From Hyphomicrobiales bacterium (GTDB lineage: Bacteria > Pseudomonadota > Alphaproteobacteria > Rhizobiales > Rhizobiaceae), in the NCBI GenBank assembly GCA_900469625.1, contig UBXV01000014.1:241316-305315 (forward strand): 64,000 nt of DNA, given 5' to 3'. The notes beneath the pieces were generated by a model. That model saw only the letters and a program-made list of their open reading frames with translations, was not told where the DNA came from and ran no database searches. Position 1 is the stretch's first letter. Every line of letters begins with the position of its first letter. Below, piece after piece: positions 1 through 64,000 of the stretch. Position numbers and translations under genes: made by a program.

Positions 1-273
1 CGCATGCGCCAGATCGACGGTCCAGTGCGGCTTCGGATGGGTCAGCGGCACGCCGGGCGACAGGACGAAGGCGGCGTATGCGCGCCAGTCGATGCCGCGC
101 AGGTCCGCCGTCGGAACACCCGCCTCGCCAGCCCTTGCGACGCTGTCGGGATTGTCGTCCCAGGCCGTCACGTGCGCTCCGCCGGCAACGAGCGCCTGGG
201 CCGTCGCCAGCCCCGAGCCGCCGAGACCGAAGAGCGCGACCTTCTTGCCCTTGAATGTGCTGACCGCGATCAT
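1..273 (-). CDS. murD: UDP-N-acetylmuramoyl-L-alanine--D-glutamate ligase, N-terminal part
   Basis: This is the first 91 codons of MurD, cut by the window edge. MurD is the cytoplasmic ligase that adds D-glutamate to UDP-MurNAc-L-alanine using ATP. The N-terminus ([20 protein letters not shown]) carries the glycine-rich UDP-binding Rossmann turn around residues 12-22, followed by 'WDDNP', as in the family. The ATG at 273 lies 7 bases after the mraY stop, so it belongs to the same dcw operon. The ATP-binding and C-terminal domains are outside the window. Confidence 0.93.
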
Positions 274-280
274 CGTCCGA

Positions 281-1381
281 TCACCGCAGCTTGAGGGTGG
301 ACAGGCCGACCATCGCCAGGATGACGGCGATGATCCAGAAGCGGATCACGACCTGGCTTTCCGTCCAGCCCTTCTTTTCGAAGTGGTGGTGGATCGGCGC
401 CATGAGGAAGACGCGGCGGCCGGTGCGCTTGAACCAGAAAACCTGGATGATCACCGACAGCGTTTCCATGACGAACAGGCCGCCGATGATGATCATGACG
501 AACTCATGCTTGACGGCAACGGCGACGGTGCCGATCAGGCCGCCGAGCGCCAGCGAACCGGTGTCGCCCATGAAAATGGCGGCGGGCGGTGCGTTGAACC
601 AGAGGAAGCCGAGGCCGGCGCCGATGACGGCGCCGAGGATGACGGCCAGTTCGCCCGTGCCCGGCACGAAATGGATCTGCAGATAGTTGGCGAAAACGGC
701 GTTACCGGCGAGATAGGCAATCAGGCCGAAAGCGGCCGCCGCGATCATCACAGGCACGATGGCAAGCCCGTCCAGCCCGTCCGTCAGGTTCACCGCATTG
801 CCGGCGCCGACGATCACGAAACCGCCGAACAGCACGAAGAAATAGCCGAGATTGATCACCAGGTCCTTGAAGAACGGGAACGTGACCGAGGAGCCGAAGG
901 TCGAGCCGGCAGCGCCGCCCGAAAGCGAGGCCTGCATCATGAAGAACACGGCGATGGCGGCGATAATGAACTCGAAACCGAGACGCGCCTTGCCGGAAAA
1001 GCCCTTGTCCGACTGCTTCGTAACCTTGAGGTAATCATCGTAGAAGCCAATGGCGCCAAAGCCGAGCGTGACGAGAAGGGTGGAGACCACGTAGACGCTC
1101 GAAAGGTCGGCCCACAGAAGCGACGAGACGACGATGCCGGCGAGAATCATCAACCCGCCCATCGTCGGCGTGCCGGCCTTCTTGAAATGCGTCTGCGGCC
1201 CGTCGGCGCGGATCGGTTGTCCCTTGCCCTGCCGGATGCGCAGCGAAGCGATCATGCGCGGGCCGAACAGGAAGACGATCAAGGCCGACGTGAAAAGCGC
1301 TGCTCCGGTACGGAACGTGATGTAGCGAAAAAGATTGAAAAATTGAAAGTGGTCCGCCAGTTCCACGAGCCAGATGAGCAT
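281..1381 (-). CDS. mraY: Phospho-N-acetylmuramoyl-pentapeptide-transferase
   Basis: MraY transfers phospho-MurNAc-pentapeptide from UDP to undecaprenyl phosphate at the inner membrane, making lipid I. The protein has about ten membrane segments and all the expected signatures: the aspartate pair in 'FYDDYLK' near residue 114, 'NLTDGLDG' near 188-195, 'GDTGS' near 262-266 and '[11 protein letters not shown]' near 320. With the start at 1381 it has 366 residues, normal for the family. An in-frame upstream start at 1417 would add 12 residues, but ATG 1381 has an AGG Shine-Dalgarno about 7 bases away and begins [12 protein letters not shown] as in relatives. It sits between murF and murD. Confidence 0.96.
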
Positions 1382-1610
1382 TAAGGGACCTTTCCCCAAA
1401 GGTTTAAAATCGGACACCGTCCAACAGAATCATCTGAAAAACGATACGCGCTTGTATACAAAAGTGTTAGGTCGCGCTGCCTAACCCGAAACTGTTTCCA
1501 CCGCAGCGGAAGGAAGCCCCCCGGCGCTTTACGCGCCCTTCGAGCGGTGAAGCGCCAAGGTCCTGCTTGCGACAGCATCTCGGCCACCTGACCGCGTGCG
1601 GCCTCCACCA
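1382..1610. other. 229-bp gap inside the dcw cluster (murF-mraY)
   Basis: This gap interrupts an otherwise tightly packed cluster. A 77-residue minus-strand frame crosses it but has no recognisable product. A GC-rich inverted repeat with arms GGCGCTT and AAGCGCC lies at about 1528-1556, and it could attenuate transcription between murF and mraY. An AT-richer stretch near 1405-1460 could hold a promoter for mraY. Both roles are inference. Confidence 0.4.
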
Positions 1611-3050
1611 TCACGCGGTGGCTTCGTTTCCTTCGGCCTCGGGCTCCGGATAGGCCTCGATCAGCGCGTTCACGATCTTGACGCAGCCCGTGCCCTTGGA
1701 AGACTTGACCATCACCACATCGCCGGCAGCGACCGCGCCCAGCGCGTATTTCTTCAGTTCGTCGATGGTTTCGCGGTAGACGACGGAGATTTCCGGCGGC
1801 AGCGCGTCACGCAGGTGCGCCATCAGCGGACCGGCAAGCCAGACATCGGTGATCTCTGCTTCCACCAGCGGCGTTGCGAGCGCTGCGTGGACGTCGACGG
1901 CGTGATCGCCCATCTCCAGCATGTCGCCGAGCACGGCGATGCGGCGTCCGCCCGGTGCCGGGGTCGAATCCTTGAGCAGCGAAATCGCGGCGCGCATCGA
2001 TGTCGGGTTGGCGTTGTAGCTTTCGTCGATCAGTGTCAGCGTGCCCGGGCCGACCAGCAACTGGTGCCTGCGGCCCCTGCCCGTTTCGGCCTGCATGGTC
2101 GCGAGCGACACGGCGGCGTGGTCGACATCGGCGCCGACGAGCTTGACGGCGGCCAGCACTGCCAGCGCGTTTTCGGCGATATGACGGCCAGGCGCGCCGA
2201 TGGTGATCTCCATCGTCCGGCCGCCGAGCGCTGCCCAAAGCACCGATCCGTCGGCAGCACCTGCGAACTCGACGAGACGGAATTCCGCCTTCGGATTGAC
2301 GCCGAATGAGTGGATGTAGGTGACGCCCGCGGCACCTGCCGCCTTTTCCAGCAGCTTGTACTGGGCACTGTCGTGGTTGATGACCGCGTGGCCGCCCTTG
2401 ACGACGCCTTCGAAGATCTCGGCCTTGGCCTCGGCGATCTGGTCCAGGCTTTCGAAGTTGCCGAGATGGGCAGCGGCGATGCTGGTGACGATGGCCACAT
2501 GCGGGCGGACCATCTTCGTCAGCGGCCGGATCTCGTCCGGATGGTTCATGCCGATTTCGAAGACGCCGAAATCCGTGGCCTCGGGCATGCGCGCGAGCGT
2601 CAGCGGCACGCCCCAGTGATTGTTGAAGGAAGCGACCGACGCGTGCACCCGGCCCTGTGGCATCAGCACATGGCGAAGCATCTCCTTGGTCGTGGTCTTG
2701 CCGACCGAACCGGTGACGGCGATGATCTTGGCGGCGCTGCGGTCGCGCGCCGCACATCCGAGCCGGATCATCGCCTCGAGCACGTCGTCGACGACAATCA
2801 TCGGCGCGCTGAGGCGGCCGAGCGCAGGCAGCTTGCCTTCGCTGACGACGAGCAGGGCTGCGCCATTGGCAAGCGCAAGGCCGGCGTAATCATGGCCATC
2901 GACCCGGTCGCCCTTGATCGCGAAAAAGGCCTCGCCCTTGCCGACCGAGCGGCTGTCGATCGAGATGCCGCTGACGCCTTCGGGCAGATTGCCAACCGGA
3001 CGGCCGTGCATGGCGGCCAGAAGATCGCTGCTTGTCCAGAGCCAGTTCAA
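1611..3050 (-). CDS. murF: UDP-N-acetylmuramoyl-tripeptide--D-alanyl-D-alanine ligase
   Basis: MurF adds D-Ala-D-Ala to UDP-MurNAc-tripeptide in the cytoplasm. The ATP-binding loop TGSVGKTT is at residues 113-120, and the central Mur-ligase and C-terminal domains follow ('DESYNANPTSM', 'AVLGDMLEMG'). The start is chosen as TTG at 3050, two bases after the murE stop. It gives the usual N-terminus (LNWLWTSSDLL) and has a strong GGGAGG Shine-Dalgarno about 8 bases upstream. A frame-open start at 3086 would lie inside murE and lacks family support. Length is 479 residues, normal for MurF. Confidence 0.94.
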   Translation of the reverse strand: MNWLWTSSDLLAAMHGRPVGNLPEGVSGISIDSRSVGKGEAFFAIKGDRVDGHDYAGLALANGAALLVVSEGKLPALGRLSAPMIVVDDVLEAMIRLGCAARDRSAAKIIAVTGSVGKTTTKEMLRHVLMPQGRVHASVASFNNHWGVPLTLARMPEATDFGVFEIGMNHPDEIRPLTKMVRPHVAIVTSIAAAHLGNFESLDQIAEAKAEIFEGVVKGGHAVINHDSAQYKLLEKAAGAAGVTYIHSFGVNPKAEFRLVEFAGAADGSVLWAALGGRTMEITIGAPGRHIAENALAVLAAVKLVGADVDHAAVSLATMQAETGRGRRHQLLVGPGTLTLIDESYNANPTSMRAAISLLKDSTPAPGGRRIAVLGDMLEMGDHAVDVHAALATPLVEAEITDVWLAGPLMAHLRDALPPEISVVYRETIDELKKYALGAVAAGDVVMVKSSKGTGCVKIVNALIEAYPEPEAEGNEATA

Positions 3051-3051
3051 A

Positions 3052-4515
3052 TCACAGACCTCCCAATGCCTTGCGGACTTCCGCATGATCGGAGAACGGC
3101 AGCGTGACGGAACCGACCGTCTGGCCCTCCTCGTGTCCCTTGCCGGCGACGATCAGCGTGTCGCCGCTCTGAAGCATGCCGACGGCGGCGCGGATTGCTT
3201 CGGCGCGGTCGCCGATTTCAGTCGCGCCCGGCGCCGCATCCATGATTTCCGAGCGGATCACGTCTGGCACTTCCGAGCGTGGATTGTCGTCGGTGACGAT
3301 GACCACGTCGGCCAGCCGCGTGGCGATCTCGCCCATGATCGGCCGCTTGCCCTTGTCGCGGTCGCCGCCGCAGCCGAAGACCACGATGACCCGGCCCGTC
3401 GTGAACGGCCGCACGGAGGCGAGCACGTTTTCCAGCGCATCGGGCTTGTGGGCATAGTCGACATAGGCAAGCGCGCCATCGCGCGTCTGGCCGACCAGTT
3501 CGAGGCGGCCGGAAGCGCCTTGCAGCTTTTCAAGCGCGGAGAATGCCGCCTTGGCGCTGATGCCGGTGGAGATCGCGAGACCCGCGGCGACAAGCGCGTT
3601 GGCCACCTGGAAATCGCCGGCCAGCGGAATGTGGATTTCGAAGATGTCGTCGCCGACGTGAACCTCGGCCGATTGCTTGTGGCGGAAATGCTCGACCCGC
3701 TTCAGCGCGATGAAATCGCCCTTGCGGCCGACGGTGCGCACGTCGAGCTTGGCCTTGCGGGCAGCCGCGATCGCCTCGCCCGACCACTGGTCGTCGGCAA
3801 AGATCACGGCCGGCGCGCCCTTCGGAAGGAGCGCATCGAACAACCGCATCTTCGAGGCCATGTAGTGCTCGACCGTCGGATGATAATCCATGTGGTCGCG
3901 ACCGAGATTGGTAAAGGCGGCCGCAGAAAGCTTGACGCCGTCGAGCCGGCTCTGGTCGAGGCCGTGGCTGGATGCTTCCATCGCCGCATGGGTGACGCCG
4001 GCGTCGGCGAGTTCGGCCAGAAGCTTGTGCAGGGATACAGGATCGGGCGTCGTCAGCGAGCCGTAGTCGTTGCGGCCGGGCGCAATCACGCCCGTGGTGC
4101 CGATCATCGCGGCAGCGAGGCCCGAATGCGCCCAGATCTGCCGGGTAAAGGAGGCGACCGAGGTCTTGCCGGCAGTGCCTGTCACCGCCACCATCGTCTC
4201 GGGCTGGCGGCCGTAAAAGGCGGCAGCGGCACGCGCAAGAAAGGCACGCGGGTTGGAAAGCGACAGAACCGGCGCCGAAGCCCCGTCCGGCTTGACATTG
4301 CTTTCGGCAACGACGGCGACCGCGCCGCGCGAAAGCGCGTCGGCGATATAGCTGGTGCCGTTGGCCTTGGTGCCGGAGACGGCGACGAAAAGATCCCCTG
4401 GCTGCACCTGCCGGCTATCGGCCGTGATGCCGGCTACCTCGATCCCAGAGGAAGCGTCATCCAGTTGCGCAGAAAGTTCAGGGAAGCTCGTTCCCGCCAG
4501 GTCTTTTATCTTCAT
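3052..4515 (-). CDS. murE: UDP-N-acetylmuramoyl-L-alanyl-D-glutamate--2,6-diaminopimelate ligase
   Basis: MurE adds meso-diaminopimelate to UDP-MurNAc-dipeptide. The ATP loop TGTAGKTS lies at residues 112-119. The motif DDNPRSE near 409-415 is the known determinant of meso-DAP rather than lysine specificity, as expected for a Gram-negative. The start is placed at ATG 4515 ([10 protein letters not shown]); a GTG at 4524 would add three residues, and neither has a strong ribosome site. At 487 residues it is of usual length. It is followed directly by murF and preceded by ftsI with a 67-bp gap. Confidence 0.95.
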
Positions 4516-4582
4516 GAACCGCACGTCTCACATCGCTCTTAATCCGCCGGTTGGCGAATCGTCCCGCATTCTCATTTCATGC

Positions 4583-6331
4583 CTAATAAGACACAAGCAT
4601 GGCAGAACCATCTTCTCCGAACTTCGGTTCGACGCCGAGAAGCGGTGCGGAGCGGCTGATGATGTCGCGAACCATGGGTGCGGCATTCGAGCCGGCGGTC
4701 CGTCCGCCGCCTTCGCCGGTCTTCGGCGCATCGATGAAGGTCAGTACGATGTACTTCGGATTGTCGATCGGAAAGGCAGCGAGAAAGGCGTTGAAGTTCT
4801 GGTCGCTGGCGTAGCGGCCGTTGACGACCTTGTCGGCCGTGCCGGTCTTGCCGCCGACGTTGAAGCCCGGCACCTGCGCGCGCTTGCCGGAGCCGGCGAT
4901 GCCGTTCCAGCGCAAGAGGAAGCGCATGTCGTCGCTGGTGCTCTTCTTGACCACCGTGGTCGCCAGCTCGTCGGCCTGCGCTTCGGAACGCGGCAGGAAG
5001 GTCGGCGGGATCAGCTTGCCGCCGTTGACGAGGGCTGCACCGGCGACGGCCGTCTGCAACGGCGTCGTCGAGACGCCGTGACCGAAGGAGATGGTGATCG
5101 AGTTGATCTTCTTCCATTCGCGCGGCTGGCTCGGGGATTTGACCTCCGGCAGCTCGGTCGGCAGCTTGGAAAGCAGGCCGAGCCGCGTCAGGAATTCCTT
5201 GTGGCCGGGAATGCCGATGAGGTCGGCGATCTTGGCCGTGCCGATGTTCGACGAGTACTGGAAGATTTCCGGAACGGTCAGCACCCGGCGCTTGCCGTGG
5301 AAGTCCTTGATGGTGAAGCCGCCGATGCGGATCGGCGCCGAGGCGTCAAAACTGTCGTTGAGCGTCACCTTGCCGGAATCGAGGCCCATGGCGATGGTGA
5401 ACGTCTTGAAGGTGGAGCCCATCTCGAACGTGCCGTTCGACATGCGGTTCATCCAGCCCTCTTCGGCCCCTTCGGCCGGCTTGTTGGGGTCGTAGTCGGG
5501 CACGGACGCCATCGCCAGCACTTCGCCGGTATGCACGTCGAGCACGACGGCGCCGGCCGCCAGCGCCTGATAGTTCTTCATGCCGGAATCGATGACGTCG
5601 CGCACGATGTTCTGTACCCGCACGTCGATCGACAGCTTGACCGGCTCCATCTTGGCATCGCTGGTCATGCCGATGGCGGCGAGATCGGCGAGCCCCTGCC
5701 CGTCGATGTAGCGCTCCATGCCGGCAACGCCGCGGTTGTCGATGTTGACGTGGCCGACGATATGGGCGGCGGTCGGACCGCCGGGATAGAAGCGGCGCTT
5801 TTCCGGCCGGAAACCGACGCCGGGAATGCCGAGCGCCAGGATTTCGCTCTGCTGCTTCGGCGTCAGCTGGCGGCGCAGCCACTGGAAGCGGGATTTCGAC
5901 TTCAGCTTGTTGTAGATGTCGCGGGCGTTGAGGTCGGGCAGCACCGTCGCCAGCCGCTCGACGGCCTCATCCGCATCGACGATCTTGTGCGGCTCGGCAT
6001 AGAGCGAGACCGTGCGGATGTCGGTGGCGAGAATCTCGCCGTTGCGGTCGAGGATGTCGGGGCGCGAGGCCATCAGGTTGTCGGCGCGACCGATGCTCGA
6101 CACCGTTTCCGGCTGGGCCATGCCGTATTGCACCAGCCGGCCACCGATAACGGCATAGACGATGCCGAAGCTGGCGATGATGATCGCCACGCGGTTCTTC
6201 GCCTGGTTGGTGGTTTTCTTGCGCGTGCCCTGGAAGGTGACGTTGAGCTTGGCCTCGGCCGGCAGGTTGTTGCCGCCGGCGGAAAAGTGCGCCTTGCTCT
6301 TCAAGACCATGATGCGGGAAAGAAACGACAT
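4583..6331 (-). CDS. ftsI: Peptidoglycan D,D-transpeptidase FtsI (PBP3)
   Basis: FtsI is the septal cross-linking transpeptidase of the divisome. A cytoplasmic tail is followed by one membrane anchor at about residues 48-64, then the PBP dimerisation domain and the transpeptidase domain. The active-site motifs are intact: STFK at 306-309 (nucleophile Ser306), SSN at 360-362 and KTGT at 495-498. Length is 582 residues. The ATG overlaps the ftsL stop by one base (TGATG), so the two are probably translationally coupled. Confidence 0.96.
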   Translation of the reverse strand: MSFLSRIMVLKSKAHFSAGGNNLPAEAKLNVTFQGTRKKTTNQAKNRVAIIIASFGIVYAVIGGRLVQYGMAQPETVSSIGRADNLMASRPDILDRNGEILATDIRTVSLYAEPHKIVDADEAVERLATVLPDLNARDIYNKLKSKSRFQWLRRQLTPKQQSEILALGIPGVGFRPEKRRFYPGGPTAAHIVGHVNIDNRGVAGMERYIDGQGLADLAAIGMTSDAKMEPVKLSIDVRVQNIVRDVIDSGMKNYQALAAGAVVLDVHTGEVLAMASVPDYDPNKPAEGAEEGWMNRMSNGTFEMGSTFKTFTIAMGLDSGKVTLNDSFDASAPIRIGGFTIKDFHGKRRVLTVPEIFQYSSNIGTAKIADLIGIPGHKEFLTRLGLLSKLPTELPEVKSPSQPREWKKINSITISFGHGVSTTPLQTAVAGAALVNGGKLIPPTFLPRSEAQADELATTVVKKSTSDDMRFLLRWNGIAGSGKRAQVPGFNVGGKTGTADKVVNGRYASDQNFNAFLAAFPIDNPKYIVLTFIDAPKTGEGGGRTAGSNAAPMVRDIISRSAPLLGVEPKFGEDGSAMLVSY

Positions 6332-6714
6332 CAGTGCGCCACCGAACCTGTTGCGATGTTATCGGTCGTCTGCTCGGCGGCCTTGGCGGCCGCGAGCTTC
6401 TTTTCTTCTTCCGTCGGCGGCACGTCCGCCTTCAACATCGGCAGTTCCTGCGGACGCACGAGCTGCGTCGACGGCGTCGGCGCCAGCTGCAGGTCGGCGC
6501 CGAAGGCGCCCACCAGGCGTTCCAGCCGGTTCGGCTGCGTCAGCAGCGCCCAGTCGGCGCGCAGCAAGTCGATCGTGTCTTCTTCCAGCTTGATGGCGGC
6601 ATCGAGCTTTCGCACCTGGTCAAGCTTGTTTTCGGCCTGGTGCTTGATCGTGTAGGTGACCGTGGCGGCGGCCGTCATGACGACGATCAGGACTATGTCG
6701 AGTGTTCGCAGCAT
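6331..6714 (-). CDS. ftsL: Cell division protein FtsL-like
   Basis: A 127-residue protein with a single N-terminal membrane segment (about 5-21) and a helical, probably coiled-coil periplasmic part (KLDQVRKLDAAIKLEEDTID). It ends in a low-complexity tail. This is the size and topology of FtsL, which scaffolds FtsB, FtsQ and the FtsWI synthase. Sequence conservation in this family is low, so the call rests on topology and on its place between rsmH and ftsI. The frame is open to 6909 but the extra 65 residues overlap rsmH; ATG 6714 is preferred. Confidence 0.88.
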   Translation of the reverse strand: MLRTLDIVLIVVMTAAATVTYTIKHQAENKLDQVRKLDAAIKLEEDTIDLLRADWALLTQPNRLERLVGAFGADLQLAPTPSTQLVRPQELPMLKADVPPTEEEKKLAAAKAAEQTTDNIATGSVAH

Positions 6715-6721
6715 GGATCCC

Positions 6722-7747
6722 TCAGCCCCCCAACCGTGCAAGGCTCGCCAGTTCCGGCAGATTGAAAATGGACAGATCGTTTCCCGGCGATGGCGCTTCC
6801 GTGCGGATACCGGCTCTGAGCTTGGCAGACCGGGCGCGCGGATTGAGGGACGCTTCTTCCTCGCTAGCCGCCACCATAGGCTTGCCAACTGGTGTGAAGG
6901 TTGCCGCACGCGCGGTCACCAGCGGCAGATGCCGCGAACCGGCCGCCTTGCCCGAGCGATCCTGGAAGAACGCCTTGACGATCCGGTCTTCGAGCGAATG
7001 GAAGGTGACGACCACCAGGCGACCGCCCGGCTTCAGCGCCCGCTCGGCGGCAAAGAGCGCCTGGGCGAGTTCGCCGAGCTCGTCGTTGACGAAGATGCGC
7101 AGCGCCTGGAAGACGCGGGTCGCCGGATGGATCTTGTCCTTGGCCTTACGTGGCGTGACGATTTCGATCAGCCCGGCGAGATCGCGGGTGGTCTCGAACG
7201 GCGCTTCGGCCCGACGCTTCTCGATCGCGCGGGCGATCCGGCCCGACTGCTTTTCCTCACCGAGGAAACCGAAGATGCGGATGAGATCGGAAACCTTGGC
7301 CCGGTTGACGACATCGGCGGCCGAAACGCCGGCGGACGACATGCGCATATCGAGCGGACCCTTCCTCTGGAAGGAGAACCCTCGCTCGGCCTCGTCGATC
7401 TGCATCGACGATACGCCGATATCGAGCACCAGCCCGTCGAGGCTGTTATCAGGCGCATGCTCGGCGAGTTCGGAAAAGCGCGAGTGGATAAGCTTAAGCT
7501 TGCCGCCGGATGCCGCGACCATCGGCTGGCCCGCAGCGATTGCCGTGGGGTCGCGATCGAGCGCGATCACCTCGGCACCGGCATTGAGGATGGCAGAGGC
7601 ATAACCGCCGGCCCCGAACGTGCCATCGAGGATGACCTTGCCGGGGGCCGGATCGAGGGCTGCGAGAACCTCGTTCAGGAGGACGGGAATGTGACGGACC
7701 GGTCCGCCATCGGCTTCAGAAGCTCCTCCGCCTTGTTCCGTCACCAT
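6722..7747 (-). CDS. rsmH: 16S rRNA (cytosine(1402)-N(4))-methyltransferase
   Basis: RsmH (MraW) methylates C1402 of 16S rRNA in the ribosomal P site using S-adenosylmethionine. The SAM-binding motif [10 protein letters not shown] lies at residues 41-50, and '[13 protein letters not shown]' near the start is typical. The open frame runs up to 8389 through mraZ. The real start is ATG 7747, which has a GGAGAGGCGG ribosome site just upstream and gives 341 residues. It lies 14 bp after mraZ. Confidence 0.95.
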
Positions 7748-7761
7748 TCCGCCTCTCCATT

Positions 7762-8202
7762 CTATTCCGGACGCAGCCCCCGTGACTTGCGCCCCTCCCG
7801 GGCCGCCGCCTGCGCCTTTTGAAAGGCCTGCGGCTCCCAGAGCTGAAAATAATCGCCTCGCCCGACGAACATCACATCGGTCGAGATCCCGGTGAAGTCG
7901 CGGATGAAATCCGTCACCATCAACCGGCCTTCCGGATCGAGCTTGACGAAGACCCCGCCCCCATGAACGAGCAGCGACATCTCGTTGGCAGCCGGAGAAA
8001 ATGGATCCTCGACCGCCATCTGCCTCTCGAACCGATCCAGGAGTTCCGGCCCGCCGACGCTGATCGCCGGAAAGACGAAGTCCTGAAAACAGTATAGCTC
8101 CCGGACGCCCCCATCCGACAGAACGGAACGAAACGCCGAAGGCACGGACACCCGCCCCTTTGCATCGATCCGATTGGTGGCATTTGACAAGAAGCGGTTC
8201 AT
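7762..8202 (-). CDS. mraZ: Transcriptional regulator MraZ
   Basis: MraZ is a small AbrB/SpoVT-fold DNA-binding protein that represses its own dcw operon in enterobacteria. The protein has 146 residues with the two expected repeats. The first contains '[16 protein letters not shown]' (about 10-25) and the second '[15 protein letters not shown]' (about 94-108), both with the DxxxR core. It is the first gene of the cluster, 14 bp before rsmH. A row of TGGG repeats upstream may be its own binding site. Confidence 0.95.
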
Positions 8203-8692
8203 GACGCGAAACGGCCGCCCAAGACTGACGGGCCATAATCATCGACCCGCGAGAACACTCGACTGCACCCGCAAAACGCCCCCGCCGGACACCAACATGT
8301 CCGCCCATCTCCCGAAGCCGGGAGACCCTGGAATCTTGCGATGATGGGCCACGAAGCGGCCCTTGCGCAGTACCATTATGGGATATCATGGGACCATATG
8401 GGCGTCAATGGGATTGGCTCTTGAACAGCCGGGTAGCTGATCAAATATTGATAGGTTGTTAAGTTTAACGAAGCGTTACGAACAGACCCCCGCTGACCCG
8501 GAATGCGACGGTCAAACGGCTTCAAATCGTTGGGAAATCAGAATGTGAGAAAGAATGCAGCAAACCGGGCGCACTGATTTTTTCCGGCACGCTTTCGTGG
8601 CCCCGCCTGCGCGCCGGCATCGCCAGGGCGCATGGTCGGGCGGCGGCGATGCGGGGTGCTTCGCGGCCCGCGCACGCATCTTGAAAAGGAAA
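8203..8692. other. mraZ upstream region, 490 bp without a gene
   Basis: This stretch separates the rnpB 3' end from mraZ. It holds the TGGG array at 8379-8412 and an AT-rich segment at about 8435-8475 that is a plausible promoter zone for mraZ. No coding frame in it has support. Confidence 0.5.
8379..8412 (+). promoter_or_regulatory. Tandem TGGG array, candidate MraZ-box region
   Basis: TGGG occurs at 8379, 8389, 8399 and 8409, an exact 10-bp period, always preceded by A; an outlying ATGGG is at 8344. In E. coli MraZ binds direct TGGG repeats with about this spacing upstream of mraZ, so the link is well grounded. Here the repeats read TGGG on the plus strand, opposite to mraZ, and start 177 bp upstream of its ATG. 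That it is the operator is inference. Confidence 0.65.
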
Positions 8693-9102
8693 AATCGCCA
8701 GTTGGCCTGTAAGCCGGGTTCTGTATGGCCCCGCTGCCCGAAGACAACGGAACGTGGCAGCCATTCATCTGGGACTACGTTTGCACGCAGCCTCTTGCAA
8801 CCCACCCGGATGACTGGCCCGGAAACAGGCTGGACGCTTGCGCGTCCGCGTCATCCCTATTCGGTCTTGCTCCCGGTGGGGTTTGCCGTGCCGTCCATGT
8901 CGCCATGTCCGCGGTGGGCTCTTACCCCACCCTTTCACCCTTACTCCGCAAGCGAAGCGGTTTGCTTTCTGTGGCACTTTCCCTGAGGTCGCCCTCGCCG
9001 GACGTTATCCGGCACCGTACTTCCGTGGAGCCCGGACTTTCCTCCCCCCGCGGCCTTTCGGCACTTGCGGAGCGCGGCTGCCCGGCCAACTGGCAGGCGG
9101 TC
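8693..9102 (-). ncRNA. rnpB: RNase P RNA (class A)
   Basis: This is the catalytic RNA that trims the 5' leader from tRNA precursors. On the minus strand the conserved GAGGAAAGTCCGGGCTCC core lies at about 9034-9051, and the 3' ACAGAACCCGGCTTA block lies at 8710-8724. Helix P1 is visible as perfect complements: GCCAGTTGGCC at 9084-9094 pairs with GGCCAACTGGC at 8697-8707. The 3' end runs into a pyrimidine-rich ATTTTTCC stretch that may terminate it. The exact 5' and 3' ends are approximate. Confidence 0.93.
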
Positions 9103-9183
9103 CTTAAACGACCGGGAAGCCGAGCGCCAGAGAAAAACGGCATGCCCGGCGTTTCACCGGGCCGCCCCGAAGCACTTTCACGC

Positions 9184-10374
9184 TCAGCGGAACGAGACGG
9201 CGAAATCCGTTTCATAGGCCGGGTCGTCGATCCGGCCCTCGGTCACCAGCACGGCACCGAGCCTGCCGATCTCGTCGGAACTCTTGGCCGCCTGGCCGTT
9301 GCCACCGGTCACCACGGCAATGCGATCGTCGCCGGCAAAGCCGATATAGGGGAAGCCGTGGCGGGTGAAGGAGGTGACGCAGGGGCGAAAATGCGTCGAA
9401 GCGGGCCTGAAACCGGGCATCACCCCGGCGAGCAAGCCGCCCATATGCGCCGCCGCCCCGGCGCCGGCGCTGCCGCGGAACCAGGCACGCACATCGGGCT
9501 CGGTTTCGAGAACGCGGTCGGTCGGATCGCCGCCGATCTTGATGTAGTGCTTGCCGTCCGCATAGCCGACCGGCGGCAACAGATAGTAGCTCTTTTCCTG
9601 CTCAGGCGCAGCGCCGATCAGCGACGGCATGTTCTCGTAGCTCGGCAGATCGCACGCCGCAACTTCGGCGAAAAACACGGTGCGCGCCTTGACCACAAGG
9701 TCGATCGGCCGTGGCAGCAGCCGGTCGGAAAGCGAAAACCCGCCGGCCGCGACGATCACCCGCCCGCAGTTCAGCACAGTGCCATCGACCGTCGTGACGA
9801 CCACACCATCGGCAGCGCTCGACACCGACGCCGCCTCGCTGCGCACGATCCGCGCGCCGGCCTTTTCGGCGCAGATCGTCTGCGCCAGAACCAGCGCGCG
9901 CGGATTGATGTAGCCGGCACCTTGCGCCTCGTGGATGCCGGCGAAACCTTCAGGGAAACAGAACCAGGGAAAGCGTTCGGAAAGGATGTCCTGATCGAGC
10001 AGCGGCGCTTCGACGCCAAGCGCGTCGCGCGCATGGGCGACCTTTTCGATATAGTCGTAACTGCCACCCGGCGCCGGTCCGGCGATCAGGCAGCCGACTT
10101 CGGCATAGAAGTCGATGCCGCTCAAAGCGGCGATCTCGCCATACCGATCGATGGAGCGCTTGGCGAGCCGCGCCCAGACGGGGTCGTCGTCGATCGTGCG
10201 GGTGATGCGGGCATTGTCGTAATGACTGGAAAAGACGCCGCCGTGACTGGCCCAGTCGCTGGGTTCGTCCGGCCCGACCAGCGCCACCCGCGCACCCGAC
10301 AGCGCCAGGTGCCGCGCTGCCGCCGCCCCCATCATGCCCTTGCCGACCACGATGAAATCAAAGCTTTCCGACAT
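9184..10374 (-). CDS. FAD-dependent amino-acid/amine oxidase (DAO family)
   Basis: A soluble flavoprotein of about 396 residues. The N-terminal FAD-binding motif reads FIVVGKGMMGAAAARHL, with a lysine in the usual GxGxxG loop. A C-terminal segment 'FPYIGFAGDDRIAVVTGGNGQAAK' completes the FAD site. The overall plan matches monomeric sarcosine oxidase / N-methyltryptophan oxidase, which oxidise secondary amino acids. The substrate cannot be told from sequence. ATG 10374 is preferred over the frame-open 10389, which has no ribosome site. It stands alone, next to rnpB. Confidence 0.75.
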   Translation of the reverse strand: MSESFDFIVVGKGMMGAAAARHLALSGARVALVGPDEPSDWASHGGVFSSHYDNARITRTIDDDPVWARLAKRSIDRYGEIAALSGIDFYAEVGCLIAGPAPGGSYDYIEKVAHARDALGVEAPLLDQDILSERFPWFCFPEGFAGIHEAQGAGYINPRALVLAQTICAEKAGARIVRSEAASVSSAADGVVVTTVDGTVLNCGRVIVAAGGFSLSDRLLPRPIDLVVKARTVFFAEVAACDLPSYENMPSLIGAAPEQEKSYYLLPPVGYADGKHYIKIGGDPTDRVLETEPDVRAWFRGSAGAGAAAHMGGLLAGVMPGFRPASTHFRPCVTSFTRHGFPYIGFAGDDRIAVVTGGNGQAAKSSDEIGRLGAVLVTEGRIDDPAYETDFAVSFR

Positions 10375-10449
10375 GTCCGTCCCCACCATTTCGATCAGGT
10401 CGAGATAGCATGCCGGCGCGGATATGACACTGCGGTTGCATCACGTTTG

Positions 10450-10548
10450 GAGCATTTCCAGGAAAAGTGCGGAGCGGTTTTCCGCCAGGAAATGCGTAAG
10501 AGAGAGACATAGAGCGTTTTTATGTTTCCGTCTAAATCGGAAACGCGC
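10450..10548. repeat. Rhizobial palindromic intergenic repeat
   Basis: Two adjacent imperfect palindromes are visible. The first has arms around GCATTTCCAGG and CCAGGAAATGC (10453-10495). The second has TTTCCG and CGGAAA (10525-10543). I recall very similar blocks scattered between genes of many Rhizobiales. It lies between two divergently placed gene ends and codes for nothing recognisable. Confidence 0.6.
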
Positions 10549-10660
10549 GAAAGATCGCCGGAACGCGAGACCTGTCCGGCTGGAGCATCCGCCACCCCTT
10601 GGGAAAGGGCGGCGAATGATGCTCGGTATTCCATGGAAACACTGCCCCTGGCCGGGGCGC

Positions 10661-10693
10661 CCTCCCCGGATCGACATCGATCCAACGGGGAGG
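10661..10693. terminator. Stem-loop, candidate terminator of the SLT gene
   Basis: CCTCCCCG (10661-10668) pairs with CGGGGAGG (10686-10693) around an inner GATCGA/CGATC pairing. It lies 72 bp beyond the stop of the minus-strand transglycosylase gene. There is no T-run. Confidence 0.4.
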
Positions 10694-10764
10694 TCAGGCG
10701 ACACGCCTCACCGATGAAGCGTGCATTGTGCGCACCATCGGGCGCGCCCTCGTATCGGCATCAA

Positions 10765-11292
10765 TCAGTCGATGATGCTCTGGACCTTGCCGCAGTAGCG
10801 CTTGGAAACCGGGTTCATGCGCTTGGCGCCATGACCGGCGTTGTACTTAAGCACGGTGCCGCAGGTCGTGCCACCGGAAAGCTCATGCGCCATGGCAAGG
10901 TACTTCATGCCGAACTTGATGTTGGTTTCCGGATCGTAGAGACCCTTGGAGGAGCCGGAATAGCCCATCATGCGCGCCGTTGCCGGCTTGATCTGCATCA
11001 GCCCGATTTCGCCGGCGCTGCCGCGTGCCTTCGGGTTGAAGTTGCTCTCGACCTTGACGATCGCATGGGCAAGATCGATCGGTACGCCATACTGCTTGGC
11101 ATAGGACTGGATCAGGATCGTGTACTGCGTGCCCTGCGCGAGTTGCGGGTTCGGGTAGCCTGTCGTCCGTGAAACTGACTTGAGGGATGAGGTCTTGATG
11201 GCCTTGTCGACGTTCCCCGCATACGACGTACCAATCCCGGTGAAGAACATGCCAAGGCATGCCGCCACCGCAGCAACAGACGATATTCTCAT
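10765..11292 (-). CDS. Lytic transglycosylase, SLT domain, secreted
   Basis: A 175-residue protein with a signal peptide (MRISSVAAVAACLGMFFTGI, cleaved near 'SYAG') and a single lysozyme-like SLT domain. The catalytic glutamate lies in 'VKVESNFNP', followed by 'GEIGLMQIKPATARMMG' and 'NIKFGMKYLAMAHE'. Such enzymes cleave the MurNAc-GlcNAc bond in the periplasm. The frame extends to 11355, but ATG 11292 gives a clean signal peptide. The short length suggests an accessory remodelling enzyme rather than a large Slt70. Confidence 0.85.
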   Translation of the reverse strand: MRISSVAAVAACLGMFFTGIGTSYAGNVDKAIKTSSLKSVSRTTGYPNPQLAQGTQYTILIQSYAKQYGVPIDLAHAIVKVESNFNPKARGSAGEIGLMQIKPATARMMGYSGSSKGLYDPETNIKFGMKYLAMAHELSGGTTCGTVLKYNAGHGAKRMNPVSKRYCGKVQSIID

Positions 11293-11518
11293 GTAGTTTG
11301 AAGTCTCCGGTCTGGGGAATGGGCAGCACGGCGCACCCCGCCGTCCGAGCCTCACTTCCCGATCGTTTCATTGACAGGAAGGAGCGTCTTGCCCTTGCGT
11401 TTCCTGCAGTTTCAATGAGCGGCAAATGAATGCCGCATCATGGTAAACATGTGGCAACGAAGCAAATTTGTGCGGAAACGACCGAAAAAGCTAATTTAGC
11501 ACGCAAAAATTTTGCGCG

Positions 11519-12283
11519 TCAGGCCCCAAACTGAGGCAGCGCCTGGAGCAATCGGTGCAAGGTATCGAGCGTCGAGATATCGGCGATGCCATCGACCCTC
11601 TGCTGACGAAAATGCCGCTGGAACGCAGCAACCGTGCCCTCGGTGCGCTCGCAGAAATCGCCAGTGACTTCAATGCCGTAACCGTAAAGCGACAGCATCG
11701 ACTGGATCGCTTCGACCGGCTGGCCGCGATCACCGCGCTGGAAAAAGCGCCCGCCGGCAATCGGCGCCGGTTCCACCCAGTGGCCGACGCCCTCCTGGTG
11801 CAGGCGGTGCCACGGAAACTTTTCGCCCGGGTCGACCTTGCGAATGGGGGCGATGTCGCTGTGTGCAAGCACCCGTTCAGGGGCGATCGACCACCGTTCG
11901 CCACAGTCCCGACACAATTCGACGACCGCCGCGATCTGTTTTTCCGGAAAGTCGGGCAACCCGCCAGGGTGGCCGGCATTGGCGATCTCGATGCCGATCG
12001 AGCTGGAGTTGATGTCCGTCTCGCCCTTCCAGACGCTCTTTCCCGCGTGCCATGCGCGCAGCGCCTCCGGAACGAGCTGGTCGACGCGACCGTCCTCATC
12101 GACGAAATAGTGGCTGGAAACCTGGCTTTCTTCGCGACACAGCCATTCGAGCGCCGATTTCGGCGTCGCCATGCCGGTGTAGTGAAGCACGATGATATCG
12201 GGAACCCGGCCGTCCGCGCGGTCGCCGAAATTGGGCGACGGCATGAAGCGCGCACCCGCGTAATCACAGTATTTCGACGTCAT
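11519..12283 (-). CDS. N-acetylmuramoyl-L-alanine amidase (AmpD-like) with peptidoglycan-binding domain
   Basis: The protein has 254 residues: an Amidase_2 domain, then a C-terminal PG_binding_1 domain ('GQPVEAIQSMLSLYGYGIEVTGD'). Zinc-site elements are visible: 'IIVLHYTGM' (His), 'SSHYFVDEDGRV' and 'LAHSDIAPIRKVDPG' (His, Asp). AmpD-type enzymes remove the stem peptide from anhydro-muropeptides during recycling. No signal peptide is visible, so a cytoplasmic recycling role is likely. Its ATG overlaps the stop of the TerB/DnaJ gene by 4 bp, so the two genes are co-translated. Confidence 0.88.
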   Translation of the reverse strand: MTSKYCDYAGARFMPSPNFGDRADGRVPDIIVLHYTGMATPKSALEWLCREESQVSSHYFVDEDGRVDQLVPEALRAWHAGKSVWKGETDINSSSIGIEIANAGHPGGLPDFPEKQIAAVVELCRDCGERWSIAPERVLAHSDIAPIRKVDPGEKFPWHRLHQEGVGHWVEPAPIAGGRFFQRGDRGQPVEAIQSMLSLYGYGIEVTGDFCERTEGTVAAFQRHFRQQRVDGIADISTLDTLHRLLQALPQFGA

Positions 12284-12987
12284 GCGGCGCGGCGTTCTCT
12301 CTCGATCGCCTCATAGGCGGCATTGAGCGCTGCCATGCGATCGTTGGCGATCGCATGGAATTCCTGCGGCACGCCGCGCGCCACCAGCCGGTCGGGATGG
12401 TTCTCCGACACCAGCACACGGTAGTGCTTGCGGATTTTGGCGAAATCGTCCTTCGGCGAAACGCCGAGAACCAGATAGGGGTCGCGGCCATCCCTGTGCA
12501 CATGGCGCGCCATGATCTGCTCGAAATGCGCCTCGTCCATCCTGAAGATCTCGGCGACCCGCATCAGGAACGCCAGTTCCTTCTCGTGCACGGCGCCATC
12601 GGATTTGGCGATGTGGAACAGCCCGTCGACGATGTCTTCAAGGATCGGGCAATTGTCTTCGCACGACGAGCACAGCGTCGCCATCTTCTCGGCATAGGCC
12701 TCGTAGCCGGCCACGTCCTGGCGCGCGAGATTATAGAGACGGGCGACGTTCTGCGCCTGATCGGCGGGAAATTCGAAGATATCGCGGAAAGCCGAGACCT
12801 CCGCCTCCGTCACCACGCCATCGGCCTTGGCCATCTTGGCCGAAAGCGCGATCATCGCCACGGAGAAAGCCACCTTGCGCCGGGTTTCCGGGTCACCTTC
12901 AAAAAGCGTGCGCACGGCCTCGACCACACCGGCAAGCGCGTTGCCCGTGGCGGTGACGATCTTGAGGAGGCTATCCCAGAATGACAT
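12280..12987 (-). CDS. TerB/DnaJ-domain protein (DjlA-like co-chaperone)
   Basis: The protein has 235 residues. An alpha-helical TerB-like domain covers about 35-150, and a C-terminal J domain contains the invariant HPD in 'SENHPDRLVARG'. The J domain should stimulate DnaK ATPase. E. coli DjlA has an N-terminal membrane anchor; here the N-terminus (MSFWDSLLKIVTATGNALAG) is only weakly hydrophobic, so the protein may be soluble or peripherally bound. It is coupled by a 4-bp overlap to the downstream amidase gene. Confidence 0.85.
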   Translation of the reverse strand: MSFWDSLLKIVTATGNALAGVVEAVRTLFEGDPETRRKVAFSVAMIALSAKMAKADGVVTEAEVSAFRDIFEFPADQAQNVARLYNLARQDVAGYEAYAEKMATLCSSCEDNCPILEDIVDGLFHIAKSDGAVHEKELAFLMRVAEIFRMDEAHFEQIMARHVHRDGRDPYLVLGVSPKDDFAKIRKHYRVLVSENHPDRLVARGVPQEFHAIANDRMAALNAAYEAIERERRAA

Positions 12988-13393
12988 GCACGATTTTCCT
13001 GTCTCTCCAGCCTATAGCATGGACTATGGTGGTGGCAAATTGCAAGCGGTAGCCTGCGGCGAACCACGGGGATGACGAATTTGTGATGGCCCCTCACTAT
13101 TGTCAATCCGTTGGGGTAACGTTGCGCCAGCGCAAGGGTTCCGACCTGTTCCCTGGGGAACAGTTCGGCCGTGCCGGAAGGCCTCCAAGACCCTGCCCGA
13201 CACCGGCTTGCGCAGCGTTCGAAGGTGCGCTGCCATCCCCGTTGTGACAGGATGTTCCGGGCAGAGATCGAACCGCATACGGTAAAAACGGCGCGTTTGC
13301 CGGCCGGAGATCCACAGACCCGTCATTTAACTTCCATGTGATTTGCGCTAGAGAGGCCCCCACCAGTTGCGTGCCGAATCCCGAGGAGGAAAC
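12988..13393. other. Divergent intergenic region, 406 bp
   Basis: It lies between the divergent TerB/DnaJ and pfp genes, so promoters for both must lie here. One clear structure is a perfect inverted repeat at 13146-13163, arms CTGTTCCC and GGGAACAG with a 2-base centre. It could be an operator. No supported coding frame. Confidence 0.45.
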
Positions 13394-14608
13394 ATGGCCA
13401 AGAAGAAAGTCGCAATGCTGACGGCGGGCGGGCTCGCGCCTTGTCTGTCATCCGCCGTTGGCGGCCTGATCGAGCGCTACACCGACATCGCGCCTGATTA
13501 CGAGCTGGTGGCCTACCGCTCCGGCTACCAGGGCGTGCTGCTTGGCGACCGCATCGACATCACCAGGGACATGCGCGAAAACGCCCATATCCTGCACCGC
13601 CACGGCGGCTCGCCGATCGGCAACAGCCGCGTCAAGCTCACCAACGCTGCCGACTGCGTCAAGCGCGGCCTCGTCAAGGAGGGTGAAAACCCGCTGCGCG
13701 TCGCAGCCGAACGGCTCGCCGCCGACGGCATCTCGATCCTGCACACGATCGGCGGTGACGACACCAACACCACGGCGGCCGATCTTGCTGCCTATCTCGG
13801 CGCCAATGGCTATAACCTCACGGTCGTCGGCCTGCCGAAGACGGTCGACAACGACGTCGTGCCGATCCGCCAGACGCTCGGCGCCTGGACGGCTGCCGAA
13901 TACGGCGCGCGCTTCTTCGATCATGTCAGCAACGAGCAGAGCGCCGCTCCGCGCACGCTGGTCGTCCATGAGGTCATGGGCCGTCACTGCGGTTGGCTGA
14001 CGGCGGCAACCGCCCGCTCCTACGTCCAGATGACCGACGACAAGCAGTTCGTCGACGGCTTCATGATGAACCGGCAGCTGAAGAACATCGACGGCCTCTA
14101 TCTGCCGGAGATCAAGTTCGACCTCGAAGCCGAAGCCGAGCGCCTGCGCGGTGTCATGAACCGCTCGGGCTTCGTCACGCTGTTCGTCAGCGAAGGCGCC
14201 TGCCTCGACGCGATCGTCTCCGAACGGGAAGCCGCCGGCGAAACCGTCAAGCGCGATGCCTTCGGACATGTGAAGATCGACACCATCAATGTGGGCAACT
14301 GGTTCACCAAGCAGTTCGCGGCCCTTCTCGGCGCCGAGCGCTCGATGGTGCAGAAGTCGGGCTATTACGCTCGCTCGGCACCGGCAAACAGCGACGACCT
14401 GCGCCTGATCCAGAGCATGGTCGACCTCGCGGTCGAAAGCGCGCTCAACAAGGTGTCCGGCGTTACCGGTCACGACGAGGACCAGGGCGGCAAGCTCCGG
14501 ACCATCGAGTTCCCGCGCATCAAGGGCGGAAAGCACTTCGACACCTCGACCAAGTGGTTCGGCGACGTCATGGACGTCATCGGCCAGAAGTGGCAGGCCA
14601 ACGACTGA
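13394..14608 (+). CDS. pfp: Pyrophosphate--fructose-6-phosphate 1-phosphotransferase
   Basis: This enzyme phosphorylates fructose 6-phosphate with pyrophosphate, reversibly, in the cytoplasm. The protein has 404 residues, with a phosphate-binding start 'VAMLTAGGLAPCLSSAVGG'. The diagnostic GGDDTNTT segment (near 109-116) has aspartate where ATP-dependent enzymes have glycine, which fits PPi use. 'PKTVDNDVVP' and 'EVMGRHCGWL' are catalytic and substrate loops. ATG 13394 has an excellent GAGGAGG ribosome site. Rhizobia typically use this enzyme in place of ATP-PFK. Confidence 0.93.
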   Translation: MAKKKVAMLTAGGLAPCLSSAVGGLIERYTDIAPDYELVAYRSGYQGVLLGDRIDITRDMRENAHILHRHGGSPIGNSRVKLTNAADCVKRGLVKEGENPLRVAAERLAADGISILHTIGGDDTNTTAADLAAYLGANGYNLTVVGLPKTVDNDVVPIRQTLGAWTAAEYGARFFDHVSNEQSAAPRTLVVHEVMGRHCGWLTAATARSYVQMTDDKQFVDGFMMNRQLKNIDGLYLPEIKFDLEAEAERLRGVMNRSGFVTLFVSEGACLDAIVSEREAAGETVKRDAFGHVKIDTINVGNWFTKQFAALLGAERSMVQKSGYYARSAPANSDDLRLIQSMVDLAVESALNKVSGVTGHDEDQGGKLRTIEFPRIKGGKHFDTSTKWFGDVMDVIGQKWQAND

Positions 14609-14615
14609 GACCCAG

Positions 14616-14641
14616 CGCCCGAAGCGCAACCGCTTCGGGCG
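14616..14641 (+). terminator. Stem-loop terminator after pfp
   Basis: An 11-bp perfect stem, CGCCCGAAGCG (14616-14626) with CGCTTCGGGCG (14631-14641), closes a CAAC loop 8 bases after the pfp stop. There is no T-run, so it may act with Rho or only protect the 3' end. Confidence 0.65.
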
Positions 14642-14748
14642 ACGGCTCCATATCATCGAGCCTCTCAATTGGCAGTTGACGGCTCCGCGTCTTGATGGCT
14701 CCCTCCCGAGATCAGTCTCGGAAAGTCCTCAAGCGCGGAGCCTTTTTC

Positions 14749-15384
14749 ATGTCGTTCGAACACTGGTTTGCCTTTGCCGCCGCCTCGGCCGTGCTGCTTG
14801 CTATCCCCGGCCCGACCATATTGCTCGTCATCTCCTATGCGCTCGGCCACGGCCGCAAGACCGCGGGCGCGACGGTCGCCGGCGTGGCGCTCGGCGACTT
14901 CACGGCCATGACCGCGTCCATGCTCGGGCTCGGCGCGCTACTTGCCACCTCGGCTGCGGTCTTCACCGTGCTCAAATGGGTGGGCGCCGCCTATCTCGTC
15001 TGGCTCGGCATCCAGCTCTGGCGGGCACCGGTTGCGGGCGCAGGAGGAACAGACGAACAGGCGCCGCCGAAGGAGCGACCGCTGCGCATTTTCTTCCACG
15101 CCTACGCCGTTACCGCGCTCAACCCCAAGAGCATCGTCTTCTTCGTCGCGTTCCTGCCGCAGTTCCTCGATCTTTCGCAGCCGCTCTTTACCCAGATGGC
15201 GATTTTCGAGGTGACGTTCCTGACGCTCGCCATCATCAATGCCAGCCTCTATGCAGCCCTTGCGACGGCCGCCAAAAGCACGATTTCAAAGCCGAATATC
15301 CGGCGGATCGTCAACCGCACGGGGGGCTCGCTGCTCATCGGCGCCGGGCTTCTGACGGCAACCATGAAGCGGGTCACCGCCTGA
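14749..15384 (+). CDS. LysE/RhtB family amino-acid exporter
   Basis: An inner-membrane protein of 211 residues with about six membrane helices. It starts 'FAFAAASAVLLAIPGPTILLVISYALGHG', which carries the family's PGP motif, and has 'TALNPKSIVFFVAFLPQFL' in the middle. These are the conserved features of RhtB/LysE efflux proteins, which export amino acids such as homoserine, threonine or lysine. The exported substrate is unknown. ATG 14749 is preferred to the upstream in-frame ATGs because it begins directly before the first membrane helix. Confidence 0.85.
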   Translation: MSFEHWFAFAAASAVLLAIPGPTILLVISYALGHGRKTAGATVAGVALGDFTAMTASMLGLGALLATSAAVFTVLKWVGAAYLVWLGIQLWRAPVAGAGGTDEQAPPKERPLRIFFHAYAVTALNPKSIVFFVAFLPQFLDLSQPLFTQMAIFEVTFLTLAIINASLYAALATAAKSTISKPNIRRIVNRTGGSLLIGAGLLTATMKRVTA

Positions 15385-15500
15385 AATTCGCTCGCGCGCT
15401 TGCTGCCGGCCGCCCCATGGGTTAATGGAGATTCACGCATGGCGGCTGGCAGCCGTTGATTTGCAGGGGCTGCGGGGCCCAGAAGCACGAAAGTGACAGC

Positions 15501-16493
15501 ATGGCGAAATTCCGTATTTCCCTTTCAAAACAGACGTTTGGCGCGGCAGCTATTCTGTCGGCGACCCTCGTCTCGGGGTGCTCGACCGTCGAGCATACCT
15601 CCGTGGAAGAGCTTACGGCCGTGCAGACGGTTACCCCGCTTGCAAAACCCGGCACTGAAATGACCGCCTACGCCCTGCCGACACCGGACGGCGCGGCGAC
15701 CGCGGCCTCGGCTGCGCTGTCGGCGCAGACGGCGGGCATGGCGACCACCCTGCCCGTCGGCACGGATCTCGCCCAGGCCGCAGGCCCGGCACCATCAGTC
15801 GTTGCAGTTCCCGGCGGCAAGCCCGGCGAAGCCCAGGCCGTTGCCATGGCGACACCGGTTGCAGCATCGGCCAATTCCGCGGCCTTGCCGCAAACCGCAT
15901 CCGCCCTCGTCTCGCCGAAGACGAGCCGCGTTCAGGATCTTCCCGTTTCCACGCTTGCCGTTGCCGCAGCGATGGAATCGGACTTCGACACCGGCGAACC
16001 CGTCGGCCTCGAGACGCTTGTCGCCAACCGCATGATCGTGCCGACCGAAAAGCCGAAGAAGGGCGTAATCGGTTCGAGCGTCGCAGCGGTTGCCAGCGTC
16101 ATTCCCGATTCGTTGAAGCTGACGAACGCGCCGACCAGCTCGCGCCCCGAGCTCGACAAGCTGATCAAGCACTACGCCGATCTCAACGGCATCCCCGTCG
16201 AGCTCGTGCACCGCGTCGTCAAGCGCGAGAGCAACTACAATCCGCGCGCCTACAGCAAGGGCAATTACGGCCTGATGCAGATCCGCTACAACACTGCCAA
16301 GGGTCTCGGCTATGAAGGCCCTGCCGAAGGCCTGTTCGACGCGGAAACCAATCTGATCTACGCGACGAAGTACCTGCACGGCGCCTGGATGGTTGCCGAC
16401 AACAAGCATGACGGCGCGGTCAAGCTCTATGCCAGCGGCTATTACTACCATGCCAAGCGCAAGGGCCTGCTCGACGACCTCGGCATGAAATAA
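15501..16493 (+). CDS. Lipoprotein with C-terminal SLT transglycosylase domain
   Basis: The protein has 330 residues. The signal sequence ends in a lipobox (LVSGC, Cys about residue 27), so it is probably anchored in the outer membrane. A long Ala/Pro/Thr-rich linker (about 28-210) is followed by an SLT domain at about 225-325. The catalytic Glu is in 'VVKRESNYNP', with 'GNYGLMQIRYNTAKGLGYEG' after it. The second conserved block lacks the usual aromatic-Asn catalytic pattern and reads 'YASGYYYH'. It probably cleaves periplasmic peptidoglycan. Confidence 0.83.
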   Translation: MAKFRISLSKQTFGAAAILSATLVSGCSTVEHTSVEELTAVQTVTPLAKPGTEMTAYALPTPDGAATAASAALSAQTAGMATTLPVGTDLAQAAGPAPSVVAVPGGKPGEAQAVAMATPVAASANSAALPQTASALVSPKTSRVQDLPVSTLAVAAAMESDFDTGEPVGLETLVANRMIVPTEKPKKGVIGSSVAAVASVIPDSLKLTNAPTSSRPELDKLIKHYADLNGIPVELVHRVVKRESNYNPRAYSKGNYGLMQIRYNTAKGLGYEGPAEGLFDAETNLIYATKYLHGAWMVADNKHDGAVKLYASGYYYHAKRKGLLDDLGMK

Positions 16494-16522
16494 GCACCGC
16501 GGTCATTTCGCAGAGACTTCAT

Positions 16523-16544
16523 GAGGCGCTCCTTCGGGCGCCTC
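16523..16544. terminator. Stem-loop between convergent genes
   Basis: GAGGCGC (16523-16529) pairs with GCGCCTC (16538-16544) around an 8-base loop, and AATTGTTT follows. It sits 30 bp after the SLT lipoprotein stop and just past the stop of the convergent serine hydrolase, so it can serve both. Confidence 0.65.
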
Positions 16545-16561
16545 AATTGTTTGCAGGCGCC

Positions 16562-17923
16562 CTAATTGTTTGCGAGCGCCTCTATGATCCTGGCGTTGAG
16601 CTGCTGCACGTCATAGCCGCCGCGCGATGGCGTCAGCCCCAGCCGCACGACCGCAAGCTTGAGCGAAGGCACGAGCATGATCGCCTGGCCGTCATGCCCG
16701 AGCATCCAGAAGGCATCGGCCGGAAAAACCCCGGTGCCGGCACGCACGCCGTTTTCCTGAAGCCAGACCTGACCGGCGCCATATTCGCCGCCGGAGGCCT
16801 TTGTCGGCGTGCGCATGAAGGCGACATAGTCTTTCGGCAGCAGCCCCCTGCCCTTCCAGACACCGTCCTGAAGCAGGAACTGCGCAAAGCGCGCCCAATC
16901 GCGCGCCGTCGCATACATGTAGGATGACCCGACGAAGGTGCCGCTGGCATCGGTCTCCATCACCGCGCTCGTCATTCCGATCGGCAGGAACAGGGCATCG
17001 CGCGGATAGGCAAGTGCGGCGGCCGGATCGTCGAAGCTTTGCATCCAGAGCCGCGACAACAGCGTGGTCGTGCCGCTCGAGTAACGGAAGGTCTTGCCCG
17101 GCTCCGATGCCGCAGGCCGTGACGCGGCAAAGCCCGCCATGTCCCGTTCGAGATAGAGCATGCGCGTGACGTCGCTGACATTGCCGTAGCCCTCGTTGAA
17201 GTCGAGCCCGCTTTCCATGCCCATCAGGTCGGCAAGCCTGATCTTGGCGCGCTCGTCGCCGCTCCATTCCGGCAACAGGCCGGCGCGCGTCACGTCCATG
17301 CGCCCTTCGGCAACGCGCATGCCGATCAGGGCGGCCGTCACCGATTTCGTCATCGACCAGCCGAGAAGCGGCGTGGCGCTATCGAAGCCCCGACCATAGG
17401 TCTCCGCAATCAGGCGTCCGTCATGCACCACCACGACCGCCCGCATGCCGGGGCCGGCAAGGCCGCCGTCCTCGATCAGCTTTTGAACGGTCGGATCGAT
17501 ATCCGTCTTGTCGCCATCGGGCCAGGAGACCTCGGCCGAGCGCGTGGGTGGCGGCACAGGCTGCGTCGTCGTCGCCTTCAAGCCGGCAATGGTATCCGCG
17601 GAAACATTGGCGCAGCCGAGCCCCGGCCGATAGGCCGCGTAGGTCGGCGCGGCAAAGCCGAAGATGCGGGCCGAAACGAACTGACGTTCGCGGTCGACCG
17701 AGACGCCGATGAATTTCAACAGCGGATGCCCCGGCGCCTGGACGTCATCGGAAAGCACCGCCTGCCCGTCCCGCCCGGCGATGAAGACATTCGAACAGAC
17801 GATCTTGGCGGCGTAGCCATCGCCGACCTCAAGCAGTTCGGGCGGCGCCAGCGCCAGCCAGCCGGCAACGCCGGCAAGGGCGACGGCGATCGTTGCACCG
17901 ACAGTTTTCAAGATGCGTCCCAT
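16562..17923 (-). CDS. Serine hydrolase, class C beta-lactamase fold
   Basis: The protein has 453 residues. An N-terminal hydrophobic segment (about 5-27) exports or anchors it, and the catalytic domain is periplasmic. The nucleophile motif SMTK is present ('LLGWSMTKSVTAALIG'), with 'YSSGTTTLL' as the tyrosine motif and 'MLGHDGQAIMLVPS' as the third. The family includes esterases, DD-peptidases and 6-aminohexanoate-dimer hydrolases, so antibiotic resistance should not be assumed. The start is ATG 17923, five bases after GGAGG. The upstream frame to 18253 is not supported. Confidence 0.82.
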   Translation of the reverse strand: MGRILKTVGATIAVALAGVAGWLALAPPELLEVGDGYAAKIVCSNVFIAGRDGQAVLSDDVQAPGHPLLKFIGVSVDRERQFVSARIFGFAAPTYAAYRPGLGCANVSADTIAGLKATTTQPVPPPTRSAEVSWPDGDKTDIDPTVQKLIEDGGLAGPGMRAVVVVHDGRLIAETYGRGFDSATPLLGWSMTKSVTAALIGMRVAEGRMDVTRAGLLPEWSGDERAKIRLADLMGMESGLDFNEGYGNVSDVTRMLYLERDMAGFAASRPAASEPGKTFRYSSGTTTLLSRLWMQSFDDPAAALAYPRDALFLPIGMTSAVMETDASGTFVGSSYMYATARDWARFAQFLLQDGVWKGRGLLPKDYVAFMRTPTKASGGEYGAGQVWLQENGVRAGTGVFPADAFWMLGHDGQAIMLVPSLKLAVVRLGLTPSRGGYDVQQLNARIIEALANN

Positions 17924-18111
17924 CATATCCTCCGCCTGATGTCGCAGAGAGAAGCAGCATTCGCACGAAAGGAAAAGCCCTGCCGTCTTTGCCCGATGAG
18001 GACTGAGGGTATCCAGCCACAATAAATCGCCGTCGCCCGGGTTGCGCGACGTTGCGCCCCAGAGGGAACCGTTTTGTTCGAGCTTGATGGAGTTGCGACG
18101 CGGCTTGGGGA

Positions 18112-19692
18112 TCAGGCCTGACGCACGGCCTCGGGCAGGACGGCGCCCGCCTGCGGCTCCCGCGCCGACAGCAGGTCTGCAAGTTCGCGCGCGGGCAAGG
18201 CCGGTGACAGCCACGGACCCCAGGCCTCCGAAGCGCCGGCGGTGCGGGCGCAATCCATCTCGCTTTCGCGGGCAATGCCGCGCACTGCCATCGGCAGACG
18301 CAGCACCTGGCCGGTCTTGACCAGGCAGGCGAGCAGGGCGACGCTACGCTCGCTGCCATGCGCGTTGCGGATCGCCGGCAGGTCCACCGTCAGCTGGTCC
18401 GGTTGCAGCGCGCCGATCAGGCTGAGCGGCAACGAGGCGGAAACCCCGCCGCTGAGCGCGATGCGCACGCCGAGCGCACGCAATCCGTCGATGTTTTCGC
18501 TGACGAGCGCCATGTCTTCGGCCGAGAATGCGTCCGGCACCTCGATCGTCAGCCGCCCCGGCGCCAGGTGGGTGTCGTCAAGGCAGGCCCTGACCTGGCC
18601 GACGAATTCACGATCGCGCAATTGCAGCGCGAAGGGTGCGAGCGTCAACCCGACCGGGGATGGCCAGCTCGCGGCCTGCCGACACGCCTGCCGCAACACC
18701 CAGTTTCCGAGCGGCAGCGCCAGCGCTCCCTGCTCCAGCGGCTGGCCGAACGCCTCCGTCCCGATCACGCCGCGCGTCGGGTGCATCCAGCGCAGCAGCG
18801 CCTCGAAGCCGCGGATGGCGCCGCTGGCAGCGCCCGCTATCGGCATGTATTCCAGGAAGAATTCCCGTTGGGCGACGGCGCGGGCGAGATCGCGCTCGGC
18901 CTCCGCGCGTGTTTCGGCGGCCTCAGCGAGATGAGGCGCATAGAAGACATGATTGTTGCCGCGCGTATCCTTGGCTTCGTAAAGCGCCAGATCCGCCCGC
19001 TTCAACACCGCGCCGGTCGACAGATCGCTTTGCTCCAAGAAAGTCACGCCAATGCTGCAGCCCGATGCCACCTGGCCTTCCGCAAGATCGAAGGGCGCGT
19101 CGAACAGCGCTTCGACGCGCCTCGCAAGCTCTGCAACCTCGCCATCCGACGGGGATCCCGGACCAAAGAGCACGAATTCGTCCCCGCCCAGCCGGTAGAC
19201 AGTCGCCTCGTTGGCAAAGGCGCGCCGCAACCGGGTGGCGATGCCGCTCAGCAGCAGGTCGCCGGCGTCGTGGCCCATCGTGTCGTTGACCGCCTTGAAC
19301 CGGTCGAGGTCGATCAGAAGCAGCGGCCGGCGCTCGAAGGCCGGACCGACCGAACGCAGCGCGCGCAGCACATCGGCCTCCAGCGCTGCCCGGTTCTCGA
19401 GCCCGGTCAACCCGTCGCGGTGAACCGCGTTGCGCAGCAGCCGTTCGGCACGCCGCGCAGCCCTCAGCTCACGCTCCAGCCGTCGCGAATAGGACCAGCG
19501 GTAGAAGGATGCTCCGACCACGAAGGGCATGACGCCCGCCGCAAGTGCTCCCGAATAGTTTGAATGCGTGACGACCCCATCCGTCAACAGCGTTTCCGTG
19601 GTCAGCCAGATGGCCGGAAACAATGCGCCCAGTGCCGTGCCGGCAGCTGCAAATCGCTGCTCGGGCTTCGGCAGAAACGTTCTTAACATCAT
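18112..19692 (-). CDS. GGDEF protein with a degenerate EAL domain
   Basis: The protein has 526 residues. Two hydrophobic segments (about 15-33 and 47-62) anchor it. The GGDEF domain is intact, with GGDEF at 169-173 and 'LLIDLDRFKAVND' before it, so it should make cyclic-di-GMP. No RxxD inhibitory site is seen upstream of it. The C-terminal domain is recognisably EAL (EAL at 297-299), but the metal-binding DDFGTG loop is replaced by SGGVSA near 414-419 and the LKID lysine by threonine. Hydrolysis is therefore unlikely. A GGGGGG ribosome site precedes the start. Confidence 0.85.
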   Translation of the reverse strand: MMLRTFLPKPEQRFAAAGTALGALFPAIWLTTETLLTDGVVTHSNYSGALAAGVMPFVVGASFYRWSYSRRLERELRAARRAERLLRNAVHRDGLTGLENRAALEADVLRALRSVGPAFERRPLLLIDLDRFKAVNDTMGHDAGDLLLSGIATRLRRAFANEATVYRLGGDEFVLFGPGSPSDGEVAELARRVEALFDAPFDLAEGQVASGCSIGVTFLEQSDLSTGAVLKRADLALYEAKDTRGNNHVFYAPHLAEAAETRAEAERDLARAVAQREFFLEYMPIAGAASGAIRGFEALLRWMHPTRGVIGTEAFGQPLEQGALALPLGNWVLRQACRQAASWPSPVGLTLAPFALQLRDREFVGQVRACLDDTHLAPGRLTIEVPDAFSAEDMALVSENIDGLRALGVRIALSGGVSASLPLSLIGALQPDQLTVDLPAIRNAHGSERSVALLACLVKTGQVLRLPMAVRGIARESEMDCARTAGASEAWGPWLSPALPARELADLLSAREPQAGAVLPEAVRQA

Positions 19693-19869
19693 GTCGACGC
19701 CCCCCGAATATAAGAAGGAGCTAGCACGCCAGGGTTTAATGAATTCTTATGGATGAAAATTCGTAGTCGGCTATTTTGTGCAGTGCGGCAGTTGTCCAGA
19801 AAGCCCGTCATCAAAGTGTAGCCGAACCACTTTAGAAGCGGCTAAGTTTCAACTGGATGCGCGGCAGCG

Positions 19870-21120
19870 ATGACCGAATTTGCCCCTGACGTCGGCTTTG
19901 GCAGAAAAAATCCGAAGCTGAAAAACGCCCTCCTGCAACACAACACATTCTCGCTTGCCGGCCTCTCCGAGCGCCTGTTCGGCCTGCTCTTTTCGGGCCT
20001 GGTCTATCCGCAGATCTGGGAAGATCCCATCGTCGACATGGAGGCGATGCAGCTTCGCCCAGGCCATCGCATCGTCACGATCGGCTCCGGCGGCTGCAAC
20101 ATGCTGACCTATCTCTCGGCCGGCCCCGGCCGCATCGACGTGGTCGACCTCAATCCGCACCACATCGCCCTCAACCGGCTGAAACTCGGCGCATTCCGCC
20201 ACCTGCCCGGCCATAAGGACGTCGTCCGGTTTCTGGCGACGCAGGGCACGCCATCGAACGTCCAGGCCTTCGACCTGTTCATCGCCCCGAAAATCGACCG
20301 GGCGACCCGCAGCTACTGGAACGGTCGCGACATGACGGCACGCCGTCGCATCGGCGTCTTTAACCGCAACATCTACCGCACCGGCCTTCTCGGCCGGTTC
20401 ATCGCGGCAAGCCACATCCTCGCCCGCCTGCACGGCGTCAACCCGCAAGAGTTCGTCGAGGCGCGCTCCATGCGCGAGCAGCGCCAGTTCTTCGATACGC
20501 GCCTGGCCCCCCTGTTCGAGCGCCCGTTCATTCGCTGGATCACCAGCCAGAAGAGTTCGCTCTTCGGCCTCGGCATCCCGCCGCAACAGTTCGACGAGCT
20601 GGCGAGCCTCAGCGCCGACAAATCGCTTGCCTCTGTGCTCCGCCACCGGCTGGAAAAGCTGACCTGCCACTTCCCGTTGAAAGACAACTACTTTGCCTGG
20701 CAGGCCTTTGCCCGCCGCTATCCGGAGCCGCACGAAGGCTCACTGCCGGCCTATCTGCACGCGGACCGCTACGAGACCATTCGCAACGGCACCGACAATG
20801 TCGAAGTCCACCATGCCAGCTTCACCGAGCTTCTGGCAAAGAAGCCGGCGGCGTCGGTCGACCGCTACGTGCTGCTCGATGCGCAGGACTGGATGAACGA
20901 CCAGCAGCTGAACGATCTGTGGAGCGAGATCACCCGAACGGCCGATACCGGCGCCACGGTGATCTTCCGCACGGCCGCCGAAGACAGCATTCTTCCCGGG
21001 CGCCTGTCGCCTGTGCTGATGGAGCAGTGGCATTACGATGCCGAAACATCGCTGGCGCTCGGCAATGCCGACCGGTCGGCCATCTACGGCGGCTTCCACA
21101 TCTACCGGAAGAAGCCATGA
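19870..21120 (+). CDS. btaA: S-adenosylmethionine:diacylglycerol 3-amino-3-carboxypropyltransferase
   Basis: BtaA transfers the aminocarboxypropyl group of SAM to diacylglycerol, the first step to the betaine lipid DGTS. The protein has 416 residues. The N-terminal 'GLVYPQIWEDPIVDMEAM' and the SAM-site block 'VTIGSGGCNMLTYL' followed by 'VVDLNPHHIALNRLKL' are characteristic. DGTS replaces phospholipids under phosphate shortage in Sinorhizobium. I could not find a convincing Pho box; the closest half-site is CCGTCAT at 19805. It overlaps btaB by 4 bp (ATGA). Confidence 0.93.
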   Translation: MTEFAPDVGFGRKNPKLKNALLQHNTFSLAGLSERLFGLLFSGLVYPQIWEDPIVDMEAMQLRPGHRIVTIGSGGCNMLTYLSAGPGRIDVVDLNPHHIALNRLKLGAFRHLPGHKDVVRFLATQGTPSNVQAFDLFIAPKIDRATRSYWNGRDMTARRRIGVFNRNIYRTGLLGRFIAASHILARLHGVNPQEFVEARSMREQRQFFDTRLAPLFERPFIRWITSQKSSLFGLGIPPQQFDELASLSADKSLASVLRHRLEKLTCHFPLKDNYFAWQAFARRYPEPHEGSLPAYLHADRYETIRNGTDNVEVHHASFTELLAKKPAASVDRYVLLDAQDWMNDQQLNDLWSEITRTADTGATVIFRTAAEDSILPGRLSPVLMEQWHYDAETSLALGNADRSAIYGGFHIYRKKP

Positions 21121-21851
21121 GCGAGCTTCACGCGGCCGAGACCAGCCACCAGCGACGCATGGACCACATGTACCGCTACCAGCGGCACGTCTACGATCTG
21201 ACGCGCAAGTACTATCTCTTCGGCCGCGACACGCTGATCGGCGAACTGAATGCGGGGCCAGGCATCTCCGTGCTGGAGGTCGGATGCGGAACGGGGCGCA
21301 ATCTCGCGCTCATCGGCAAGCACTTCCCAAGGGCCCGGCTTTTCGGCCTCGACATCTCCGCCGAGATGCTGGCCTCGGCCGGCGCCAAGCTCAGCCGTCG
21401 GGGCAGATCGCCCGCCATGCTACGGGTCGCCAATGCCACCGACTTCGATCCCCGGCTCTTCGGCGAAACGGGATTCGACCGGATCGTCATCTCCTATTCC
21501 CTGTCGATGATACCGGACTGGCAAGGCGCGATCGACGCGGCCATTGCCGCGCTCAACCCCGGCGGCTCGCTGCATATCGCCGATTTCGGCCAGCAGGAAC
21601 GGCTGCCGGCGAGCTTTCGCCGCCTGCTGCGCGGCTGGCTCACGCGCTTCCATGTGACGCCGCGCGTGACGCTGTTCGAAGTGCTGACAGAGCGGGCAAG
21701 GCGCAACGGCGCACAGCTCGAGCGCCGGGCCATCGGCCGGGGTTATGCCTGGCTCGCGGTCTATCACCGCCCGGCGGCGACTGCGGCATCAGCCACCAAT
21801 CCGACCGTCGCGAGGGTTCACGGTCCGGTGGCCGCCGTAATTCCCGCTTGA
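21117..21851 (+). CDS. btaB: Diacylglyceryl-homoserine N-methyltransferase
   Basis: BtaB methylates the amino group of diacylglycerylhomoserine three times, yielding DGTS. The protein has 244 residues and a class I SAM-methyltransferase fold. Motif I is 'VLEVGCGTGRNLALIG' (about 51-66), followed by 'LFGLDISAEML', with 'LNPGGSLHIADFG' late in the domain. The start is fixed by the ATGA overlap with btaA, although the frame is open further upstream. Confidence 0.93.
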   Translation: MSELHAAETSHQRRMDHMYRYQRHVYDLTRKYYLFGRDTLIGELNAGPGISVLEVGCGTGRNLALIGKHFPRARLFGLDISAEMLASAGAKLSRRGRSPAMLRVANATDFDPRLFGETGFDRIVISYSLSMIPDWQGAIDAAIAALNPGGSLHIADFGQQERLPASFRRLLRGWLTRFHVTPRVTLFEVLTERARRNGAQLERRAIGRGYAWLAVYHRPAATAASATNPTVARVHGPVAAVIPA

Positions 21852-21971
21852 GCTAACTCAATTTTTACGATGATATGGTGAAAATGAGGTTCACGCCTCG
21901 CGGGGGGATATCACCATCATGGAAGCCATCGTGTGAGGCAGGCTCGTCGTTCGTTTCGAAACAGGACCTCC

Positions 21972-22757
21972 ATGCGCCGGCTTCTTCTGGCTCTGCTGCC
22001 TATTGCCACCCTCCTTTCGGCCTGTTCGTCGACCGACTACGATCTGATGCAGACCGCATCGATCCCGCCGCGCTTCAATGACACCGATCCGCAGAATTTC
22101 GGTGACCGGACGCCGCAGCACCACAACATCCACGGCATCGACGTCTCCAAGTGGAACGGCGATATCGACTGGGTAAAGGTGCGCAACTCCGGCGTGTCGT
22201 TCGCCTTCATCAAGGCGACCGAGGGCAAGGACCGCGTCGACGCGCGCTTCAACGAATACTGGCAGCGCGCCCGCGCCGCCGGCATTCCCTACGCGCCCTA
22301 CCATTTCTACTATTTCTGCTCGACCGCGGACGCCCAGGCCGACTGGTTCATCGCCAACGTGCCGAAGAGCGCAGTCTACCTGCCGCCGGTGCTCGACGTC
22401 GAATGGAACGGCGAATCCAAGACCTGCCGCACCCGCCCCGGTCCGGACGAAGTCCGCGTCGAGATGAAGCGCTTCATGGACAGGCTCGAGGCCCATTACG
22501 GCAAGCGGCCGATCATCTATACCTCGGTCGATTTCCACCGCGACAATCTGGTCGATCAGTTCAAGGAGCACCACTTCTGGGTCCGCTCCGTCGCCAAGCA
22601 TCCGGGCGAAGTCTATGTCGAACGCCGCTGGGCCTTCTGGCAATACACCAGCACCGGCGTGATCCCGGGCATCGACGGCGCCACCGATATCAACGTCTTT
22701 GCCGGCTCGGCGAAGAATTGGAAGAACTGGGTCGCCGCCGTCTCCAAACCGAAGTGA
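21972..22757 (+). CDS. GH25-family lysozyme, predicted lipoprotein
   Basis: The protein has 261 residues. A signal sequence with lipobox LLSAC (Cys about 18) points to a lipoprotein. The glycoside hydrolase 25 domain starts at 'IHGIDVSKWNGDIDW' and has the catalytic acid strand 'PPVLDVEWNG' plus 'FWQYTSTGVIPGIDG'. GH25 enzymes cut MurNAc-GlcNAc bonds. It precedes an MltB-like transglycosylase on the same strand, so the pair may be co-expressed. Confidence 0.86.
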   Translation: MRRLLLALLPIATLLSACSSTDYDLMQTASIPPRFNDTDPQNFGDRTPQHHNIHGIDVSKWNGDIDWVKVRNSGVSFAFIKATEGKDRVDARFNEYWQRARAAGIPYAPYHFYYFCSTADAQADWFIANVPKSAVYLPPVLDVEWNGESKTCRTRPGPDEVRVEMKRFMDRLEAHYGKRPIIYTSVDFHRDNLVDQFKEHHFWVRSVAKHPGEVYVERRWAFWQYTSTGVIPGIDGATDINVFAGSAKNWKNWVAAVSKPK

Positions 22758-22910
22758 CGACGGCCACGGTTCTGTTGAGAAGCGCGGCAAACCGGCCGTT
22801 TTTCTTCTTTCCGTCATAATGCTCTGAGAGACGAGCAGCAGATTGCATCTTTGGTACATTGACCGCCAGCGGCGGCGCATCGCGCCGTGCGGCGACAGAA
22901 AGGAATTGTC

Positions 22911-24107
22911 ATGATCCTCAAAGCCCGGCATGCGCTTGCATCCGTTGCCCTCCTCGCGCTGACCGCCTCCCCAGTTCTCGCGCAGCAGGCGCCGGCTTGC
23001 GGCGGCGATCTCGGCACCTTCCTGCAGGGCGTCAAGGCAGAAGCCGTGGCCAAGGGCGTTCCGGCCGATGTCGTCGACCGGGCGCTTGCCGGCGCCGCGA
23101 TCAACGAGAAGGTCTTGAGCCGTGACCGCGCCCAGGGCGTGTTCAAGCAGACCTTCACCGAGTTTTCCAAGCGCACCGTCAGCAAGTCGCGGCTCGATAT
23201 CGGCGCGCAGAAGATGAAGGAATTTGCCGCCGTCTTCGCCCGTGCCGAAAAGGAATATGGCGTTCCGGCCCCCGTCATCACCGCCTTCTGGGCGATGGAA
23301 ACCGACTTCGGCGCCGTTCAGGGTGATTTCAACACCCGCGACGCACTGGTGACGCTTGCCCATGACTGCCGTCGTCCGGAAATGTTCCGTCCGCAGCTGA
23401 TTGCCGCCATCGAGATGGTCCAGCACGGCGACCTCGACCCGGCAACGACGACGGGCGCCTGGGCCGGCGAGATCGGCCAGGTGCAGATGCTGCCTGAGGA
23501 CATCATCGCCTATGGCGTCGATGGCGACGGCGACAACCACGTCAACCTGAAGAAGAGCTCGCCCGACGCGATCCTGACCGCCGCGAAGTTCATCCAGAGC
23601 CTCGGCTACAAGGCCGGCCAGCCGGTGATCCAGGAAGTCAGCGTTCCCGAGCAGCTCCCCTGGGAAAAGACCGGCCTGCAGCCGGGCATGAAGGCCAGCG
23701 ACTGGTTCGCGCTCGGCGTCAAGCCGCGCAACGGCGACACCGCCTTCGGCAATCTCGAAGCATCGCTGGTGCTGCCGCAGGGCCGCAAGGGCGCTGCCTT
23801 CCTGACCTATCCCAACTTCAACGTCTATCTCGAGTGGAACCAGTCGTTCATCTACACGACGTCGGCTGCCTATTTCGCAACCCGCCTCGGCGGCGCGCCG
23901 ACCTATGAGGGCGGCAACCCGGAGCCGGGCCTCGACGACACCGGCATGAAGGCGCTGCAGACCAAGTTGCAGACGCTCGGCCACGACGTCGGCAAGGTCG
24001 ACGGCATCCTGGGCTCAGGCACGCGCGCAGCGCTCCAGAAGGAACAGCTGCGTCTCGGCCGTCCCGCGGACGGCTGGGCGACGCTCGACCTGCTGAACGC
24101 GCTCTAA
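22911..24107 (+). CDS. Lytic murein transglycosylase, MltB family, with peptidoglycan-binding domain
   Basis: The protein has 398 residues: a signal peptide (cleaved near 'VLAQQ'), an SLT_2 (MltB-type) domain at about 30-330 and a C-terminal PG_binding_1 domain ('MKALQTKLQTLGHDVGKVDGI'). The catalytic glutamate is in 'FWAMETDFGAVQGDFNT', and 'GEIGQVQMLPEDIIAYG' is also typical. It would cleave periplasmic murein to anhydro-muropeptides. ATG 22911 has an AAAGGA ribosome site; the upstream start at 22887 does not fit the signal peptide. Confidence 0.9.
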   Translation: MILKARHALASVALLALTASPVLAQQAPACGGDLGTFLQGVKAEAVAKGVPADVVDRALAGAAINEKVLSRDRAQGVFKQTFTEFSKRTVSKSRLDIGAQKMKEFAAVFARAEKEYGVPAPVITAFWAMETDFGAVQGDFNTRDALVTLAHDCRRPEMFRPQLIAAIEMVQHGDLDPATTTGAWAGEIGQVQMLPEDIIAYGVDGDGDNHVNLKKSSPDAILTAAKFIQSLGYKAGQPVIQEVSVPEQLPWEKTGLQPGMKASDWFALGVKPRNGDTAFGNLEASLVLPQGRKGAAFLTYPNFNVYLEWNQSFIYTTSAAYFATRLGGAPTYEGGNPEPGLDDTGMKALQTKLQTLGHDVGKVDGILGSGTRAALQKEQLRLGRPADGWATLDLLNAL

Positions 24108-24116
24108 AACCGCTTT

Positions 24117-24183
24117 CCGGCCACGATCCTGGCCGGTCGCACTTTCCCCCGGCTGCTGCGCTCAACCGTTCGCAGCAGCCGGG
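24117..24183 (+). terminator. Two consecutive stem-loops after the mltB-like gene
   Basis: CCGGCCA/TGGCCGG (24117-24136) is followed by a 13-bp perfect stem, CCCGGCTGCTGCG (24148-24160) with CGCAGCAGCCGGG (24171-24183). They start 10 bases after the stop codon. The remaining 258 bases up to the next gene (24184-24441) show no supported gene or structure. Confidence 0.6.
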
Positions 24184-24441
24184 CGGACGTCCATTCCCTC
24201 CCCAGACATCGCAACCGGCACGCCGCCATCGCCGCCGCAGCTCGCCCATGGCAGCCGCGCAATGTGTAGCGATGCAAGAAGTGGGTGGTGCCCGTCGCCA
24301 CCCCGCGCTAGATCTCTGTGACGCAACGTTCTTGCCTGCCGGCTGCCGTCGGCACGGGGGAAGACGCGGCCTCTTTTCGATGGCGCATCCGCACCGGCCG
24401 ATTGCATCGGCAGCGGCGGCGCACAAAGCGCGAGCAGCATC

Positions 24442-25377
24442 ATGACCGCAGCACCGACCGGCAACCAGCAGATGACCACGCGGACCTGGGCGCTTCTTGC
24501 CCTGCTCGGCCTCATCTGGGGCGGCTCGTTCTTCTTTGCCCGCGTCGCCGTCGCCCACGTGCCGCCGTTCACGCTGGTGTTCCTGCGGCTCGGCCTCGCC
24601 GCTCTGGCGCTGCACATCTACATCCGCGGACGCTTCGGCATCTACCCCGCACTTGCCGGGCGCTGGCGCGAGTTCCTGCTGCTCGGCCTGATCAACAACG
24701 CCATCCCGCACGCCTTCATCTTTCTCGGGCAAACCCAGGTCGGCGCCGGCCTTGCGGCGATCCTCAACGCCACCACGCCCGTCTGGACGGTGATCATCGC
24801 CAATATGGCAACCGAGGACGAGAAGCTGAGCGCCGGCAAGATCGGCGGCTGCCTGCTGGGGCTTGCGGGCACGGTGGTGCTGATCGGCCCGAGCGCGATC
24901 GCCGGGCTGTTCGGCGCGTCCAACAGTGTGCCGCTCTGGGCGCTGCTGTTACCGGTGCTGGCCGCCGTCAGCTACGGCCTGGCGGCAACCTACGGCAAGC
25001 GCTTCCGCGGCCTCGCGCCACCGGTGACCGCCGCCGGGCAACTGACCGCTTCGTCGCTGATCATGCTGCCGGTCGCATGCCTTGTCGACACACCGTGGGC
25101 GCTGCCGGTGCCGCCGATCGAGGCGATCCTCGCCATCCTGGGGCTCGCACTCGTCTCGACCGCCTATGGATACATCCTGTTCTTCCGCATCATGGGCGAG
25201 GTCGGCGCCACCAACACGTCGCTGGTCACGCTGCTCGTACCGCCAAGCGCGATCCTGCTCGGCTACCTCTTTCTCGGCGAAACGCTGCAGCCGGCGGACG
25301 TGGGCGGCATGGCGCTGATCGCAGCCGGACTTGTGGTGCTCGATGGCCGCGTGCTCAGGCGAAAACACGCCGCCTGA
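24442..25377 (+). CDS. EamA/DMT-superfamily transporter
   Basis: An inner-membrane protein of 311 residues with ten predicted helices in two EamA repeats (about 15-150 and 160-300). The first helix 'ALLALLGLIWGGSFFFARVAV' and the second-repeat 'GEVGATNTSLVTLLVPPSAIL' are typical of this drug/metabolite exporter group. The substrate is unknown. ATG 24472 is an alternative start, 10 residues shorter. Confidence 0.82.
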   Translation: MTAAPTGNQQMTTRTWALLALLGLIWGGSFFFARVAVAHVPPFTLVFLRLGLAALALHIYIRGRFGIYPALAGRWREFLLLGLINNAIPHAFIFLGQTQVGAGLAAILNATTPVWTVIIANMATEDEKLSAGKIGGCLLGLAGTVVLIGPSAIAGLFGASNSVPLWALLLPVLAAVSYGLAATYGKRFRGLAPPVTAAGQLTASSLIMLPVACLVDTPWALPVPPIEAILAILGLALVSTAYGYILFFRIMGEVGATNTSLVTLLVPPSAILLGYLFLGETLQPADVGGMALIAAGLVVLDGRVLRRKHAA

Positions 25378-25394
25378 GCGGGGAATCGCCCCGC
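25378..25394 (+). terminator. Short stem-loop at the end of the EamA gene
   Basis: GCGGGG (25378-25383) pairs with CCCCGC (25389-25394) immediately after the stop codon. There is no T-run. The following 240 bases to the small ORF hold nothing else that I can support. Confidence 0.4.
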
Positions 25395-25635
25395 ATCGGC
25401 GGCCGAAAACCGTGTCCTTCCGGTCCACTCACGCCCGGTTACATCCGTTTACATTAACCTTCCGGCAGCGATTGTGAAAAAAATGTGGCGGGGCAAAAAC
25501 CACTGAAAATTCATCAATTTAGCCCTGTTGATAAGACGCCGTCGATCACGGCCTTTCGCACTGCAGCACAAGTTTCCCTTTCAAGCGCCGTGAATTCGCC
25601 CTATGTTTTAACGGTCAGCGCAAGGAGGGTCTTCG

Positions 25636-25713
25636 ATGGGACTTACACATTCGTTGAATGTCCTCATGATTAGTGCAGCGTTCGTATTCGTGGCCACAAT
25701 GCTCTTCATCTGA
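25636..25713 (+). CDS. 25-residue hydrophobic small protein
   Basis: A short frame, ATG 25636 to TGA 25713, begins MGLTHSLNVLM and ends VFVATMLFI. About 18 of the 25 residues form one hydrophobic stretch, enough for a single membrane helix. A near-perfect Shine-Dalgarno AAGGAGG lies at 25622-25628, 7 bases before the ATG, which is stronger than that of most genes here. The frame is isolated on the plus strand between an EamA transporter and metF. Function is unknown. Candidates are a small membrane regulator or a leader peptide, but nothing codes downstream on that strand. Confidence 0.6.
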   Translation: MGLTHSLNVLMISAAFVFVATMLFI

Positions 25714-25831
25714 AGTCAGGCCGCTGAGAGTCCAAACCGAAATAGGGACTTTAATTTTCCGGAAATCCAATTTGCAGCAGAGATCTCTGAGGTAGCTGAA
25801 AAGCAAATCGCCTCGTTGCTGCAGGAAAAAA

Positions 25832-25866
25832 GAAAGCGCATGAAGGCCGCCTTCATGCGCTTTCGC
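25832..25866. terminator. Bidirectional intrinsic terminator
   Basis: A long perfect stem has outer arms GAAAGCGCATGAA (25832-25844) and TTCATGCGCTTTC (25854-25866). A-rich sequence lies on one side and TTTTTT follows on the other. It can end metF transcription on the minus strand and any plus-strand transcript from the 25-residue ORF. Confidence 0.85.
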
Positions 25867-25899
25867 TTTTTTGCTGCGTTCTCGACGGGCGCGGGTGCC

Positions 25900-26829
25900 T
25901 TACGCAGCCGCCCCTGCCAGGACCGCCTGGTTCTGCGGCAACTGATCGGCGCGCTCGAACCCGACGAGATCGCAGACCGCCGTGACCAGCGGCGACCGGT
26001 TCATCGTATAGAGATGGAAATCGCGGATGCCGCGCCGGGCAAGGTCGACGATCTGCTCGGCGGCGATATGCGTCGCTTCCTTGAAGCGCTCGGCAGGCTG
26101 GTCTTCCAGGTGCGCCAGGCGGGTGACGATGACCTCCGGCACGCTGGCGCCGCAAAGGCCGGCAAATTTCTGCACCTGACCCAGATTGTTGATCGGCAGG
26201 ATGCCCGGCACGATCGGAATATCGATGCCCGCCCGGCGGACGCGCTCGAGGTAACGCTCGAAATCGTCATTGTCGAAGAAGAACTGGGTCAGCGCCCGCG
26301 TAGCACCGGCGTCGACCTTGCGCTTCAGCATGTCGATATCGGCATCGACATCGGGGCTTTCCGGATGCTTTTCCGGGTAGGACGACACCGAGATCTCGAC
26401 GTCGCCGCGATCTCTGAGCGCGCGCACCAGGTCGGAGCTGCTCTCGTAGCCGCCGGGAAAGGGCGCATAGGCGCTACCGATGCCGCCCTGCGGATCGCCG
26501 CGCAGCGCCACGAAGTGCCGCACGCCGAAGGAGAGATACTCGTCGATGACCGCATCCACCTCCGCCTTCGGCGCGCCGACGCAGGTCAGGTGCGCCGCCG
26601 TATTGGCAAAGCCCTTTTCCTCGATCATCCTTCTGACCGTCGTCAGCGACCGCGCCTTGGTCGAGCCGCCGGCACCGTAGGTGACAGTGACGAAGGCGGG
26701 ACAAAAGACGGACAGATCTTCCGCCGTCTGGAACAGCTGCGCTTCCATCTCATCGGACTTCGGCGGGAAATATTCGAAGGATAGCCGCAGATTGCCGCGC
26801 TCGGCGGGATAAAGCGTCTGTGCGGTCAT
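25900..26829 (-). CDS. metF: 5,10-methylenetetrahydrofolate reductase
   Basis: MetF reduces methylene-THF to methyl-THF with FAD, supplying the methyl group for methionine synthesis. The protein has 309 residues. The catalytic 'LSFEYFPPKSDEME' at the start, 'TVTYGAGGSTKARSL', 'HFVALRGDPQGG' and 'TQFFFDNDDFERYL' are family hallmarks. ATG 26829 follows an AGGGGGA ribosome site; the TTG at 26835 is less likely. It starts 2 bp after the stop of the SahR-type regulator gene, so the two form an operon. Confidence 0.95.
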   Translation of the reverse strand: MTAQTLYPAERGNLRLSFEYFPPKSDEMEAQLFQTAEDLSVFCPAFVTVTYGAGGSTKARSLTTVRRMIEEKGFANTAAHLTCVGAPKAEVDAVIDEYLSFGVRHFVALRGDPQGGIGSAYAPFPGGYESSSDLVRALRDRGDVEISVSSYPEKHPESPDVDADIDMLKRKVDAGATRALTQFFFDNDDFERYLERVRRAGIDIPIVPGILPINNLGQVQKFAGLCGASVPEVIVTRLAHLEDQPAERFKEATHIAAEQIVDLARRGIRDFHLYTMNRSPLVTAVCDLVGFERADQLPQNQAVLAGAAA

Positions 26830-26831
26830 TC

Positions 26832-27851
26832 TCAAATTCCCCCTGCTTGCATGCGCTGATGTGGCGCTTCGCTCTCCTCGACGACGCGCTGATCGCGCGC
26901 CAGCCAGATCGTCACCGTCAGTTTTCCTTCGTCCGCGCCCTCCGGCGACAGATCGGTCGTCTTTTCGAGCGCGAGTCCGGCCTTTGCCAGCCAGTCGGTC
27001 ATCGCCTGATGCGAGAAGCCAAGCCGGGCATGGGCATGTTCGTCGCGCAGGTGCTCCAGCCCGTGCGGGGCAAAATCGATGATCACCAGCCGGCCGCCCG
27101 GCGCCAGCATGCGCGCTGCCTCGGCAATCGCCGCTTCCGGCTGTTCGAGGAAGTGCAGCACCTGATGGATGGTGACGAGATCGAACACCTGGCCATCGAG
27201 CGGCAGATTGAAGATGTCGCCATGGCGGATCGACGCCTTGGTGATGCCGGCGCGGTCGAGATTGGAGCGGGCAACGGCCAGCATGTCGCGGCTGGCATCG
27301 ATGCCGATACCGCGCTTGTAGAGCCCTTCGAACAGTTGCAGGATGCGGCCGGTGCCGGTGCCGAGATCGAGCAGGCTTTCCACCGGCTCGTCGCCGACCA
27401 TGGAGCGCAGCGCCGTCTCCACGTCGCGCTCGCTGACATGCAGGCGCCGCAGTTCATCCCAGCCGGCAGCGTTGCGGCTGAAATAGGCCTGCGCCTTTTC
27501 CGACCGCGCCTTTTTCAAGGTCACGAGCCGCGAGGCGTCCCGCGACAGGACCGCATCGTCGGAGGTCGCCGAAGCGAGCATGGCTCTCACCAGCGACACG
27601 CGGGCCCCCTCCTGGCGCAGGCGAAAATAGGCCCAGGCGCCCTCCTGATAGCGGTCGACGAGTTCGACCTCGGCGAGCAGCTTCAGGTGCCGCGAAATGC
27701 GGGGCTGCGATTGCCCGAGAATTTCTGTAAGATCGGTGACGGTGAGGTCTCCGGCGGCAAGGAGCGCGAGAAGGCGCATACGGGTCGGTTCGCCCGCAGC
27801 CTTCAGCACATCCACCAGCGCGTCGAGACCAAGCTCTCTCAGTTCCGCCAT
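26832..27851 (-). CDS. sahR: ArsR-type regulator fused to a SAM-methyltransferase domain (SahR-like)
   Basis: The protein has 339 residues. A winged-helix ArsR domain covers about 1-90 ('PTRMRLLALLAAGDLTVTDL' and 'QSQPRISRHLKLLAEVELV'). A class I methyltransferase fold covers about 125-300, with SAM-site motif 'LLDLGTGTGRILQLF'. This fusion beside metF is the pattern described for SahR, a proteobacterial repressor that responds to S-adenosylhomocysteine and controls the methionine cycle. A palindrome just upstream fits its operator. ATG 27851 is chosen for its GGGGA site. Whether the domain still methylates anything is unknown. Confidence 0.85.
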   Translation of the reverse strand: MAELRELGLDALVDVLKAAGEPTRMRLLALLAAGDLTVTDLTEILGQSQPRISRHLKLLAEVELVDRYQEGAWAYFRLRQEGARVSLVRAMLASATSDDAVLSRDASRLVTLKKARSEKAQAYFSRNAAGWDELRRLHVSERDVETALRSMVGDEPVESLLDLGTGTGRILQLFEGLYKRGIGIDASRDMLAVARSNLDRAGITKASIRHGDIFNLPLDGQVFDLVTIHQVLHFLEQPEAAIAEAARMLAPGGRLVIIDFAPHGLEHLRDEHAHARLGFSHQAMTDWLAKAGLALEKTTDLSPEGADEGKLTVTIWLARDQRVVEESEAPHQRMQAGGI

Positions 27852-27866
27852 ACCAATCCCCATCAA

Positions 27867-27888
27867 CACATAAAGATATGTTTATGTG
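27867..27888. promoter_or_regulatory. Palindromic operator upstream of sahR-metF
   Basis: Half-sites CACATAAA (27867-27874) and TTTATGTG (27881-27888) are perfect reverse complements around a 6-base centre GATATG. It ends 15 bp before the sahR ATG. The ATAAAGATAT core resembles the SahR motif as I remember it. Autoregulation of the sahR-metF operon is the simplest reading. Confidence 0.75.
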
Positions 27889-28321
27889 ATTTGAGCGTGC
27901 GGCGCAAGCGGATTTGCGCGCACAGAGCAAACTATGCCGCTCAAGGAACAGCTCTTTCCGCCACCCCGACTGGCAAACGCACCGTGCCGGGCGCCTGGCC
28001 TTGCGGCCACAGCAACTTATGAAGGTGTCGTCGGGCCCCCGTTCCGGTTCCGGCCTTCCGGTGACGTCTGCGCAAGGGGCATGCGCGTCACCTTCCAGGT
28101 TATGCGGCAGAAGCGTTGCTGCGCTCTCATAGCCCCTCGTCCAATCGGCGCGAAAGGAAGGCGTACACCGGCTCATTGTCGGCGATCCGGCAAGCCATCC
28201 CGTCGCACCAGACAGGCCTTGACGCGAAGAATGCGAAACGCCCGGTTGTGAAACGCGGCGCAAGTCACTAGAGGTGCCTCATGCGTCTCATCCCGAAGGC
28301 TCCTGAAACAGGATCGTGCCT
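27889..28321. other. Divergent intergenic region, 433 bp
   Basis: It lies between sahR (minus) and the PRPP synthetase gene (plus). Apart from the operator at its left edge I see no repeat, RNA or supported coding frame. Open frames here are short and unconvincing. Confidence 0.4.
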
Positions 28322-29254
28322 ATGAAGCTGGTGACCGGTAACTCCAATCGCGCCCTTGCCGATGCCATTGCCAGCCACCTGGGCCTTGCCCTGACCGATT
28401 GCACGGTCAAGCGCTTCGCCGACCAGGAAGTCAACGTTCAGCTTCACGAGAATGTCCGCGGCGAGGACGTCTACATTCTCCAGTCGACAAGCGCGCCGGC
28501 CGACGGCAACCTGATGGAGCTGCTGATCCTCACGGATACGCTGCGCCGCTCATCGGCGCGCCGTATCACCGCCGTGATCCCCTATTTCGGCTATGCCCGC
28601 CAGGATCGCCGCGCGACCGGCCGCACGCCGATCTCGGCCAAACTGGTCGCCAACATGATCGCTGGCGCGGGCGTCCACCGCGTCATGACCGTCGATCTGC
28701 ACACCGATCAGATCCAGGGCTTCTTCGATATCCCGACCGACAACCTCTATTCGGCGCCCGTGATGACGCGCGACATCAAACAGCGCTACGATGTGAGCAA
28801 CCTGATGGTCGTTTCGCCTGATGTCGGCGGCGTGGCGCGCGCTCGCGCGATCGCCAAGCGCATCGGCACCGATCTTGCAATCGCCGACAAGCGGCGCCCG
28901 CGCGCGGGCGTATCGGAAGTGATGAACATCATCGGCGATGTGTCGGGGAAAAGCTGCCTGCTCGTCGACGACATCGTCGACAGCGGCGGCACGTTGATCA
29001 ATGCCGCAGAGGCGCTGCTGAAATCGGGGGCCAGAGACGTTTCGGCCTATATCACCCACGGCGTTCTGTCCGAAGGCGCCTGCGAACGCATTGGTGCGAG
29101 CCCCCTCAAGGAATTGGTCGTCACCGACAGCATCGTTGAAACCGAGGCGCAGCGTCAAACCCGCAATATCAGGCGCATCAGTATTGCGCCCCTGATCGGC
29201 GAAGCCCTTTCCCGTACCGCGAGCGAGCAAAGCGTCTCGAGCCTTTTCGACTAG
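28322..29254 (+). CDS. prs: Ribose-phosphate pyrophosphokinase
   Basis: Prs makes PRPP from ribose 5-phosphate and ATP. The protein has 310 residues with both phosphoribosyltransferase-fold halves. The ATP-site block is '[17 protein letters not shown]', the catalytic loop '[10 protein letters not shown]' is present, and the PRPP loop is '[14 protein letters not shown]' (about 218-231). The N-terminus ([20 protein letters not shown]) differs clearly from the main rhizobial Prs as I remember it, so this may be a second copy. ATG 28322 is chosen over an in-frame GTG at 28316. Confidence 0.88.
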
Positions 29255-30124
29255 CGCGCTTCATTCCTCATCCGAAACTTTCATCCGCGGAAATTTGGCC
29301 AGGCCCAAGGCGGCTGGCAAAGAGCGAGACGGCAGCCGTAGTCGAGACGGCGGACGGCGGAGATGGCCGAATTTATCGGACCCTTCGGCTTGGCCGAAAC
29401 CGTCCCCGCACAGTATCGGTCGGCGCTCCCGATGGATCCGTATCGCTCAGCGCCATCCCACGTGTGGAACAGCCGTCGCGAGCCAACAGGATGGCTTCCG
29501 TTCAAAGATGAAGCGCTGGAGGCCGAAGACCCGGAAAACGATCAGATGCTGGGCGGGACGCCCGGCCTACGTTCCGACCGCACTTGCCCTTCGATCAGCA
29601 GATCAAGCATCATGTCGAACGTGTCGGTGCGGTGAAGGTGTTCACGAACGGCAGGAAGATACTCCGCCCGACTTCTTATCGCAGCGACAGCCGATCGGAG
29701 GCGGATCAGAACCGGCCTGGAGATTGTTGCCTCACTCCGGAGCCCTTCGCCCCTTTGCCAGAGGTGATCTTCCAATGCGTCAAAGCCGCCCATCAAGGGC
29801 ATCTACCTTGAGACGTTTGTCGAAAGAGCGATCCGTCAGCTGGTGCAGCACGGCATCAAGGTGATGCTCCGACATGCACGCCCTCCCGGTTTTCCGGGCA
29901 ACGGGATTTCTATTTCGAAACTCTGCGCTGGAGATCGGGCTTGACCGCTCCCTCGCACCATCTCGGGTCCGAGGACCCTGCCCATCGCGCGTCAGCTTGA
30001 CGCGCGATGGGCGCGATCGCGTCGGCGTTCGCGTATGTTTCAAGGCCACGCTGCGCCGGAGGCAAGCATGCCGCAGGAAATGGGCACGTCGCGCAGGCCT
30101 CAACCCGCGCGACGTGCCGGAACA
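29255..30124. other. 870-bp region without a recognisable gene
   Basis: Several overlapping open frames up to 189 codons exist, but none has a family signature, a ribosome site or a domain I can recognise. The plus-strand frame around 29774-29880 (IYLETFVERAIRQLVQHG) could be a decayed gene piece. Two compact palindromes stand out: arms CCCATCGCGCGTCA and TGACGCGCGATGGG at 29981-30011 with a 3-base loop, and GGGTCC/GGACCC at 29965-29978. The region looks like debris between prs and ettA. Confidence 0.4.
30083..30118 (-). terminator. Stem-loop after ettA
   Basis: A 12-bp perfect stem, GGCACGTCGCGC (30083-30094) with GCGCGACGTGCC (30107-30118), begins 6 bp beyond the ettA stop codon. It lacks a clear T-run. 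Confidence 0.65.
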
Positions 30125-31774
<1,650 letters not shown>

Positions 31775-31892
31775 AAAGGAAAGCTCCGCATGGGAAGGAA
31801 ATTTGCCCGCTATGTAGGCGAATTAGTGCAAAGGGGCAATCGCCAAAGGCGCTTGCCCCCGCCTATCCCATGCCGGCAGCCCTCGTCCGCCG

Positions 31893-32687
31893 CTATCCGC
31901 GCCCTGCCGCGTCGGCAATGCCCCTGGCGCATTTGAACTCGGTCGGCCCGGCCGCCTGGATCAGCGATGCAAGTCCTGTTTTGCCCGAGACGTCGCCGGT
32001 GAGCCCGATCATCAGCCCGGTGATCACGCTGCGGCCTGCCACCGTCTGGCAGCGCATGCGCACCCGGTCGCCAGCGCCCGCTCCGAAGCTCTGGTCGAAG
32101 GCCTGCTTGATCGACGTCTCGTCGAGTTCGGAACCAATGCGCCCTCGAAAGAGCGTGCCGACGGCGGACCGGTTGAGCTCCTCAAGCATGCGCAATTGCG
32201 CCGTAAAATAGTCGTCGACCGTGCCGCCCTGGCAGGTGCCACTGCGCAGCCATTGGTGGCGGTCGAGGCCCGATTGCACACCCGGCATGGCGACCAGCAG
32301 CCTCGCGGCGGTATCGTCGGCCAGGCCGAGCTTCGGCAGGTCGAGCCAGTTGCCTGTGCGGTCCTGGCTGCGCGTCTCGGCCGCGACCCCGCAATAGCTC
32401 TTGCGCAGAGGCCAGAGCCCGTGCAGCGACAGGTTGGTGGCATCGAACCGGTCCGCCGTCTGGCTCACGCATTCCTTGCGATCCGGCCGCGTCTCGCAGA
32501 AGCCCGGTTGCCAGCTGACCGCCAGCACATAGTCCGTCCGTCCCGCGCCTGTTTGCTCCGCGCCTGTTTGCCCCGCGCTACCTGCCGCCTCCTGCGCCAG
32601 AGCCAGGGCCGACGGTGCAAGCAGCATCGCCAGCGCCACCGCAGCACCTGCCAGTGAACGTGATATCGCATTTCTCCAAGATGCCAT
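31893..32687 (-). CDS. Ribonuclease T2-family protein with altered active site
   Basis: The protein has 264 residues including a signal peptide (cleaved near 'ALAQE'), so it is periplasmic or secreted. The first T2 motif is present as 'LSLHGLWPL', with its histidine. The second motif, normally HEWxKHGTC, reads RHQWLRSGTC: the first His is kept, Glu is replaced by Gln and the last His by Ser. Eight or so cysteines fit disulphides. The fold call is firm; RNase activity is doubtful. ATG 32687 is preferred because it starts directly before the signal peptide. Confidence 0.78.
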   Translation of the reverse strand: MASWRNAISRSLAGAAVALAMLLAPSALALAQEAAGSAGQTGAEQTGAGRTDYVLAVSWQPGFCETRPDRKECVSQTADRFDATNLSLHGLWPLRKSYCGVAAETRSQDRTGNWLDLPKLGLADDTAARLLVAMPGVQSGLDRHQWLRSGTCQGGTVDDYFTAQLRMLEELNRSAVGTLFRGRIGSELDETSIKQAFDQSFGAGAGDRVRMRCQTVAGRSVITGLMIGLTGDVSGKTGLASLIQAAGPTEFKCARGIADAAGRG

Positions 32688-32869
32688 GACACTCTCCCGA
32701 AAAACAAAACGAGAACAAATATCGCTCATAACGGGAAAATTGCAACTGGAAATTACAGGTGCGGGAAATCGCTTGTGACCTCATGCGCAGAGATCACCAA
32801 GCCGCGATTGCCTTTCCCTGCCAAATCGATTTGATATCGCCAAAGCTGACGATTGGTCCGGGAGAAGGC

Positions 32870-33850
32870 ATGTTCGGGCAGGTGAGGACGCATCAAAGCC
32901 CGACCGGCGCTCTTTTGAGCTGGCGCCATTTTCCGGCGACCACCGACACGCGTGGCATTCTGCTCGTCAGCCATGGCCTTGCCGAACATTCCGGCCGCTA
33001 CGCCCGCTTCGCGGAAGTGATGGCCGGCCACGGCTTTCACGTCTATGCCCATGATCACCGCGGGCACGGGGCGACGCGCGCGCCTGATGCGCCGCTTGCG
33101 ATGTTTTCGAACAGCAATGGCCTCGACAAGGTGTTTGCCGACATCAAGGCCATGCGCGCGCTTGCCCTTGAGGCGCATCCGGGCCTGCCGGTCATTCTCT
33201 TCGGCCACTCCATGGGTGGTCTCATCGCACTCAATGCCGCAGAGACCGATCCCGGCCTCTATGACGCGCTCGCCGTATGGAACTCCAACTTCCGTCCTGG
33301 CATCGCCGGCCGCGGCGGCCAGTTGATCCTGAAGATCGAAAAGGCGCTCAAGGGCTCCGATGTGCCGAGCCCGCTGTTGTCGAAGCTCACCTTCGGCGCC
33401 TGGGGCCAGGCGATCAAGGACCGCAAGACCGATTCCGACTGGCTGTCGCGCGACGCGGCGGAAGTGGCGAAGTATATCGCAGACCCCCTCTGTGGTTTCG
33501 ATGCGACGGTATCGCTCTGGCTGGACCTGATGCGGCTTGCCTTTGCCGGCGCCCGCACCGACCGTCTGGCGCGCCTTCCCGCCAATCTGCCTGTCCATCT
33601 CGTCGGCGGCAGCGCCGATCCCTCGACCGAAAACGGCAACGCCGTTCGCTGGCTCGGCAAGCGCATGAAGGCACGCGGCATGACGAACGTGTCGGTAACC
33701 ATCCATGAGGGCATGCGCCACGAGACGCTCAACGAGATCGGCCGCGAAAAGGCGGCAGCGGACTTTGCCGCCTGGTGCCAACAGGCCGTCGCAACCTCCG
33801 TTACCGGCACCCCTGCCGTCGCCGGGGCCGCGGCCGGCCAGAGGCGCTGA
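32870..33850 (+). CDS. Alpha/beta hydrolase, monoacylglycerol-lipase type
   Basis: The protein has 326 residues with a Hydrolase_4 fold. The nucleophile elbow is GHSMGG (Ser114); 'ILLVSHGLAEHSGRYARFA' and 'DHRGHGATR' are the oxyanion and lysophospholipase L2-like motifs. The Asp is probably in 'GGSADPSTE', and the His in 'GMRHETLNE'. It likely hydrolyses mono- or lyso-acylglycerols in the cytoplasm. ATG 32870 has a GGAGAAGG site; the frame upstream to 32759 is not needed. It is followed 12 bp later by a transporter gene. Confidence 0.85.
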   Translation: MFGQVRTHQSPTGALLSWRHFPATTDTRGILLVSHGLAEHSGRYARFAEVMAGHGFHVYAHDHRGHGATRAPDAPLAMFSNSNGLDKVFADIKAMRALALEAHPGLPVILFGHSMGGLIALNAAETDPGLYDALAVWNSNFRPGIAGRGGQLILKIEKALKGSDVPSPLLSKLTFGAWGQAIKDRKTDSDWLSRDAAEVAKYIADPLCGFDATVSLWLDLMRLAFAGARTDRLARLPANLPVHLVGGSADPSTENGNAVRWLGKRMKARGMTNVSVTIHEGMRHETLNEIGREKAAADFAAWCQQAVATSVTGTPAVAGAAAGQRR

Positions 33851-33862
33851 ACCGAAATCACC

Positions 33863-34816
33863 ATGGCAGACATGTCCCTTCCCACGGCCAAGAACGCAAA
33901 CGACCGCATTTCCTTCGGCCTGACGCTGATGGTCCTTTCGGTGCTCCTGTCGCCGCTGATCGACATCTTCGCCAAGCTCGCGATCGCAACCGTTCCCTCG
34001 GCGCAGATCACCGCGGTGCGCTTCATCCTGCAGGTCGTGTTCATCCTGCCCATCGTGCTGGTGCGCGGCAGCCTTTTCGATCTCACCTGGCGCAAGACCG
34101 GGCTGCACGCGTTGCGCGGCGGCCTGCTCGTCATCACCATGCTTTCCTTTATCACCACGCTGAAGGTGATGGAGGTGGCCGACGCCATCGCCATCTTCTT
34201 TGTCGAGCCGATCATCCTCACCATCCTCGGTAGCATCTTCCTGAAGGAAACCATCGGCTGGCGGCGCTACACCGCCTGTGGTGTGGGGTTTTTCGGCGCT
34301 CTGCTCGTCATCCAGCCGAGCATGCAGGAGGTCGGGCTGATCGCGCTGCTGCCGATCGTCGCAGCCTTCGGCCTTGCTGTGTTCCTGCTGGTGACGCGCA
34401 TGGTCGCGCAGAACGAGGACCCCTGGTCGATGCAGTTCCACGCCGGCATCTGGGGCGGGCTTTTCTGTCTCGTTCTACTTTGGCTGGGCGAAGGCAGCGG
34501 GTCCGGCATCTTCGATCCGGTCTGGCCAGAGGGCAACACCTGGTTCTACCTGCTCGGCGTCGGCGTTACCGCCACCATATCGGGCGTGCTCGGGGTCTAT
34601 GCCTATCGCTCGGCTCCGGCCTCGGTGCTGGCGCCGCTGCAGTATCTCGAAATCGTTTCGGCAACGATCTTCGGCTGGCTGGTCTTCGACCACCTGCCCG
34701 ACGCGCTGAAATGGCTGGGCATTGCCATCATCATCGGCTCCGGCCTCTACATCATCTGGCGGGAACGCCGGGTCGACAAGACCGCGAGCATCGCTCCGGT
34801 TTCGCCAGCGATTTGA
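33863..34816 (+). CDS. EamA/DMT-superfamily transporter
   Basis: An inner-membrane protein of 317 residues with ten helices in two EamA repeats. 'ALRGGLLVITMLSFITTLKVM' and 'FFVEPIILTILGSIFLKE' mark the first repeat, and 'APLQYLEIVSATIFGWLVFDHLPD' the second. This subfamily resembles S-adenosylmethionine/riboflavin-type carriers, but the substrate is not determinable. The gene follows the lipase by 12 bp and precedes a ThDP enzyme by 61 bp on the same strand, suggesting one transcript. Confidence 0.83.
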   Translation: MADMSLPTAKNANDRISFGLTLMVLSVLLSPLIDIFAKLAIATVPSAQITAVRFILQVVFILPIVLVRGSLFDLTWRKTGLHALRGGLLVITMLSFITTLKVMEVADAIAIFFVEPIILTILGSIFLKETIGWRRYTACGVGFFGALLVIQPSMQEVGLIALLPIVAAFGLAVFLLVTRMVAQNEDPWSMQFHAGIWGGLFCLVLLWLGEGSGSGIFDPVWPEGNTWFYLLGVGVTATISGVLGVYAYRSAPASVLAPLQYLEIVSATIFGWLVFDHLPDALKWLGIAIIIGSGLYIIWRERRVDKTASIAPVSPAI

Positions 34817-34854
34817 AAACGAGCAATCTGAAAACTGGCGATCTGAAAACAAAA
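34810..34854. repeat. Three tandem 15-bp units
   Basis: Units starting at 34810, 34825 and 34840 share the core TGAAAAC plus a following purine-rich spacer. They cover the end of the transporter gene and the leader of the next gene. A partial echo (ATGAAAACTGG) opens the next coding sequence. It is probably slippage expansion. Confidence 0.6.
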
Positions 34855-34877
34855 GAAAGACTATCGGGAGGAAGAAC

Positions 34878-36524
34878 ATGAAAACTGGAGGTCAGCTGGT
34901 CGTCGACGCACTCGTCGCCAACGGCGTCAAGCGCATCGCCTGCGTACCGGGGGAAAGCTATCTGGCGGTGCTGGATGCGCTCTATGACACCGACATCGAC
35001 GTCGTCGTCTGCCGCCAGGAGGGGGGCGCTGCGATGATGGCCGATGCCTGGGGCCGCCTTTCGGGCGAACCGGGCATCTGCATGGTCACGCGCGGCCCCG
35101 GCGCCACCAACGCATCGGCAGGCCTTCATGTCGCAAGGCAGGATTCGATCCCGATGATCCTCTTCATCGGCCAGGTGCAGAGCGATGCGCGCGAGCGCGA
35201 AGCCTTCCAGGAGATCGAATACCGCCGCGCCTTCACCGAAGTCGCCAAATGGGTTGGCGAGATCGACGATCCCGCCCGCATCCCGGAATTCGTCACCCGT
35301 GCCTTTGCCGTTGCAACGTCGGGCCGGCCGGGCCCTGTCGTGCTGACGCTGCCTGAAGACATGCTGACGCGCAGCGCCGATGCGCCGGCGGCAAAGCCCT
35401 ACCAGCCGGTCGAAGGCCATCCCGGCCCCTCCCAGCTTAAAAAGCTCGGCGCGCTGCTTGCGGACGCAAAGCGCCCGATCGCCATCCTCGGCGGCACCCG
35501 CTGGACGGCCGACAGCGTCGCCGGATTCCAGCGCTTCGCCGAACGCTTCAGCCTGCCGGTCGGCTGCTCCTTCCGCCGCCAGATGCTGTTTGATCACCTG
35601 CATCCGAATTATGCCGGCGACGTCGGCATCGGCATCAACCCCGCGCTGGCCAAGGAGATCAAGGAAGCCGATCTGGTGCTTCTGATCGGTGGGCGTTTCT
35701 CCGAAATGCCTTCGTCCGGCTATACCCTGATGGATAGTCCCTACCCGCGCCAGACGCTGGTGCATGTGCACCCGGATGCCGCCGAACTCGGCCGCGTCTA
35801 CCGTCCGGAACTGCCAATCGCTGCAAGTCCGCGCGATTTCGTCGAAGCGCTCGAAGGGCTTACGCCTGCGGCCGAGCCGGTGTGGTCGGCGCGCACGAGG
35901 GCGATGCACGAAGCCTATCTCAAGTGGTCGACACCGCCTCAGACAGGCCCCGGCGCCGTGCAGATGGGCCCGATCATGAACTGGATCGAAGCCAATACGC
36001 CTGAGGACACCATCTTCACCAACGGCGCCGGCAACTACGCCACCTGGGTCCATCGCTTCCACCGCTTCCGCCGATATGCGACGCAGGCAGCCCCCGCGTC
36101 GGGATCCATGGGCTACGGCCTGCCGGCCGCCGTTGCGGCCAAGCACCTGCACCCGGAGCGCGAAGTCATCTGCTTTGCCGGCGACGGCTGCTTCCTGATG
36201 CATGGCCAGGAGTTCGCGACCGCGGTGCGCTACCGCCTGCCGATCATCACCGTCGTCGTCAACAACGGCATCTACGGCACGATCCGCATGCACCAGGAGC
36301 GAGACTACCCCGGCCGCGTCAGCGCCACGGACCTGACCAATCCTGACTTTGCCGCTCTTGCCCGCGCCTATGGCGGCCACGGCGAGACCGTGGAAAGGAC
36401 CGAAGATTTCGCCGATGCGTTCCTGCGCGCCCGCGCCAGCGGCAAGCCGGCGATCATCGAGATCAAGCTCGACCCGGAAGCGATCACCCCGACGCGCACG
36501 CTGAGTGAAATCAGGGCGGGCTGA
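34878..36524 (+). CDS. Thiamine-diphosphate enzyme, acetolactate-synthase-like
   Basis: The protein has 548 residues with the three ThDP-enzyme domains. The catalytic Glu48 is in 'VVCRQEGGAAMMADAW', and the ThDP/Mg motif is GDG at 435-437 with NN at 462-463. The family covers acetolactate synthase large subunits, benzoylformate decarboxylase and related carboligases. No regulatory small subunit follows, so it is probably a catabolic or orphan decarboxylase rather than IlvB. GGGAGGAAGAAC gives a good ribosome site at ATG 34878; the frame upstream to 34722 overlaps the transporter gene. Confidence 0.84.
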   Translation: MKTGGQLVVDALVANGVKRIACVPGESYLAVLDALYDTDIDVVVCRQEGGAAMMADAWGRLSGEPGICMVTRGPGATNASAGLHVARQDSIPMILFIGQVQSDAREREAFQEIEYRRAFTEVAKWVGEIDDPARIPEFVTRAFAVATSGRPGPVVLTLPEDMLTRSADAPAAKPYQPVEGHPGPSQLKKLGALLADAKRPIAILGGTRWTADSVAGFQRFAERFSLPVGCSFRRQMLFDHLHPNYAGDVGIGINPALAKEIKEADLVLLIGGRFSEMPSSGYTLMDSPYPRQTLVHVHPDAAELGRVYRPELPIAASPRDFVEALEGLTPAAEPVWSARTRAMHEAYLKWSTPPQTGPGAVQMGPIMNWIEANTPEDTIFTNGAGNYATWVHRFHRFRRYATQAAPASGSMGYGLPAAVAAKHLHPEREVICFAGDGCFLMHGQEFATAVRYRLPIITVVVNNGIYGTIRMHQERDYPGRVSATDLTNPDFAALARAYGGHGETVERTEDFADAFLRARASGKPAIIEIKLDPEAITPTRTLSEIRAG

Positions 36525-36577
36525 GCGGGCTCTTTACGCTTGGACGTTTCAATCACGGCGCCGACGCGCCGTGACTT

Positions 36578-36722
36578 GATTCCTGCGACAGGCACAGGAA
36601 TGAGCGAGGGCCAGTCGATGCCGCTGCGCGCACACGCCACGTTTGGGTAAATCAGACACCACGTTTGGAGGTCATGACCGCCGCCGTTGGACGCCCTCAT
36701 TCCTGTGCCTGTCACAGGAATC
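36578..36722. repeat. Inverted pair of 27-bp palindromic repeats
   Basis: One copy with core GATTCCTGCGACAGGCACAG lies at 36578-36604. Its near-identical reverse complement lies at 36696-36722. Each is itself a palindrome (ATTCCTG...CAGGAAT). The same unit ends the larger mosaic elements at 40257, 42214 and 43130. The space between holds no gene. Confidence 0.75.
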
Positions 36723-36794
36723 CATCAGCGCAGCGTCGGCGGCGTGGGGATCGCCTCTTTAGCCAAGCTGACCGAGAAACCGCGAACCGGCGAC

Positions 36795-37151
36795 TTACGC
36801 GTCCTCCAGCCACTCCGTCGCAAATGCGCCGGCCACGTGCAGGTCGGTTGTCTCCAGGCGTCCAGGCCCCAGGTTCTCGAACTTGTGCGGCACGTTCGCC
36901 GGCGCCACGACGATCTGCCCGGCTTCAGCCTCGATCTTGCGATCGCCGACGGTAAAGAGCGCCCGGCCGGTGCGGATGATGAAGGTTTCGGCATAGGGAT
37001 GGCGGTGCAGCTTCGGCCCACCGCCGATCCTGTCGGTGGTGAAGAACATCACCGAGACGTCGGCGCCATAGGCGCCGCCCTGGAATTCGCCCTGCCAGAC
37101 ATCGGGCTCTTCCGCCCACTGCTCGCGCTCGATCAGGTGTATTCCGCTCAT
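36795..37151 (-). CDS. Small cupin-domain protein
   Basis: The protein is a single cupin barrel of 118 residues. Metal-site motif 1 is 'PKLHRHPYAETFIIRTGRA' (two His, one Glu), and motif 2 is 'VAPANVPHKFENLG' (His). Such proteins may be dioxygenases, isomerases or sugar-binding modules; the substrate is unknown. ATG 37151 has a GGAGGAGA ribosome site. It is not clearly in an operon, lying convergent to the ThDP gene. Confidence 0.8.
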   Translation of the reverse strand: MSGIHLIEREQWAEEPDVWQGEFQGGAYGADVSVMFFTTDRIGGGPKLHRHPYAETFIIRTGRALFTVGDRKIEAEAGQIVVAPANVPHKFENLGPGRLETTDLHVAGAFATEWLEDA

Positions 37152-37274
37152 GCCGTCTCCTCCGTCGTTCGCCTGTTTGAACCACGGTTGAGCCGGCATC
37201 AGCTGCGCTGCGAATGACGCAACGCACGCCGAGGGCGCGCGTTGCGCACCCTGCTGTCGCGAAGGACGGCCGGC

Positions 37275-37613
37275 TCAGCCGCGAATATGCTGTGTCTGCT
37301 GGAAGACCGCCGTCGAGCGGGCGCCGGAGCGGCAATAGCCGAGCATCGGGCGCTGGAACTCGTCGAGCGCGTCGACCATCTTTTGAACCGCGTCCGCCGT
37401 CACGCCCATCGGGCCGACAGGGATATGCATGGTCTCGATGCCCAGTTCCTGCGCGCGCGCTGCGATGGAATCGAAGGTCGGCTGGTCCGGCGCCTCGAAA
37501 TCGGGGCGGTGGCAGACGATGGACTTGAAGCCGAGCGCCTTGATCTGGTCGAGGTCCTCGACCGTGATCTGGCCGGAAACCGAGTATTCATCGTTGATCG
37601 GGCGGATGTCCAT
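37275..37613 (-). CDS. Phosphatase-like protein of the DUF442 family
   Basis: A compact 112-residue domain: 'MDIRPINDEYSVSGQITVED' start, 'IVCHRPDFEAPDQP' in the middle and 'GYCRSGARSTAVFQ' near the end. The last has the Cys-x5-Arg phosphatase loop. This is the TIGR01244/DUF442 domain, elsewhere found fused to the beta-lactamase-like persulfide dioxygenase Blh. Here it stands alone. The C-x5-R loop suggests a protein-phosphatase or sulfur-transfer chemistry, not established. Confidence 0.78.
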   Translation of the reverse strand: MDIRPINDEYSVSGQITVEDLDQIKALGFKSIVCHRPDFEAPDQPTFDSIAARAQELGIETMHIPVGPMGVTADAVQKMVDALDEFQRPMLGYCRSGARSTAVFQQTQHIRG

Positions 37614-37692
37614 GGCAGCTTAACCCCTGCAAAAAATCTGAGGCCCTTGATGTAGGCGCGCCGTCTGCCGGCGTCAATTCCAAAGGCTTGCC

Positions 37693-38538
37693 TCAGACGA
37701 CGCCGAAGCCAAGCGCATAGGTCCGCGTCTGGCCGGGCTCGAGCAGTGTCAGCTCCCCGGCGGCATGGAGCTCCGGCCGTTTGGCGAGCCGGTGCGAAGC
37801 CGGCTCGATGCTGATGACGTCAGCGGCCCCGCGCTGGCAGCGCCACATCTGCAGAAAGGGCAGCGTGTCGGCGCGGAAGCGTACCGTCAGCCGCCTGCCG
37901 CCGACGCCGGCAAGCGGCGACAGCGCGACCTCGGACCACCCGTCCGCTGCCATATGTGCCGGAATGCAGAAATGGGCGCTCTCGCCCTCGCCGAAGCGCC
38001 AGTCGCGTGCCCCCTCGGCAAAGGAGGGGCTGACGATGCGGGTCTCGTTGCCTGCTAGCCGGCCGGCAATGTTGAGGTGATACATCATCATCGGCGGGAA
38101 GGCCTGGGCGCCGGTGTTGGTCAGCCGGTCTTCGAGCATCACCTGGTGGCGGTCTGCATCAACCTGCCAGCGCCGCTCGAGCAACGCATGGCCGCCATCG
38201 GCCAGATTGACCTCGACCGTGGCAATGCAAAGCGTGGCGTCTGCAGACATGTGCGTATGCTTGACCGGCGTGCCGGCCAACGATCCGTGCAAGGGATAGC
38301 GCGCGCGCGCCTCGCTGCCGTCGATCGGCTCGGGGTGGCGGATGTGATCGGGGCCGCAGGTGAAGAGAAAGCCTTGAAGCGCCCGGTCTATGCGAGGGTC
38401 GCCATCGCTCGGGATCGCCGCCCCCGGCGACAGGTCGACGCCATCGACGACGAAAGCGGCAATGTCGAGCGCCGACAAGCGGTCGAAGAGAATGTGATTC
38501 TCCTGCTCGTCCTCCGGCGCATCAAATCTCGTTCGCAT
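37693..38538 (-). CDS. Aldose 1-epimerase-fold protein (DUF4432-like)
   Basis: A 281-residue beta-rich protein with galactose-mutarotase features: 'RYPLHGSLAGTPVKH' (His of the family), 'MMMYHLNIAGRL' and 'ADVISIEPASHRL'. These place it near the DUF4432 group of mutarotase-like enzymes. It probably binds a sugar in the cytoplasm; epimerase activity is not proven. Just upstream, 38546-38575 carries a 14-bp tandem duplication (CCAGCCCAAACCACT-like). The neighbours do not indicate a pathway. Confidence 0.7.
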   Translation of the reverse strand: MRTRFDAPEDEQENHILFDRLSALDIAAFVVDGVDLSPGAAIPSDGDPRIDRALQGFLFTCGPDHIRHPEPIDGSEARARYPLHGSLAGTPVKHTHMSADATLCIATVEVNLADGGHALLERRWQVDADRHQVMLEDRLTNTGAQAFPPMMMYHLNIAGRLAGNETRIVSPSFAEGARDWRFGEGESAHFCIPAHMAADGWSEVALSPLAGVGGRRLTVRFRADTLPFLQMWRCQRGAADVISIEPASHRLAKRPELHAAGELTLLEPGQTRTYALGFGVV

Positions 38539-38720
38539 GCACCGGCCCTCCAGCCCAAACCACTCCAGCCCAAACCACGGGAATCACAGCGATCACAAAG
38601 ACATGATAGCCGATGGGGGCTGTTTTTCATCGGTTGAAAGCTGCTAAGGCTGCGCCTAGATAGAATTTAACCGCTTATTCATGATGAATTCATTTTTTTC
38701 ACATTAACGTCGAAATCCGA

Positions 38721-40148
38721 ATGTACCGCGCCACATCAACCACCATGAGAACAGGTTTTAACGTGACGTCAGCGACCCGCACCGGCCTCTCGCTCCTCGC
38801 CGCAGCCGGCTTCCTCGCCGTGGATCTTGCATCCGCCTTCGCTCAGGAAGGCTACGGCCGCAACCGCCGGGGCAATGGCGACGTGATGCTGGTGACGCCG
38901 GACGGCGAAATTCTCGACTATATGCCGGGCGCCGACGAAGTGCGCACCATGCGCGACCGTCGCGGCCGCACCGTGCTCGTCGACAACTGGGGCAATCTGG
39001 TCGCCACCGTCGTGCCGTCGGAAGGCTATGGCGCCTACCGCCGCCAGCAGGAAGCGGACTATTATTCCAACCGGCGCACCCGCGATCGCGGCTACGGCTA
39101 TTCCGAGCCGGGCGACGTCACCGGATCCATTCCCGACTACCGCGACCAGGCCTATCGCGACGTGGTGCCGCCTTCGGTCGAACGCAACGAACTGCCCAAC
39201 AGCCTACCCGGCCTGATCGACGGCGGTGAACAGGCGGCGATCGATCCGCAATATGATGAGCCGCCGCGCCAGTCCATGCCGCCGGCGATCTCGGTCAAGT
39301 CGAAGTCACGCGCCGAAATCACCGCATTGCAGGTCTTCCTCGACCGCGAAGGCTTTTCGCCCGGCGTCATCGACGGCAAGATGGGCTCCAACGTCACCAA
39401 GGCCATCGAGGCCTACCAGCAGTCGACCGGCGAAACGCTCGATCCGAACAACACCGAGGACATTCTCGAGCGGCTGCGCATGAACGGCGGCCTGCCGATC
39501 ACCAGCTACACCATCACGGCTGCCGATGCCGCGGGGCCCTATGTCGCCTCGATCCCCGACGATTACGCCCACAAGGCGATGCTGCCGCACATGTCGTTCA
39601 CCGCGACGAGCGAAATGCTCGGCGAGAAATTCCACATGGACGAGGCCTATCTGCGCGAACTGAACCCGGGCGTCGACTTCACCATCCCCGGCACGATCAT
39701 CAAGGTCATCAACCCCGGCGAAAACCGCAAGGAAAAGGTGGCGCGCATCGTCGCCGACAAGGCTCGCAAACAGGTTCTGGCCTACGACGCCGCCGGCAAG
39801 CTCGTCGCCGCCTACCCGGCGACGATCGGCTCGTCCGACACGCCCTCGCCGTCCGGCACCGTCAATGTCGAGCGCATCGCGCTCAATCCCGGCTACACCT
39901 ACAATCCGAAGATCAACTTCAAGCAGGGCAACAACGACAAGATCCTGACGTTGCAGCCGGGCCCGAACGGTCCGGTCGGAACCGTCTGGATAGCGCTGTC
40001 GAAGCCGACCTACGGCATCCACGGCACGCCTGAGCCCTCCAAGATCGGCAAGACCCAGAGCCACGGCTGCGTGCGCCTGACCAACTGGGACGCGACCGAG
40101 CTCGCCAAGATGGTGAGCGTCGGCGTCACGGTCGAATTCGTCGACTGA
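38721..40148 (+). CDS. L,D-transpeptidase with peptidoglycan-binding domain
   Basis: The protein has 475 residues: a signal peptide (to about 'ASAFAQ'), a low-complexity Arg/Tyr-rich N-terminal half, then PG_binding_1 ('ALQVFLDREGFSPGVIDGKMG'). A LysM-like stretch follows, and a C-terminal YkuD domain. The catalytic site is 'SHGCVRLTNWDATEL' with Cys near 457. It would form 3-3 cross-links or attach proteins to peptidoglycan, an important route in Rhizobiales. ATG 38721 and ATG 38745 are both possible; neither has a clear ribosome site. Confidence 0.88.
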   Translation: MYRATSTTMRTGFNVTSATRTGLSLLAAAGFLAVDLASAFAQEGYGRNRRGNGDVMLVTPDGEILDYMPGADEVRTMRDRRGRTVLVDNWGNLVATVVPSEGYGAYRRQQEADYYSNRRTRDRGYGYSEPGDVTGSIPDYRDQAYRDVVPPSVERNELPNSLPGLIDGGEQAAIDPQYDEPPRQSMPPAISVKSKSRAEITALQVFLDREGFSPGVIDGKMGSNVTKAIEAYQQSTGETLDPNNTEDILERLRMNGGLPITSYTITAADAAGPYVASIPDDYAHKAMLPHMSFTATSEMLGEKFHMDEAYLRELNPGVDFTIPGTIIKVINPGENRKEKVARIVADKARKQVLAYDAAGKLVAAYPATIGSSDTPSPSGTVNVERIALNPGYTYNPKINFKQGNNDKILTLQPGPNGPVGTVWIALSKPTYGIHGTPEPSKIGKTQSHGCVRLTNWDATELAKMVSVGVTVEFVD

Positions 40149-40883
40149 GGCGCCGCGTTGGCACGGCAGCGCATGTCGAGCGCTTGAGCCGATCGTGGCC
40201 TCCAGCCGTTGGAAGCGCTGAAGGCGCTTGCTTCTTGAGCGCTGCGCCCATTTTCCCTCATTCCGGCCTTGGGCTGGAATCCGGAGACCTGACGGACGTC
40301 AGGTGAAAAGCTATTCATCCCAAAGACTTAGGATCGCTCGATTCCTGTGACAAGCGCGGGAATGAGGTGCCTTGACCCTTCGCAAGGGCTTGCGTGGTAT
40401 CGGACAACGAGAATGAACGACCCTGTCCGACCTGCCCAGGTTCTTGCACAGACAAGCGATGCCCCTTCGGCATCGCGGCAAGGCCCCCAACGCGCCGAAA
40501 TTCCTCCGAATCCCTTGAAATCGCAGCTTTTTGTTCGCGCCTTCACCCAATTGGGGGAGTGACACCGGCAGGCCTCTATTGAAAATGCCCCTGTCTGACC
40601 AAGGACATCCGCGGTCAGGCTATTTTCATCGGAACCCATAGGGCCGGTGCGGCGGACCACCGACCCGGCAAAGACATTTAACCCGACTACTCCATCGACA
40701 CGAACCAGACCGCGGCCGCCCACGAACCGGCTGCGGTCATTTTTTTGCCAGGCCCGCACGAGCCTTTTCAGGCGCACCCGGCCTGCATGACCTCATGAAA
40801 CATTGTCATGAGAATTTTCGAGGCGTTGGTCCTATCACTTAGCCACCTCTAAATTTCAGGCCCTTACCGAAGGAATGTCCGCG
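40149..40883. other. 735-bp intergenic region with one mosaic repeat
   Basis: It contains mosaic element A (40257-40366). Beyond that, a hairpin GATGCC/GGCATC (40458-40474) and an AT-rich stretch before the oxidase gene are all I see. No coding frame is convincing. Confidence 0.45.
40257..40366 (+). repeat. Mosaic palindromic element, copy A
   Basis: About 110 bp built from consecutive palindromes: CATTCCGGCC..GGAAT, then a GACCTGACGGACGTCAGGT centre, then CCAAAGACTTAGG, then ATTCCTGTGACAAGCGCGGGAAT. Copies B (42214-42321) and C (43130-43238) have the same order with substitutions. This is a dispersed, non-coding element resembling REP/RIME-type repeats. Confidence 0.75.
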
Positions 40884-42173
40884 ATGGCGACCGAGCGCAC
40901 CCTGCCCAACCTTTGGCATGCGACCGCGCCGGCAGCGCCGGAGACGCGGCCGCTTTCCCGCGACATCACCACCGATGTCGCCATCATCGGCGGCGGCTTC
41001 ACCGGCCTGTCGGCCGCCCTTCACCTCGCAGAAACGGGCGTGAAGGCGACCGTCATCGAGGCGAAGATGATCGGCTTCGGCGGCTCCGGCCGCAATGTCG
41101 GTCTCGTCAACGCCGGCATGTGGGTGAAGCCCGACGACCTGATCGCGACGCTCGGCGCCGACGCCGGCAACCGCCTGCTCGGTGAGCTCGGCGACGGCCC
41201 GGCCATGGTGTATTCGCTGGTCGAAAAGCACGGCATCGCCTGCGAAGCCGTGCGCAATGGCACACTGCACATGGCGGTCGGCGCCGAGGGCCTGAAGGAC
41301 ATCAGCGACCGCGAAGCCCAGTGGAAGAAGCGCGGCGCGCCGGTCGAGGTCCTCTCGGCCGAACGGGCAGCAACGCTCTCGGGCGCACAAGGTTTCTCCG
41401 GCGCGCTGCTCGATCGCCGCGCCGGCACAATCCAGCCGCTTGCCTATGCCCGCGGCCTCGCGCGCGCAGCCCTTGCCGCCGGCGCCGAGATCTACACCGA
41501 CACGCCGCTTGTGGGCGCCGAACGCCAGGGCGATGCCTGGCTGTTGCAGGCGGGCGAAAACACCGTCAGGGCCAAGCAAGTGATCCTCGCCACCAACGCC
41601 TATGGCGGCATGTTTGCGCAGACGCCCTGGCAGCAGCACACCCAGGAACTGACGATCCTGCCCTATTTCCAGTTCGCCACCAATCCGTTGCCGGAAAAGG
41701 TCGCAGCCCGCATCCTGCCGGAGCGCCAGGGCACCTGGGACACCGGCCTCGTCATGACCTCGTTCCGGATGGACCAGCAGAACCGCCTCATCTTCGGCTC
41801 GATCGGCCGGCTGGATGCGATGGCGCAAGGCACGCACCGCGCCTTCGCCGCCCGTTCCGTGCGCAAGCTCTTCCCTTACATCGGCGATTTCCGTTTCGAA
41901 TACTGGTGGGACGGCCGCATCGGCATGACGACCAACAACCTGCCGGCCATGCACACGCTGGCGCCGAACGTGTTTTCCGTCAGCGGCTACAACGGCCGCG
42001 GCATCGCGCCGGGCACCGTCTTCGGCAAGGCGCTCGCAAGCCACGTCACCGGCCAGACCTCTGCAATCCCGCTTGCCGAAACGCCCGTGACCCCCGACAG
42101 CCTGCGCACCGTCAAGTCGGCCTTCTACCATGCCGGCGCGCAGGCCAAGCACCTGGTCGATCACCGCTTTTGA
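40884..42173 (+). CDS. FAD-dependent amine oxidase, PuuB-like
   Basis: The protein has 429 residues, of the DAO family. The FAD motif is 'VAIIGGGFTGLSAALHLAE' (about 34-52), 'GGSGRNVGLVNAGMW' fits the PuuB/OrdL group, and the C-terminal FAD element is 'SGYNGRGIAPGTVFG'. Relatives oxidise gamma-glutamylputrescine or similar amines to aldehydes. It does not sit in the glutamine-synthetase operon 4-12 kb away, so a shared pathway is speculative. ATG 40884 is chosen because AGGA lies 9 bases upstream; ATG 40875 directly abuts that site. Confidence 0.82.
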   Translation: MATERTLPNLWHATAPAAPETRPLSRDITTDVAIIGGGFTGLSAALHLAETGVKATVIEAKMIGFGGSGRNVGLVNAGMWVKPDDLIATLGADAGNRLLGELGDGPAMVYSLVEKHGIACEAVRNGTLHMAVGAEGLKDISDREAQWKKRGAPVEVLSAERAATLSGAQGFSGALLDRRAGTIQPLAYARGLARAALAAGAEIYTDTPLVGAERQGDAWLLQAGENTVRAKQVILATNAYGGMFAQTPWQQHTQELTILPYFQFATNPLPEKVAARILPERQGTWDTGLVMTSFRMDQQNRLIFGSIGRLDAMAQGTHRAFAARSVRKLFPYIGDFRFEYWWDGRIGMTTNNLPAMHTLAPNVFSVSGYNGRGIAPGTVFGKALASHVTGQTSAIPLAETPVTPDSLRTVKSAFYHAGAQAKHLVDHRF

Positions 42174-42213
42174 GCCCCCAGTGCCCGCCTATGGGATGAT
42201 CACTGCTTTTCTC

Positions 42214-42321
42214 CTCATTCCGGCCCTGTGCGGGAATCCGGCGATCTGACGTCCGTCAGATCAAGAGCCTTTCAGCCAAGGACTTGGCTGCCTGGATTCC
42301 TGTGACAAGCACAGGAATGAG
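42214..42321 (+). repeat. Mosaic palindromic element, copy B
   Basis: The element starts 41 bp after the oxidase stop codon. The palindromes are well kept: GATCTGACGTCCGTCAGATC (perfect, 42242-42261), CCAAGGACTTGG and ATTCCTGTG..CACAGGAAT. Close to the end of the oxidase gene, it may also act as its terminator. Confidence 0.78.
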
Positions 42322-42630
42322 GTCGATTGTGGCTATCACTGAGCCATTGCGGTTCTCGGCAGCCCTCCGAAGCAGGTCTTGTGCACGCAACACGGACGAC
42401 CGACGAGCGGCGATCCGCATCGCAAGGTGTCGACAGGGGTTAATGACAGCCGCCCGCAGATCACCCGGCGCCAGTCTTGAATGTTGAATTTTCGACGTGT
42501 AGCTTCGTCTGCGGAAGCCTCTCCAAACCTGCTGCCGGGTTGAAGGGCCGCTGACCTATCACCCGACGATGATGTTCACCAACGTCGAAGCGTAATCGGC
42601 AGACTTCGGCCAAGAGCATCGGATCGTCAT

Positions 42631-42993
42631 ATGCTGAACCCGCAGCTTAGGTTCTCGTCTGCCAACATTGCTACCCTGAAGAAATCTCTCCGAGATCATT
42701 ACCCTCAGATCAAATCATCGCACCTGGACGAGGCGATCGCCTCATCCATTGGCTTCAAGTCATACGCAGCGATGCGGCCAGCGCTCCTTCAAGTCGGCAG
42801 CCACGCGCGGTTGATCGTCGTGACCGATCACATGTTGCTTCTGCTTCGACTGGAAGAACTGGGATACCGGGACATCGACGCGGGGCACCTGCGCCGCCTC
42901 ATGTGGGATATTAATTTTCCGGATCGCGAGTACGATAATCAACTCGATGAAGCTGTCTCGAAACGCAGAAGGCCGACGGCCGCGAACTCGTGA
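42631..42993 (+). CDS. Hypothetical protein, 120 residues
   Basis: No firm family. The segment 'LRDHYPQIKSSHLDEAIASS' followed by 'IGFKSYAAMRP' resembles the 'SHSQALELVARALGFRDWNAL' motif of small domains found on mobile-element proteins, but the match is loose. The body is helical and soluble, with no signal peptide. Codon use is visibly less GC-rich than in the neighbours, suggesting transfer. The gene lies between two related copies of the oxidase 3' end and downstream flank (42042-42435 and 43043-43374). No strong ribosome site is seen. It could be a degenerate gene. Confidence 0.5.
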   Translation: MLNPQLRFSSANIATLKKSLRDHYPQIKSSHLDEAIASSIGFKSYAAMRPALLQVGSHARLIVVTDHMLLLLRLEELGYRDIDAGHLRRLMWDINFPDREYDNQLDEAVSKRRRPTAANS

Positions 42994-43042
42994 TAACGGC
43001 ACAGGCCGTCGGGGACTGTCTGTTCGCTGGCGCGCAGGTGGT

Positions 43043-43374
43043 CACGTCACCGGCCAGACCTCGGCAGTCCCGCTTGCCGAGACGCCTGTGCCGCCCCTGT
43101 CCCTTTATGCGATGGTCACAGCTTTTTTCCTGATTCCGGCCTTGTGCCGGAATCCAGCGATCTGACGTCCGTCAGATCGAAAAGCCTTTCAGCCAAGGAC
43201 TTGGCTGGCTCGATTCCTGTGACCGGCACAGGAATGAGGTTGATTGTGCGCTGAGCCTTCCGTTGATCCGCACAGCAAGTCGGTCTCGGCGCTCCCAGAC
43301 GGATCTCCGAAACACGTCTGATGTACGCATTGAGGACAGCCGACATGCGGCGATCCGCAATGCGGTGTGCTGCC
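43043..43374 (+). pseudogene. Duplicated 3' end of the PuuB-like oxidase gene
   Basis: Bases 43043-43090 repeat 42042-42089 with a few substitutions and encode 'HVTGQTSAVPLAETPV' against 'HVTGQTSAIPLAETPV' in the intact gene. The rest of the gene end is deleted. Similarity resumes in the downstream flank, including the mosaic repeat and about 130 bases beyond it (compare 42361-42435 with 43300-43370). This is a relic of a segmental duplication, bounded on the right by the chemoreceptor stop codon. Confidence 0.72.
43130..43238 (+). repeat. Mosaic palindromic element, copy C
   Basis: The same palindrome order as copies A and B: CATTCCGG-type arm, perfect GATCTGACGTCCGTCAGATC (43159-43178), CCAAGGACTTGG, then ATTCCTGTG..CACAGGAAT. 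It was carried along inside the duplicated block. Confidence 0.78.
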
Positions 43375-44895
43375 TCAGGCCACGCGGCGATAGCCGGGTG
43401 CGGTGCCGACGTGGACCTGGGTCGACGTCTGGAACGCCTTCAGCTTCAGTGCGATCTGTTCGGATTCCACCGTCAGCGCCTGGCTTGCGGCATTGGCCTC
43501 TTCGACCATGGCGGCGTTCTGCTGGGTGATCTGGTCCATCTGGCCGATGGCCGTGTTGACCGCCTGCAGGCCCTGCGCCTGTTCGGCGGTGCTGGCGCGG
43601 ATGTTGCCGAAGACCGAGCTGACCTCGACCACCTGCGAAACGATCTGCTGCAGCGACTGGGCAACCTGGTTGACCGAGTTGACGCCGTCATCGACCTGGC
43701 CGCGCGACTTGGCGATCAGGCCCTGGATGTCCTTGGCCGCATCGGCGCAGCGCTGGGCAAGCGCGCGCACTTCGGAGGCGACAACGGCAAAGCCCCTGCC
43801 AGCCTCGCCGGCACGCGCCGCCTCGATGCCGGCGTTGAGCGCCAGCAGATTGGTCTGGAAGGCGATTTCGTCGATGACGTCGACGATGCGGGCAATGCTT
43901 GCCGACGACGTCTGGATTTCCTGCATCACCTCGATCGCGTGGGTAACGATCTCGCCGCTCTGCTCGGCATTGGCGCGGGCGGCGATCACGGTCGAATTCG
44001 CCTGATCGGCGCCTTCGGCCGTCTGCTTGACCGTGCGCGTCACCTGCTCGACGGCTGCAGCCGTCTCCTCGAGGTTGGCCGCCTGGCGCTCCGTGCGCTT
44101 GGCGAGGTCGTCGGCAGCCGCCGCAATCTCCTTGGCGCTCAGATGGATCTGGCTGGCGCCGGCCTCGATGCCGCCGATCGCGCGGGCAAGCTCGCTGATC
44201 GCATGGTTGAAGTTCTCGCCGAGCTCCTCGTAGGCGACCGGAAGATCGGCCGCGATGCGCGCCGTCAGATCGCCGTCGGAAATCTTCTTCAGCGCCACGC
44301 CGAAGGTCTGGCTGACGAGCTTGCGCTCGGTTGCCAGCACCTCTTCCTGGACCGCGCGCTGCTTGGTCACGTCGGAGGCGTCCATATAGACCGAGATCGA
44401 CAGATCCATGTCGAGGAACATGCCCTTGACGAGGCTCGACAGCATTGCGCTCATCTCTTCGGCCGACGTTGCCTGGCGCGAGAACATGCCGCCCTTCGGC
44501 CAGTGCGCCTTGACGATCTCGGTGATCAGGTGCTCGGCGATCAGCGCGTAGCCGCCGATGTACCAGCGCGGCTCGAGCCCGATGCGGGCATGCACCTGGC
44601 CGATGGTGCGAACCTTCGCACCGTATTCGTCGTTGAAATTGGCGTCGGCGATATTGGCCCAGTGGCCAACCTGCGCGCCCTTGGCGCGGTTGATATGCGC
44701 ATCCGACGAGAAGAAGCGGTTGGTCTCCGGCGTCTTCTTGACCCGGGCGTAGAACTTGTCGAGCGCCGGCGCCAGCTCCTTTTCGAGGATCGGCTTCAGG
44801 GCCTTCAGGCTGGCCTTGGCGGCATCGTCGAGCGCCATGAAATTGAGACGACCGGCGATGTCTTCCTTGCCGGCAGCGACGTGTTCCGTTTTCAT
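43375..44895 (-). CDS. Globin-coupled methyl-accepting chemotaxis protein (HemAT-like)
   Basis: A soluble chemoreceptor of 506 residues. The N-terminal protoglobin domain (about 15-170) has the proximal-haem histidine in '[20 protein letters not shown]', the family signature. A HAMP-like connector ('[17 protein letters not shown]') follows, then the MCP signalling domain with its hairpin tip '[20 protein letters not shown]'. It has no membrane segment, so it senses oxygen or another gas in the cytoplasm and signals to CheA. ATG 44895 has an AGGGAAG site. It is not accompanied by che genes here. Confidence 0.92.
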
Positions 44896-45103
44896 GCGCG
44901 ACTTCCCTGCATGCTCTTGCTGGATCATGGAAGCTGGACGGGAGACCAAGGGGTCGGATCCGCAATCCTTGCCGCAATCATGGCGGCTATCTGCACCCCG
45001 GCAAACCGCCTTCAGGTACAATCACTTTCCATCGGCACTCGTATAAGCCCATGGTAAAGGAAGCCTTACGGGAAACAGCCATTTCGGGTAACCGCAACGC
45101 GTT

Positions 45104-45137
45104 TCAACCGGAATTGACGTCCGTCAATTCCGGTTGA
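45104..45137 (-). terminator. Long perfect palindrome after the ParA gene
   Basis: Arms CAACCGGAATTGACG (45105-45119) and CGTCAATTCCGGTTG (45122-45136) meet around two bases. It is 32 bp past the ParA stop and 200 bp before the chemoreceptor start, so it probably ends the ParA transcript. There is no T-run. Confidence 0.55.
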
Positions 45138-45168
45138 AGTCAATGTCTTGAATGTGTGTGCAGCCAGT

Positions 45169-45885
45169 TCAGGCCGCGCGCCGGGCCCAGGCTGGGGCGC
45201 GCGAAGCCCAGGAACGGCGGGCTTTTACAGGCATCAGCGCCTGCACTTCCCTGGCAAGGGCCAAGGCGTTTTCACGTGCCTTGTCGAGATTGCTGACCCG
45301 GGTTTCGTCCATGGACTGCAGCGTTCCGCCGCAGTCGAAGATCTCGCGATAGGCAACGCGTTCGACGATCGGCGTGTCGAGCACGCTGACACCGCGCGAG
45401 GCAAGCAGTGTCTTGATCGTCTGCAGTGCGCGCGTCGTCACCAGCGAATTGACGCGGGTGAGAACGACGGAATGATTGATGCGGACGCGAGCCCGCTCTT
45501 CGATCTGGCGGATGAGCTCGAGGATCTGCACGGCGCCGCGCGCATCCATGGCACAGCCCTGCACCGGTATCAGCACCTGGTCGGAAAGGGCGAGCGCCAG
45601 CGCGACGATCTGGTCCTTGGCGCCGGCGAGGTCGATGATGATGTAGTCGGCCTCGTCCTTCATCTCCCGGATATGACATTCGAGAGAGGCCGGCGTGATG
45701 TGGGAGATGACCGAGAGATTGGCGATCTGGCCGGAGTTTTCCGCCCAGCTGGTGATCCAACGCTGCGGATCGGCATCGAGGACGACAACGCGGTGTCCCT
45801 GCCTTGCCAGTTCCGTCGACAGGATCAGCGCCGCCGTCGTCTTGCCCGCGCCGCCCTTTGCATTGGCGAAAGTGATGACCGCCAT
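45169..45885 (-). CDS. Orphan ParA/MinD-family ATPase
   Basis: The protein has 238 residues. The deviant Walker A is KGGAGKTT (10-17), 'VVLDADPQRW' is the A' motif, and 'DYIIIDLAGAKDQ' is the Walker B strand. There is no ParB partner or repeated parS site nearby, so it is unlikely to segregate a plasmid. Relatives position cellular cargo such as chemoreceptors, and the next gene downstream encodes one, though this receptor is soluble. ATG 45885 has AGGA 6 bases upstream; the frame is open to 46044. Confidence 0.85.
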   Translation of the reverse strand: MAVITFANAKGGAGKTTAALILSTELARQGHRVVVLDADPQRWITSWAENSGQIANLSVISHITPASLECHIREMKDEADYIIIDLAGAKDQIVALALALSDQVLIPVQGCAMDARGAVQILELIRQIEERARVRINHSVVLTRVNSLVTTRALQTIKTLLASRGVSVLDTPIVERVAYREIFDCGGTLQSMDETRVSNLDKARENALALAREVQALMPVKARRSWASRAPAWARRAA

Positions 45886-46046
45886 CTTATTCCTCATTTT
45901 CTGCTCTGTTCCCGCGCCCTGCCCGACCGAAGCGTCGAACAAGCAGTGCCGCTTAATAGAACCTTTCAGAACATGGTTAACGAAACGGAAATTTTCGCGG
46001 GCGAAGATTAACACCCGCCCGCGCGGGGGCGCGGGCGGAAACACGA

Positions 46047-46078
46047 AAAGCCCGGAAAACCATGGGCTTCCGGGCTTT
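46047..46078 (-). terminator. Intrinsic terminator after the alcohol dehydrogenase gene
   Basis: AAAGCCCGG (46047-46055) pairs with CCGGGCTTT (46070-46078). On the minus strand this stem-loop follows the ADH stop by about 43 bp, and T-rich sequence follows the stem. A second GC-rich hairpin (CCGCCCGCGC/GCGGGCGG, 46016-46038) lies next to it. Confidence 0.7.
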
Positions 46079-46121
46079 GAGAAAAATTAACGCTCAGAGG
46101 CATCCGGCAAGCCACCGGGGC

Positions 46122-47267
46122 TCAGATGCACTCCCTGAACAGCGTCTTGGCCGCATCGAGCGTCAGTTCGACCGGGTTGCCGCCGGCGGTCGGGTCGACG
46201 ATCGCCATTTCCGACATTTCGTCGATGCGGTCGGTGCCGACGCCGAGTGCGGCAAGCTTGTCGGGAACGCCGAGTTCTTCGCGCAGCTTCAAGACATAGT
46301 CGTAGAAACCGTCGAAGCCGCCGGAGATGCCGAGATAGGCGGCAGCCCGCACGATCTTGTCCTCGATCGCCGAACGGTTGAAGCGCAGCACCGGCGGCAT
46401 CACCACGGCATTCGTCATGCCATGGTGGGTGTTGTAGATCGCGCCGACAGGATGCGAGAGCGAATGGATGGCGCCAAGACCCTTCTGGAAGGCCACGGCC
46501 CCCATGGCGGCAGCACTCATCATGTTGGCGCGGGCCTCGATATCGCCGCCGTCCTTGTAGGCGCGCGGCAGATATTCTTTCACCAGCCGCATGCCTTCGA
46601 GCGCGATGCCGGCAGACATCGGATGGTAGAATGGCGAAGAATAGGCTTCCAGGCAATGAGCAAAGGCGTCCATGCCGGTGCCGGCGGTGATCACCTTGGG
46701 CATGCCGACCGTCAGTTCCGGATCGCAGATGGTGACGGCGGGCAGGAACTTCGGATGGAAGATCACTTTCTTCACATGGCTTGCCGAATTGGTGATGACG
46801 CTGGCGCGGCCGACTTCCGAGCCGGTGCCGGCGGTCGTCGGCACCGCGACGATCGGCGCGATGCCCTCGACGCTGGCACGCGTCCACCAGTCGCCGACGT
46901 CCTCGAAGTCCCAGACGGGACGCGTCTGCCCGGCCATGAAGGCCACGCACTTGCCGAGGTCGAGGCCGGAGCCGCCGCCGAAGGCGACGACGCCGTCATG
47001 GCCGCCATCCTTGAAGGCCTTGACGCCGGCCGCCAGGTTCACATCGTTCGGGTTCGGATCGACATCGGCGAAGATCGCCCGGCCGAGGCCGTTGGCCTCG
47101 AGGATATCGAGCGCATTCTGCGTGATCGCCATCGGCGCCAGGCCACGGTCGGTGATCAGAAGCGGCTTCTTCATGCCGGCCGCCTTGCAATGGTCGGCAA
47201 GCTCCTTGATCCGGCCGGCGCCAAACTTGATGGCGGTCGGATAGCTCCAGTTCGCGGTGATCGTCAT
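46122..47267 (-). CDS. Iron-containing alcohol dehydrogenase
   Basis: The protein has 381 residues, of the Fe-ADH family. The NAD-binding 'GVVAFGGGSGLDLGKCVAF' and 'PTTAGTGSEVGRASVI' are present. Metal ligands are visible in 'TGMDAFAHCLEAY' (His), 'HSLSHPVGAIYNTHHG' (His) and the Asp in 'DPELT'. It would oxidise an alcohol to the aldehyde, which the overlapping upstream aldehyde dehydrogenase gene's product could take further. The ATG is in a 4-bp ATGA overlap with that gene. It is the last gene of the operon. Confidence 0.9.
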   Translation of the reverse strand: MTITANWSYPTAIKFGAGRIKELADHCKAAGMKKPLLITDRGLAPMAITQNALDILEANGLGRAIFADVDPNPNDVNLAAGVKAFKDGGHDGVVAFGGGSGLDLGKCVAFMAGQTRPVWDFEDVGDWWTRASVEGIAPIVAVPTTAGTGSEVGRASVITNSASHVKKVIFHPKFLPAVTICDPELTVGMPKVITAGTGMDAFAHCLEAYSSPFYHPMSAGIALEGMRLVKEYLPRAYKDGGDIEARANMMSAAAMGAVAFQKGLGAIHSLSHPVGAIYNTHHGMTNAVVMPPVLRFNRSAIEDKIVRAAAYLGISGGFDGFYDYVLKLREELGVPDKLAALGVGTDRIDEMSEMAIVDPTAGGNPVELTLDAAKTLFRECI

Positions 47268-48649
47268 GCTGTGACTTTCTTCAGATGGTAGGATTTCGGA
47301 CGGGTAAGGTTCTGGAAGCCGATGACCGAAAGCGAGCCGCCGCGGCCCGTTTCCTTGACACCGGTCCAGCAAAGCGCCGGATCGAGATAGTCGGCGCGGT
47401 TCATGAACACGGTGCCGGTCTCAAGGTCGCGGCCAAGGCGCGAGGCGCGGTCGGCGTCCTTGGTCCACAGCGACACCGTCAGGCCGTACTGGCAATCGTT
47501 CATCAGCTCGATCGCCTGGCTGTCGCTCTTCACCTTCATGATGCCGACTGCCGGGCCGAAGGTTTCCTCGCGCATGAAGGCCATGGAGTGGTCGACATCG
47601 ACCAGCACCTGCGGCGCGAGATAGGCGCCGCCGTCGTCCTGCGGGAACAGTTTCGGATCGACCAGCGCCTTGGCGCCCTTGGAGATTGCGTCGGCGATCT
47701 GCTCGCGCACCGTCGCGGCAAAGCGCTTGTGCGCCATCGGGCCGAGCGTCGTTTCCGGATCGAGCGGATTGCCGAGCTTGTAGTTCGAAACCCAGGCGAC
47801 CGACTTCTCGACGAAGGCGTCATAGAGCGTCTCGTGCACATAGATGCGCTCGATGCCGCAGCAGCACTGGCCGGAGTTGAAGGTGGCGCCATCCATCAGA
47901 GTGTCGACCGCAGCGTCAAGGTCGGCATCCTCCATGACATAGCCCGGATCCTTGCCGCCGAGTTCGAGGCCGAGACCGGTAAAGGTGCCGGCCGCCGCGC
48001 GCTCGATCGACCGGCCGCCCTCGACCGAACCGGTGAAGTTGATGAAGTCGAAGCTTTTCGCCGCAATCAGCGCCGCCGTCGTCTCGTGGTCGAGGAAGAC
48101 GTTCTGGAACACGTCGGCCGGAACGCCGGCCTCGACGAAGGCGCGCACCATGCGCTCGCCGACGAGGATCGTCTGGCTCGCATGCTTGATGATCACGGTG
48201 TTGCCGGCCATCAGCGCCGGCGCAACCGTGTTGATCGCGGTCATATAAGGGTAGTTCCACGGCGCGATGACGAAGACGACACCATGCGGCTCGCGCTCGA
48301 TGCGACGGCCGAAGCGGTCGCTGTCCTCGACGAGGATCGGCTTCAGCGCGTCGGCGGCAATCGAGGCGACATAGTTCGAACGCTCGTTGAAGCCCTTGAA
48401 CTCGCCGCCATAGCGCACCGGCCGGCCCATCTGCCACGCCAGCTCCGGCACGACCTCGTCGACCATCTCGTTGAGGCGGGCGACACCGGCCAGCACCAGA
48501 TTGACGCGCTCGTCCAGCGGACGGCGGGCCCAGGCCCTTTGCGCCTGGCGGGCGTGGGCAACCACCTGCTTTGCCATGTCCAGCGGCAGCGCCGGGCGTT
48601 CGGCATAAACCTCTCCGTTCACCGGAGAAATGCACTTGATCATGCTCAT
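47264..48649 (-). CDS. NAD(P)-dependent aldehyde dehydrogenase
   Basis: The protein has 461 residues. 'VIAPWNYPYMTAINTVAPAL' (Asn), 'GLGLELGGKDPGYVMEDADL' (Glu) and 'FNSGQCCCGIERIYV' (catalytic Cys) mark the active site, and 'EETFGPAVGIM' is also typical. The family oxidises aldehydes to acids; in gamma-glutamylation pathways this step makes a gamma-glutamyl amino acid. ATG 48649 has an AGGAAG site. It is coupled to the alcohol dehydrogenase gene by overlap and follows the glutamine-synthetase-like gene by 85 bp. Confidence 0.9.
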   Translation of the reverse strand: MSMIKCISPVNGEVYAERPALPLDMAKQVVAHARQAQRAWARRPLDERVNLVLAGVARLNEMVDEVVPELAWQMGRPVRYGGEFKGFNERSNYVASIAADALKPILVEDSDRFGRRIEREPHGVVFVIAPWNYPYMTAINTVAPALMAGNTVIIKHASQTILVGERMVRAFVEAGVPADVFQNVFLDHETTAALIAAKSFDFINFTGSVEGGRSIERAAAGTFTGLGLELGGKDPGYVMEDADLDAAVDTLMDGATFNSGQCCCGIERIYVHETLYDAFVEKSVAWVSNYKLGNPLDPETTLGPMAHKRFAATVREQIADAISKGAKALVDPKLFPQDDGGAYLAPQVLVDVDHSMAFMREETFGPAVGIMKVKSDSQAIELMNDCQYGLTVSLWTKDADRASRLGRDLETGTVFMNRADYLDPALCWTGVKETGRGGSLSVIGFQNLTRPKSYHLKKVTA

Positions 48650-48681
48650 GATCGTCTTCCTGCTTCCATTTCGAATGACGG

Positions 48682-48710
48682 GTGGCCGGCCCTGGTTTTG
48701 GACCGGCCAC
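48682..48710 (-). terminator. Intercistronic stem-loop (ligase to ALDH)
   Basis: GTGGCCGG (48682-48689) pairs with CCGGCCAC (48703-48710) in the gap between the ligase and aldehyde dehydrogenase genes. It has no T-run, so it may stabilise or partly attenuate the transcript. Confidence 0.45.
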
Positions 48711-48734
48711 TGAAAACGTGACTAACAGGCCGCC

Positions 48735-50099
48735 TCAGGCCCGTTCGAAACCGCGCGCCACTTCCCAGTCGGTGACGCGGCGGTCGTATTCTTCCTGTTC
48801 CCACTCGGCGGCACGCACATAGTGGTCGATGACGTCGTCGCCGAAGGCCGCGCGCAGCATCTTCGAGCTGGTCAGCGCTTCGGTCGCAGCGCGCAGGGTG
48901 CGCGGGATTTCGCGCACATTCTTGCCGCCATAGGCGTCGCCGACAAACGGCGCCTCCAGTTCCATCTTGCCTTCGATACCGGAAATGCCGGCCGCGAGCA
49001 AAGCCGCGAAAGCGAGATAGGGGTTGAGGTCGGAGCCGCCGACGCGGCACTCGATGCGGATCGCCTTGGTATCCTCGCCGCACAGGCGATAGCCGGCCGT
49101 GCGGTTGTCCTTGCTCCACACCGCCTTGGTCGGCGCAAACGTGCCGGCCATGAAGCGCTTGTAGGAGTTGATGTAGGGCGCGAGGAAGTAGGTGATCTCG
49201 CTGGCGTGGCTGAGGAGCCCGGCCACATAGTGCCGCATCTGCTCCGACATGCCGTGCTTGCCGTCCTTGTCGAAGAATTTCGGCGTCTTGCCGTCGGCGC
49301 TCCACAGCGACTGATGGATGTGCGAGGAGGAACCGGCAGCCTGATAGTTCCACTTGGCAAGGAATGTGATCGCCTTGCCACGCGACCAGGCGATTTCCTT
49401 GCAGCCGTTCTTGATGATCGCATGGCGGTCGGCCATCGTCAGCGCGTCGGCGTAGCGCACGTTGATCTCTTCCTGGCCCGCCGACGCTTCACCCTTGGAA
49501 TTCTCGACCGGAATGTCGGCGCCCTGCAGGCCGTTGCGGATCGCCCGCATCACGTCTTCTTCCTTGGTGGTCTGGAAGATGTGGTAATCCTCGTTGTAGC
49601 CGCTGACGAGCTGCAGGTCGCGGTAGCCGGACTGGCGGGCGTCGTCATAGGTCTGGTCGAACAGGAAGAATTCGAGCTCGCTCGCCATGAAGGCCTTGAG
49701 GCCCATCGCCTCCAGCCGCGCGACCTGTTTCTTCAGGATCGCGCGCGGCGAATGCGGCACTTCCTCGTGGGTGTGGTGGTCGAGCATGTCGCAGAGCACA
49801 AGCGCGGTGCCCTCGAGCCACGGAATACGACGCAGCGTCGAAAGGTCCGGCTTCATCGTATAGTCGCCGTAGCCCTTCTCCCAGCTCGTCGCCTTGTAGC
49901 CGGAGACCGTCTCCATCTCCATGTCGGTCGCCAGCAGGTAGTTGCAGCTATGCGTTTCCTGCCAGGCGCTGTCGACGAAATACTGCGCGTGGAAGCGCTT
50001 ACCCATCAGCCGGCCCTGCATGTCGACCTGGCAGGCGAGAACCGTATCGATGCGGCCGGCGGCAACATCCTCTTTCAATTGCTCAAACGAATAGCTCAT
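48735..50099 (-). CDS. Glutamine-synthetase-family ligase (gamma-glutamyl-amine type)
   Basis: The protein has 454 residues. GS motifs are visible: the Glu pair in 'FMASELEFFLFDQ', 'EASAGQEEINVRYADALTMA', the 'SSSHIHQSLW' binding loop (normally GSGMHxHxS) and 'RIECRVGGSDLNPYLAFAALL'. It lacks the adenylylation tyrosine segment of assimilatory GlnA and is closest in plan to PuuA/IpuC/GlnA4-type ligases, which join glutamate to amines. Context (permease, ADH, ALDH) supports a catabolic role. ATG 50099 is used; the frame's TTG at 50102 is less likely. Confidence 0.85.
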   Translation of the reverse strand: MSYSFEQLKEDVAAGRIDTVLACQVDMQGRLMGKRFHAQYFVDSAWQETHSCNYLLATDMEMETVSGYKATSWEKGYGDYTMKPDLSTLRRIPWLEGTALVLCDMLDHHTHEEVPHSPRAILKKQVARLEAMGLKAFMASELEFFLFDQTYDDARQSGYRDLQLVSGYNEDYHIFQTTKEEDVMRAIRNGLQGADIPVENSKGEASAGQEEINVRYADALTMADRHAIIKNGCKEIAWSRGKAITFLAKWNYQAAGSSSHIHQSLWSADGKTPKFFDKDGKHGMSEQMRHYVAGLLSHASEITYFLAPYINSYKRFMAGTFAPTKAVWSKDNRTAGYRLCGEDTKAIRIECRVGGSDLNPYLAFAALLAAGISGIEGKMELEAPFVGDAYGGKNVREIPRTLRAATEALTSSKMLRAAFGDDVIDHYVRAAEWEQEEYDRRVTDWEVARGFERA

Positions 50100-50144
50100 C
50101 AAAATTCATCCCATGTTTCGGCAAGCGGCCGTTCCCGTGGCCGC

Positions 50145-50180
50145 AAAAAGAAAGGCGGAAGCTGCAGATGCGCTCCCGCC
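50145..50180 (-). terminator. Terminator or attenuator between permease and ligase genes
   Basis: On the minus strand GGCGGGAGC (50180-50172) pairs with GCTTCCGCC (50162-50154), one G-U pair, and TTTCTTTTT follows. This has all parts of an intrinsic terminator, yet lies between genes of one apparent operon. It may lower expression of the downstream enzymes relative to the permease. Confidence 0.75.
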
Positions 50181-50194
50181 CATTTTATTGTTGC

Positions 50195-51742
50195 TTAGAC
50201 TTGGCCGACGGCCTTTTCGGCAGCGGCGATTTCGGCCTGGCGACGGGCGACTTCTTCGCCGATCGGCGGGCCGCGGAAGCGGCGGCTTTCAAGGCCGAAC
50301 CAGATGATCGCGGTCAGGACCAGGAAGCCGACGGTGATGTAGAGCGCCCAGTCGTTCGGCGGCTGGATGCCGAGGATGAAGATCAGCGCCATGGCGATGA
50401 TCGACAGCACCGCGAAGAGCTTGAACATGCCCTCGCCGAGGTTCCACGGACCCATCTTGTCCCACTTCGAGGTGCCCCAGGCGAAGAGACCGAGCGTGAT
50501 CGGGATCGCGAAGGAGAAGAACAGGAAGATGACCGTGCACGACACGACGATGGTGTAGACCGGCGTTTCGCCGATCGCGACCAGCGACGAGCCCCACACG
50601 AACAGCACGGCGAGGATCGAACCGGTCCAGATCGCCGCAACCGGCGTGCGATAGGTCGGGCTGACCTTGGCCAGAGCCTTGGATGCCGGCAGGCCGCCGT
50701 CACGCGAGAAGGCGAAGATCATGCGCGAGACCGAGGTCACGGTCGCCAGGCCGCACAGCCACTGGCTGACGAGGATGGCGAGGTAGAGCACGTCCTTGAT
50801 GACAGGGTGAACCTGCGCGTCCATCGCCCAGAAGAACACGTTCCAGCCCTGCTTGGCGGCCTCGTCCATGTTCGGCAGCATCAGCACGAAGGAGCAAAGC
50901 ATGATGTAGCCGAACAGCGCCGACCACAGCACCGACGAGACCATGCCGCGCGGCACGGATTCGGCGGCCTTGACGGTCTCTTCCGAAGTGTGCGCGGAGG
51001 CATCGTAGCCGGTGATGGTGTAGATCGGCAGAAGCAGGCCGAGCAGGAAGACCCAGGAGCCCGAGGTCGTCGGCCAGACGTTGCCGCCGGCTTCACCGGA
51101 ATAGTTGGAGAAGGTGAAGAGGCGCGCGATATCGTAGCTGTCGGCGGCAACCAGGCAGACGAGTGCAAGCAGGATCGACGTCGCGAAGATCAGGTAGCCC
51201 GAGAAGTCGGTGAGCTTGGCCGTCAGCCCGATGCCCATGTGGTTGACCAGCGCCTGCGCGCCGGTGATGACGGCCAGGAAGACGATCCGGGTCAGCGTCG
51301 TATCGGCAAGGCCGAAATACGGCGTGCCGAACGAGCCCATGAAGAAGTAGTAGGTGCCGACATTGATCGCACCGAGAACGGTGACGAGACCGAGCAGGTT
51401 GAACCAGGCGGTCAGCCAGCCGGTGAAGCGGTTGCCGAGGATCGAGCCCCAGTGATAAAGCCCGCCGGCGGTCGGATAGGCGGAGCTGATCTGCGCCATG
51501 GCGACGGCAAAGACGAGCGAGATGAAGCAGCCGAGCGGCCAGCCGATGCCGATTGCGGCCCCACCCGCGCCCGACGTTGCCTGGGCCAGCGAATTGATGC
51601 CGCCGGAGAGAATGCAGATGATCGAGAACGAGACCGCGAAGTTCGAGAACTGGCTCATGCGCCGCTCGAGCTCCTGGGCATAGCCCATCGAGTGCAGGAC
51701 CTGCATGTCCTGCTTTTTGTCGTGATCACTGTAGTCTGACAT
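50195..51742 (-). CDS. APC-superfamily amino-acid/amine permease
   Basis: A membrane protein of 515 residues with about 12 helices. The N-terminal 'ERRMSQFSNFAVSFSIICIL' and 'AQISSAYPTAGGLYHWGSIL' are the conserved APC motifs, with 'ITGYDASAHTSEETVKAAES' in the middle. This subfamily imports amino acids, GABA, polyamines or amino alcohols. It lies between a hydrolase gene and the glutamine-synthetase-like gene, so it probably imports their substrate. A terminator-like hairpin follows it. Confidence 0.87.
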   Translation of the reverse strand: MSDYSDHDKKQDMQVLHSMGYAQELERRMSQFSNFAVSFSIICILSGGINSLAQATSGAGGAAIGIGWPLGCFISLVFAVAMAQISSAYPTAGGLYHWGSILGNRFTGWLTAWFNLLGLVTVLGAINVGTYYFFMGSFGTPYFGLADTTLTRIVFLAVITGAQALVNHMGIGLTAKLTDFSGYLIFATSILLALVCLVAADSYDIARLFTFSNYSGEAGGNVWPTTSGSWVFLLGLLLPIYTITGYDASAHTSEETVKAAESVPRGMVSSVLWSALFGYIMLCSFVLMLPNMDEAAKQGWNVFFWAMDAQVHPVIKDVLYLAILVSQWLCGLATVTSVSRMIFAFSRDGGLPASKALAKVSPTYRTPVAAIWTGSILAVLFVWGSSLVAIGETPVYTIVVSCTVIFLFFSFAIPITLGLFAWGTSKWDKMGPWNLGEGMFKLFAVLSIIAMALIFILGIQPPNDWALYITVGFLVLTAIIWFGLESRRFRGPPIGEEVARRQAEIAAAEKAVGQV

Positions 51743-51853
51743 ATTTCTTCCCCTGATTTCTCCGACCCCGCCACCCCATTGCGGCAGGATCCCATCACTA
51801 CCCGCCCCGGCTGGCCGGAACAGGACCGCGGCTATGCCGCTCCCCAGGGTCTT

Positions 51854-52636
51854 TTATTGTGCTGAAAGTGCTGCCACGCCTTTGCTGAGCAGCCCTTCCA
51901 GATAATCGGCCATGACCCTCTGGCCGATCTCGTTTCGAATGAGATCGTTGCGGATCTCGATCATCACATTCGCCAATCCGTTGTGGACGCCGTACTCGAT
52001 CAGACTGTGCGTCACGCCGTCGGCCGGCCCGTAGGGCTCGTTGCGGCGGATGTCGTAGGCGACCTTGCCCCTGGTGGCGAAGGTCAGCATCTGGTCGGCG
52101 AGCCGGCTGTCGGCGTCGTGCAGGATGCCGACCTCCACGGAGCGCGGCTTGCCGAAATAGATGGGCGTGAACGAATGCATGGTGACGACCACGGGCGGGC
52201 GACCATTGACCTTGCGCTCGGTGACGAACCGGCTGATGGCGTCGTGGAACGGCAGGTAGATCTCGTCGACCCGCGCCTGTCGCTCATCCCCAGCCATGTC
52301 GCGATTTCCCGGAACCTCGTAGACTTCGCTGACGACAGGCATCGCGCCCTCCGCCTCCGGCGGACGGTTGCAGTCATAGGCAAGGCGCGAGAAGCGCTGA
52401 TAGATGAGAGCGGCATCAAGCTTGCGCGAGAGAAGTTCGGCCACCGCGAGTGCGCCCGGGTCCCAGGCGATGTGGCTTTCGAGCGCCTGCTGCGAAAGGC
52501 CAAGCGAGCCGAGGCGCTCCGGTACCCGGCGCGAGGCATGTTCGCACACGAGAACGATATCGCCTTTTGCGGCGGCGTTCTCGATTGCAACCGGTTCGCC
52601 ATCTGTATCGGTCAAAAGTCGCGTCAACACCGGCAT
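51854..52636 (-). CDS. N-formylglutamate-amidohydrolase-family enzyme
   Basis: The protein has 260 residues. Family motifs are 'IVLVCEHASRRVPERLG' (His), 'RLAYDCNRPPEAEG', 'VVTMHSFTPIYFGKPR' (His) and 'VMIEIRNDLIRNEIGQ'. Known members hydrolyse N-formylglutamate to glutamate and formate, the last step of one histidine pathway, but no hut genes are present here. At the head of this operon it may instead release glutamate from a glutamyl conjugate; this is inference. It is transcribed divergently from the RpiR regulator. Confidence 0.83.
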   Translation of the reverse strand: MPVLTRLLTDTDGEPVAIENAAAKGDIVLVCEHASRRVPERLGSLGLSQQALESHIAWDPGALAVAELLSRKLDAALIYQRFSRLAYDCNRPPEAEGAMPVVSEVYEVPGNRDMAGDERQARVDEIYLPFHDAISRFVTERKVNGRPPVVVTMHSFTPIYFGKPRSVEVGILHDADSRLADQMLTFATRGKVAYDIRRNEPYGPADGVTHSLIEYGVHNGLANVMIEIRNDLIRNEIGQRVMADYLEGLLSKGVAALSAQ

Positions 52637-52802
52637 CCCCTCTTGCCCCGTTAGACGTTCGTTAATGAAAAGATTTGTTCAGAGATCGACCAGTGTCAAT
52701 CGAAATCTGAAACGATCTCTTCAAAATTGCGATTGACTCCAATTGTGACAGCGATGTTTAATCTGTCACAAACTGGCGTTAGACCAGTTCAGGGGAGACA
52801 GC

Positions 52803-53681
52803 GTGACCAGCAAGGCGACATCCACGACGGTGTCGGATGTGATCAATGCCCACTTCGCCGCGCTGACCCGCGCGGAGCGACAGTTGGCAGAGACGCTTCT
52901 CGACAATTATCCGGTCTCCGGGCTCGGTTCGATCACCACCGTCGCCGAGAATGCCGGCGTGTCGACGCCAACCGTCGCACGCATGGTGCAAAAGCTTGGT
53001 TTTAAAGGCTTTCCCGATTTCCAGTCGCGGCTGCACCAGGAGCTGGAAGCGACGATTTCCAACCCGATCACCAAGCATGACCGCTGGGCGGCGAGCGCGC
53101 CGGGCACCCATACGCTCAACCGCTTTGCCGATGCCGCCATGAACAACATGCGCGAGACACTGTCGCAGATCGAGCCGCAGGAATTCGACGAGGCGGTGGC
53201 GCTCATCGCCGATCGCAAGCGCAACGTCTATCTGCTTGGCGGCCGCATCACCCGCGCCGTTGCCGATTATCTCTTCACCCACCTGCAGGTGATCCGTCCC
53301 GGCGTCACCGAGATCGCCTCCAATGCCAGCGCCTGGCCGCATTACGTGCTCGACATGCGCCATGGCGACGTACTGATTCTCTTCGACATCCGCCGCTACG
53401 AACAGGAAATGGAGACGCTGGCGAAGTCGGCGCGCGAACGCGGCGTCGAGATCGTGCTCTTCACCGATCGCTGGAGCTCGCCGGTGGCGAAATCCGCCTC
53501 AAAGGTCTTCCGCTCGCAGATCGAGATCCCCTCCGCCTGGGACAGCTCGGTGGTGATCCTGTTTCTGGTCGAAGCGTTGATCGAAGCCGTTCAGAGCTTC
53601 AACTGGGACGCGACCCGCGACCGGATGAAGACGCTCGAGGGGCTGTTCGATTCGACCCGCATCTTTCGCAAACCGGTTTAG
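52803..53681 (+). CDS. MurR/RpiR-family transcriptional regulator
   Basis: The protein has 292 residues: an N-terminal RpiR helix-turn-helix (about 1-80, 'GSITTVAENAGVSTPTVARM') and a C-terminal SIS domain (about 125-260, 'NVYLLGGRITRAVADYLFTH'). SIS domains bind phosphosugars or related ligands. The start is GTG 52803 with AGGGGAGA upstream. It is divergent from the amidohydrolase operon and upstream of an ABC importer, so it may control either or both. The 166-bp divergent gap has short inverted pieces such as TGTGACAG/CTGTCACA (52743-52773). Confidence 0.87.
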   Translation: MTSKATSTTVSDVINAHFAALTRAERQLAETLLDNYPVSGLGSITTVAENAGVSTPTVARMVQKLGFKGFPDFQSRLHQELEATISNPITKHDRWAASAPGTHTLNRFADAAMNNMRETLSQIEPQEFDEAVALIADRKRNVYLLGGRITRAVADYLFTHLQVIRPGVTEIASNASAWPHYVLDMRHGDVLILFDIRRYEQEMETLAKSARERGVEIVLFTDRWSSPVAKSASKVFRSQIEIPSAWDSSVVILFLVEALIEAVQSFNWDATRDRMKTLEGLFDSTRIFRKPV

Positions 53682-53868
53682 GAGGGACAGCCGGAACGTT
53701 CACGAAGTTTTATGCACATGTGTTTCAGTGAAGGCGCCGTGTCGGAAAAAGATTTGTTCTTCCAACGACATGCGCGGCGCGATCAGACGGATCGCTGTCA
53801 CACAAGTTTCATAGCATCTCTTTAACAGCATCGCCGAAATTGACTGAAAACCCATAAGGAGAACACCA

Positions 53869-54975
53869 GTGATTTCAACGACTCAACGACTGCTCTCGCT
53901 TTCCACCGCCATTCTCTTGGCAACGACGGCCATTGCCGCTGCCGAGCCGAGCGCAGAGCTCATCGAAGCTGCCAAGAAGGAAGGCATGCTGACCACGATC
54001 GCCCTGCCCCACGACTGGTGCGGCTATGGCGACGTGATCGCCGCCTTCAAGGCAAAGTATCCGGAAATCCAGGTCAACGAACTGAACCCCGACGCCGGCT
54101 CTGCCGACGAAGTCGAGGCAGTCAAGGCCAACAAGGACAACAAGGGCCCGCAGGCTCCTGACGTCATCGACGTCGGCCTCGCCTTCGGCCCGCAGATGAA
54201 GGCCGAAGGCCTGCTGCAGCCCTACAAGGTCTCGACCTGGGACGAAATTCCCGACAGCGTCAAGGACGCCGAAGGCTACTGGTACGGCGACTACTACGGC
54301 GTCATGTCGTTCCTGGTGAACAAGGACCTCGTCAAGGAAGCGCCGAAGGACTGGGCCGACCTCCTGAAGCCGGAATATGCCGGTCAGGTCGCTCTTGCCG
54401 GTGACCCGCGCGCTTCCAACCAGGCGATCCTCGGCGTTCTCGCCGCTGGTCTTGCCAAGGGCGCAAAGTCGGGCAAGGAAGCCGGCGAAGCCGGTCTCGG
54501 CTACTTCGCCGAGCTCAACAAGGCCGGCAACTTCGTTCCTGTCATCGGCAAGTCCGGCACGCTCGCCCAGGGCTCGACCCCGATCATCGTTGCCTGGGAC
54601 TACAACGCACTCGGTTGGGCAAAGACGCTCAACGGCAACCCGCCGACTGAAGTCGTCGTTCCGGCCAGCGGCGTTCTCGCCGGCGTCTACGTTCAGGGCA
54701 TCTCGGCCTATGCGCCGCACCCGAACGCAGCAAAGCTGTGGATGGAGCACCTCTATTCGGACGAAGGTCAGCTCGGCTGGCTCAAGGGCTTCTGCCACCC
54801 GACCCGCTTCAACGCCATGGTCAAGGCCGGCAAGGTTCCGCAGGAACTGATCGACGCCCTGCCGCCGGCAGCAGCCTATGAGAAGGCCTACTTCCCGACG
54901 CTCGAGGAAGTCGACGCCAACAAGGCAGCCGTCACCGGCGCATGGGATTCCGTCGTCGGCGCCAACGTTCAGTAA
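53869..54975 (+). CDS. ABC transporter substrate-binding protein
   Basis: The protein has 368 residues. The signal peptide ends near 'AIAAAEP' and the mature protein is periplasmic. 'LIEAAKKEGMLTTIALPHDW' and 'PDVIDVGLAFGPQMKAEGLL' resemble the iron/polyamine/2-aminoethylphosphonate group of class-1 binding proteins. The ligand is unknown. Start GTG 53869 has AAGGAG 8 bases upstream. Upstream, CTGTCAC-acaa-GTTTCAT at 53795-53812 is a partial Pho-box match. It heads the importer genes to 57925. Confidence 0.88.
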   Translation: MISTTQRLLSLSTAILLATTAIAAAEPSAELIEAAKKEGMLTTIALPHDWCGYGDVIAAFKAKYPEIQVNELNPDAGSADEVEAVKANKDNKGPQAPDVIDVGLAFGPQMKAEGLLQPYKVSTWDEIPDSVKDAEGYWYGDYYGVMSFLVNKDLVKEAPKDWADLLKPEYAGQVALAGDPRASNQAILGVLAAGLAKGAKSGKEAGEAGLGYFAELNKAGNFVPVIGKSGTLAQGSTPIIVAWDYNALGWAKTLNGNPPTEVVVPASGVLAGVYVQGISAYAPHPNAAKLWMEHLYSDEGQLGWLKGFCHPTRFNAMVKAGKVPQELIDALPPAAAYEKAYFPTLEEVDANKAAVTGAWDSVVGANVQ

Positions 54976-54992
54976 GCGTTTCCACAACCATG

Positions 54993-55022
54993 CTGCCCCG
55001 GCCGGTTTTCCGGCCGGGGCAG
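54993..55022 (+). terminator. Strong intercistronic stem-loop
   Basis: A 13-bp perfect stem, CTGCCCCGGCCGG (54993-55005) with CCGGCCGGGGCAG (55010-55022), has a TTTT loop and starts 17 bp after the binding-protein stop. In ABC operons such hairpins keep the binding-protein mRNA more abundant than that of the membrane genes. Confidence 0.75.
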
Positions 55023-55036
55023 ATGCGATATCGCTC

Positions 55037-55140
55037 GCATCTTTCCTCGTCCTCCTCGACATGAGGACGAAAACATGCAGCAATTCAATGTGCTACAGCG
55101 ACCTTTTCGCGTCGGGATGACGCGCAAAGGTCGCTGTAGA
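55037..55140 (-). repeat. RIME-like element, copy 1
   Basis: Two palindromes make up about 104 bp. The first has GTCCTC/GAGGAC and ends in AAAACATGCAG (55037-55080). The second has arms CTACAGCGACC and GGTCGCTGTAG (55093-55139). The copy at 58108-58209 has the same parts in the opposite orientation. The structure matches my memory of Rhizobium-specific intergenic mosaic elements. It sits between the binding-protein and permease genes. Confidence 0.72.
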
Positions 55141-55190
55141 AAATTCAATGAACGACCGCGTCCGTAGCGCGGCATCTCGGGGCGAACGGA

Positions 55191-56072
55191 ATGTCATCTG
55201 CTCACACCGGCGCCAGGCCACCTGCGCGCCGCCTTCCGCTTCACTGGCTCGGCGTCCTGCCCTTTGCGGCGTTCGTGTTGCTGTTTCTCATTCTGCCGAC
55301 GATGAAGATCGTGGTCGGCGCCTTCCAGACGCCTGAGGGCGGCTTCACCTTCGACAACATCATCGGCCTGTTCACGCCCTCGATCCTCTCGGCCTACTGG
55401 ATCTCCATCAAGATCAGCATCGCTTCGGCGCTTCTCGGCTGCCTGATCGGCTTTGCGATTGCGTCCGCCGTCGTCTTCGGCGGATTGCCGAAATGGATCC
55501 GCGGGCCGCTGCTGACCTTTTCCGGCGTCGCCTCGAACTTCGCCGGCGTGCCGCTCGCCTTCGCCTTTCTGGCGACGCTCGGCCCCGTCGGCATCCTGAC
55601 CGTCTTCCTGCGCTCCAACTTCGGCCTCGACCTGAGGCTGCTCGGCTTCAACCTCCTGTCCTTCTGGGGGCTGACCGTCACCTATCTGTTCTTCCAGATC
55701 CCGCTGATGATCCTGATCATCACCCCGGCGCTCGACGGCTTGAAGCGCGAATGGCGCGAGGCGGCCGAAATTCTCGGCGCCACCGGCCTGCAATACTGGC
55801 GCATGGTCGCCTTTCCGATCCTTCTGCCCTCGCTGCTCGGCACGCTGGCGCTCCTGTTCGCCAATGCCTTCGGCGCGGTTGCGACCGCGATCGCGCTCAC
55901 CGGCTCGTCGCTGTCGATCGTGCCGATCCTGCTCTTCGCCCAGATCCGCGGCGACGTTCTCGGCAATCCGCATCTCGGCTACGCGCTCGCCTTCGGCATG
56001 ATCGTCGTGACCGGCATCGCCAACGCGATCTACATCTGGCTTCGCGCCCGCAGCGAGAGGTGGCTGAAATGA
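55191..56072 (+). CDS. ABC transporter permease, first subunit
   Basis: An inner-membrane protein of 293 residues with about six helices. The ATPase-docking EAA loop is 'WREAAEILGATGLQYWRMVAFPILLPSL'-like, at about residues 185-210. The family is the polyamine/iron-type (PotB/CysTW) permeases. It follows the hairpin and RIME element, with only a weak ribosome site at ATG 55191, and overlaps the second permease gene by 4 bp. Confidence 0.9.
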   Translation: MSSAHTGARPPARRLPLHWLGVLPFAAFVLLFLILPTMKIVVGAFQTPEGGFTFDNIIGLFTPSILSAYWISIKISIASALLGCLIGFAIASAVVFGGLPKWIRGPLLTFSGVASNFAGVPLAFAFLATLGPVGILTVFLRSNFGLDLRLLGFNLLSFWGLTVTYLFFQIPLMILIITPALDGLKREWREAAEILGATGLQYWRMVAFPILLPSLLGTLALLFANAFGAVATAIALTGSSLSIVPILLFAQIRGDVLGNPHLGYALAFGMIVVTGIANAIYIWLRARSERWLK

Positions 56073-56851
56073 AGAAGATCTGGGCCTGGGGGGCCCTCGT
56101 TTTCGGCCTCCTCTATTTCACCCTGCCGCTGATCGGCATGACGAACTTCTCCTTGAAGATGCGTCGCGGCGAGTATTCCTTCGACGCCTATGGCAAGGTC
56201 TTCAGCGATCCGCGCTTTCAGGAGACCTTCACCTATTCGATCATGCAGGCGCTGTTCACGATCCTGTTCGGCGTTCTGCTGGTGGTGCCCACGGCCTACT
56301 GGGTTCGCCTGAAGCTGCCGCGGCTGCGGCCCTACATCGAGTTCATCACGCTTCTGCCGCTCGTCATCCCGGCGATCGTCATCGTTTTCGGCTACATCCG
56401 TCTCTACAACACCTCGAGCTGGCTGCCTTTGACCGGATCGATCTTCGGCACCAACGTGCTTTTGATGTTCGGCTACGCCATCCTCGCCCTGCCCTACATG
56501 TACCGGGCGGTGGATACCGGGCTCCGCACGATCGACATCGCGACGCTCACCGAAGCCGCCCAGAGCCTCGGGGCAGGCTGGGCGACCATTCTCGGGCGGA
56601 TCATTCTGCCGAACGTCCTGGTCGCGGTGCTCTCCGGTGCCTTCCTGACATTTGCCATCGTCATCGGCGAATTCACCATGGCAGCACTTCTGAACCGGCC
56701 GGCCTTCGGTCCGTACATGCAGCTTCTCGGCGCCAACCGCGCCTATGAGCCAGCCGCTCTCGCCGTCATCGCGTTCGGCATCACCTGGGGCTGCCTCGGC
56801 CTCATCCAGCTCGTCTCGCGCTTTCAAAAAAGCGCGCCTCCCAAGGCCTGA
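56069..56851 (+). CDS. ABC transporter permease, second subunit
   Basis: The protein has 260 residues and six helices, with the EAA loop in 'LTEAAQSLGAGWATILGRII'. It pairs with the first permease to form the pore. The start is fixed by the ATGA overlap at 56069-56072, although the frame is open to 55493. The ATPase gene follows after 12 bp. Confidence 0.9.
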   Translation: MKKIWAWGALVFGLLYFTLPLIGMTNFSLKMRRGEYSFDAYGKVFSDPRFQETFTYSIMQALFTILFGVLLVVPTAYWVRLKLPRLRPYIEFITLLPLVIPAIVIVFGYIRLYNTSSWLPLTGSIFGTNVLLMFGYAILALPYMYRAVDTGLRTIDIATLTEAAQSLGAGWATILGRIILPNVLVAVLSGAFLTFAIVIGEFTMAALLNRPAFGPYMQLLGANRAYEPAALAVIAFGITWGCLGLIQLVSRFQKSAPPKA

Positions 56852-56863
56852 GGATCGGTCCAT

Positions 56864-57925
56864 ATGAGTTTCCTGACACTGACCAACATCCAGAAATCCT
56901 TCGGCCCCGTGCAGGTCGTGCATGGCTTCGACATGTCGATCGAGAAGGGCGAATTCGTCTCGTTCCTCGGCCCGTCGGGCTGCGGCAAGACGACCGTCCT
57001 GCGCATGATCGCCGGCTTCGAGATGCCGTCCAGCGGATCCATCGTCATCAACGGCAAGGACCAGGGCACGCTGAAGCCGAACCAGCGCAACATCGGCATG
57101 GTATTCCAGGCCTATGCGCTGTTCCCGAACATGAACGTCGCCGACAACGTCGCCTTCGGTCTGAAGGTCGCCGGCGCGCCGAAGGCGGAGATCGACGCGC
57201 GCGTCAAGCAGATGCTCAGCCTGATCAAGCTCGAGCACCTGGCCGATCGTTTTCCCTATCAGCTCTCCGGCGGCCAGCAGCAGCGCGTGGCGCTTGCCCG
57301 CGCGCTTGCCGCCAAGCCGCAGGTGCTGTTGCTCGACGAGCCGCTGTCGGCCCTCGACGCCAAGATCCGCGTGTCGCTGCGCGAGGAAATCCGCCAGATC
57401 CAGCAGCAGCTCGGCATCACCACCGTCTTCGTCACCCATGACCAGGAAGAGGCGCTGTCGATCTCGGACCGCATCGTCGTGATGAATTCGGGCCGCGCCG
57501 ACCAGATCGGCACGCCCTTCGAGATCTACAACACGCCCGCCACCCGCTTCGTCGCCTCCTTCGTCGGCACGCTCAACATCATCGAGGCCAAGGTGGCAGA
57601 TCCGGCCACGGGCACCGTTGCCATCGGCGACCAGAAGGTATCGCTGAAGGAGCCGATTTCCGGCATGAAGGGCGGCGACCCCATTTCGCTGGCGCTGCGC
57701 CCGGAGGCGGGCTCGATCGCCGACAGCGCCAAGGGTGATACCGCGCTCACCGGCGAGGTGGTTTCGACCAGCTTCCTCGGCTCGGTCATCCGTACCAAAC
57801 TGCGCATTGGCGGCGACGTCATCTCCTTCGACATGTTCAACGATCCCGGCCTGACGCCGCCCGCCTACGGCGACAACGTCACGCTGCGCTTCGCCGCCAA
57901 GGATCTGCTCGTCATTCGCGAGTAA
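56864..57925 (+). CDS. ABC transporter ATP-binding protein
   Basis: The protein has 353 residues. The nucleotide-binding domain has Walker A GPSGCGKTT (about 37-45), signature LSGGQQQRVALARAL (about 133-147) and Walker B 'VLLLDEPLSALDAK'. A C-terminal TOBE domain (about 275-350) follows. It powers the import system made with the two permeases and the binding protein. Family resemblance is to PotA/FbpC-type ATPases, which again suggests polyamines, ferric ion or phosphonates as ligand. Confidence 0.92.
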   Translation: MSFLTLTNIQKSFGPVQVVHGFDMSIEKGEFVSFLGPSGCGKTTVLRMIAGFEMPSSGSIVINGKDQGTLKPNQRNIGMVFQAYALFPNMNVADNVAFGLKVAGAPKAEIDARVKQMLSLIKLEHLADRFPYQLSGGQQQRVALARALAAKPQVLLLDEPLSALDAKIRVSLREEIRQIQQQLGITTVFVTHDQEEALSISDRIVVMNSGRADQIGTPFEIYNTPATRFVASFVGTLNIIEAKVADPATGTVAIGDQKVSLKEPISGMKGGDPISLALRPEAGSIADSAKGDTALTGEVVSTSFLGSVIRTKLRIGGDVISFDMFNDPGLTPPAYGDNVTLRFAAKDLLVIRE

Positions 57926-58021
57926 GATCGGACGTGCAAAGACCGAGCGCTGCCGGAACCATTTCGCCCTGCAGCGCCCGGTCTTGGAAAAATCTGTCGT
58001 AATTTCCAGGATTTTCGTCGC

Positions 58022-58045
58022 GCCACGCGTTTGACCCCGCGTGGC
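58022..58045 (+). terminator. Stem-loop between the ABC operon and the riboswitch
   Basis: GCCACGCG (58022-58029) pairs with CGCGTGGC (58038-58045) about 97 bp after the ATPase stop. It may isolate the ABC operon from ribH2. There is no strong T-run. Confidence 0.4.
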
Positions 58046-58065
58046 CGTTCTATATAGTCGGCCCT

Positions 58066-58312
58066 GTTCTCAGGGCGGGGTGAAACTCCCCACCGGCGGT
58101 AGCGATCACTACGGCGCCGCGCGTTATACAGACGCGCAAAGGTCGCTGTAGAACTTAACGTGCTGCATGTTTTGTCCTTAAATCAGTGAGGTTTAAGGAA
58201 ACATGCAGGGATCGAAGCCCGCGAGCGCCTTGGAGTCGGCAACGGTTCCAGGGGTCAGCAGATCCGGTCAGATTCCGGAGCCGACGGTTAAAGTCCGGAT
58301 GGAAGAGAGCAA
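58066..58312 (+). promoter_or_regulatory. FMN riboswitch (RFN element) with inserted repeat
   Basis: The conserved FMN-aptamer blocks are present in order: AGGGCGGGGTGAAACTCCCC and ACCGGCGGT (58072-58100), GAAGCCCGCGAGCG (58214-58227), CAGATCCGGTCAGATTCCGG (58259-58278), then AGCCGACGGTTAAAGTCCGG (58279-58298) and ATGGAAGAGAG. One stem, normally short, carries a RIME-like element of about 102 bp. FMN binding should repress the ribH2 gene 94 bp downstream. Confidence 0.93.
58108..58209 (+). repeat. RIME-like element, copy 2, inside the riboswitch
   Basis: It begins with a palindrome around CTACGGCGCC...GGTCGCTGTAG and continues with CTGCATGTTTTGTCCTTAAA paired to TTTAAGGAAACATGCAG. It is bounded by CGATC (58103-58107) and GATCG (58210-58214), which pair and so hold the riboswitch stem together. 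It matches the element at 55037-55140 in reverse. Confidence 0.8.
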
Positions 58313-58324
58313 GCAGGAACGTGA

Positions 58325-58879
<555 letters not shown>

Positions 58880-59243
58880 TCTCAAGACAGCGACACCGTG
58901 ACCGGCAGCCCCTCATCCGGCCTGCCGGCCACCTTCTCCCCGGCTCGCGGGGAGAAGGACATGCGTGGCACGCGCTCGCGTCCAGCATCGTCATCAGATA
59001 ACCCTGACCGACGGAATGGATTTCAAGGCGCGCGGCGCGTGAAAGCGTACGCCGCATGCTCGACAGTTCCCTCTCCCCGTTTACGGGGAGAGGGCTAGGG
59101 TGAGGGGCAACGCTGCGCCAAACGAGTGAAACACCGACGCGGGCGAAAGCGATACCCTTCTTGAATCAACCTCTGAAGCACCTGAATCGACCTGCCAGCA
59201 CCGACGCTTAGGCCGCTGTTTCGACTCGACAATTCCCCGACGC
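58880..59243. other. 364-bp intergenic region with composite repeat
   Basis: It is dominated by the composite REP-like repeat at 58908-59109. The remaining 130 bases up to the ltrA-like stop codon show no gene and no strong structure. Confidence 0.5.
58908..59109. repeat. Composite REP-like element with inverted ends
   Basis: The left end GCCCCTCATCC and the right end GGGTGAGGGGC are inverted copies. Inside lie two hairpins, CTTCTCCCCG/CGGGGAGAAG (58931-58951) and CTCTCCCCG/CGGGGAGAG (59073-59093). I recall blocks of this kind between many genes in Rhizobiales. It encodes nothing recognisable. Confidence 0.65.
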
Positions 59244-60521
59244 TCAATGCGCCGGCTCGGCCTCTGCAAGGCACCGCTCCAGCGCCGCCATGCGGTGGCG
59301 GTGGCCAACCGCCTCGAACCCAACGACGGTGACGAACGGCGCGAACATCAGGATAACAAGGCAGACCGCCATGTCGACGCCGGCGATCGCAGCCGCGATC
59401 GACGCCGCCAGCAACAGGGCGGTGCCCGCGAGCAACCACGCGTGCAGCGCCTCTGCCTGCCTGAGCAGATAGGCATACATGCCGTAGACCAGGCCGATAT
59501 AGGCCCCGACCGGAACGGCCACGGTGAGCACCGTTGCCAGCGAGCCGATATGCGCCTTGTGCTCGATATAGTAGGCGGCGACATGCAGACCGGCGCCGGT
59601 CGCCACGATCGCCGCAAAGATGAACATGTGGCCATAGCCCCAGACGAAGGAGCGCCGGCGGTGCGCATGCAGCACCTCCGCACTCGGCAACAAGAAGTAG
59701 ATCCACCACATGCCGAAGGTGAGCCCGGTGCCGGCGAGGCAGACGAGCGCCACGTCGAGGTTCCACCCCTCCCCGTCGACGACGGCGGTAATCGAGGCAA
59801 CGGTGCCAACGACGCCCTCGCCAAGCGCGATGATCGCAAGAAGCCCGTAGCGTTCGGCGATGTGGTGCGCATGCCAGGGCGTGCCGCCATGCCGCGTCTC
59901 GGCGATATAGGGCCCGAGCATCTCGATCGCCGTCAGCACCACCACCATGGCAATGGACACGGTGAGCGAGAAATCGAAGAAGATCAGCACGATCCAGCCA
60001 AGCTGGGCAATGCCGATGGCGATCACATAGGTCATGCAGGCCTCGCGCCTGAGCGGATCCTGGCGGGTGGCGCGCAGCCACTGGAAGATCATCGCGACGC
60101 GCATCACCACATAGCCGAGCACCATCACGCCATTGTCGAGATGCCCGCCCACGTCGATCGAGTGGAACATGGCCGGAAGCCCGATCGCCAGGATCAGCAC
60201 GCCGACCATCTGCACCATGGTGACGCAGCGAAACACCCAGTCGTCGGTATCATAGGCGGACGCAAACCAGGTAAAATTGATCCAGGCCCAGCAGATGGCG
60301 AAGATCGCGAGCGTAAAGCCGATCAACCCCGCCTTGAAATGTCCTTCGGCCATCAGATGCGCAAGCTGCGACGCCGCAAGGCTGAAGGCGATGACGAAGG
60401 TCAGGTCGAACAGAAGCTCGAGCGTCGTTGCGGTGCGATGATGTTCGTGGGTATCGCGGCCGCTCATGCGGGCCAGCCGATGGGCTGCTGGATGGGACGA
60501 TGTCGTGGTGGCGTCGGACAT
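59244..60521 (-). CDS. LtrA-family (low temperature requirement A) membrane protein
   Basis: A polytopic inner-membrane protein of 425 residues with about 11-12 helices. 'ATTLELLFDLTFVIAFSLAA' near the N-terminus and 'HHIAERYGLLAIIALGEGVVG' in the middle are the LtrA family hallmarks. The gene was named for cold growth in Listeria; the biochemical role is unknown. ATG 60521 is chosen; the frame upstream to 60584 adds an unlikely 21 residues. It stands alone between repeats and the erythritol-type operon. Confidence 0.83.
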   Translation of the reverse strand: MSDATTTSSHPAAHRLARMSGRDTHEHHRTATTLELLFDLTFVIAFSLAASQLAHLMAEGHFKAGLIGFTLAIFAICWAWINFTWFASAYDTDDWVFRCVTMVQMVGVLILAIGLPAMFHSIDVGGHLDNGVMVLGYVVMRVAMIFQWLRATRQDPLRREACMTYVIAIGIAQLGWIVLIFFDFSLTVSIAMVVVLTAIEMLGPYIAETRHGGTPWHAHHIAERYGLLAIIALGEGVVGTVASITAVVDGEGWNLDVALVCLAGTGLTFGMWWIYFLLPSAEVLHAHRRRSFVWGYGHMFIFAAIVATGAGLHVAAYYIEHKAHIGSLATVLTVAVPVGAYIGLVYGMYAYLLRQAEALHAWLLAGTALLLAASIAAAIAGVDMAVCLVILMFAPFVTVVGFEAVGHRHRMAALERCLAEAEPAH

Positions 60522-60622
60522 GGGGGCAGCATTCCTCGTTGACGGAATGCAAGAATATTCAAATATTTGCAGAAGCCTCGTCAAGCGCGCAGCGCCGGAT
60601 CACCCAGTATTGGCTGGACATG

Positions 60623-60650
60623 AAAACGCCCGGCATCTCTGCCGGGCGTC
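60623..60650 (-). terminator. Intrinsic terminator downstream of rpiB
   Basis: CGCCCGGCA (60627-60635) and TGCCGGGCG (60640-60648) form a stem with a TCTC loop, and on the minus strand TTTT follows. It is about 156 bp past the rpiB stop. Confidence 0.7.
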
Positions 60651-60750
60651 TCGCCGCAATGCGCGAGGGAGGATCAACGTGCATTGCGGTATCAGCGTAT
60701 CTCCAGCAAACACGCGAAGCGGTTTGCGCTGGACATGTCTGAAGCAGGCA

Positions 60751-60794
60751 GATGGAGCGTCTCCCGGGCCGGATCGGGCCGGAAACGCTCCATT
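60751..60794 (-). terminator. Stem-loop directly after rpiB
   Basis: ATGGAGCGT (60751-60759) pairs with ACGCTCCAT (60786-60794), with an inner GGGCCGG repeat. It lies 11 bp beyond the rpiB stop on the minus strand. No T-run. Confidence 0.5.
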
Positions 60795-60805
60795 GCTCGA
60801 TCGAA

Positions 60806-61243
60806 TTACTTCGCCGCGTCGAGACGATCGATCGCGTCGACATTGCCGGCCGAAGGGCCGTTCGGGTCGAACTCGGAGGCGAGCCAGGCGTCGACGATCG
60901 ACTTGGCCAGCTCAGGCCCGATGACGCGTGCGCCCATGGTGATGATCTGGGCGTTGTTCGACTTGGCCGCCCGCTCGGCGGAATAGGTGTCGTGGGTCAG
61001 CGCGGCGCGGATGCCCGGCACCTTGTTGGCCGAGATGCAGACGCCGATGCCGGTGCCGCAGAACAGGATGCCGCGCTCGTTCTCGCCGTCGACGATGGTC
61101 TGCGCCAGCTTCTGCGACAGGTCGGCGTAAAAGCCGGACTGGCTGAGGTCGCTGACCTCGAGGCCGGTTTTGCTCTGCAGGTGCGCGGCGATGACGTCGA
61201 GCAAGGGCTTGCCGGCGCTGTCTGCTCCGATTGCGATCTTCAT
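60806..61243 (-). CDS. rpiB: RpiB-type sugar-phosphate isomerase (erythritol pathway, EryI-like)
   Basis: The protein has 145 residues, of the RpiB/LacAB family. '[14 protein letters not shown]' opens the phosphate site, '[20 protein letters not shown]' holds the catalytic Cys, and '[21 protein letters not shown]' is also conserved. In Brucella and Sinorhizobium the homologue beside a tpi copy and eryR makes D-erythrose 4-phosphate from tetrulose phosphate. That context is present here. The usual ribose 5-phosphate reaction cannot be excluded. ATG 61243 is used; the frame is open to 61381. Confidence 0.87.
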
Positions 61244-61283
61244 GATGGTTCCTTTCCGTCGTTTTGGTTGGCGTGCGGGGGAC

Positions 61284-62051
61284 TCAGATCGCCCCGGAGA
61301 CACGCTTGAGAATGTCGAGATAGCCGTTGACGTCCCAGGCCGAGCGGCCGATGAACAGGCCGTCGATATGCTTCTGGGCAATCAGTTCCTCGCAATTGCC
61401 GGGATTGACGCTGCCGCCGTAGAGCACGGGCACGCGCACGCCGAGTGCGGCTTCAGCCACATCGGCGATGCGCTTGTGGCGCTCGTCGGCATAATCGGAT
61501 GTTGCCGGGATGCCGTTGACGCCGATCGCCCAGACCGGCTCATAGGCAAGCAGGATCGTCGCCTTGCGGGCATCGCCTTCCAGCAGTTCCAGCGCCCCTT
61601 CCACCTGCCGCTTCAACACGGCATCCGCCTCACCCGCTTCGCGCTCGGCAAGCGTCTCGCCGATGCAGATCAGCGGCACCAGGCCATGGCGCACGGCTGC
61701 GGCCGTCTTTAGGCCGACGGTCCGGTCGGTCTCGCCGAAATGCTCGCGGCGTTCGCTGTGACCGAGTTCGACGACGTCAAGATTGCAATCCCGCAGCATC
61801 ACCGGCGACACTTCGCCGGTCCAGGCACCGGCATCGTCCCAGTGCATGTTCTGCGCGCCGACCTTGACGTTGGTTGCGGCCAGCCGATCCTTGACCTGGC
61901 GAACGGCGGTAAAAGGCGGGATGACGAAACGCTGGATGCGCTCATCGCGCGTAGCGTCGGCGGCGGCCAGCCCATCGGCAAAGACCATGGCCTCCGTCAG
62001 CGTCTTGTTCATCTTCCAGCTTGTGCCCACCCAGAGCTGCGGCTTGGTCAT
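61284..62051 (-). CDS. tpiB: Triosephosphate-isomerase-family tetrulose-phosphate isomerase (EryH-like)
   Basis: The protein has 255 residues with a TIM barrel and an intact active site: Lys in '[10 protein letters not shown]', His in '[15 protein letters not shown]' and Glu in '[12 protein letters not shown]'. '[14 protein letters not shown]' binds phosphate. Its place between eryR and rpiB points to the erythritol pathway copy (EryH/TpiB), acting on erythrulose phosphate, rather than the glycolytic TpiA. Its ATG overlaps the eryR stop by 4 bp. The frame extends upstream to 62867 but that part overlaps eryR. Confidence 0.87.
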
Positions 62052-62833
62052 GTTTTCTCCGATATTTTTCGTGTGTCGACCTGGACCAGGCGAACGCCGG
62101 CTTCGCCGAGCGCCTCGGCATGCTCGTCCGCCACCTCGGCGCCGGTCAGCACCGCGTCGAAGGCGTCGAGCCCGGTCAGGAAATGCAGGGCGGACCGGCC
62201 GAACTTGTCGTGATCCACCATGAGATACTTGCGCGCGGCCGACTTCACCATCAGGCGCTTGGCCTGCACGACCTCCTGGTCCTGGTGGAAGGCTGCCGTT
62301 CCCGCGACCGCGGAACTGGAAAGGAAGGCGATATCGACGCGCAGCGAGCGTAGCGCCTCTTCGGTGACGATGCCGAAGAAACCATTGAATTTCTTGCTGT
62401 ACTGGCCGCCGAGCGCGATCACGTTGAGGCCGGGCGCGCCCGACAGGCTGGCGATGACGCCAAGATTGTTGGTGATGACGGTGAGCGGCCTGATGTCCCG
62501 GATGAAGGACGCGATCGCGCCGGCCGTCGAGCTGTCGTCGATGAGGATGCTCTGTCCCGGCTCGATCAGGCCCGCTGCATATTCGGCGATGCGGCTCTTC
62601 TCGGCGGCGGCAATCTTCTCGCGGTAGCGGAAGTCGCTTTCGAACTGCGGGCTCGACTGGATCGACGCGCCACCATGCACCTTGCGCAACAGACCGGCCT
62701 GCTCGAGGTCGTCGAGGTCGCGATGAACGGTCATCTTGCTGACGCCAAAGCGCAGCGCCAGATCCTCGACGGACGCCGTGCCGGCCTCCATCAGAACATC
62801 CATGACCGCCTGTCGCCTGTCTTCCGGCTTCAT
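62048..62833 (-). CDS. eryR: DeoR-family transcriptional regulator
   Basis: The protein has 261 residues. A DeoR helix-turn-helix is at the N-terminus ('ASVEDLALRFGVSKMTVHRD', about 14-33), and a DeoRC sugar-phosphate sensor domain follows ('SILIDDSSTAGAIASFI', 'LGGQYSKKFNGFFG'). It heads the tpi-rpiB operon and follows the eryC-like gene, the arrangement of the rhizobial erythritol regulator EryR. The start is ATG 62833, 9 bases after GAGG. An operator candidate lies upstream at 62909. Confidence 0.85.
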   Translation of the reverse strand: MKPEDRRQAVMDVLMEAGTASVEDLALRFGVSKMTVHRDLDDLEQAGLLRKVHGGASIQSSPQFESDFRYREKIAAAEKSRIAEYAAGLIEPGQSILIDDSSTAGAIASFIRDIRPLTVITNNLGVIASLSGAPGLNVIALGGQYSKKFNGFFGIVTEEALRSLRVDIAFLSSSAVAGTAAFHQDQEVVQAKRLMVKSAARKYLMVDHDKFGRSALHFLTGLDAFDAVLTGAEVADEHAEALGEAGVRLVQVDTRKISEKT

Positions 62834-62908
62834 CGCCATCCGCCTCGATCCGAAGGCGCGGGAGCACGCCATCATGCCTGGGAAGATAACACTTGAATGT
62901 TATATTTC

Positions 62909-62936
62909 AATATCAGGAATGATACTTTGTGATATT
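62909..62936. promoter_or_regulatory. AT-rich inverted repeats upstream of eryR
   Basis: AATATCA (62909-62915) and TGATATT (62930-62936) are reverse complements 14 bases apart. A second pair, TAACA/TGTTA, lies at 62887-62902. This is the most AT-rich spot of the region and probably contains the eryR promoter and regulator sites. Confidence 0.5.
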
Positions 62937-63875
62937 TTAATGTGATTTTGACCGTCGATTGAACCCGGTGTCGATGTAGGGCTCCCAGAAAGCCACGGAT
63001 TCGCGGATCATATCGACGACGTTGTGATCGGTCGGCTCGCGCTCGCGGAAGGACAGTTCCAGGCAGATCTCGTTGTCCGTGCCGCCGCCGGCCCTGACCG
63101 CGTCGATCAGCTTTTCCGGCGTGATGCGCCCGTCCCTGTTGTAGGCGGCGGTGAACGGCCAGTGGCCGCCCTTGTTCATCGACGACTGCTTGATGTGGAT
63201 GATCGGCGAGCGCTGAGGGAACGCGCCAGCCCAGGCATAGGGGTCGATATCATCAGGGTCGGAGGACGTGACGTCGCCGTGGTCGATATCGACCATCATC
63301 TTCATAGGGATCGCCAGCTCCGCCTCGGCAAGCCGCTGGTCGAGCGCGCGGCATTCGGCGATGGTGTGGCCGAACTCGCGGCCGACCGACATCGGCTCCC
63401 AGAACACATAGGAAAGGCCGGCAGCCTTGCCGTGTTCCGCCACCTCGCGCCAGCAATCGATGGCGATCTTCATCAGCGCCTCGCGCCGGGCCGGATCGTC
63501 ATAATCCCTGAGCGTGAAGATCGCGAACTGCGTGCCCATGCCGGACGCGCCCAACTCGGCGGATATGTCGGCGAAGGTCTTGAACCAGTCGACGTAGTAA
63601 CGCCGCACATCCGGATCCGGATGGCCGAAATGATTGAGCCTGCCATAGGGCCCGGTCATGCCCGAGGTGATCTTCACGCCGGTGCGGCCAAGCGCTGCCC
63701 GGAATTGGCGTATGGTCTTGGAGATCGTCGCCGCCGGCCAACCCGGATTGACGAACTCGTGCGTCAACTGCACATGGCCGATGCGGATTTCCTCGCCGAT
63801 CGTCTCGATCAGGTCGTCGGGCTCGGCAAAGCGGTTGACCAGCGGATTGGTGTTGAGCGACAGCGTGAAAGCCAA
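62937..63875 (-). CDS. eryC: Sugar-phosphate isomerase/epimerase-family protein (EryC-like)
   Basis: The protein has 312 residues with an AP-endonuclease-2/TIM-barrel fold. Metal-site candidates are in 'YVFWEPMSVGREFG' (Glu), 'MMVDIDHGDVTSSDPDD' (Asp/His), 'SPIIHIKQS' (His) and 'EICLELSFREREP' (Glu). In Brucella EryC acts on tetrulose phosphate between EryB and EryH, and gene order here agrees. The start codon is TTG 63875, 7 bases after AGGAG. The family is broad, so the exact reaction is inferred from context. Confidence 0.82.
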   Translation of the reverse strand: MAFTLSLNTNPLVNRFAEPDDLIETIGEEIRIGHVQLTHEFVNPGWPAATISKTIRQFRAALGRTGVKITSGMTGPYGRLNHFGHPDPDVRRYYVDWFKTFADISAELGASGMGTQFAIFTLRDYDDPARREALMKIAIDCWREVAEHGKAAGLSYVFWEPMSVGREFGHTIAECRALDQRLAEAELAIPMKMMVDIDHGDVTSSDPDDIDPYAWAGAFPQRSPIIHIKQSSMNKGGHWPFTAAYNRDGRITPEKLIDAVRAGGGTDNEICLELSFREREPTDHNVVDMIRESVAFWEPYIDTGFNRRSKSH

Positions 63876-63889
63876 GGCGGTACTCCTGA

Positions 63890-64000
63890 CTACCAGAGGA
63901 ATTTCGGAAGGATGAAATCAGGTGTCGCGCCATGCTCGGCAAAGAGCTTTTGCCGTTCCGCGCCGGTGGCGTGCTCCAGGATGCCCGTGGTCACCAGCAC
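63890..64000 (-). CDS. Partial CDS, last 36 residues, possibly EryB
   Basis: The frame enters from the right edge and stops at 63890. It ends 'HGATPDFILPKFLW'. It is 14 bp upstream of eryC on the same strand. By position in an ery operon it would be the FAD-dependent erythritol-phosphate dehydrogenase EryB, but 36 residues are too few for a sequence-based call. Confidence 0.5.
   Translation of the reverse strand: MLVTTGILEHATGAERQKLFAEHGATPDFILPKFLW

Follow-up and report, generated by a model that had tools for sequence, protein, structure and literature searches.

Known Gamma-Glutamylation Routes for Amines and Amino Alcohols

Phaeobacter sp. MED193 breaks down ethanolamine by gamma-glutamylation, and five proteins of its operon rise on phosphorylethanolamine (Westermann et al., 2023; PMC10132767). 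The EtoX protein of this strain binds ethanolamine with a Kd of 7.9 uM, and the same ethanolamine pathway is ascribed, by citation, to Chromohalobacter salexigens and Agrobacterium tumefaciens C58 (PMC10132767). In Streptomyces coelicolor, GlnA4 makes gamma-glutamylethanolamide, with two oxidations and a hydrolysis predicted to come next, and in some Streptomyces a permease gene belongs to the GlnA4 cluster and enhanced growth on ethanolamine (Krysenko et al., 2019; PMC6529630). The GlnA4 cluster, likened to the present locus by its description, differs in holding a short-chain dehydrogenase and a glutamine amidotransferase according to the figure legend; the discussion of that paper, unlike its legend, names the formylglutamate amidohydrolase family (PMC6529630). 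The isopropylamine (Ipu) pathway shares with the locus a permease and a glutamine synthetase (GS)-like ligase that forms gamma-glutamyl amides, but it requires a P450 system, and its postulated hydrolysis frees L-alaninol before the alcohol is oxidized (PMC6776027). An Ipu reading of the locus was rejected, as none of the nine proteins scanned in 46122-57925 (the five operon proteins, RpiR, and the binding protein, first permease and ATPase of the ABC transporter) matched a monooxygenase. A Eut reading was rejected as well: the EutB model gave 0 matches in the genome, and of 14 control genomes it fires in E. coli only.

A Five-Gene Operon with the Gene Order of the Phaeobacter Ethanolamine Operon

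The window, the whole stretch of 64,000 nucleotides that was analyzed, carries five minus-strand genes which had been described in an earlier note on this DNA. Open frames and family profiles confirm that these genes are real and correctly placed (Table 1), and the alcohol dehydrogenase (ADH) and aldehyde dehydrogenase (ALDH) genes overlap by four bases (ATGA). An RpiR regulator and a four-gene ABC transporter (53869-57925, plus strand), both absent from that note, were also observed.

Table 1. Features of the operon and its divergent neighbors (positions in the window; best 80 of 594 refers to the confirmed ligase relatives that define the close-relative contigs).
Feature	Positions	Strand	Length	Basis and remarks
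FGase-like hydrolase	51854-52636	-	260 aa	Open frame; PF05013 FGase 143 bits
APC permease	50195-51742	-	515 aa	Open frame; PF13520 169 bits
GS-like ligase	48735-50102	-	455 aa	Open frame; PF00120 338 bits
Aldehyde dehydrogenase (ALDH)	47264-48649	-	461 aa	Open frame; PF00171 396 bits
Iron-type alcohol dehydrogenase (Fe-ADH)	46122-47267	-	381 aa, from the chosen ATG (longest open frame begins further up)	PF00465 160 bits and PF25137 136 bits
RpiR-family regulator (HTH_6 and SIS)	52803-53681	+		PF01418, PF01380; divergent from operon, adjoins hydrolase gene
Candidate operator, palindrome of TGAA-N8-TTCA type	52707-52724			Shared RpiR/FGase promoter region
ABC solute-binding protein (SBP_bac_6)	53869-54975	+		PF13343; 78/80 close-relative contigs (best 80 of 594)
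ABC permease	55191-56072	+		PF00528 25.3 bits, cut-off 26.4; 78/80 contigs (best 80 of 594)
ABC permease, second subunit	56069-56851	+		Internal ATG chosen in longer ORF; 78/80 contigs (best 80 of 594)
ABC ATPase	56864-57925	+		PF00005, TOBE_2; 77/80 contigs (best 80 of 594)

The MED193 operon holds RpiR, a gamma-glutamylglycine amidohydrolase (GGAH) in the position of the FGase-like hydrolase, a transporter, the ligase, ALDH and ADH in the same order as the window; it differs in that the transporter is the TRAP system EtoVWX there and an APC permease here, and in that an ABC gene set lies beyond RpiR here (PMC10132767). MED193 was compared by gene order, and sequence identities were taken against a plasmid of Marinovum algicola as a stand-in. 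The order on this plasmid is RpiR-FGase-TRAP-GS-ALDH-ADH, and its proteins are 53% (RpiR, at the same place), 48% (FGase), 70% (ALDH) and 69% (ADH) identical to those of the window.

We consider it highly likely that in this soil rhizobium the operon serves substrate-induced ethanolamine catabolism, where the substrate, each catalytic step and the regulation are drawn from orthology to the published system. The APC permease would import ethanolamine, which the GS-like ligase would join to the gamma-carboxyl of glutamate in an ATP-driven reaction. The Fe-ADH would convert the resulting gamma-glutamylethanolamide into the aldehyde and the ALDH would convert the aldehyde into gamma-glutamylglycine, from which the FGase-family metallohydrolase would release glycine and glutamate, the glutamate being recycled. 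The divergent RpiR protein would control the operon via the shared promoter. This succession of import, gamma-glutamylation, oxidation of the alcohol to aldehyde and acid, and hydrolysis to glycine and glutamate had been proposed in the earlier note and is supported, as it equals the published MED193 route in enzyme classes and order. A parallel to the Ipu and GlnA4 systems was drawn there; the match is MED193 instead, and the likeness to Ipu is looser than stated in the note (P450, order of hydrolysis). The route is already known and not new; chiefly the importer gene differs here. A literature search of rhizobial work found no paper that ties the operon to ethanolamine, and the version with the APC permease may already be described. 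Sinorhizobium meliloti has SMc01594, which we take to be the orthologue, and the passages covered on SMc01594 and SMc01593 contain no mention of ethanolamine.

The Ligase Groups Apart from GlnA and PuuA

The ligase scores 671 bits against PDB 5dm3, a protein presumably from C. salexigens, and is 66% identical to it, compared to 26% identity to E. coli PuuA and 27% to GlnA. In the phylogeny, an analysis which the earlier note had suggested, the ligase stands beside 5dm3 and apart from GlnA and PuuA, with 94/100 at the fork, where the bootstrap is not settled. For the underlying alignment, the N-terminal ends of three rows were trimmed, and rows L003 and L092 (the window gene itself) were omitted. 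By orthology, the ligase is very probably an ethanolamine gamma-glutamylase (ETAGA type). A plasmid ligase of Streptomyces mirabilis (39% identical) has, by reading of its ORFs, no ethanolamine cluster around it.

The alignment retains the metal and ATP ligand columns of GlnA in the ligase, and places S in the column of D50 (ammonium site) and F in that of E327 (flap). The Marinovum ligase, which comes from a complete operon, has D in the D50 column, where the alignment is uncertain; judged from these sequences, loss of D50 is not uniform among such ligases. Glutamine synthetase and N-formylglutamate amidohydrolase are generic family names, and taken at face value they would describe a true glutamine synthetase next to a gene of N-formylglutamate (histidine) degradation, placed together by chance. 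We regard this as extremely unlikely, given the loss of D50 and E327 in the ligase, the presence elsewhere in the genome of both a bona fide GlnA (676 bits, cut-off 429) and a gene resembling GlnII (385 bits, cut-off 500), and an operon order which is maintained over many genera in the loci of relatives.

The E. coli Puu cluster also contains a GS-like ligase, an ALDH and a permease, and the operon could on that ground be a polyamine operon whose substrate is putrescine or a diamine related to it. That cluster, however, relies on the oxidase PuuB and the hydrolase PuuD and has no place for an alcohol dehydrogenase, and the ligase of the window reaches 206 bits against the GGputSyn profile (cut-off 650), with three other ligase paralogues in the genome nearer to PuuA. 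Homologues of PuuB and PuuD are absent from the operon, as the earlier note had stated: a search of window positions 40000-60000 with E. coli queries gave no match for PuuD, and for PuuB matched only the gene at 40875-42173 (29%). Among 157 relative stretches, PuuD-like genes were found in 0 and PuuB-like genes in 27, outside the operon. Use of putrescine or a related diamine as the substrate is very unlikely on this evidence. The gene at 40875-42173, on the strand opposite to the operon and 4 kb away from it, matches L-pipecolate oxidase AmaA best among the NCBIfam models (452 bits, cut-off 600) and is found on 24/80 relative stretches (best 80 of 594).

Hydrolase and Dehydrogenases

The FGase-like hydrolase has no NCBIfam match and scores 324 bits against PDB 2odf (Atu2144). 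The likeness to the C. salexigens and A. tumefaciens C58 pathway lies in the ligase (5dm3) and this hydrolase. Residues H33, H55, D59, H154 and E227 of the hydrolase, C263, C264 and E229 of the ALDH, and D200, H204, H268 and H282 of the Fe-ADH are each conserved in 98.5% or more of 121, 135 and 145 relatives, respectively (relatives out of 170 loci, with identity >38% for FGase or >50% for the others and 85% coverage). By synteny, the ALDH is a predicted gamma-glutamyl aminoacetaldehyde dehydrogenase (GAADDH) and the Fe-ADH a predicted gamma-glutamylethanolamide dehydrogenase (GETADH); synteny together with the induction in Phaeobacter suggests that the hydrolase is the GGAH.

Occurrence of the Operon and Exchange of Its Transporter

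Close relatives were represented by the contigs with the best 80 of 594 confirmed ligase relatives, which belong to close Rhizobiaceae and are therefore not independent. On these contigs GS is present in 80/80, ALDH in 80/80, ADH in 79/80, FGase in 78/80 and RpiR in 77/80, and clustering of the gene set exceeds chance. In a family sample FGase was found in 36/40 loci, 33 of which also have RpiR. A class sample of 37 loci comprised 8 with the full gene set, 11 with GS, ALDH and ADH, 9 with GS and ADH, and 9 with GS alone, where contig ends cut some stretches short and divergent genes may go undetected. Because only 9/37 class loci have FGase near the ligase, the ligase family does not seem bound to the full pathway everywhere, and its substrate could vary.

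The slot between FGase and GS in the 78 close relatives with FGase (best 80 of 594) holds an APC permease in 65 cases, an EtoX-type TRAP transporter in 9, an Eat-type permease in 3 and none in 1; in the 36 FGase-bearing family loci the counts are TRAP 24, Eat 3, APC 3 and none 6. One of the nine TRAP binding proteins of the best-80-of-594 set (L044) scores 539 bits against PDB 4uab, and the remaining eight are 65-95% identical to it. The three Eat-type permeases reach 364-374 bits against TIGR00908 (ethanolamine permease), just missing the cut-off of 382. Because close relatives swap the transporter, it is treated as exchangeable, and the operon is assigned by its enzymes to the Eto/ETAGA type of ethanolamine gamma-glutamylation operon. 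The APC permease of the window falls far under the cut-off of TIGR00907 (201 bits versus 598) and scores 34 bits against the Eat-type permease of L065, which indicates a distant relation and not an Eat protein. No EtoVWX TRAP system is found at the operon, where the APC permease lies instead, and the protein of the genome that comes nearest to EtoX shares 27% identity with it. From its sequence and setting, the APC permease is a probable ethanolamine importer.

The earlier note had named ethanolamine or alaninol as the substrate. Ethanolamine is now favored and alaninol less so, because the slot holds an EtoX-type TRAP or Eat-type transporter in 12/78 close relatives (best 80 of 594); this swapping points to ethanolamine over alaninol or putrescine. 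The same chemistry might serve mainly another small amino alcohol (L-alaninol, 1-amino-2-propanol or 3-aminopropanol), with ethanolamine as a side substrate: the permease here is neither Eat-like nor TRAP, the ligase pocket is not readable from sequence alone, and 28/37 ligase relatives of the class sample have no FGase nearby. Set against this, identity to the 12 close relatives with TRAP or Eat in the slot is 78-94% for the ligase and dehydrogenases (GS 85-91%, ALDH 83-93%, ADH 78-94%; FGase 55-76%; best-80-of-594 set), and we judge a different main substrate unlikely.

Candidate Operator and the ABC Transporter

A matrix of the candidate palindrome scores >10 in 105/120 RpiR/FGase promoter regions versus 2.2% of shuffles, a result that is partly circular as the matrix was trained on the same regions. 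Upstream of the ABC binding-protein gene, scores >10 occur in 7/78 close, 1/17 family and 1/13 separate loci; at the laxer threshold of 8 these become 32/78 (2.6% of shuffles), 1/17 and 3/13. The corresponding region of the window scores 4.5. Positions 52668 and 53747 share an exact 13-base word, a weak signal as 8/100 shuffles gave at least two matches with at most two mismatches. Promoter and terminator scans gave results at chance level.

The ABC ATPase scores 419 bits against the PhnT2 profile (cut-off 458). Of 40 family loci, 6 have the ABC binding protein near the ligase on the left side of RpiR, and 11 have it near the ligase to the right of ADH. The binding protein occurs in 34 family genomes (E 1e-80 or better; ligase E 1e-140; the window's own genome included): in 22 it lies no more than 8 kb from the ligase, in 3 the ligase is at another place, and in 9 the ligase is absent. 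The binding protein was found in 0/37 class stretches. In 13 stretches where the binding protein stands apart from the ligase, Eat is near in 2, one of these also with EutBC, and an ALDH (62%) is near in 1 other; ABC genes aside, every neighbor family is limited to 3 or fewer of these stretches (ORFs of at least 110 aa, within 6 kb). The ABC transporter is associated with the operon, and its role in the pathway is uncertain. It is possible, though we put it at somewhat less than an even chance, that the APC permease adds another type of importer for ethanolamine and that the ABC transporter is a second system, taking up either ethanolamine itself or a compound that contains it; rhizobia would then have refitted one pathway with at least three interchangeable importers.

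Ethanolamine is a common membrane-lipid head group. With the assignment proposed here, genes that bear generic family names in many rhizobia would gain a function, the conversion of ethanolamine to glycine with recycling of glutamate and without the ammonia-lyase route, and the swapping of transporters would make a small evolutionary story that is open to testing.

Gene Set and Published Precedent

The operon is a known type of pathway in which the importer has been exchanged. The genome searched comprises 6.54 Mb in 74 contigs, the window included, and the four nearest relatives of the ligase among the matches listed are from Sinorhizobium and Ensifer (97-98% identity), which makes one of these two genera the very likely host. 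The earlier note had described five genes on the minus strand, and open frames and family searches bore out both their coordinates and their families. The alcohol dehydrogenase (ADH) start is best taken as the ATG at 47267, which gives a 4-base ATGA overlap with the stop of the aldehyde dehydrogenase (ALDH) gene. Of 170 loci, 145 relatives for the iron ADH, 135 for ALDH and 121 for the FGase passed identity and coverage filters, and at least 98.5% of these retain D200, H204, H268 and H282 (iron ADH), C263, C264 and E229 (ALDH), and H33, H55, D59, H154 and E227 (FGase). Metal binding or catalysis is assigned to individual residues among these on the basis of family knowledge. The FGase scored 324 bits against Atu2144 (PDB 2odf).

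Features of the operon, its surroundings and related loci
Feature	Position	Strand	Remarks
FGase (N-formylglutamate-amidohydrolase-like)	51854-52636	minus	
APC permease	50195-51742	minus	
GS-like ligase	48735-50102	minus	
ALDH	47264-48649	minus	
Iron ADH	46122-47267	minus	
TGAA-N8-TTCA palindrome	52707-52724		shared RpiR/FGase promoter region; matrix match
RpiR-family regulator	52803-53681	plus	upstream of operon, divergent; family search
SBP_bac_6-type ABC transporter, four genes	53869-57925	plus	beyond RpiR, divergent from operon; family searches
PuuB-like FAD oxidoreductase	40875-42173		29% identity
L088, Marinovum algicola plasmid pMaD4	12046-15963		PotD-type ABC transporter
L090, Streptomyces mirabilis plasmid	4289-10013		APC permease, GS-like ligase
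L091, Paenarthrobacter ureafaciens plasmid pA	719-11529		37%-identical ligase
L047, gene within ligase-ALDH gap	10404-10889		161-aa helix-turn-helix protein

How C. salexigens and A. tumefaciens C58 use ethanolamine was reportedly studied by Vetting et al. in 2015. The genes with a demonstrated role in these two organisms are said to have close relatives in a locus of Phaeobacter sp. MED193, which is described as encoding RpiR, a gamma-glutamylglycine amidohydrolase, the TRAP transporter EtoVWX, an ethanolamine gamma-glutamylase, a gamma-glutamyl aldehyde dehydrogenase and a gamma-glutamylethanolamide dehydrogenase (Westermann et al., 2023; PMC10132767). According to the same paper, phosphorylethanolamine raises five of these proteins (its Table 2), and EtoX, once purified, bound ethanolamine with a Kd of 7.9 µM. 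The same steps are set out for S. coelicolor in a review, which adds that they had been proposed for C. salexigens (PMC9397018). The chemistry proposed earlier, namely import, gamma-glutamylation of ethanolamine or alaninol, oxidation of the alcohol to aldehyde and acid, and release of glycine or alanine and glutamate, is on these precedents correct in its main lines and has been published before.

Comparison of the Ligase With GlnA and PuuA

The ligase scored 671 bits against PDB 5dm3, which we take to come from C. salexigens, and 667 bits against 11zs. Aligned together with E. coli GlnA, E. coli PuuA and the genome's other paralogues, it was 66% identical to 5dm3, 27% to GlnA and 26% to PuuA; a true GlnA and a GlnII-like protein are encoded elsewhere in the genome. 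In the tree it grouped with 5dm3, the protein from the Marinovum plasmid and a further six relatives, at a fork of 94/100 that is not starred, is marked open and is not settled by bootstrap. GlnA branched separately from this group, as did PuuA together with three paralogues of the genome. The columns of GlnA D50 and E327 hold S and F in the window ligase and G and F in 5dm3, and F occupies the E327 column in all nine clade members. Since the D50 column varies in the clade and the Marinovum ligase retains D, loss of D50 is a weaker mark than loss of E327. PuuA and some paralogues also lack one or both residues. The window ligase has A in the N264 column and a gap in the Y179 column, and keeps columns E129, E131, E212, E220, H269 and E357 as well as R339, R344, R359 and H271. 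The roles of some of these residues are presumed, and those of the others follow PMC6529630.

Transporters in and Beside the Operon

The best 80 of 594 confirmed ligase loci were read, and are thus close relatives. The FGase gene lies on the contig in 78 of these 80, and the slot between the FGase and ligase genes is occupied there by an APC permease (65), a TRAP set (9) or an Eat-type permease (3), and is empty once. The TRAP binding protein of one such locus, L044, scored 539 bits against PDB 4uab, presumably the C. salexigens ethanolamine-binding protein Csal_0678, and its eight counterparts share 65-95% identity with the L044 protein. The three Eat-type permeases scored 364-374 bits against TIGR00908 (ethanolamine permease), just below the cut-off of 382. 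Csal_0678 is named in PMC10132767. Because the ligases of the 12 TRAP and Eat-type relatives are 85-91% identical to that of the window, a change of substrate is unlikely. The window APC permease gave only 34 bits against Eat, and 197 bits against the APC permease adjoining a GS-like gene on the Streptomyces plasmid. On the simplest view, an importer of ethanolamine occupies the slot, the APC permease being the putative kind used here. Neither a close EtoX nor EutB was found in the genome.

In the family sample the ligase occurred in 42 of 61 genomes. Of its 44 loci outside the window 40 were read, and 36 of these had the FGase, with TRAP (24), Eat (3), APC (3) or nothing (6) in the slot. The class sample had the ligase in 38 of 289 genomes, the window's own counted, and the FGase in only 9 of the 37 loci read (slot TRAP 8, Eat 1). 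Nine of these 37 loci (L115-L151) combine ligase and ADH with no recognised ALDH, and nine hold the ligase alone, hinting that loci lacking the full set serve other substrates or have scattered pathway genes.

The ABC transporter nearly always adjoins the pathway in close relatives, its binding protein being on 78 of the best 80 of 594 relative contigs. It has two arrangements relative to the pathway in the family sample, and of 34 genomes that carry the binding protein 9 lack the ligase. Thirteen separate loci of the binding protein were seen, two with Eat nearby and one of these also with EutBC. At L088 the ethanolamine genes are followed directly by another ABC transporter, of the PotD type; L168, L133 and L126 carry relatives of its binding protein (66-78% identity) close to the ligase.

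Other Clusters and Neighboring Genes

On the plasmid of L091, typed as conjugative, the ligase is accompanied by an APC permease, ALDH, SDR, a gamma-glutamyl-GABA hydrolase family protein, P450, ferredoxin and an FAD oxidoreductase, which is an Ipu-like amine cluster. At L090, APC permease and ligase adjoin putative methyltransferase-, DapF-like and D-Ala-D-Ala-ligase-like genes (ORFs read by eye), perhaps a natural-product cluster using glutamylation. The PuuB-like product of the window has L-pipecolate oxidase AmaA as its best NCBIfam match, under the cut-off, and its gene was found on 24 of the best 80 of 594 relative stretches.

Candidate Regulatory Elements

The TGAA-N8-TTCA palindrome recurs in 105 of 120 RpiR/FGase promoter regions, against 2.2% of shuffles, with a matrix trained on the same regions, and is a candidate RpiR operator. 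The ligase-ALDH match gap exceeds 800 bases in 18 of the best 80 of 594 loci. Of two gaps examined, that of L047 encodes the helix-turn-helix protein, a possible extra regulator, and that of L061 has no ORF of at least 150 aa. The operon finding is useful for annotation rather than a discovery.
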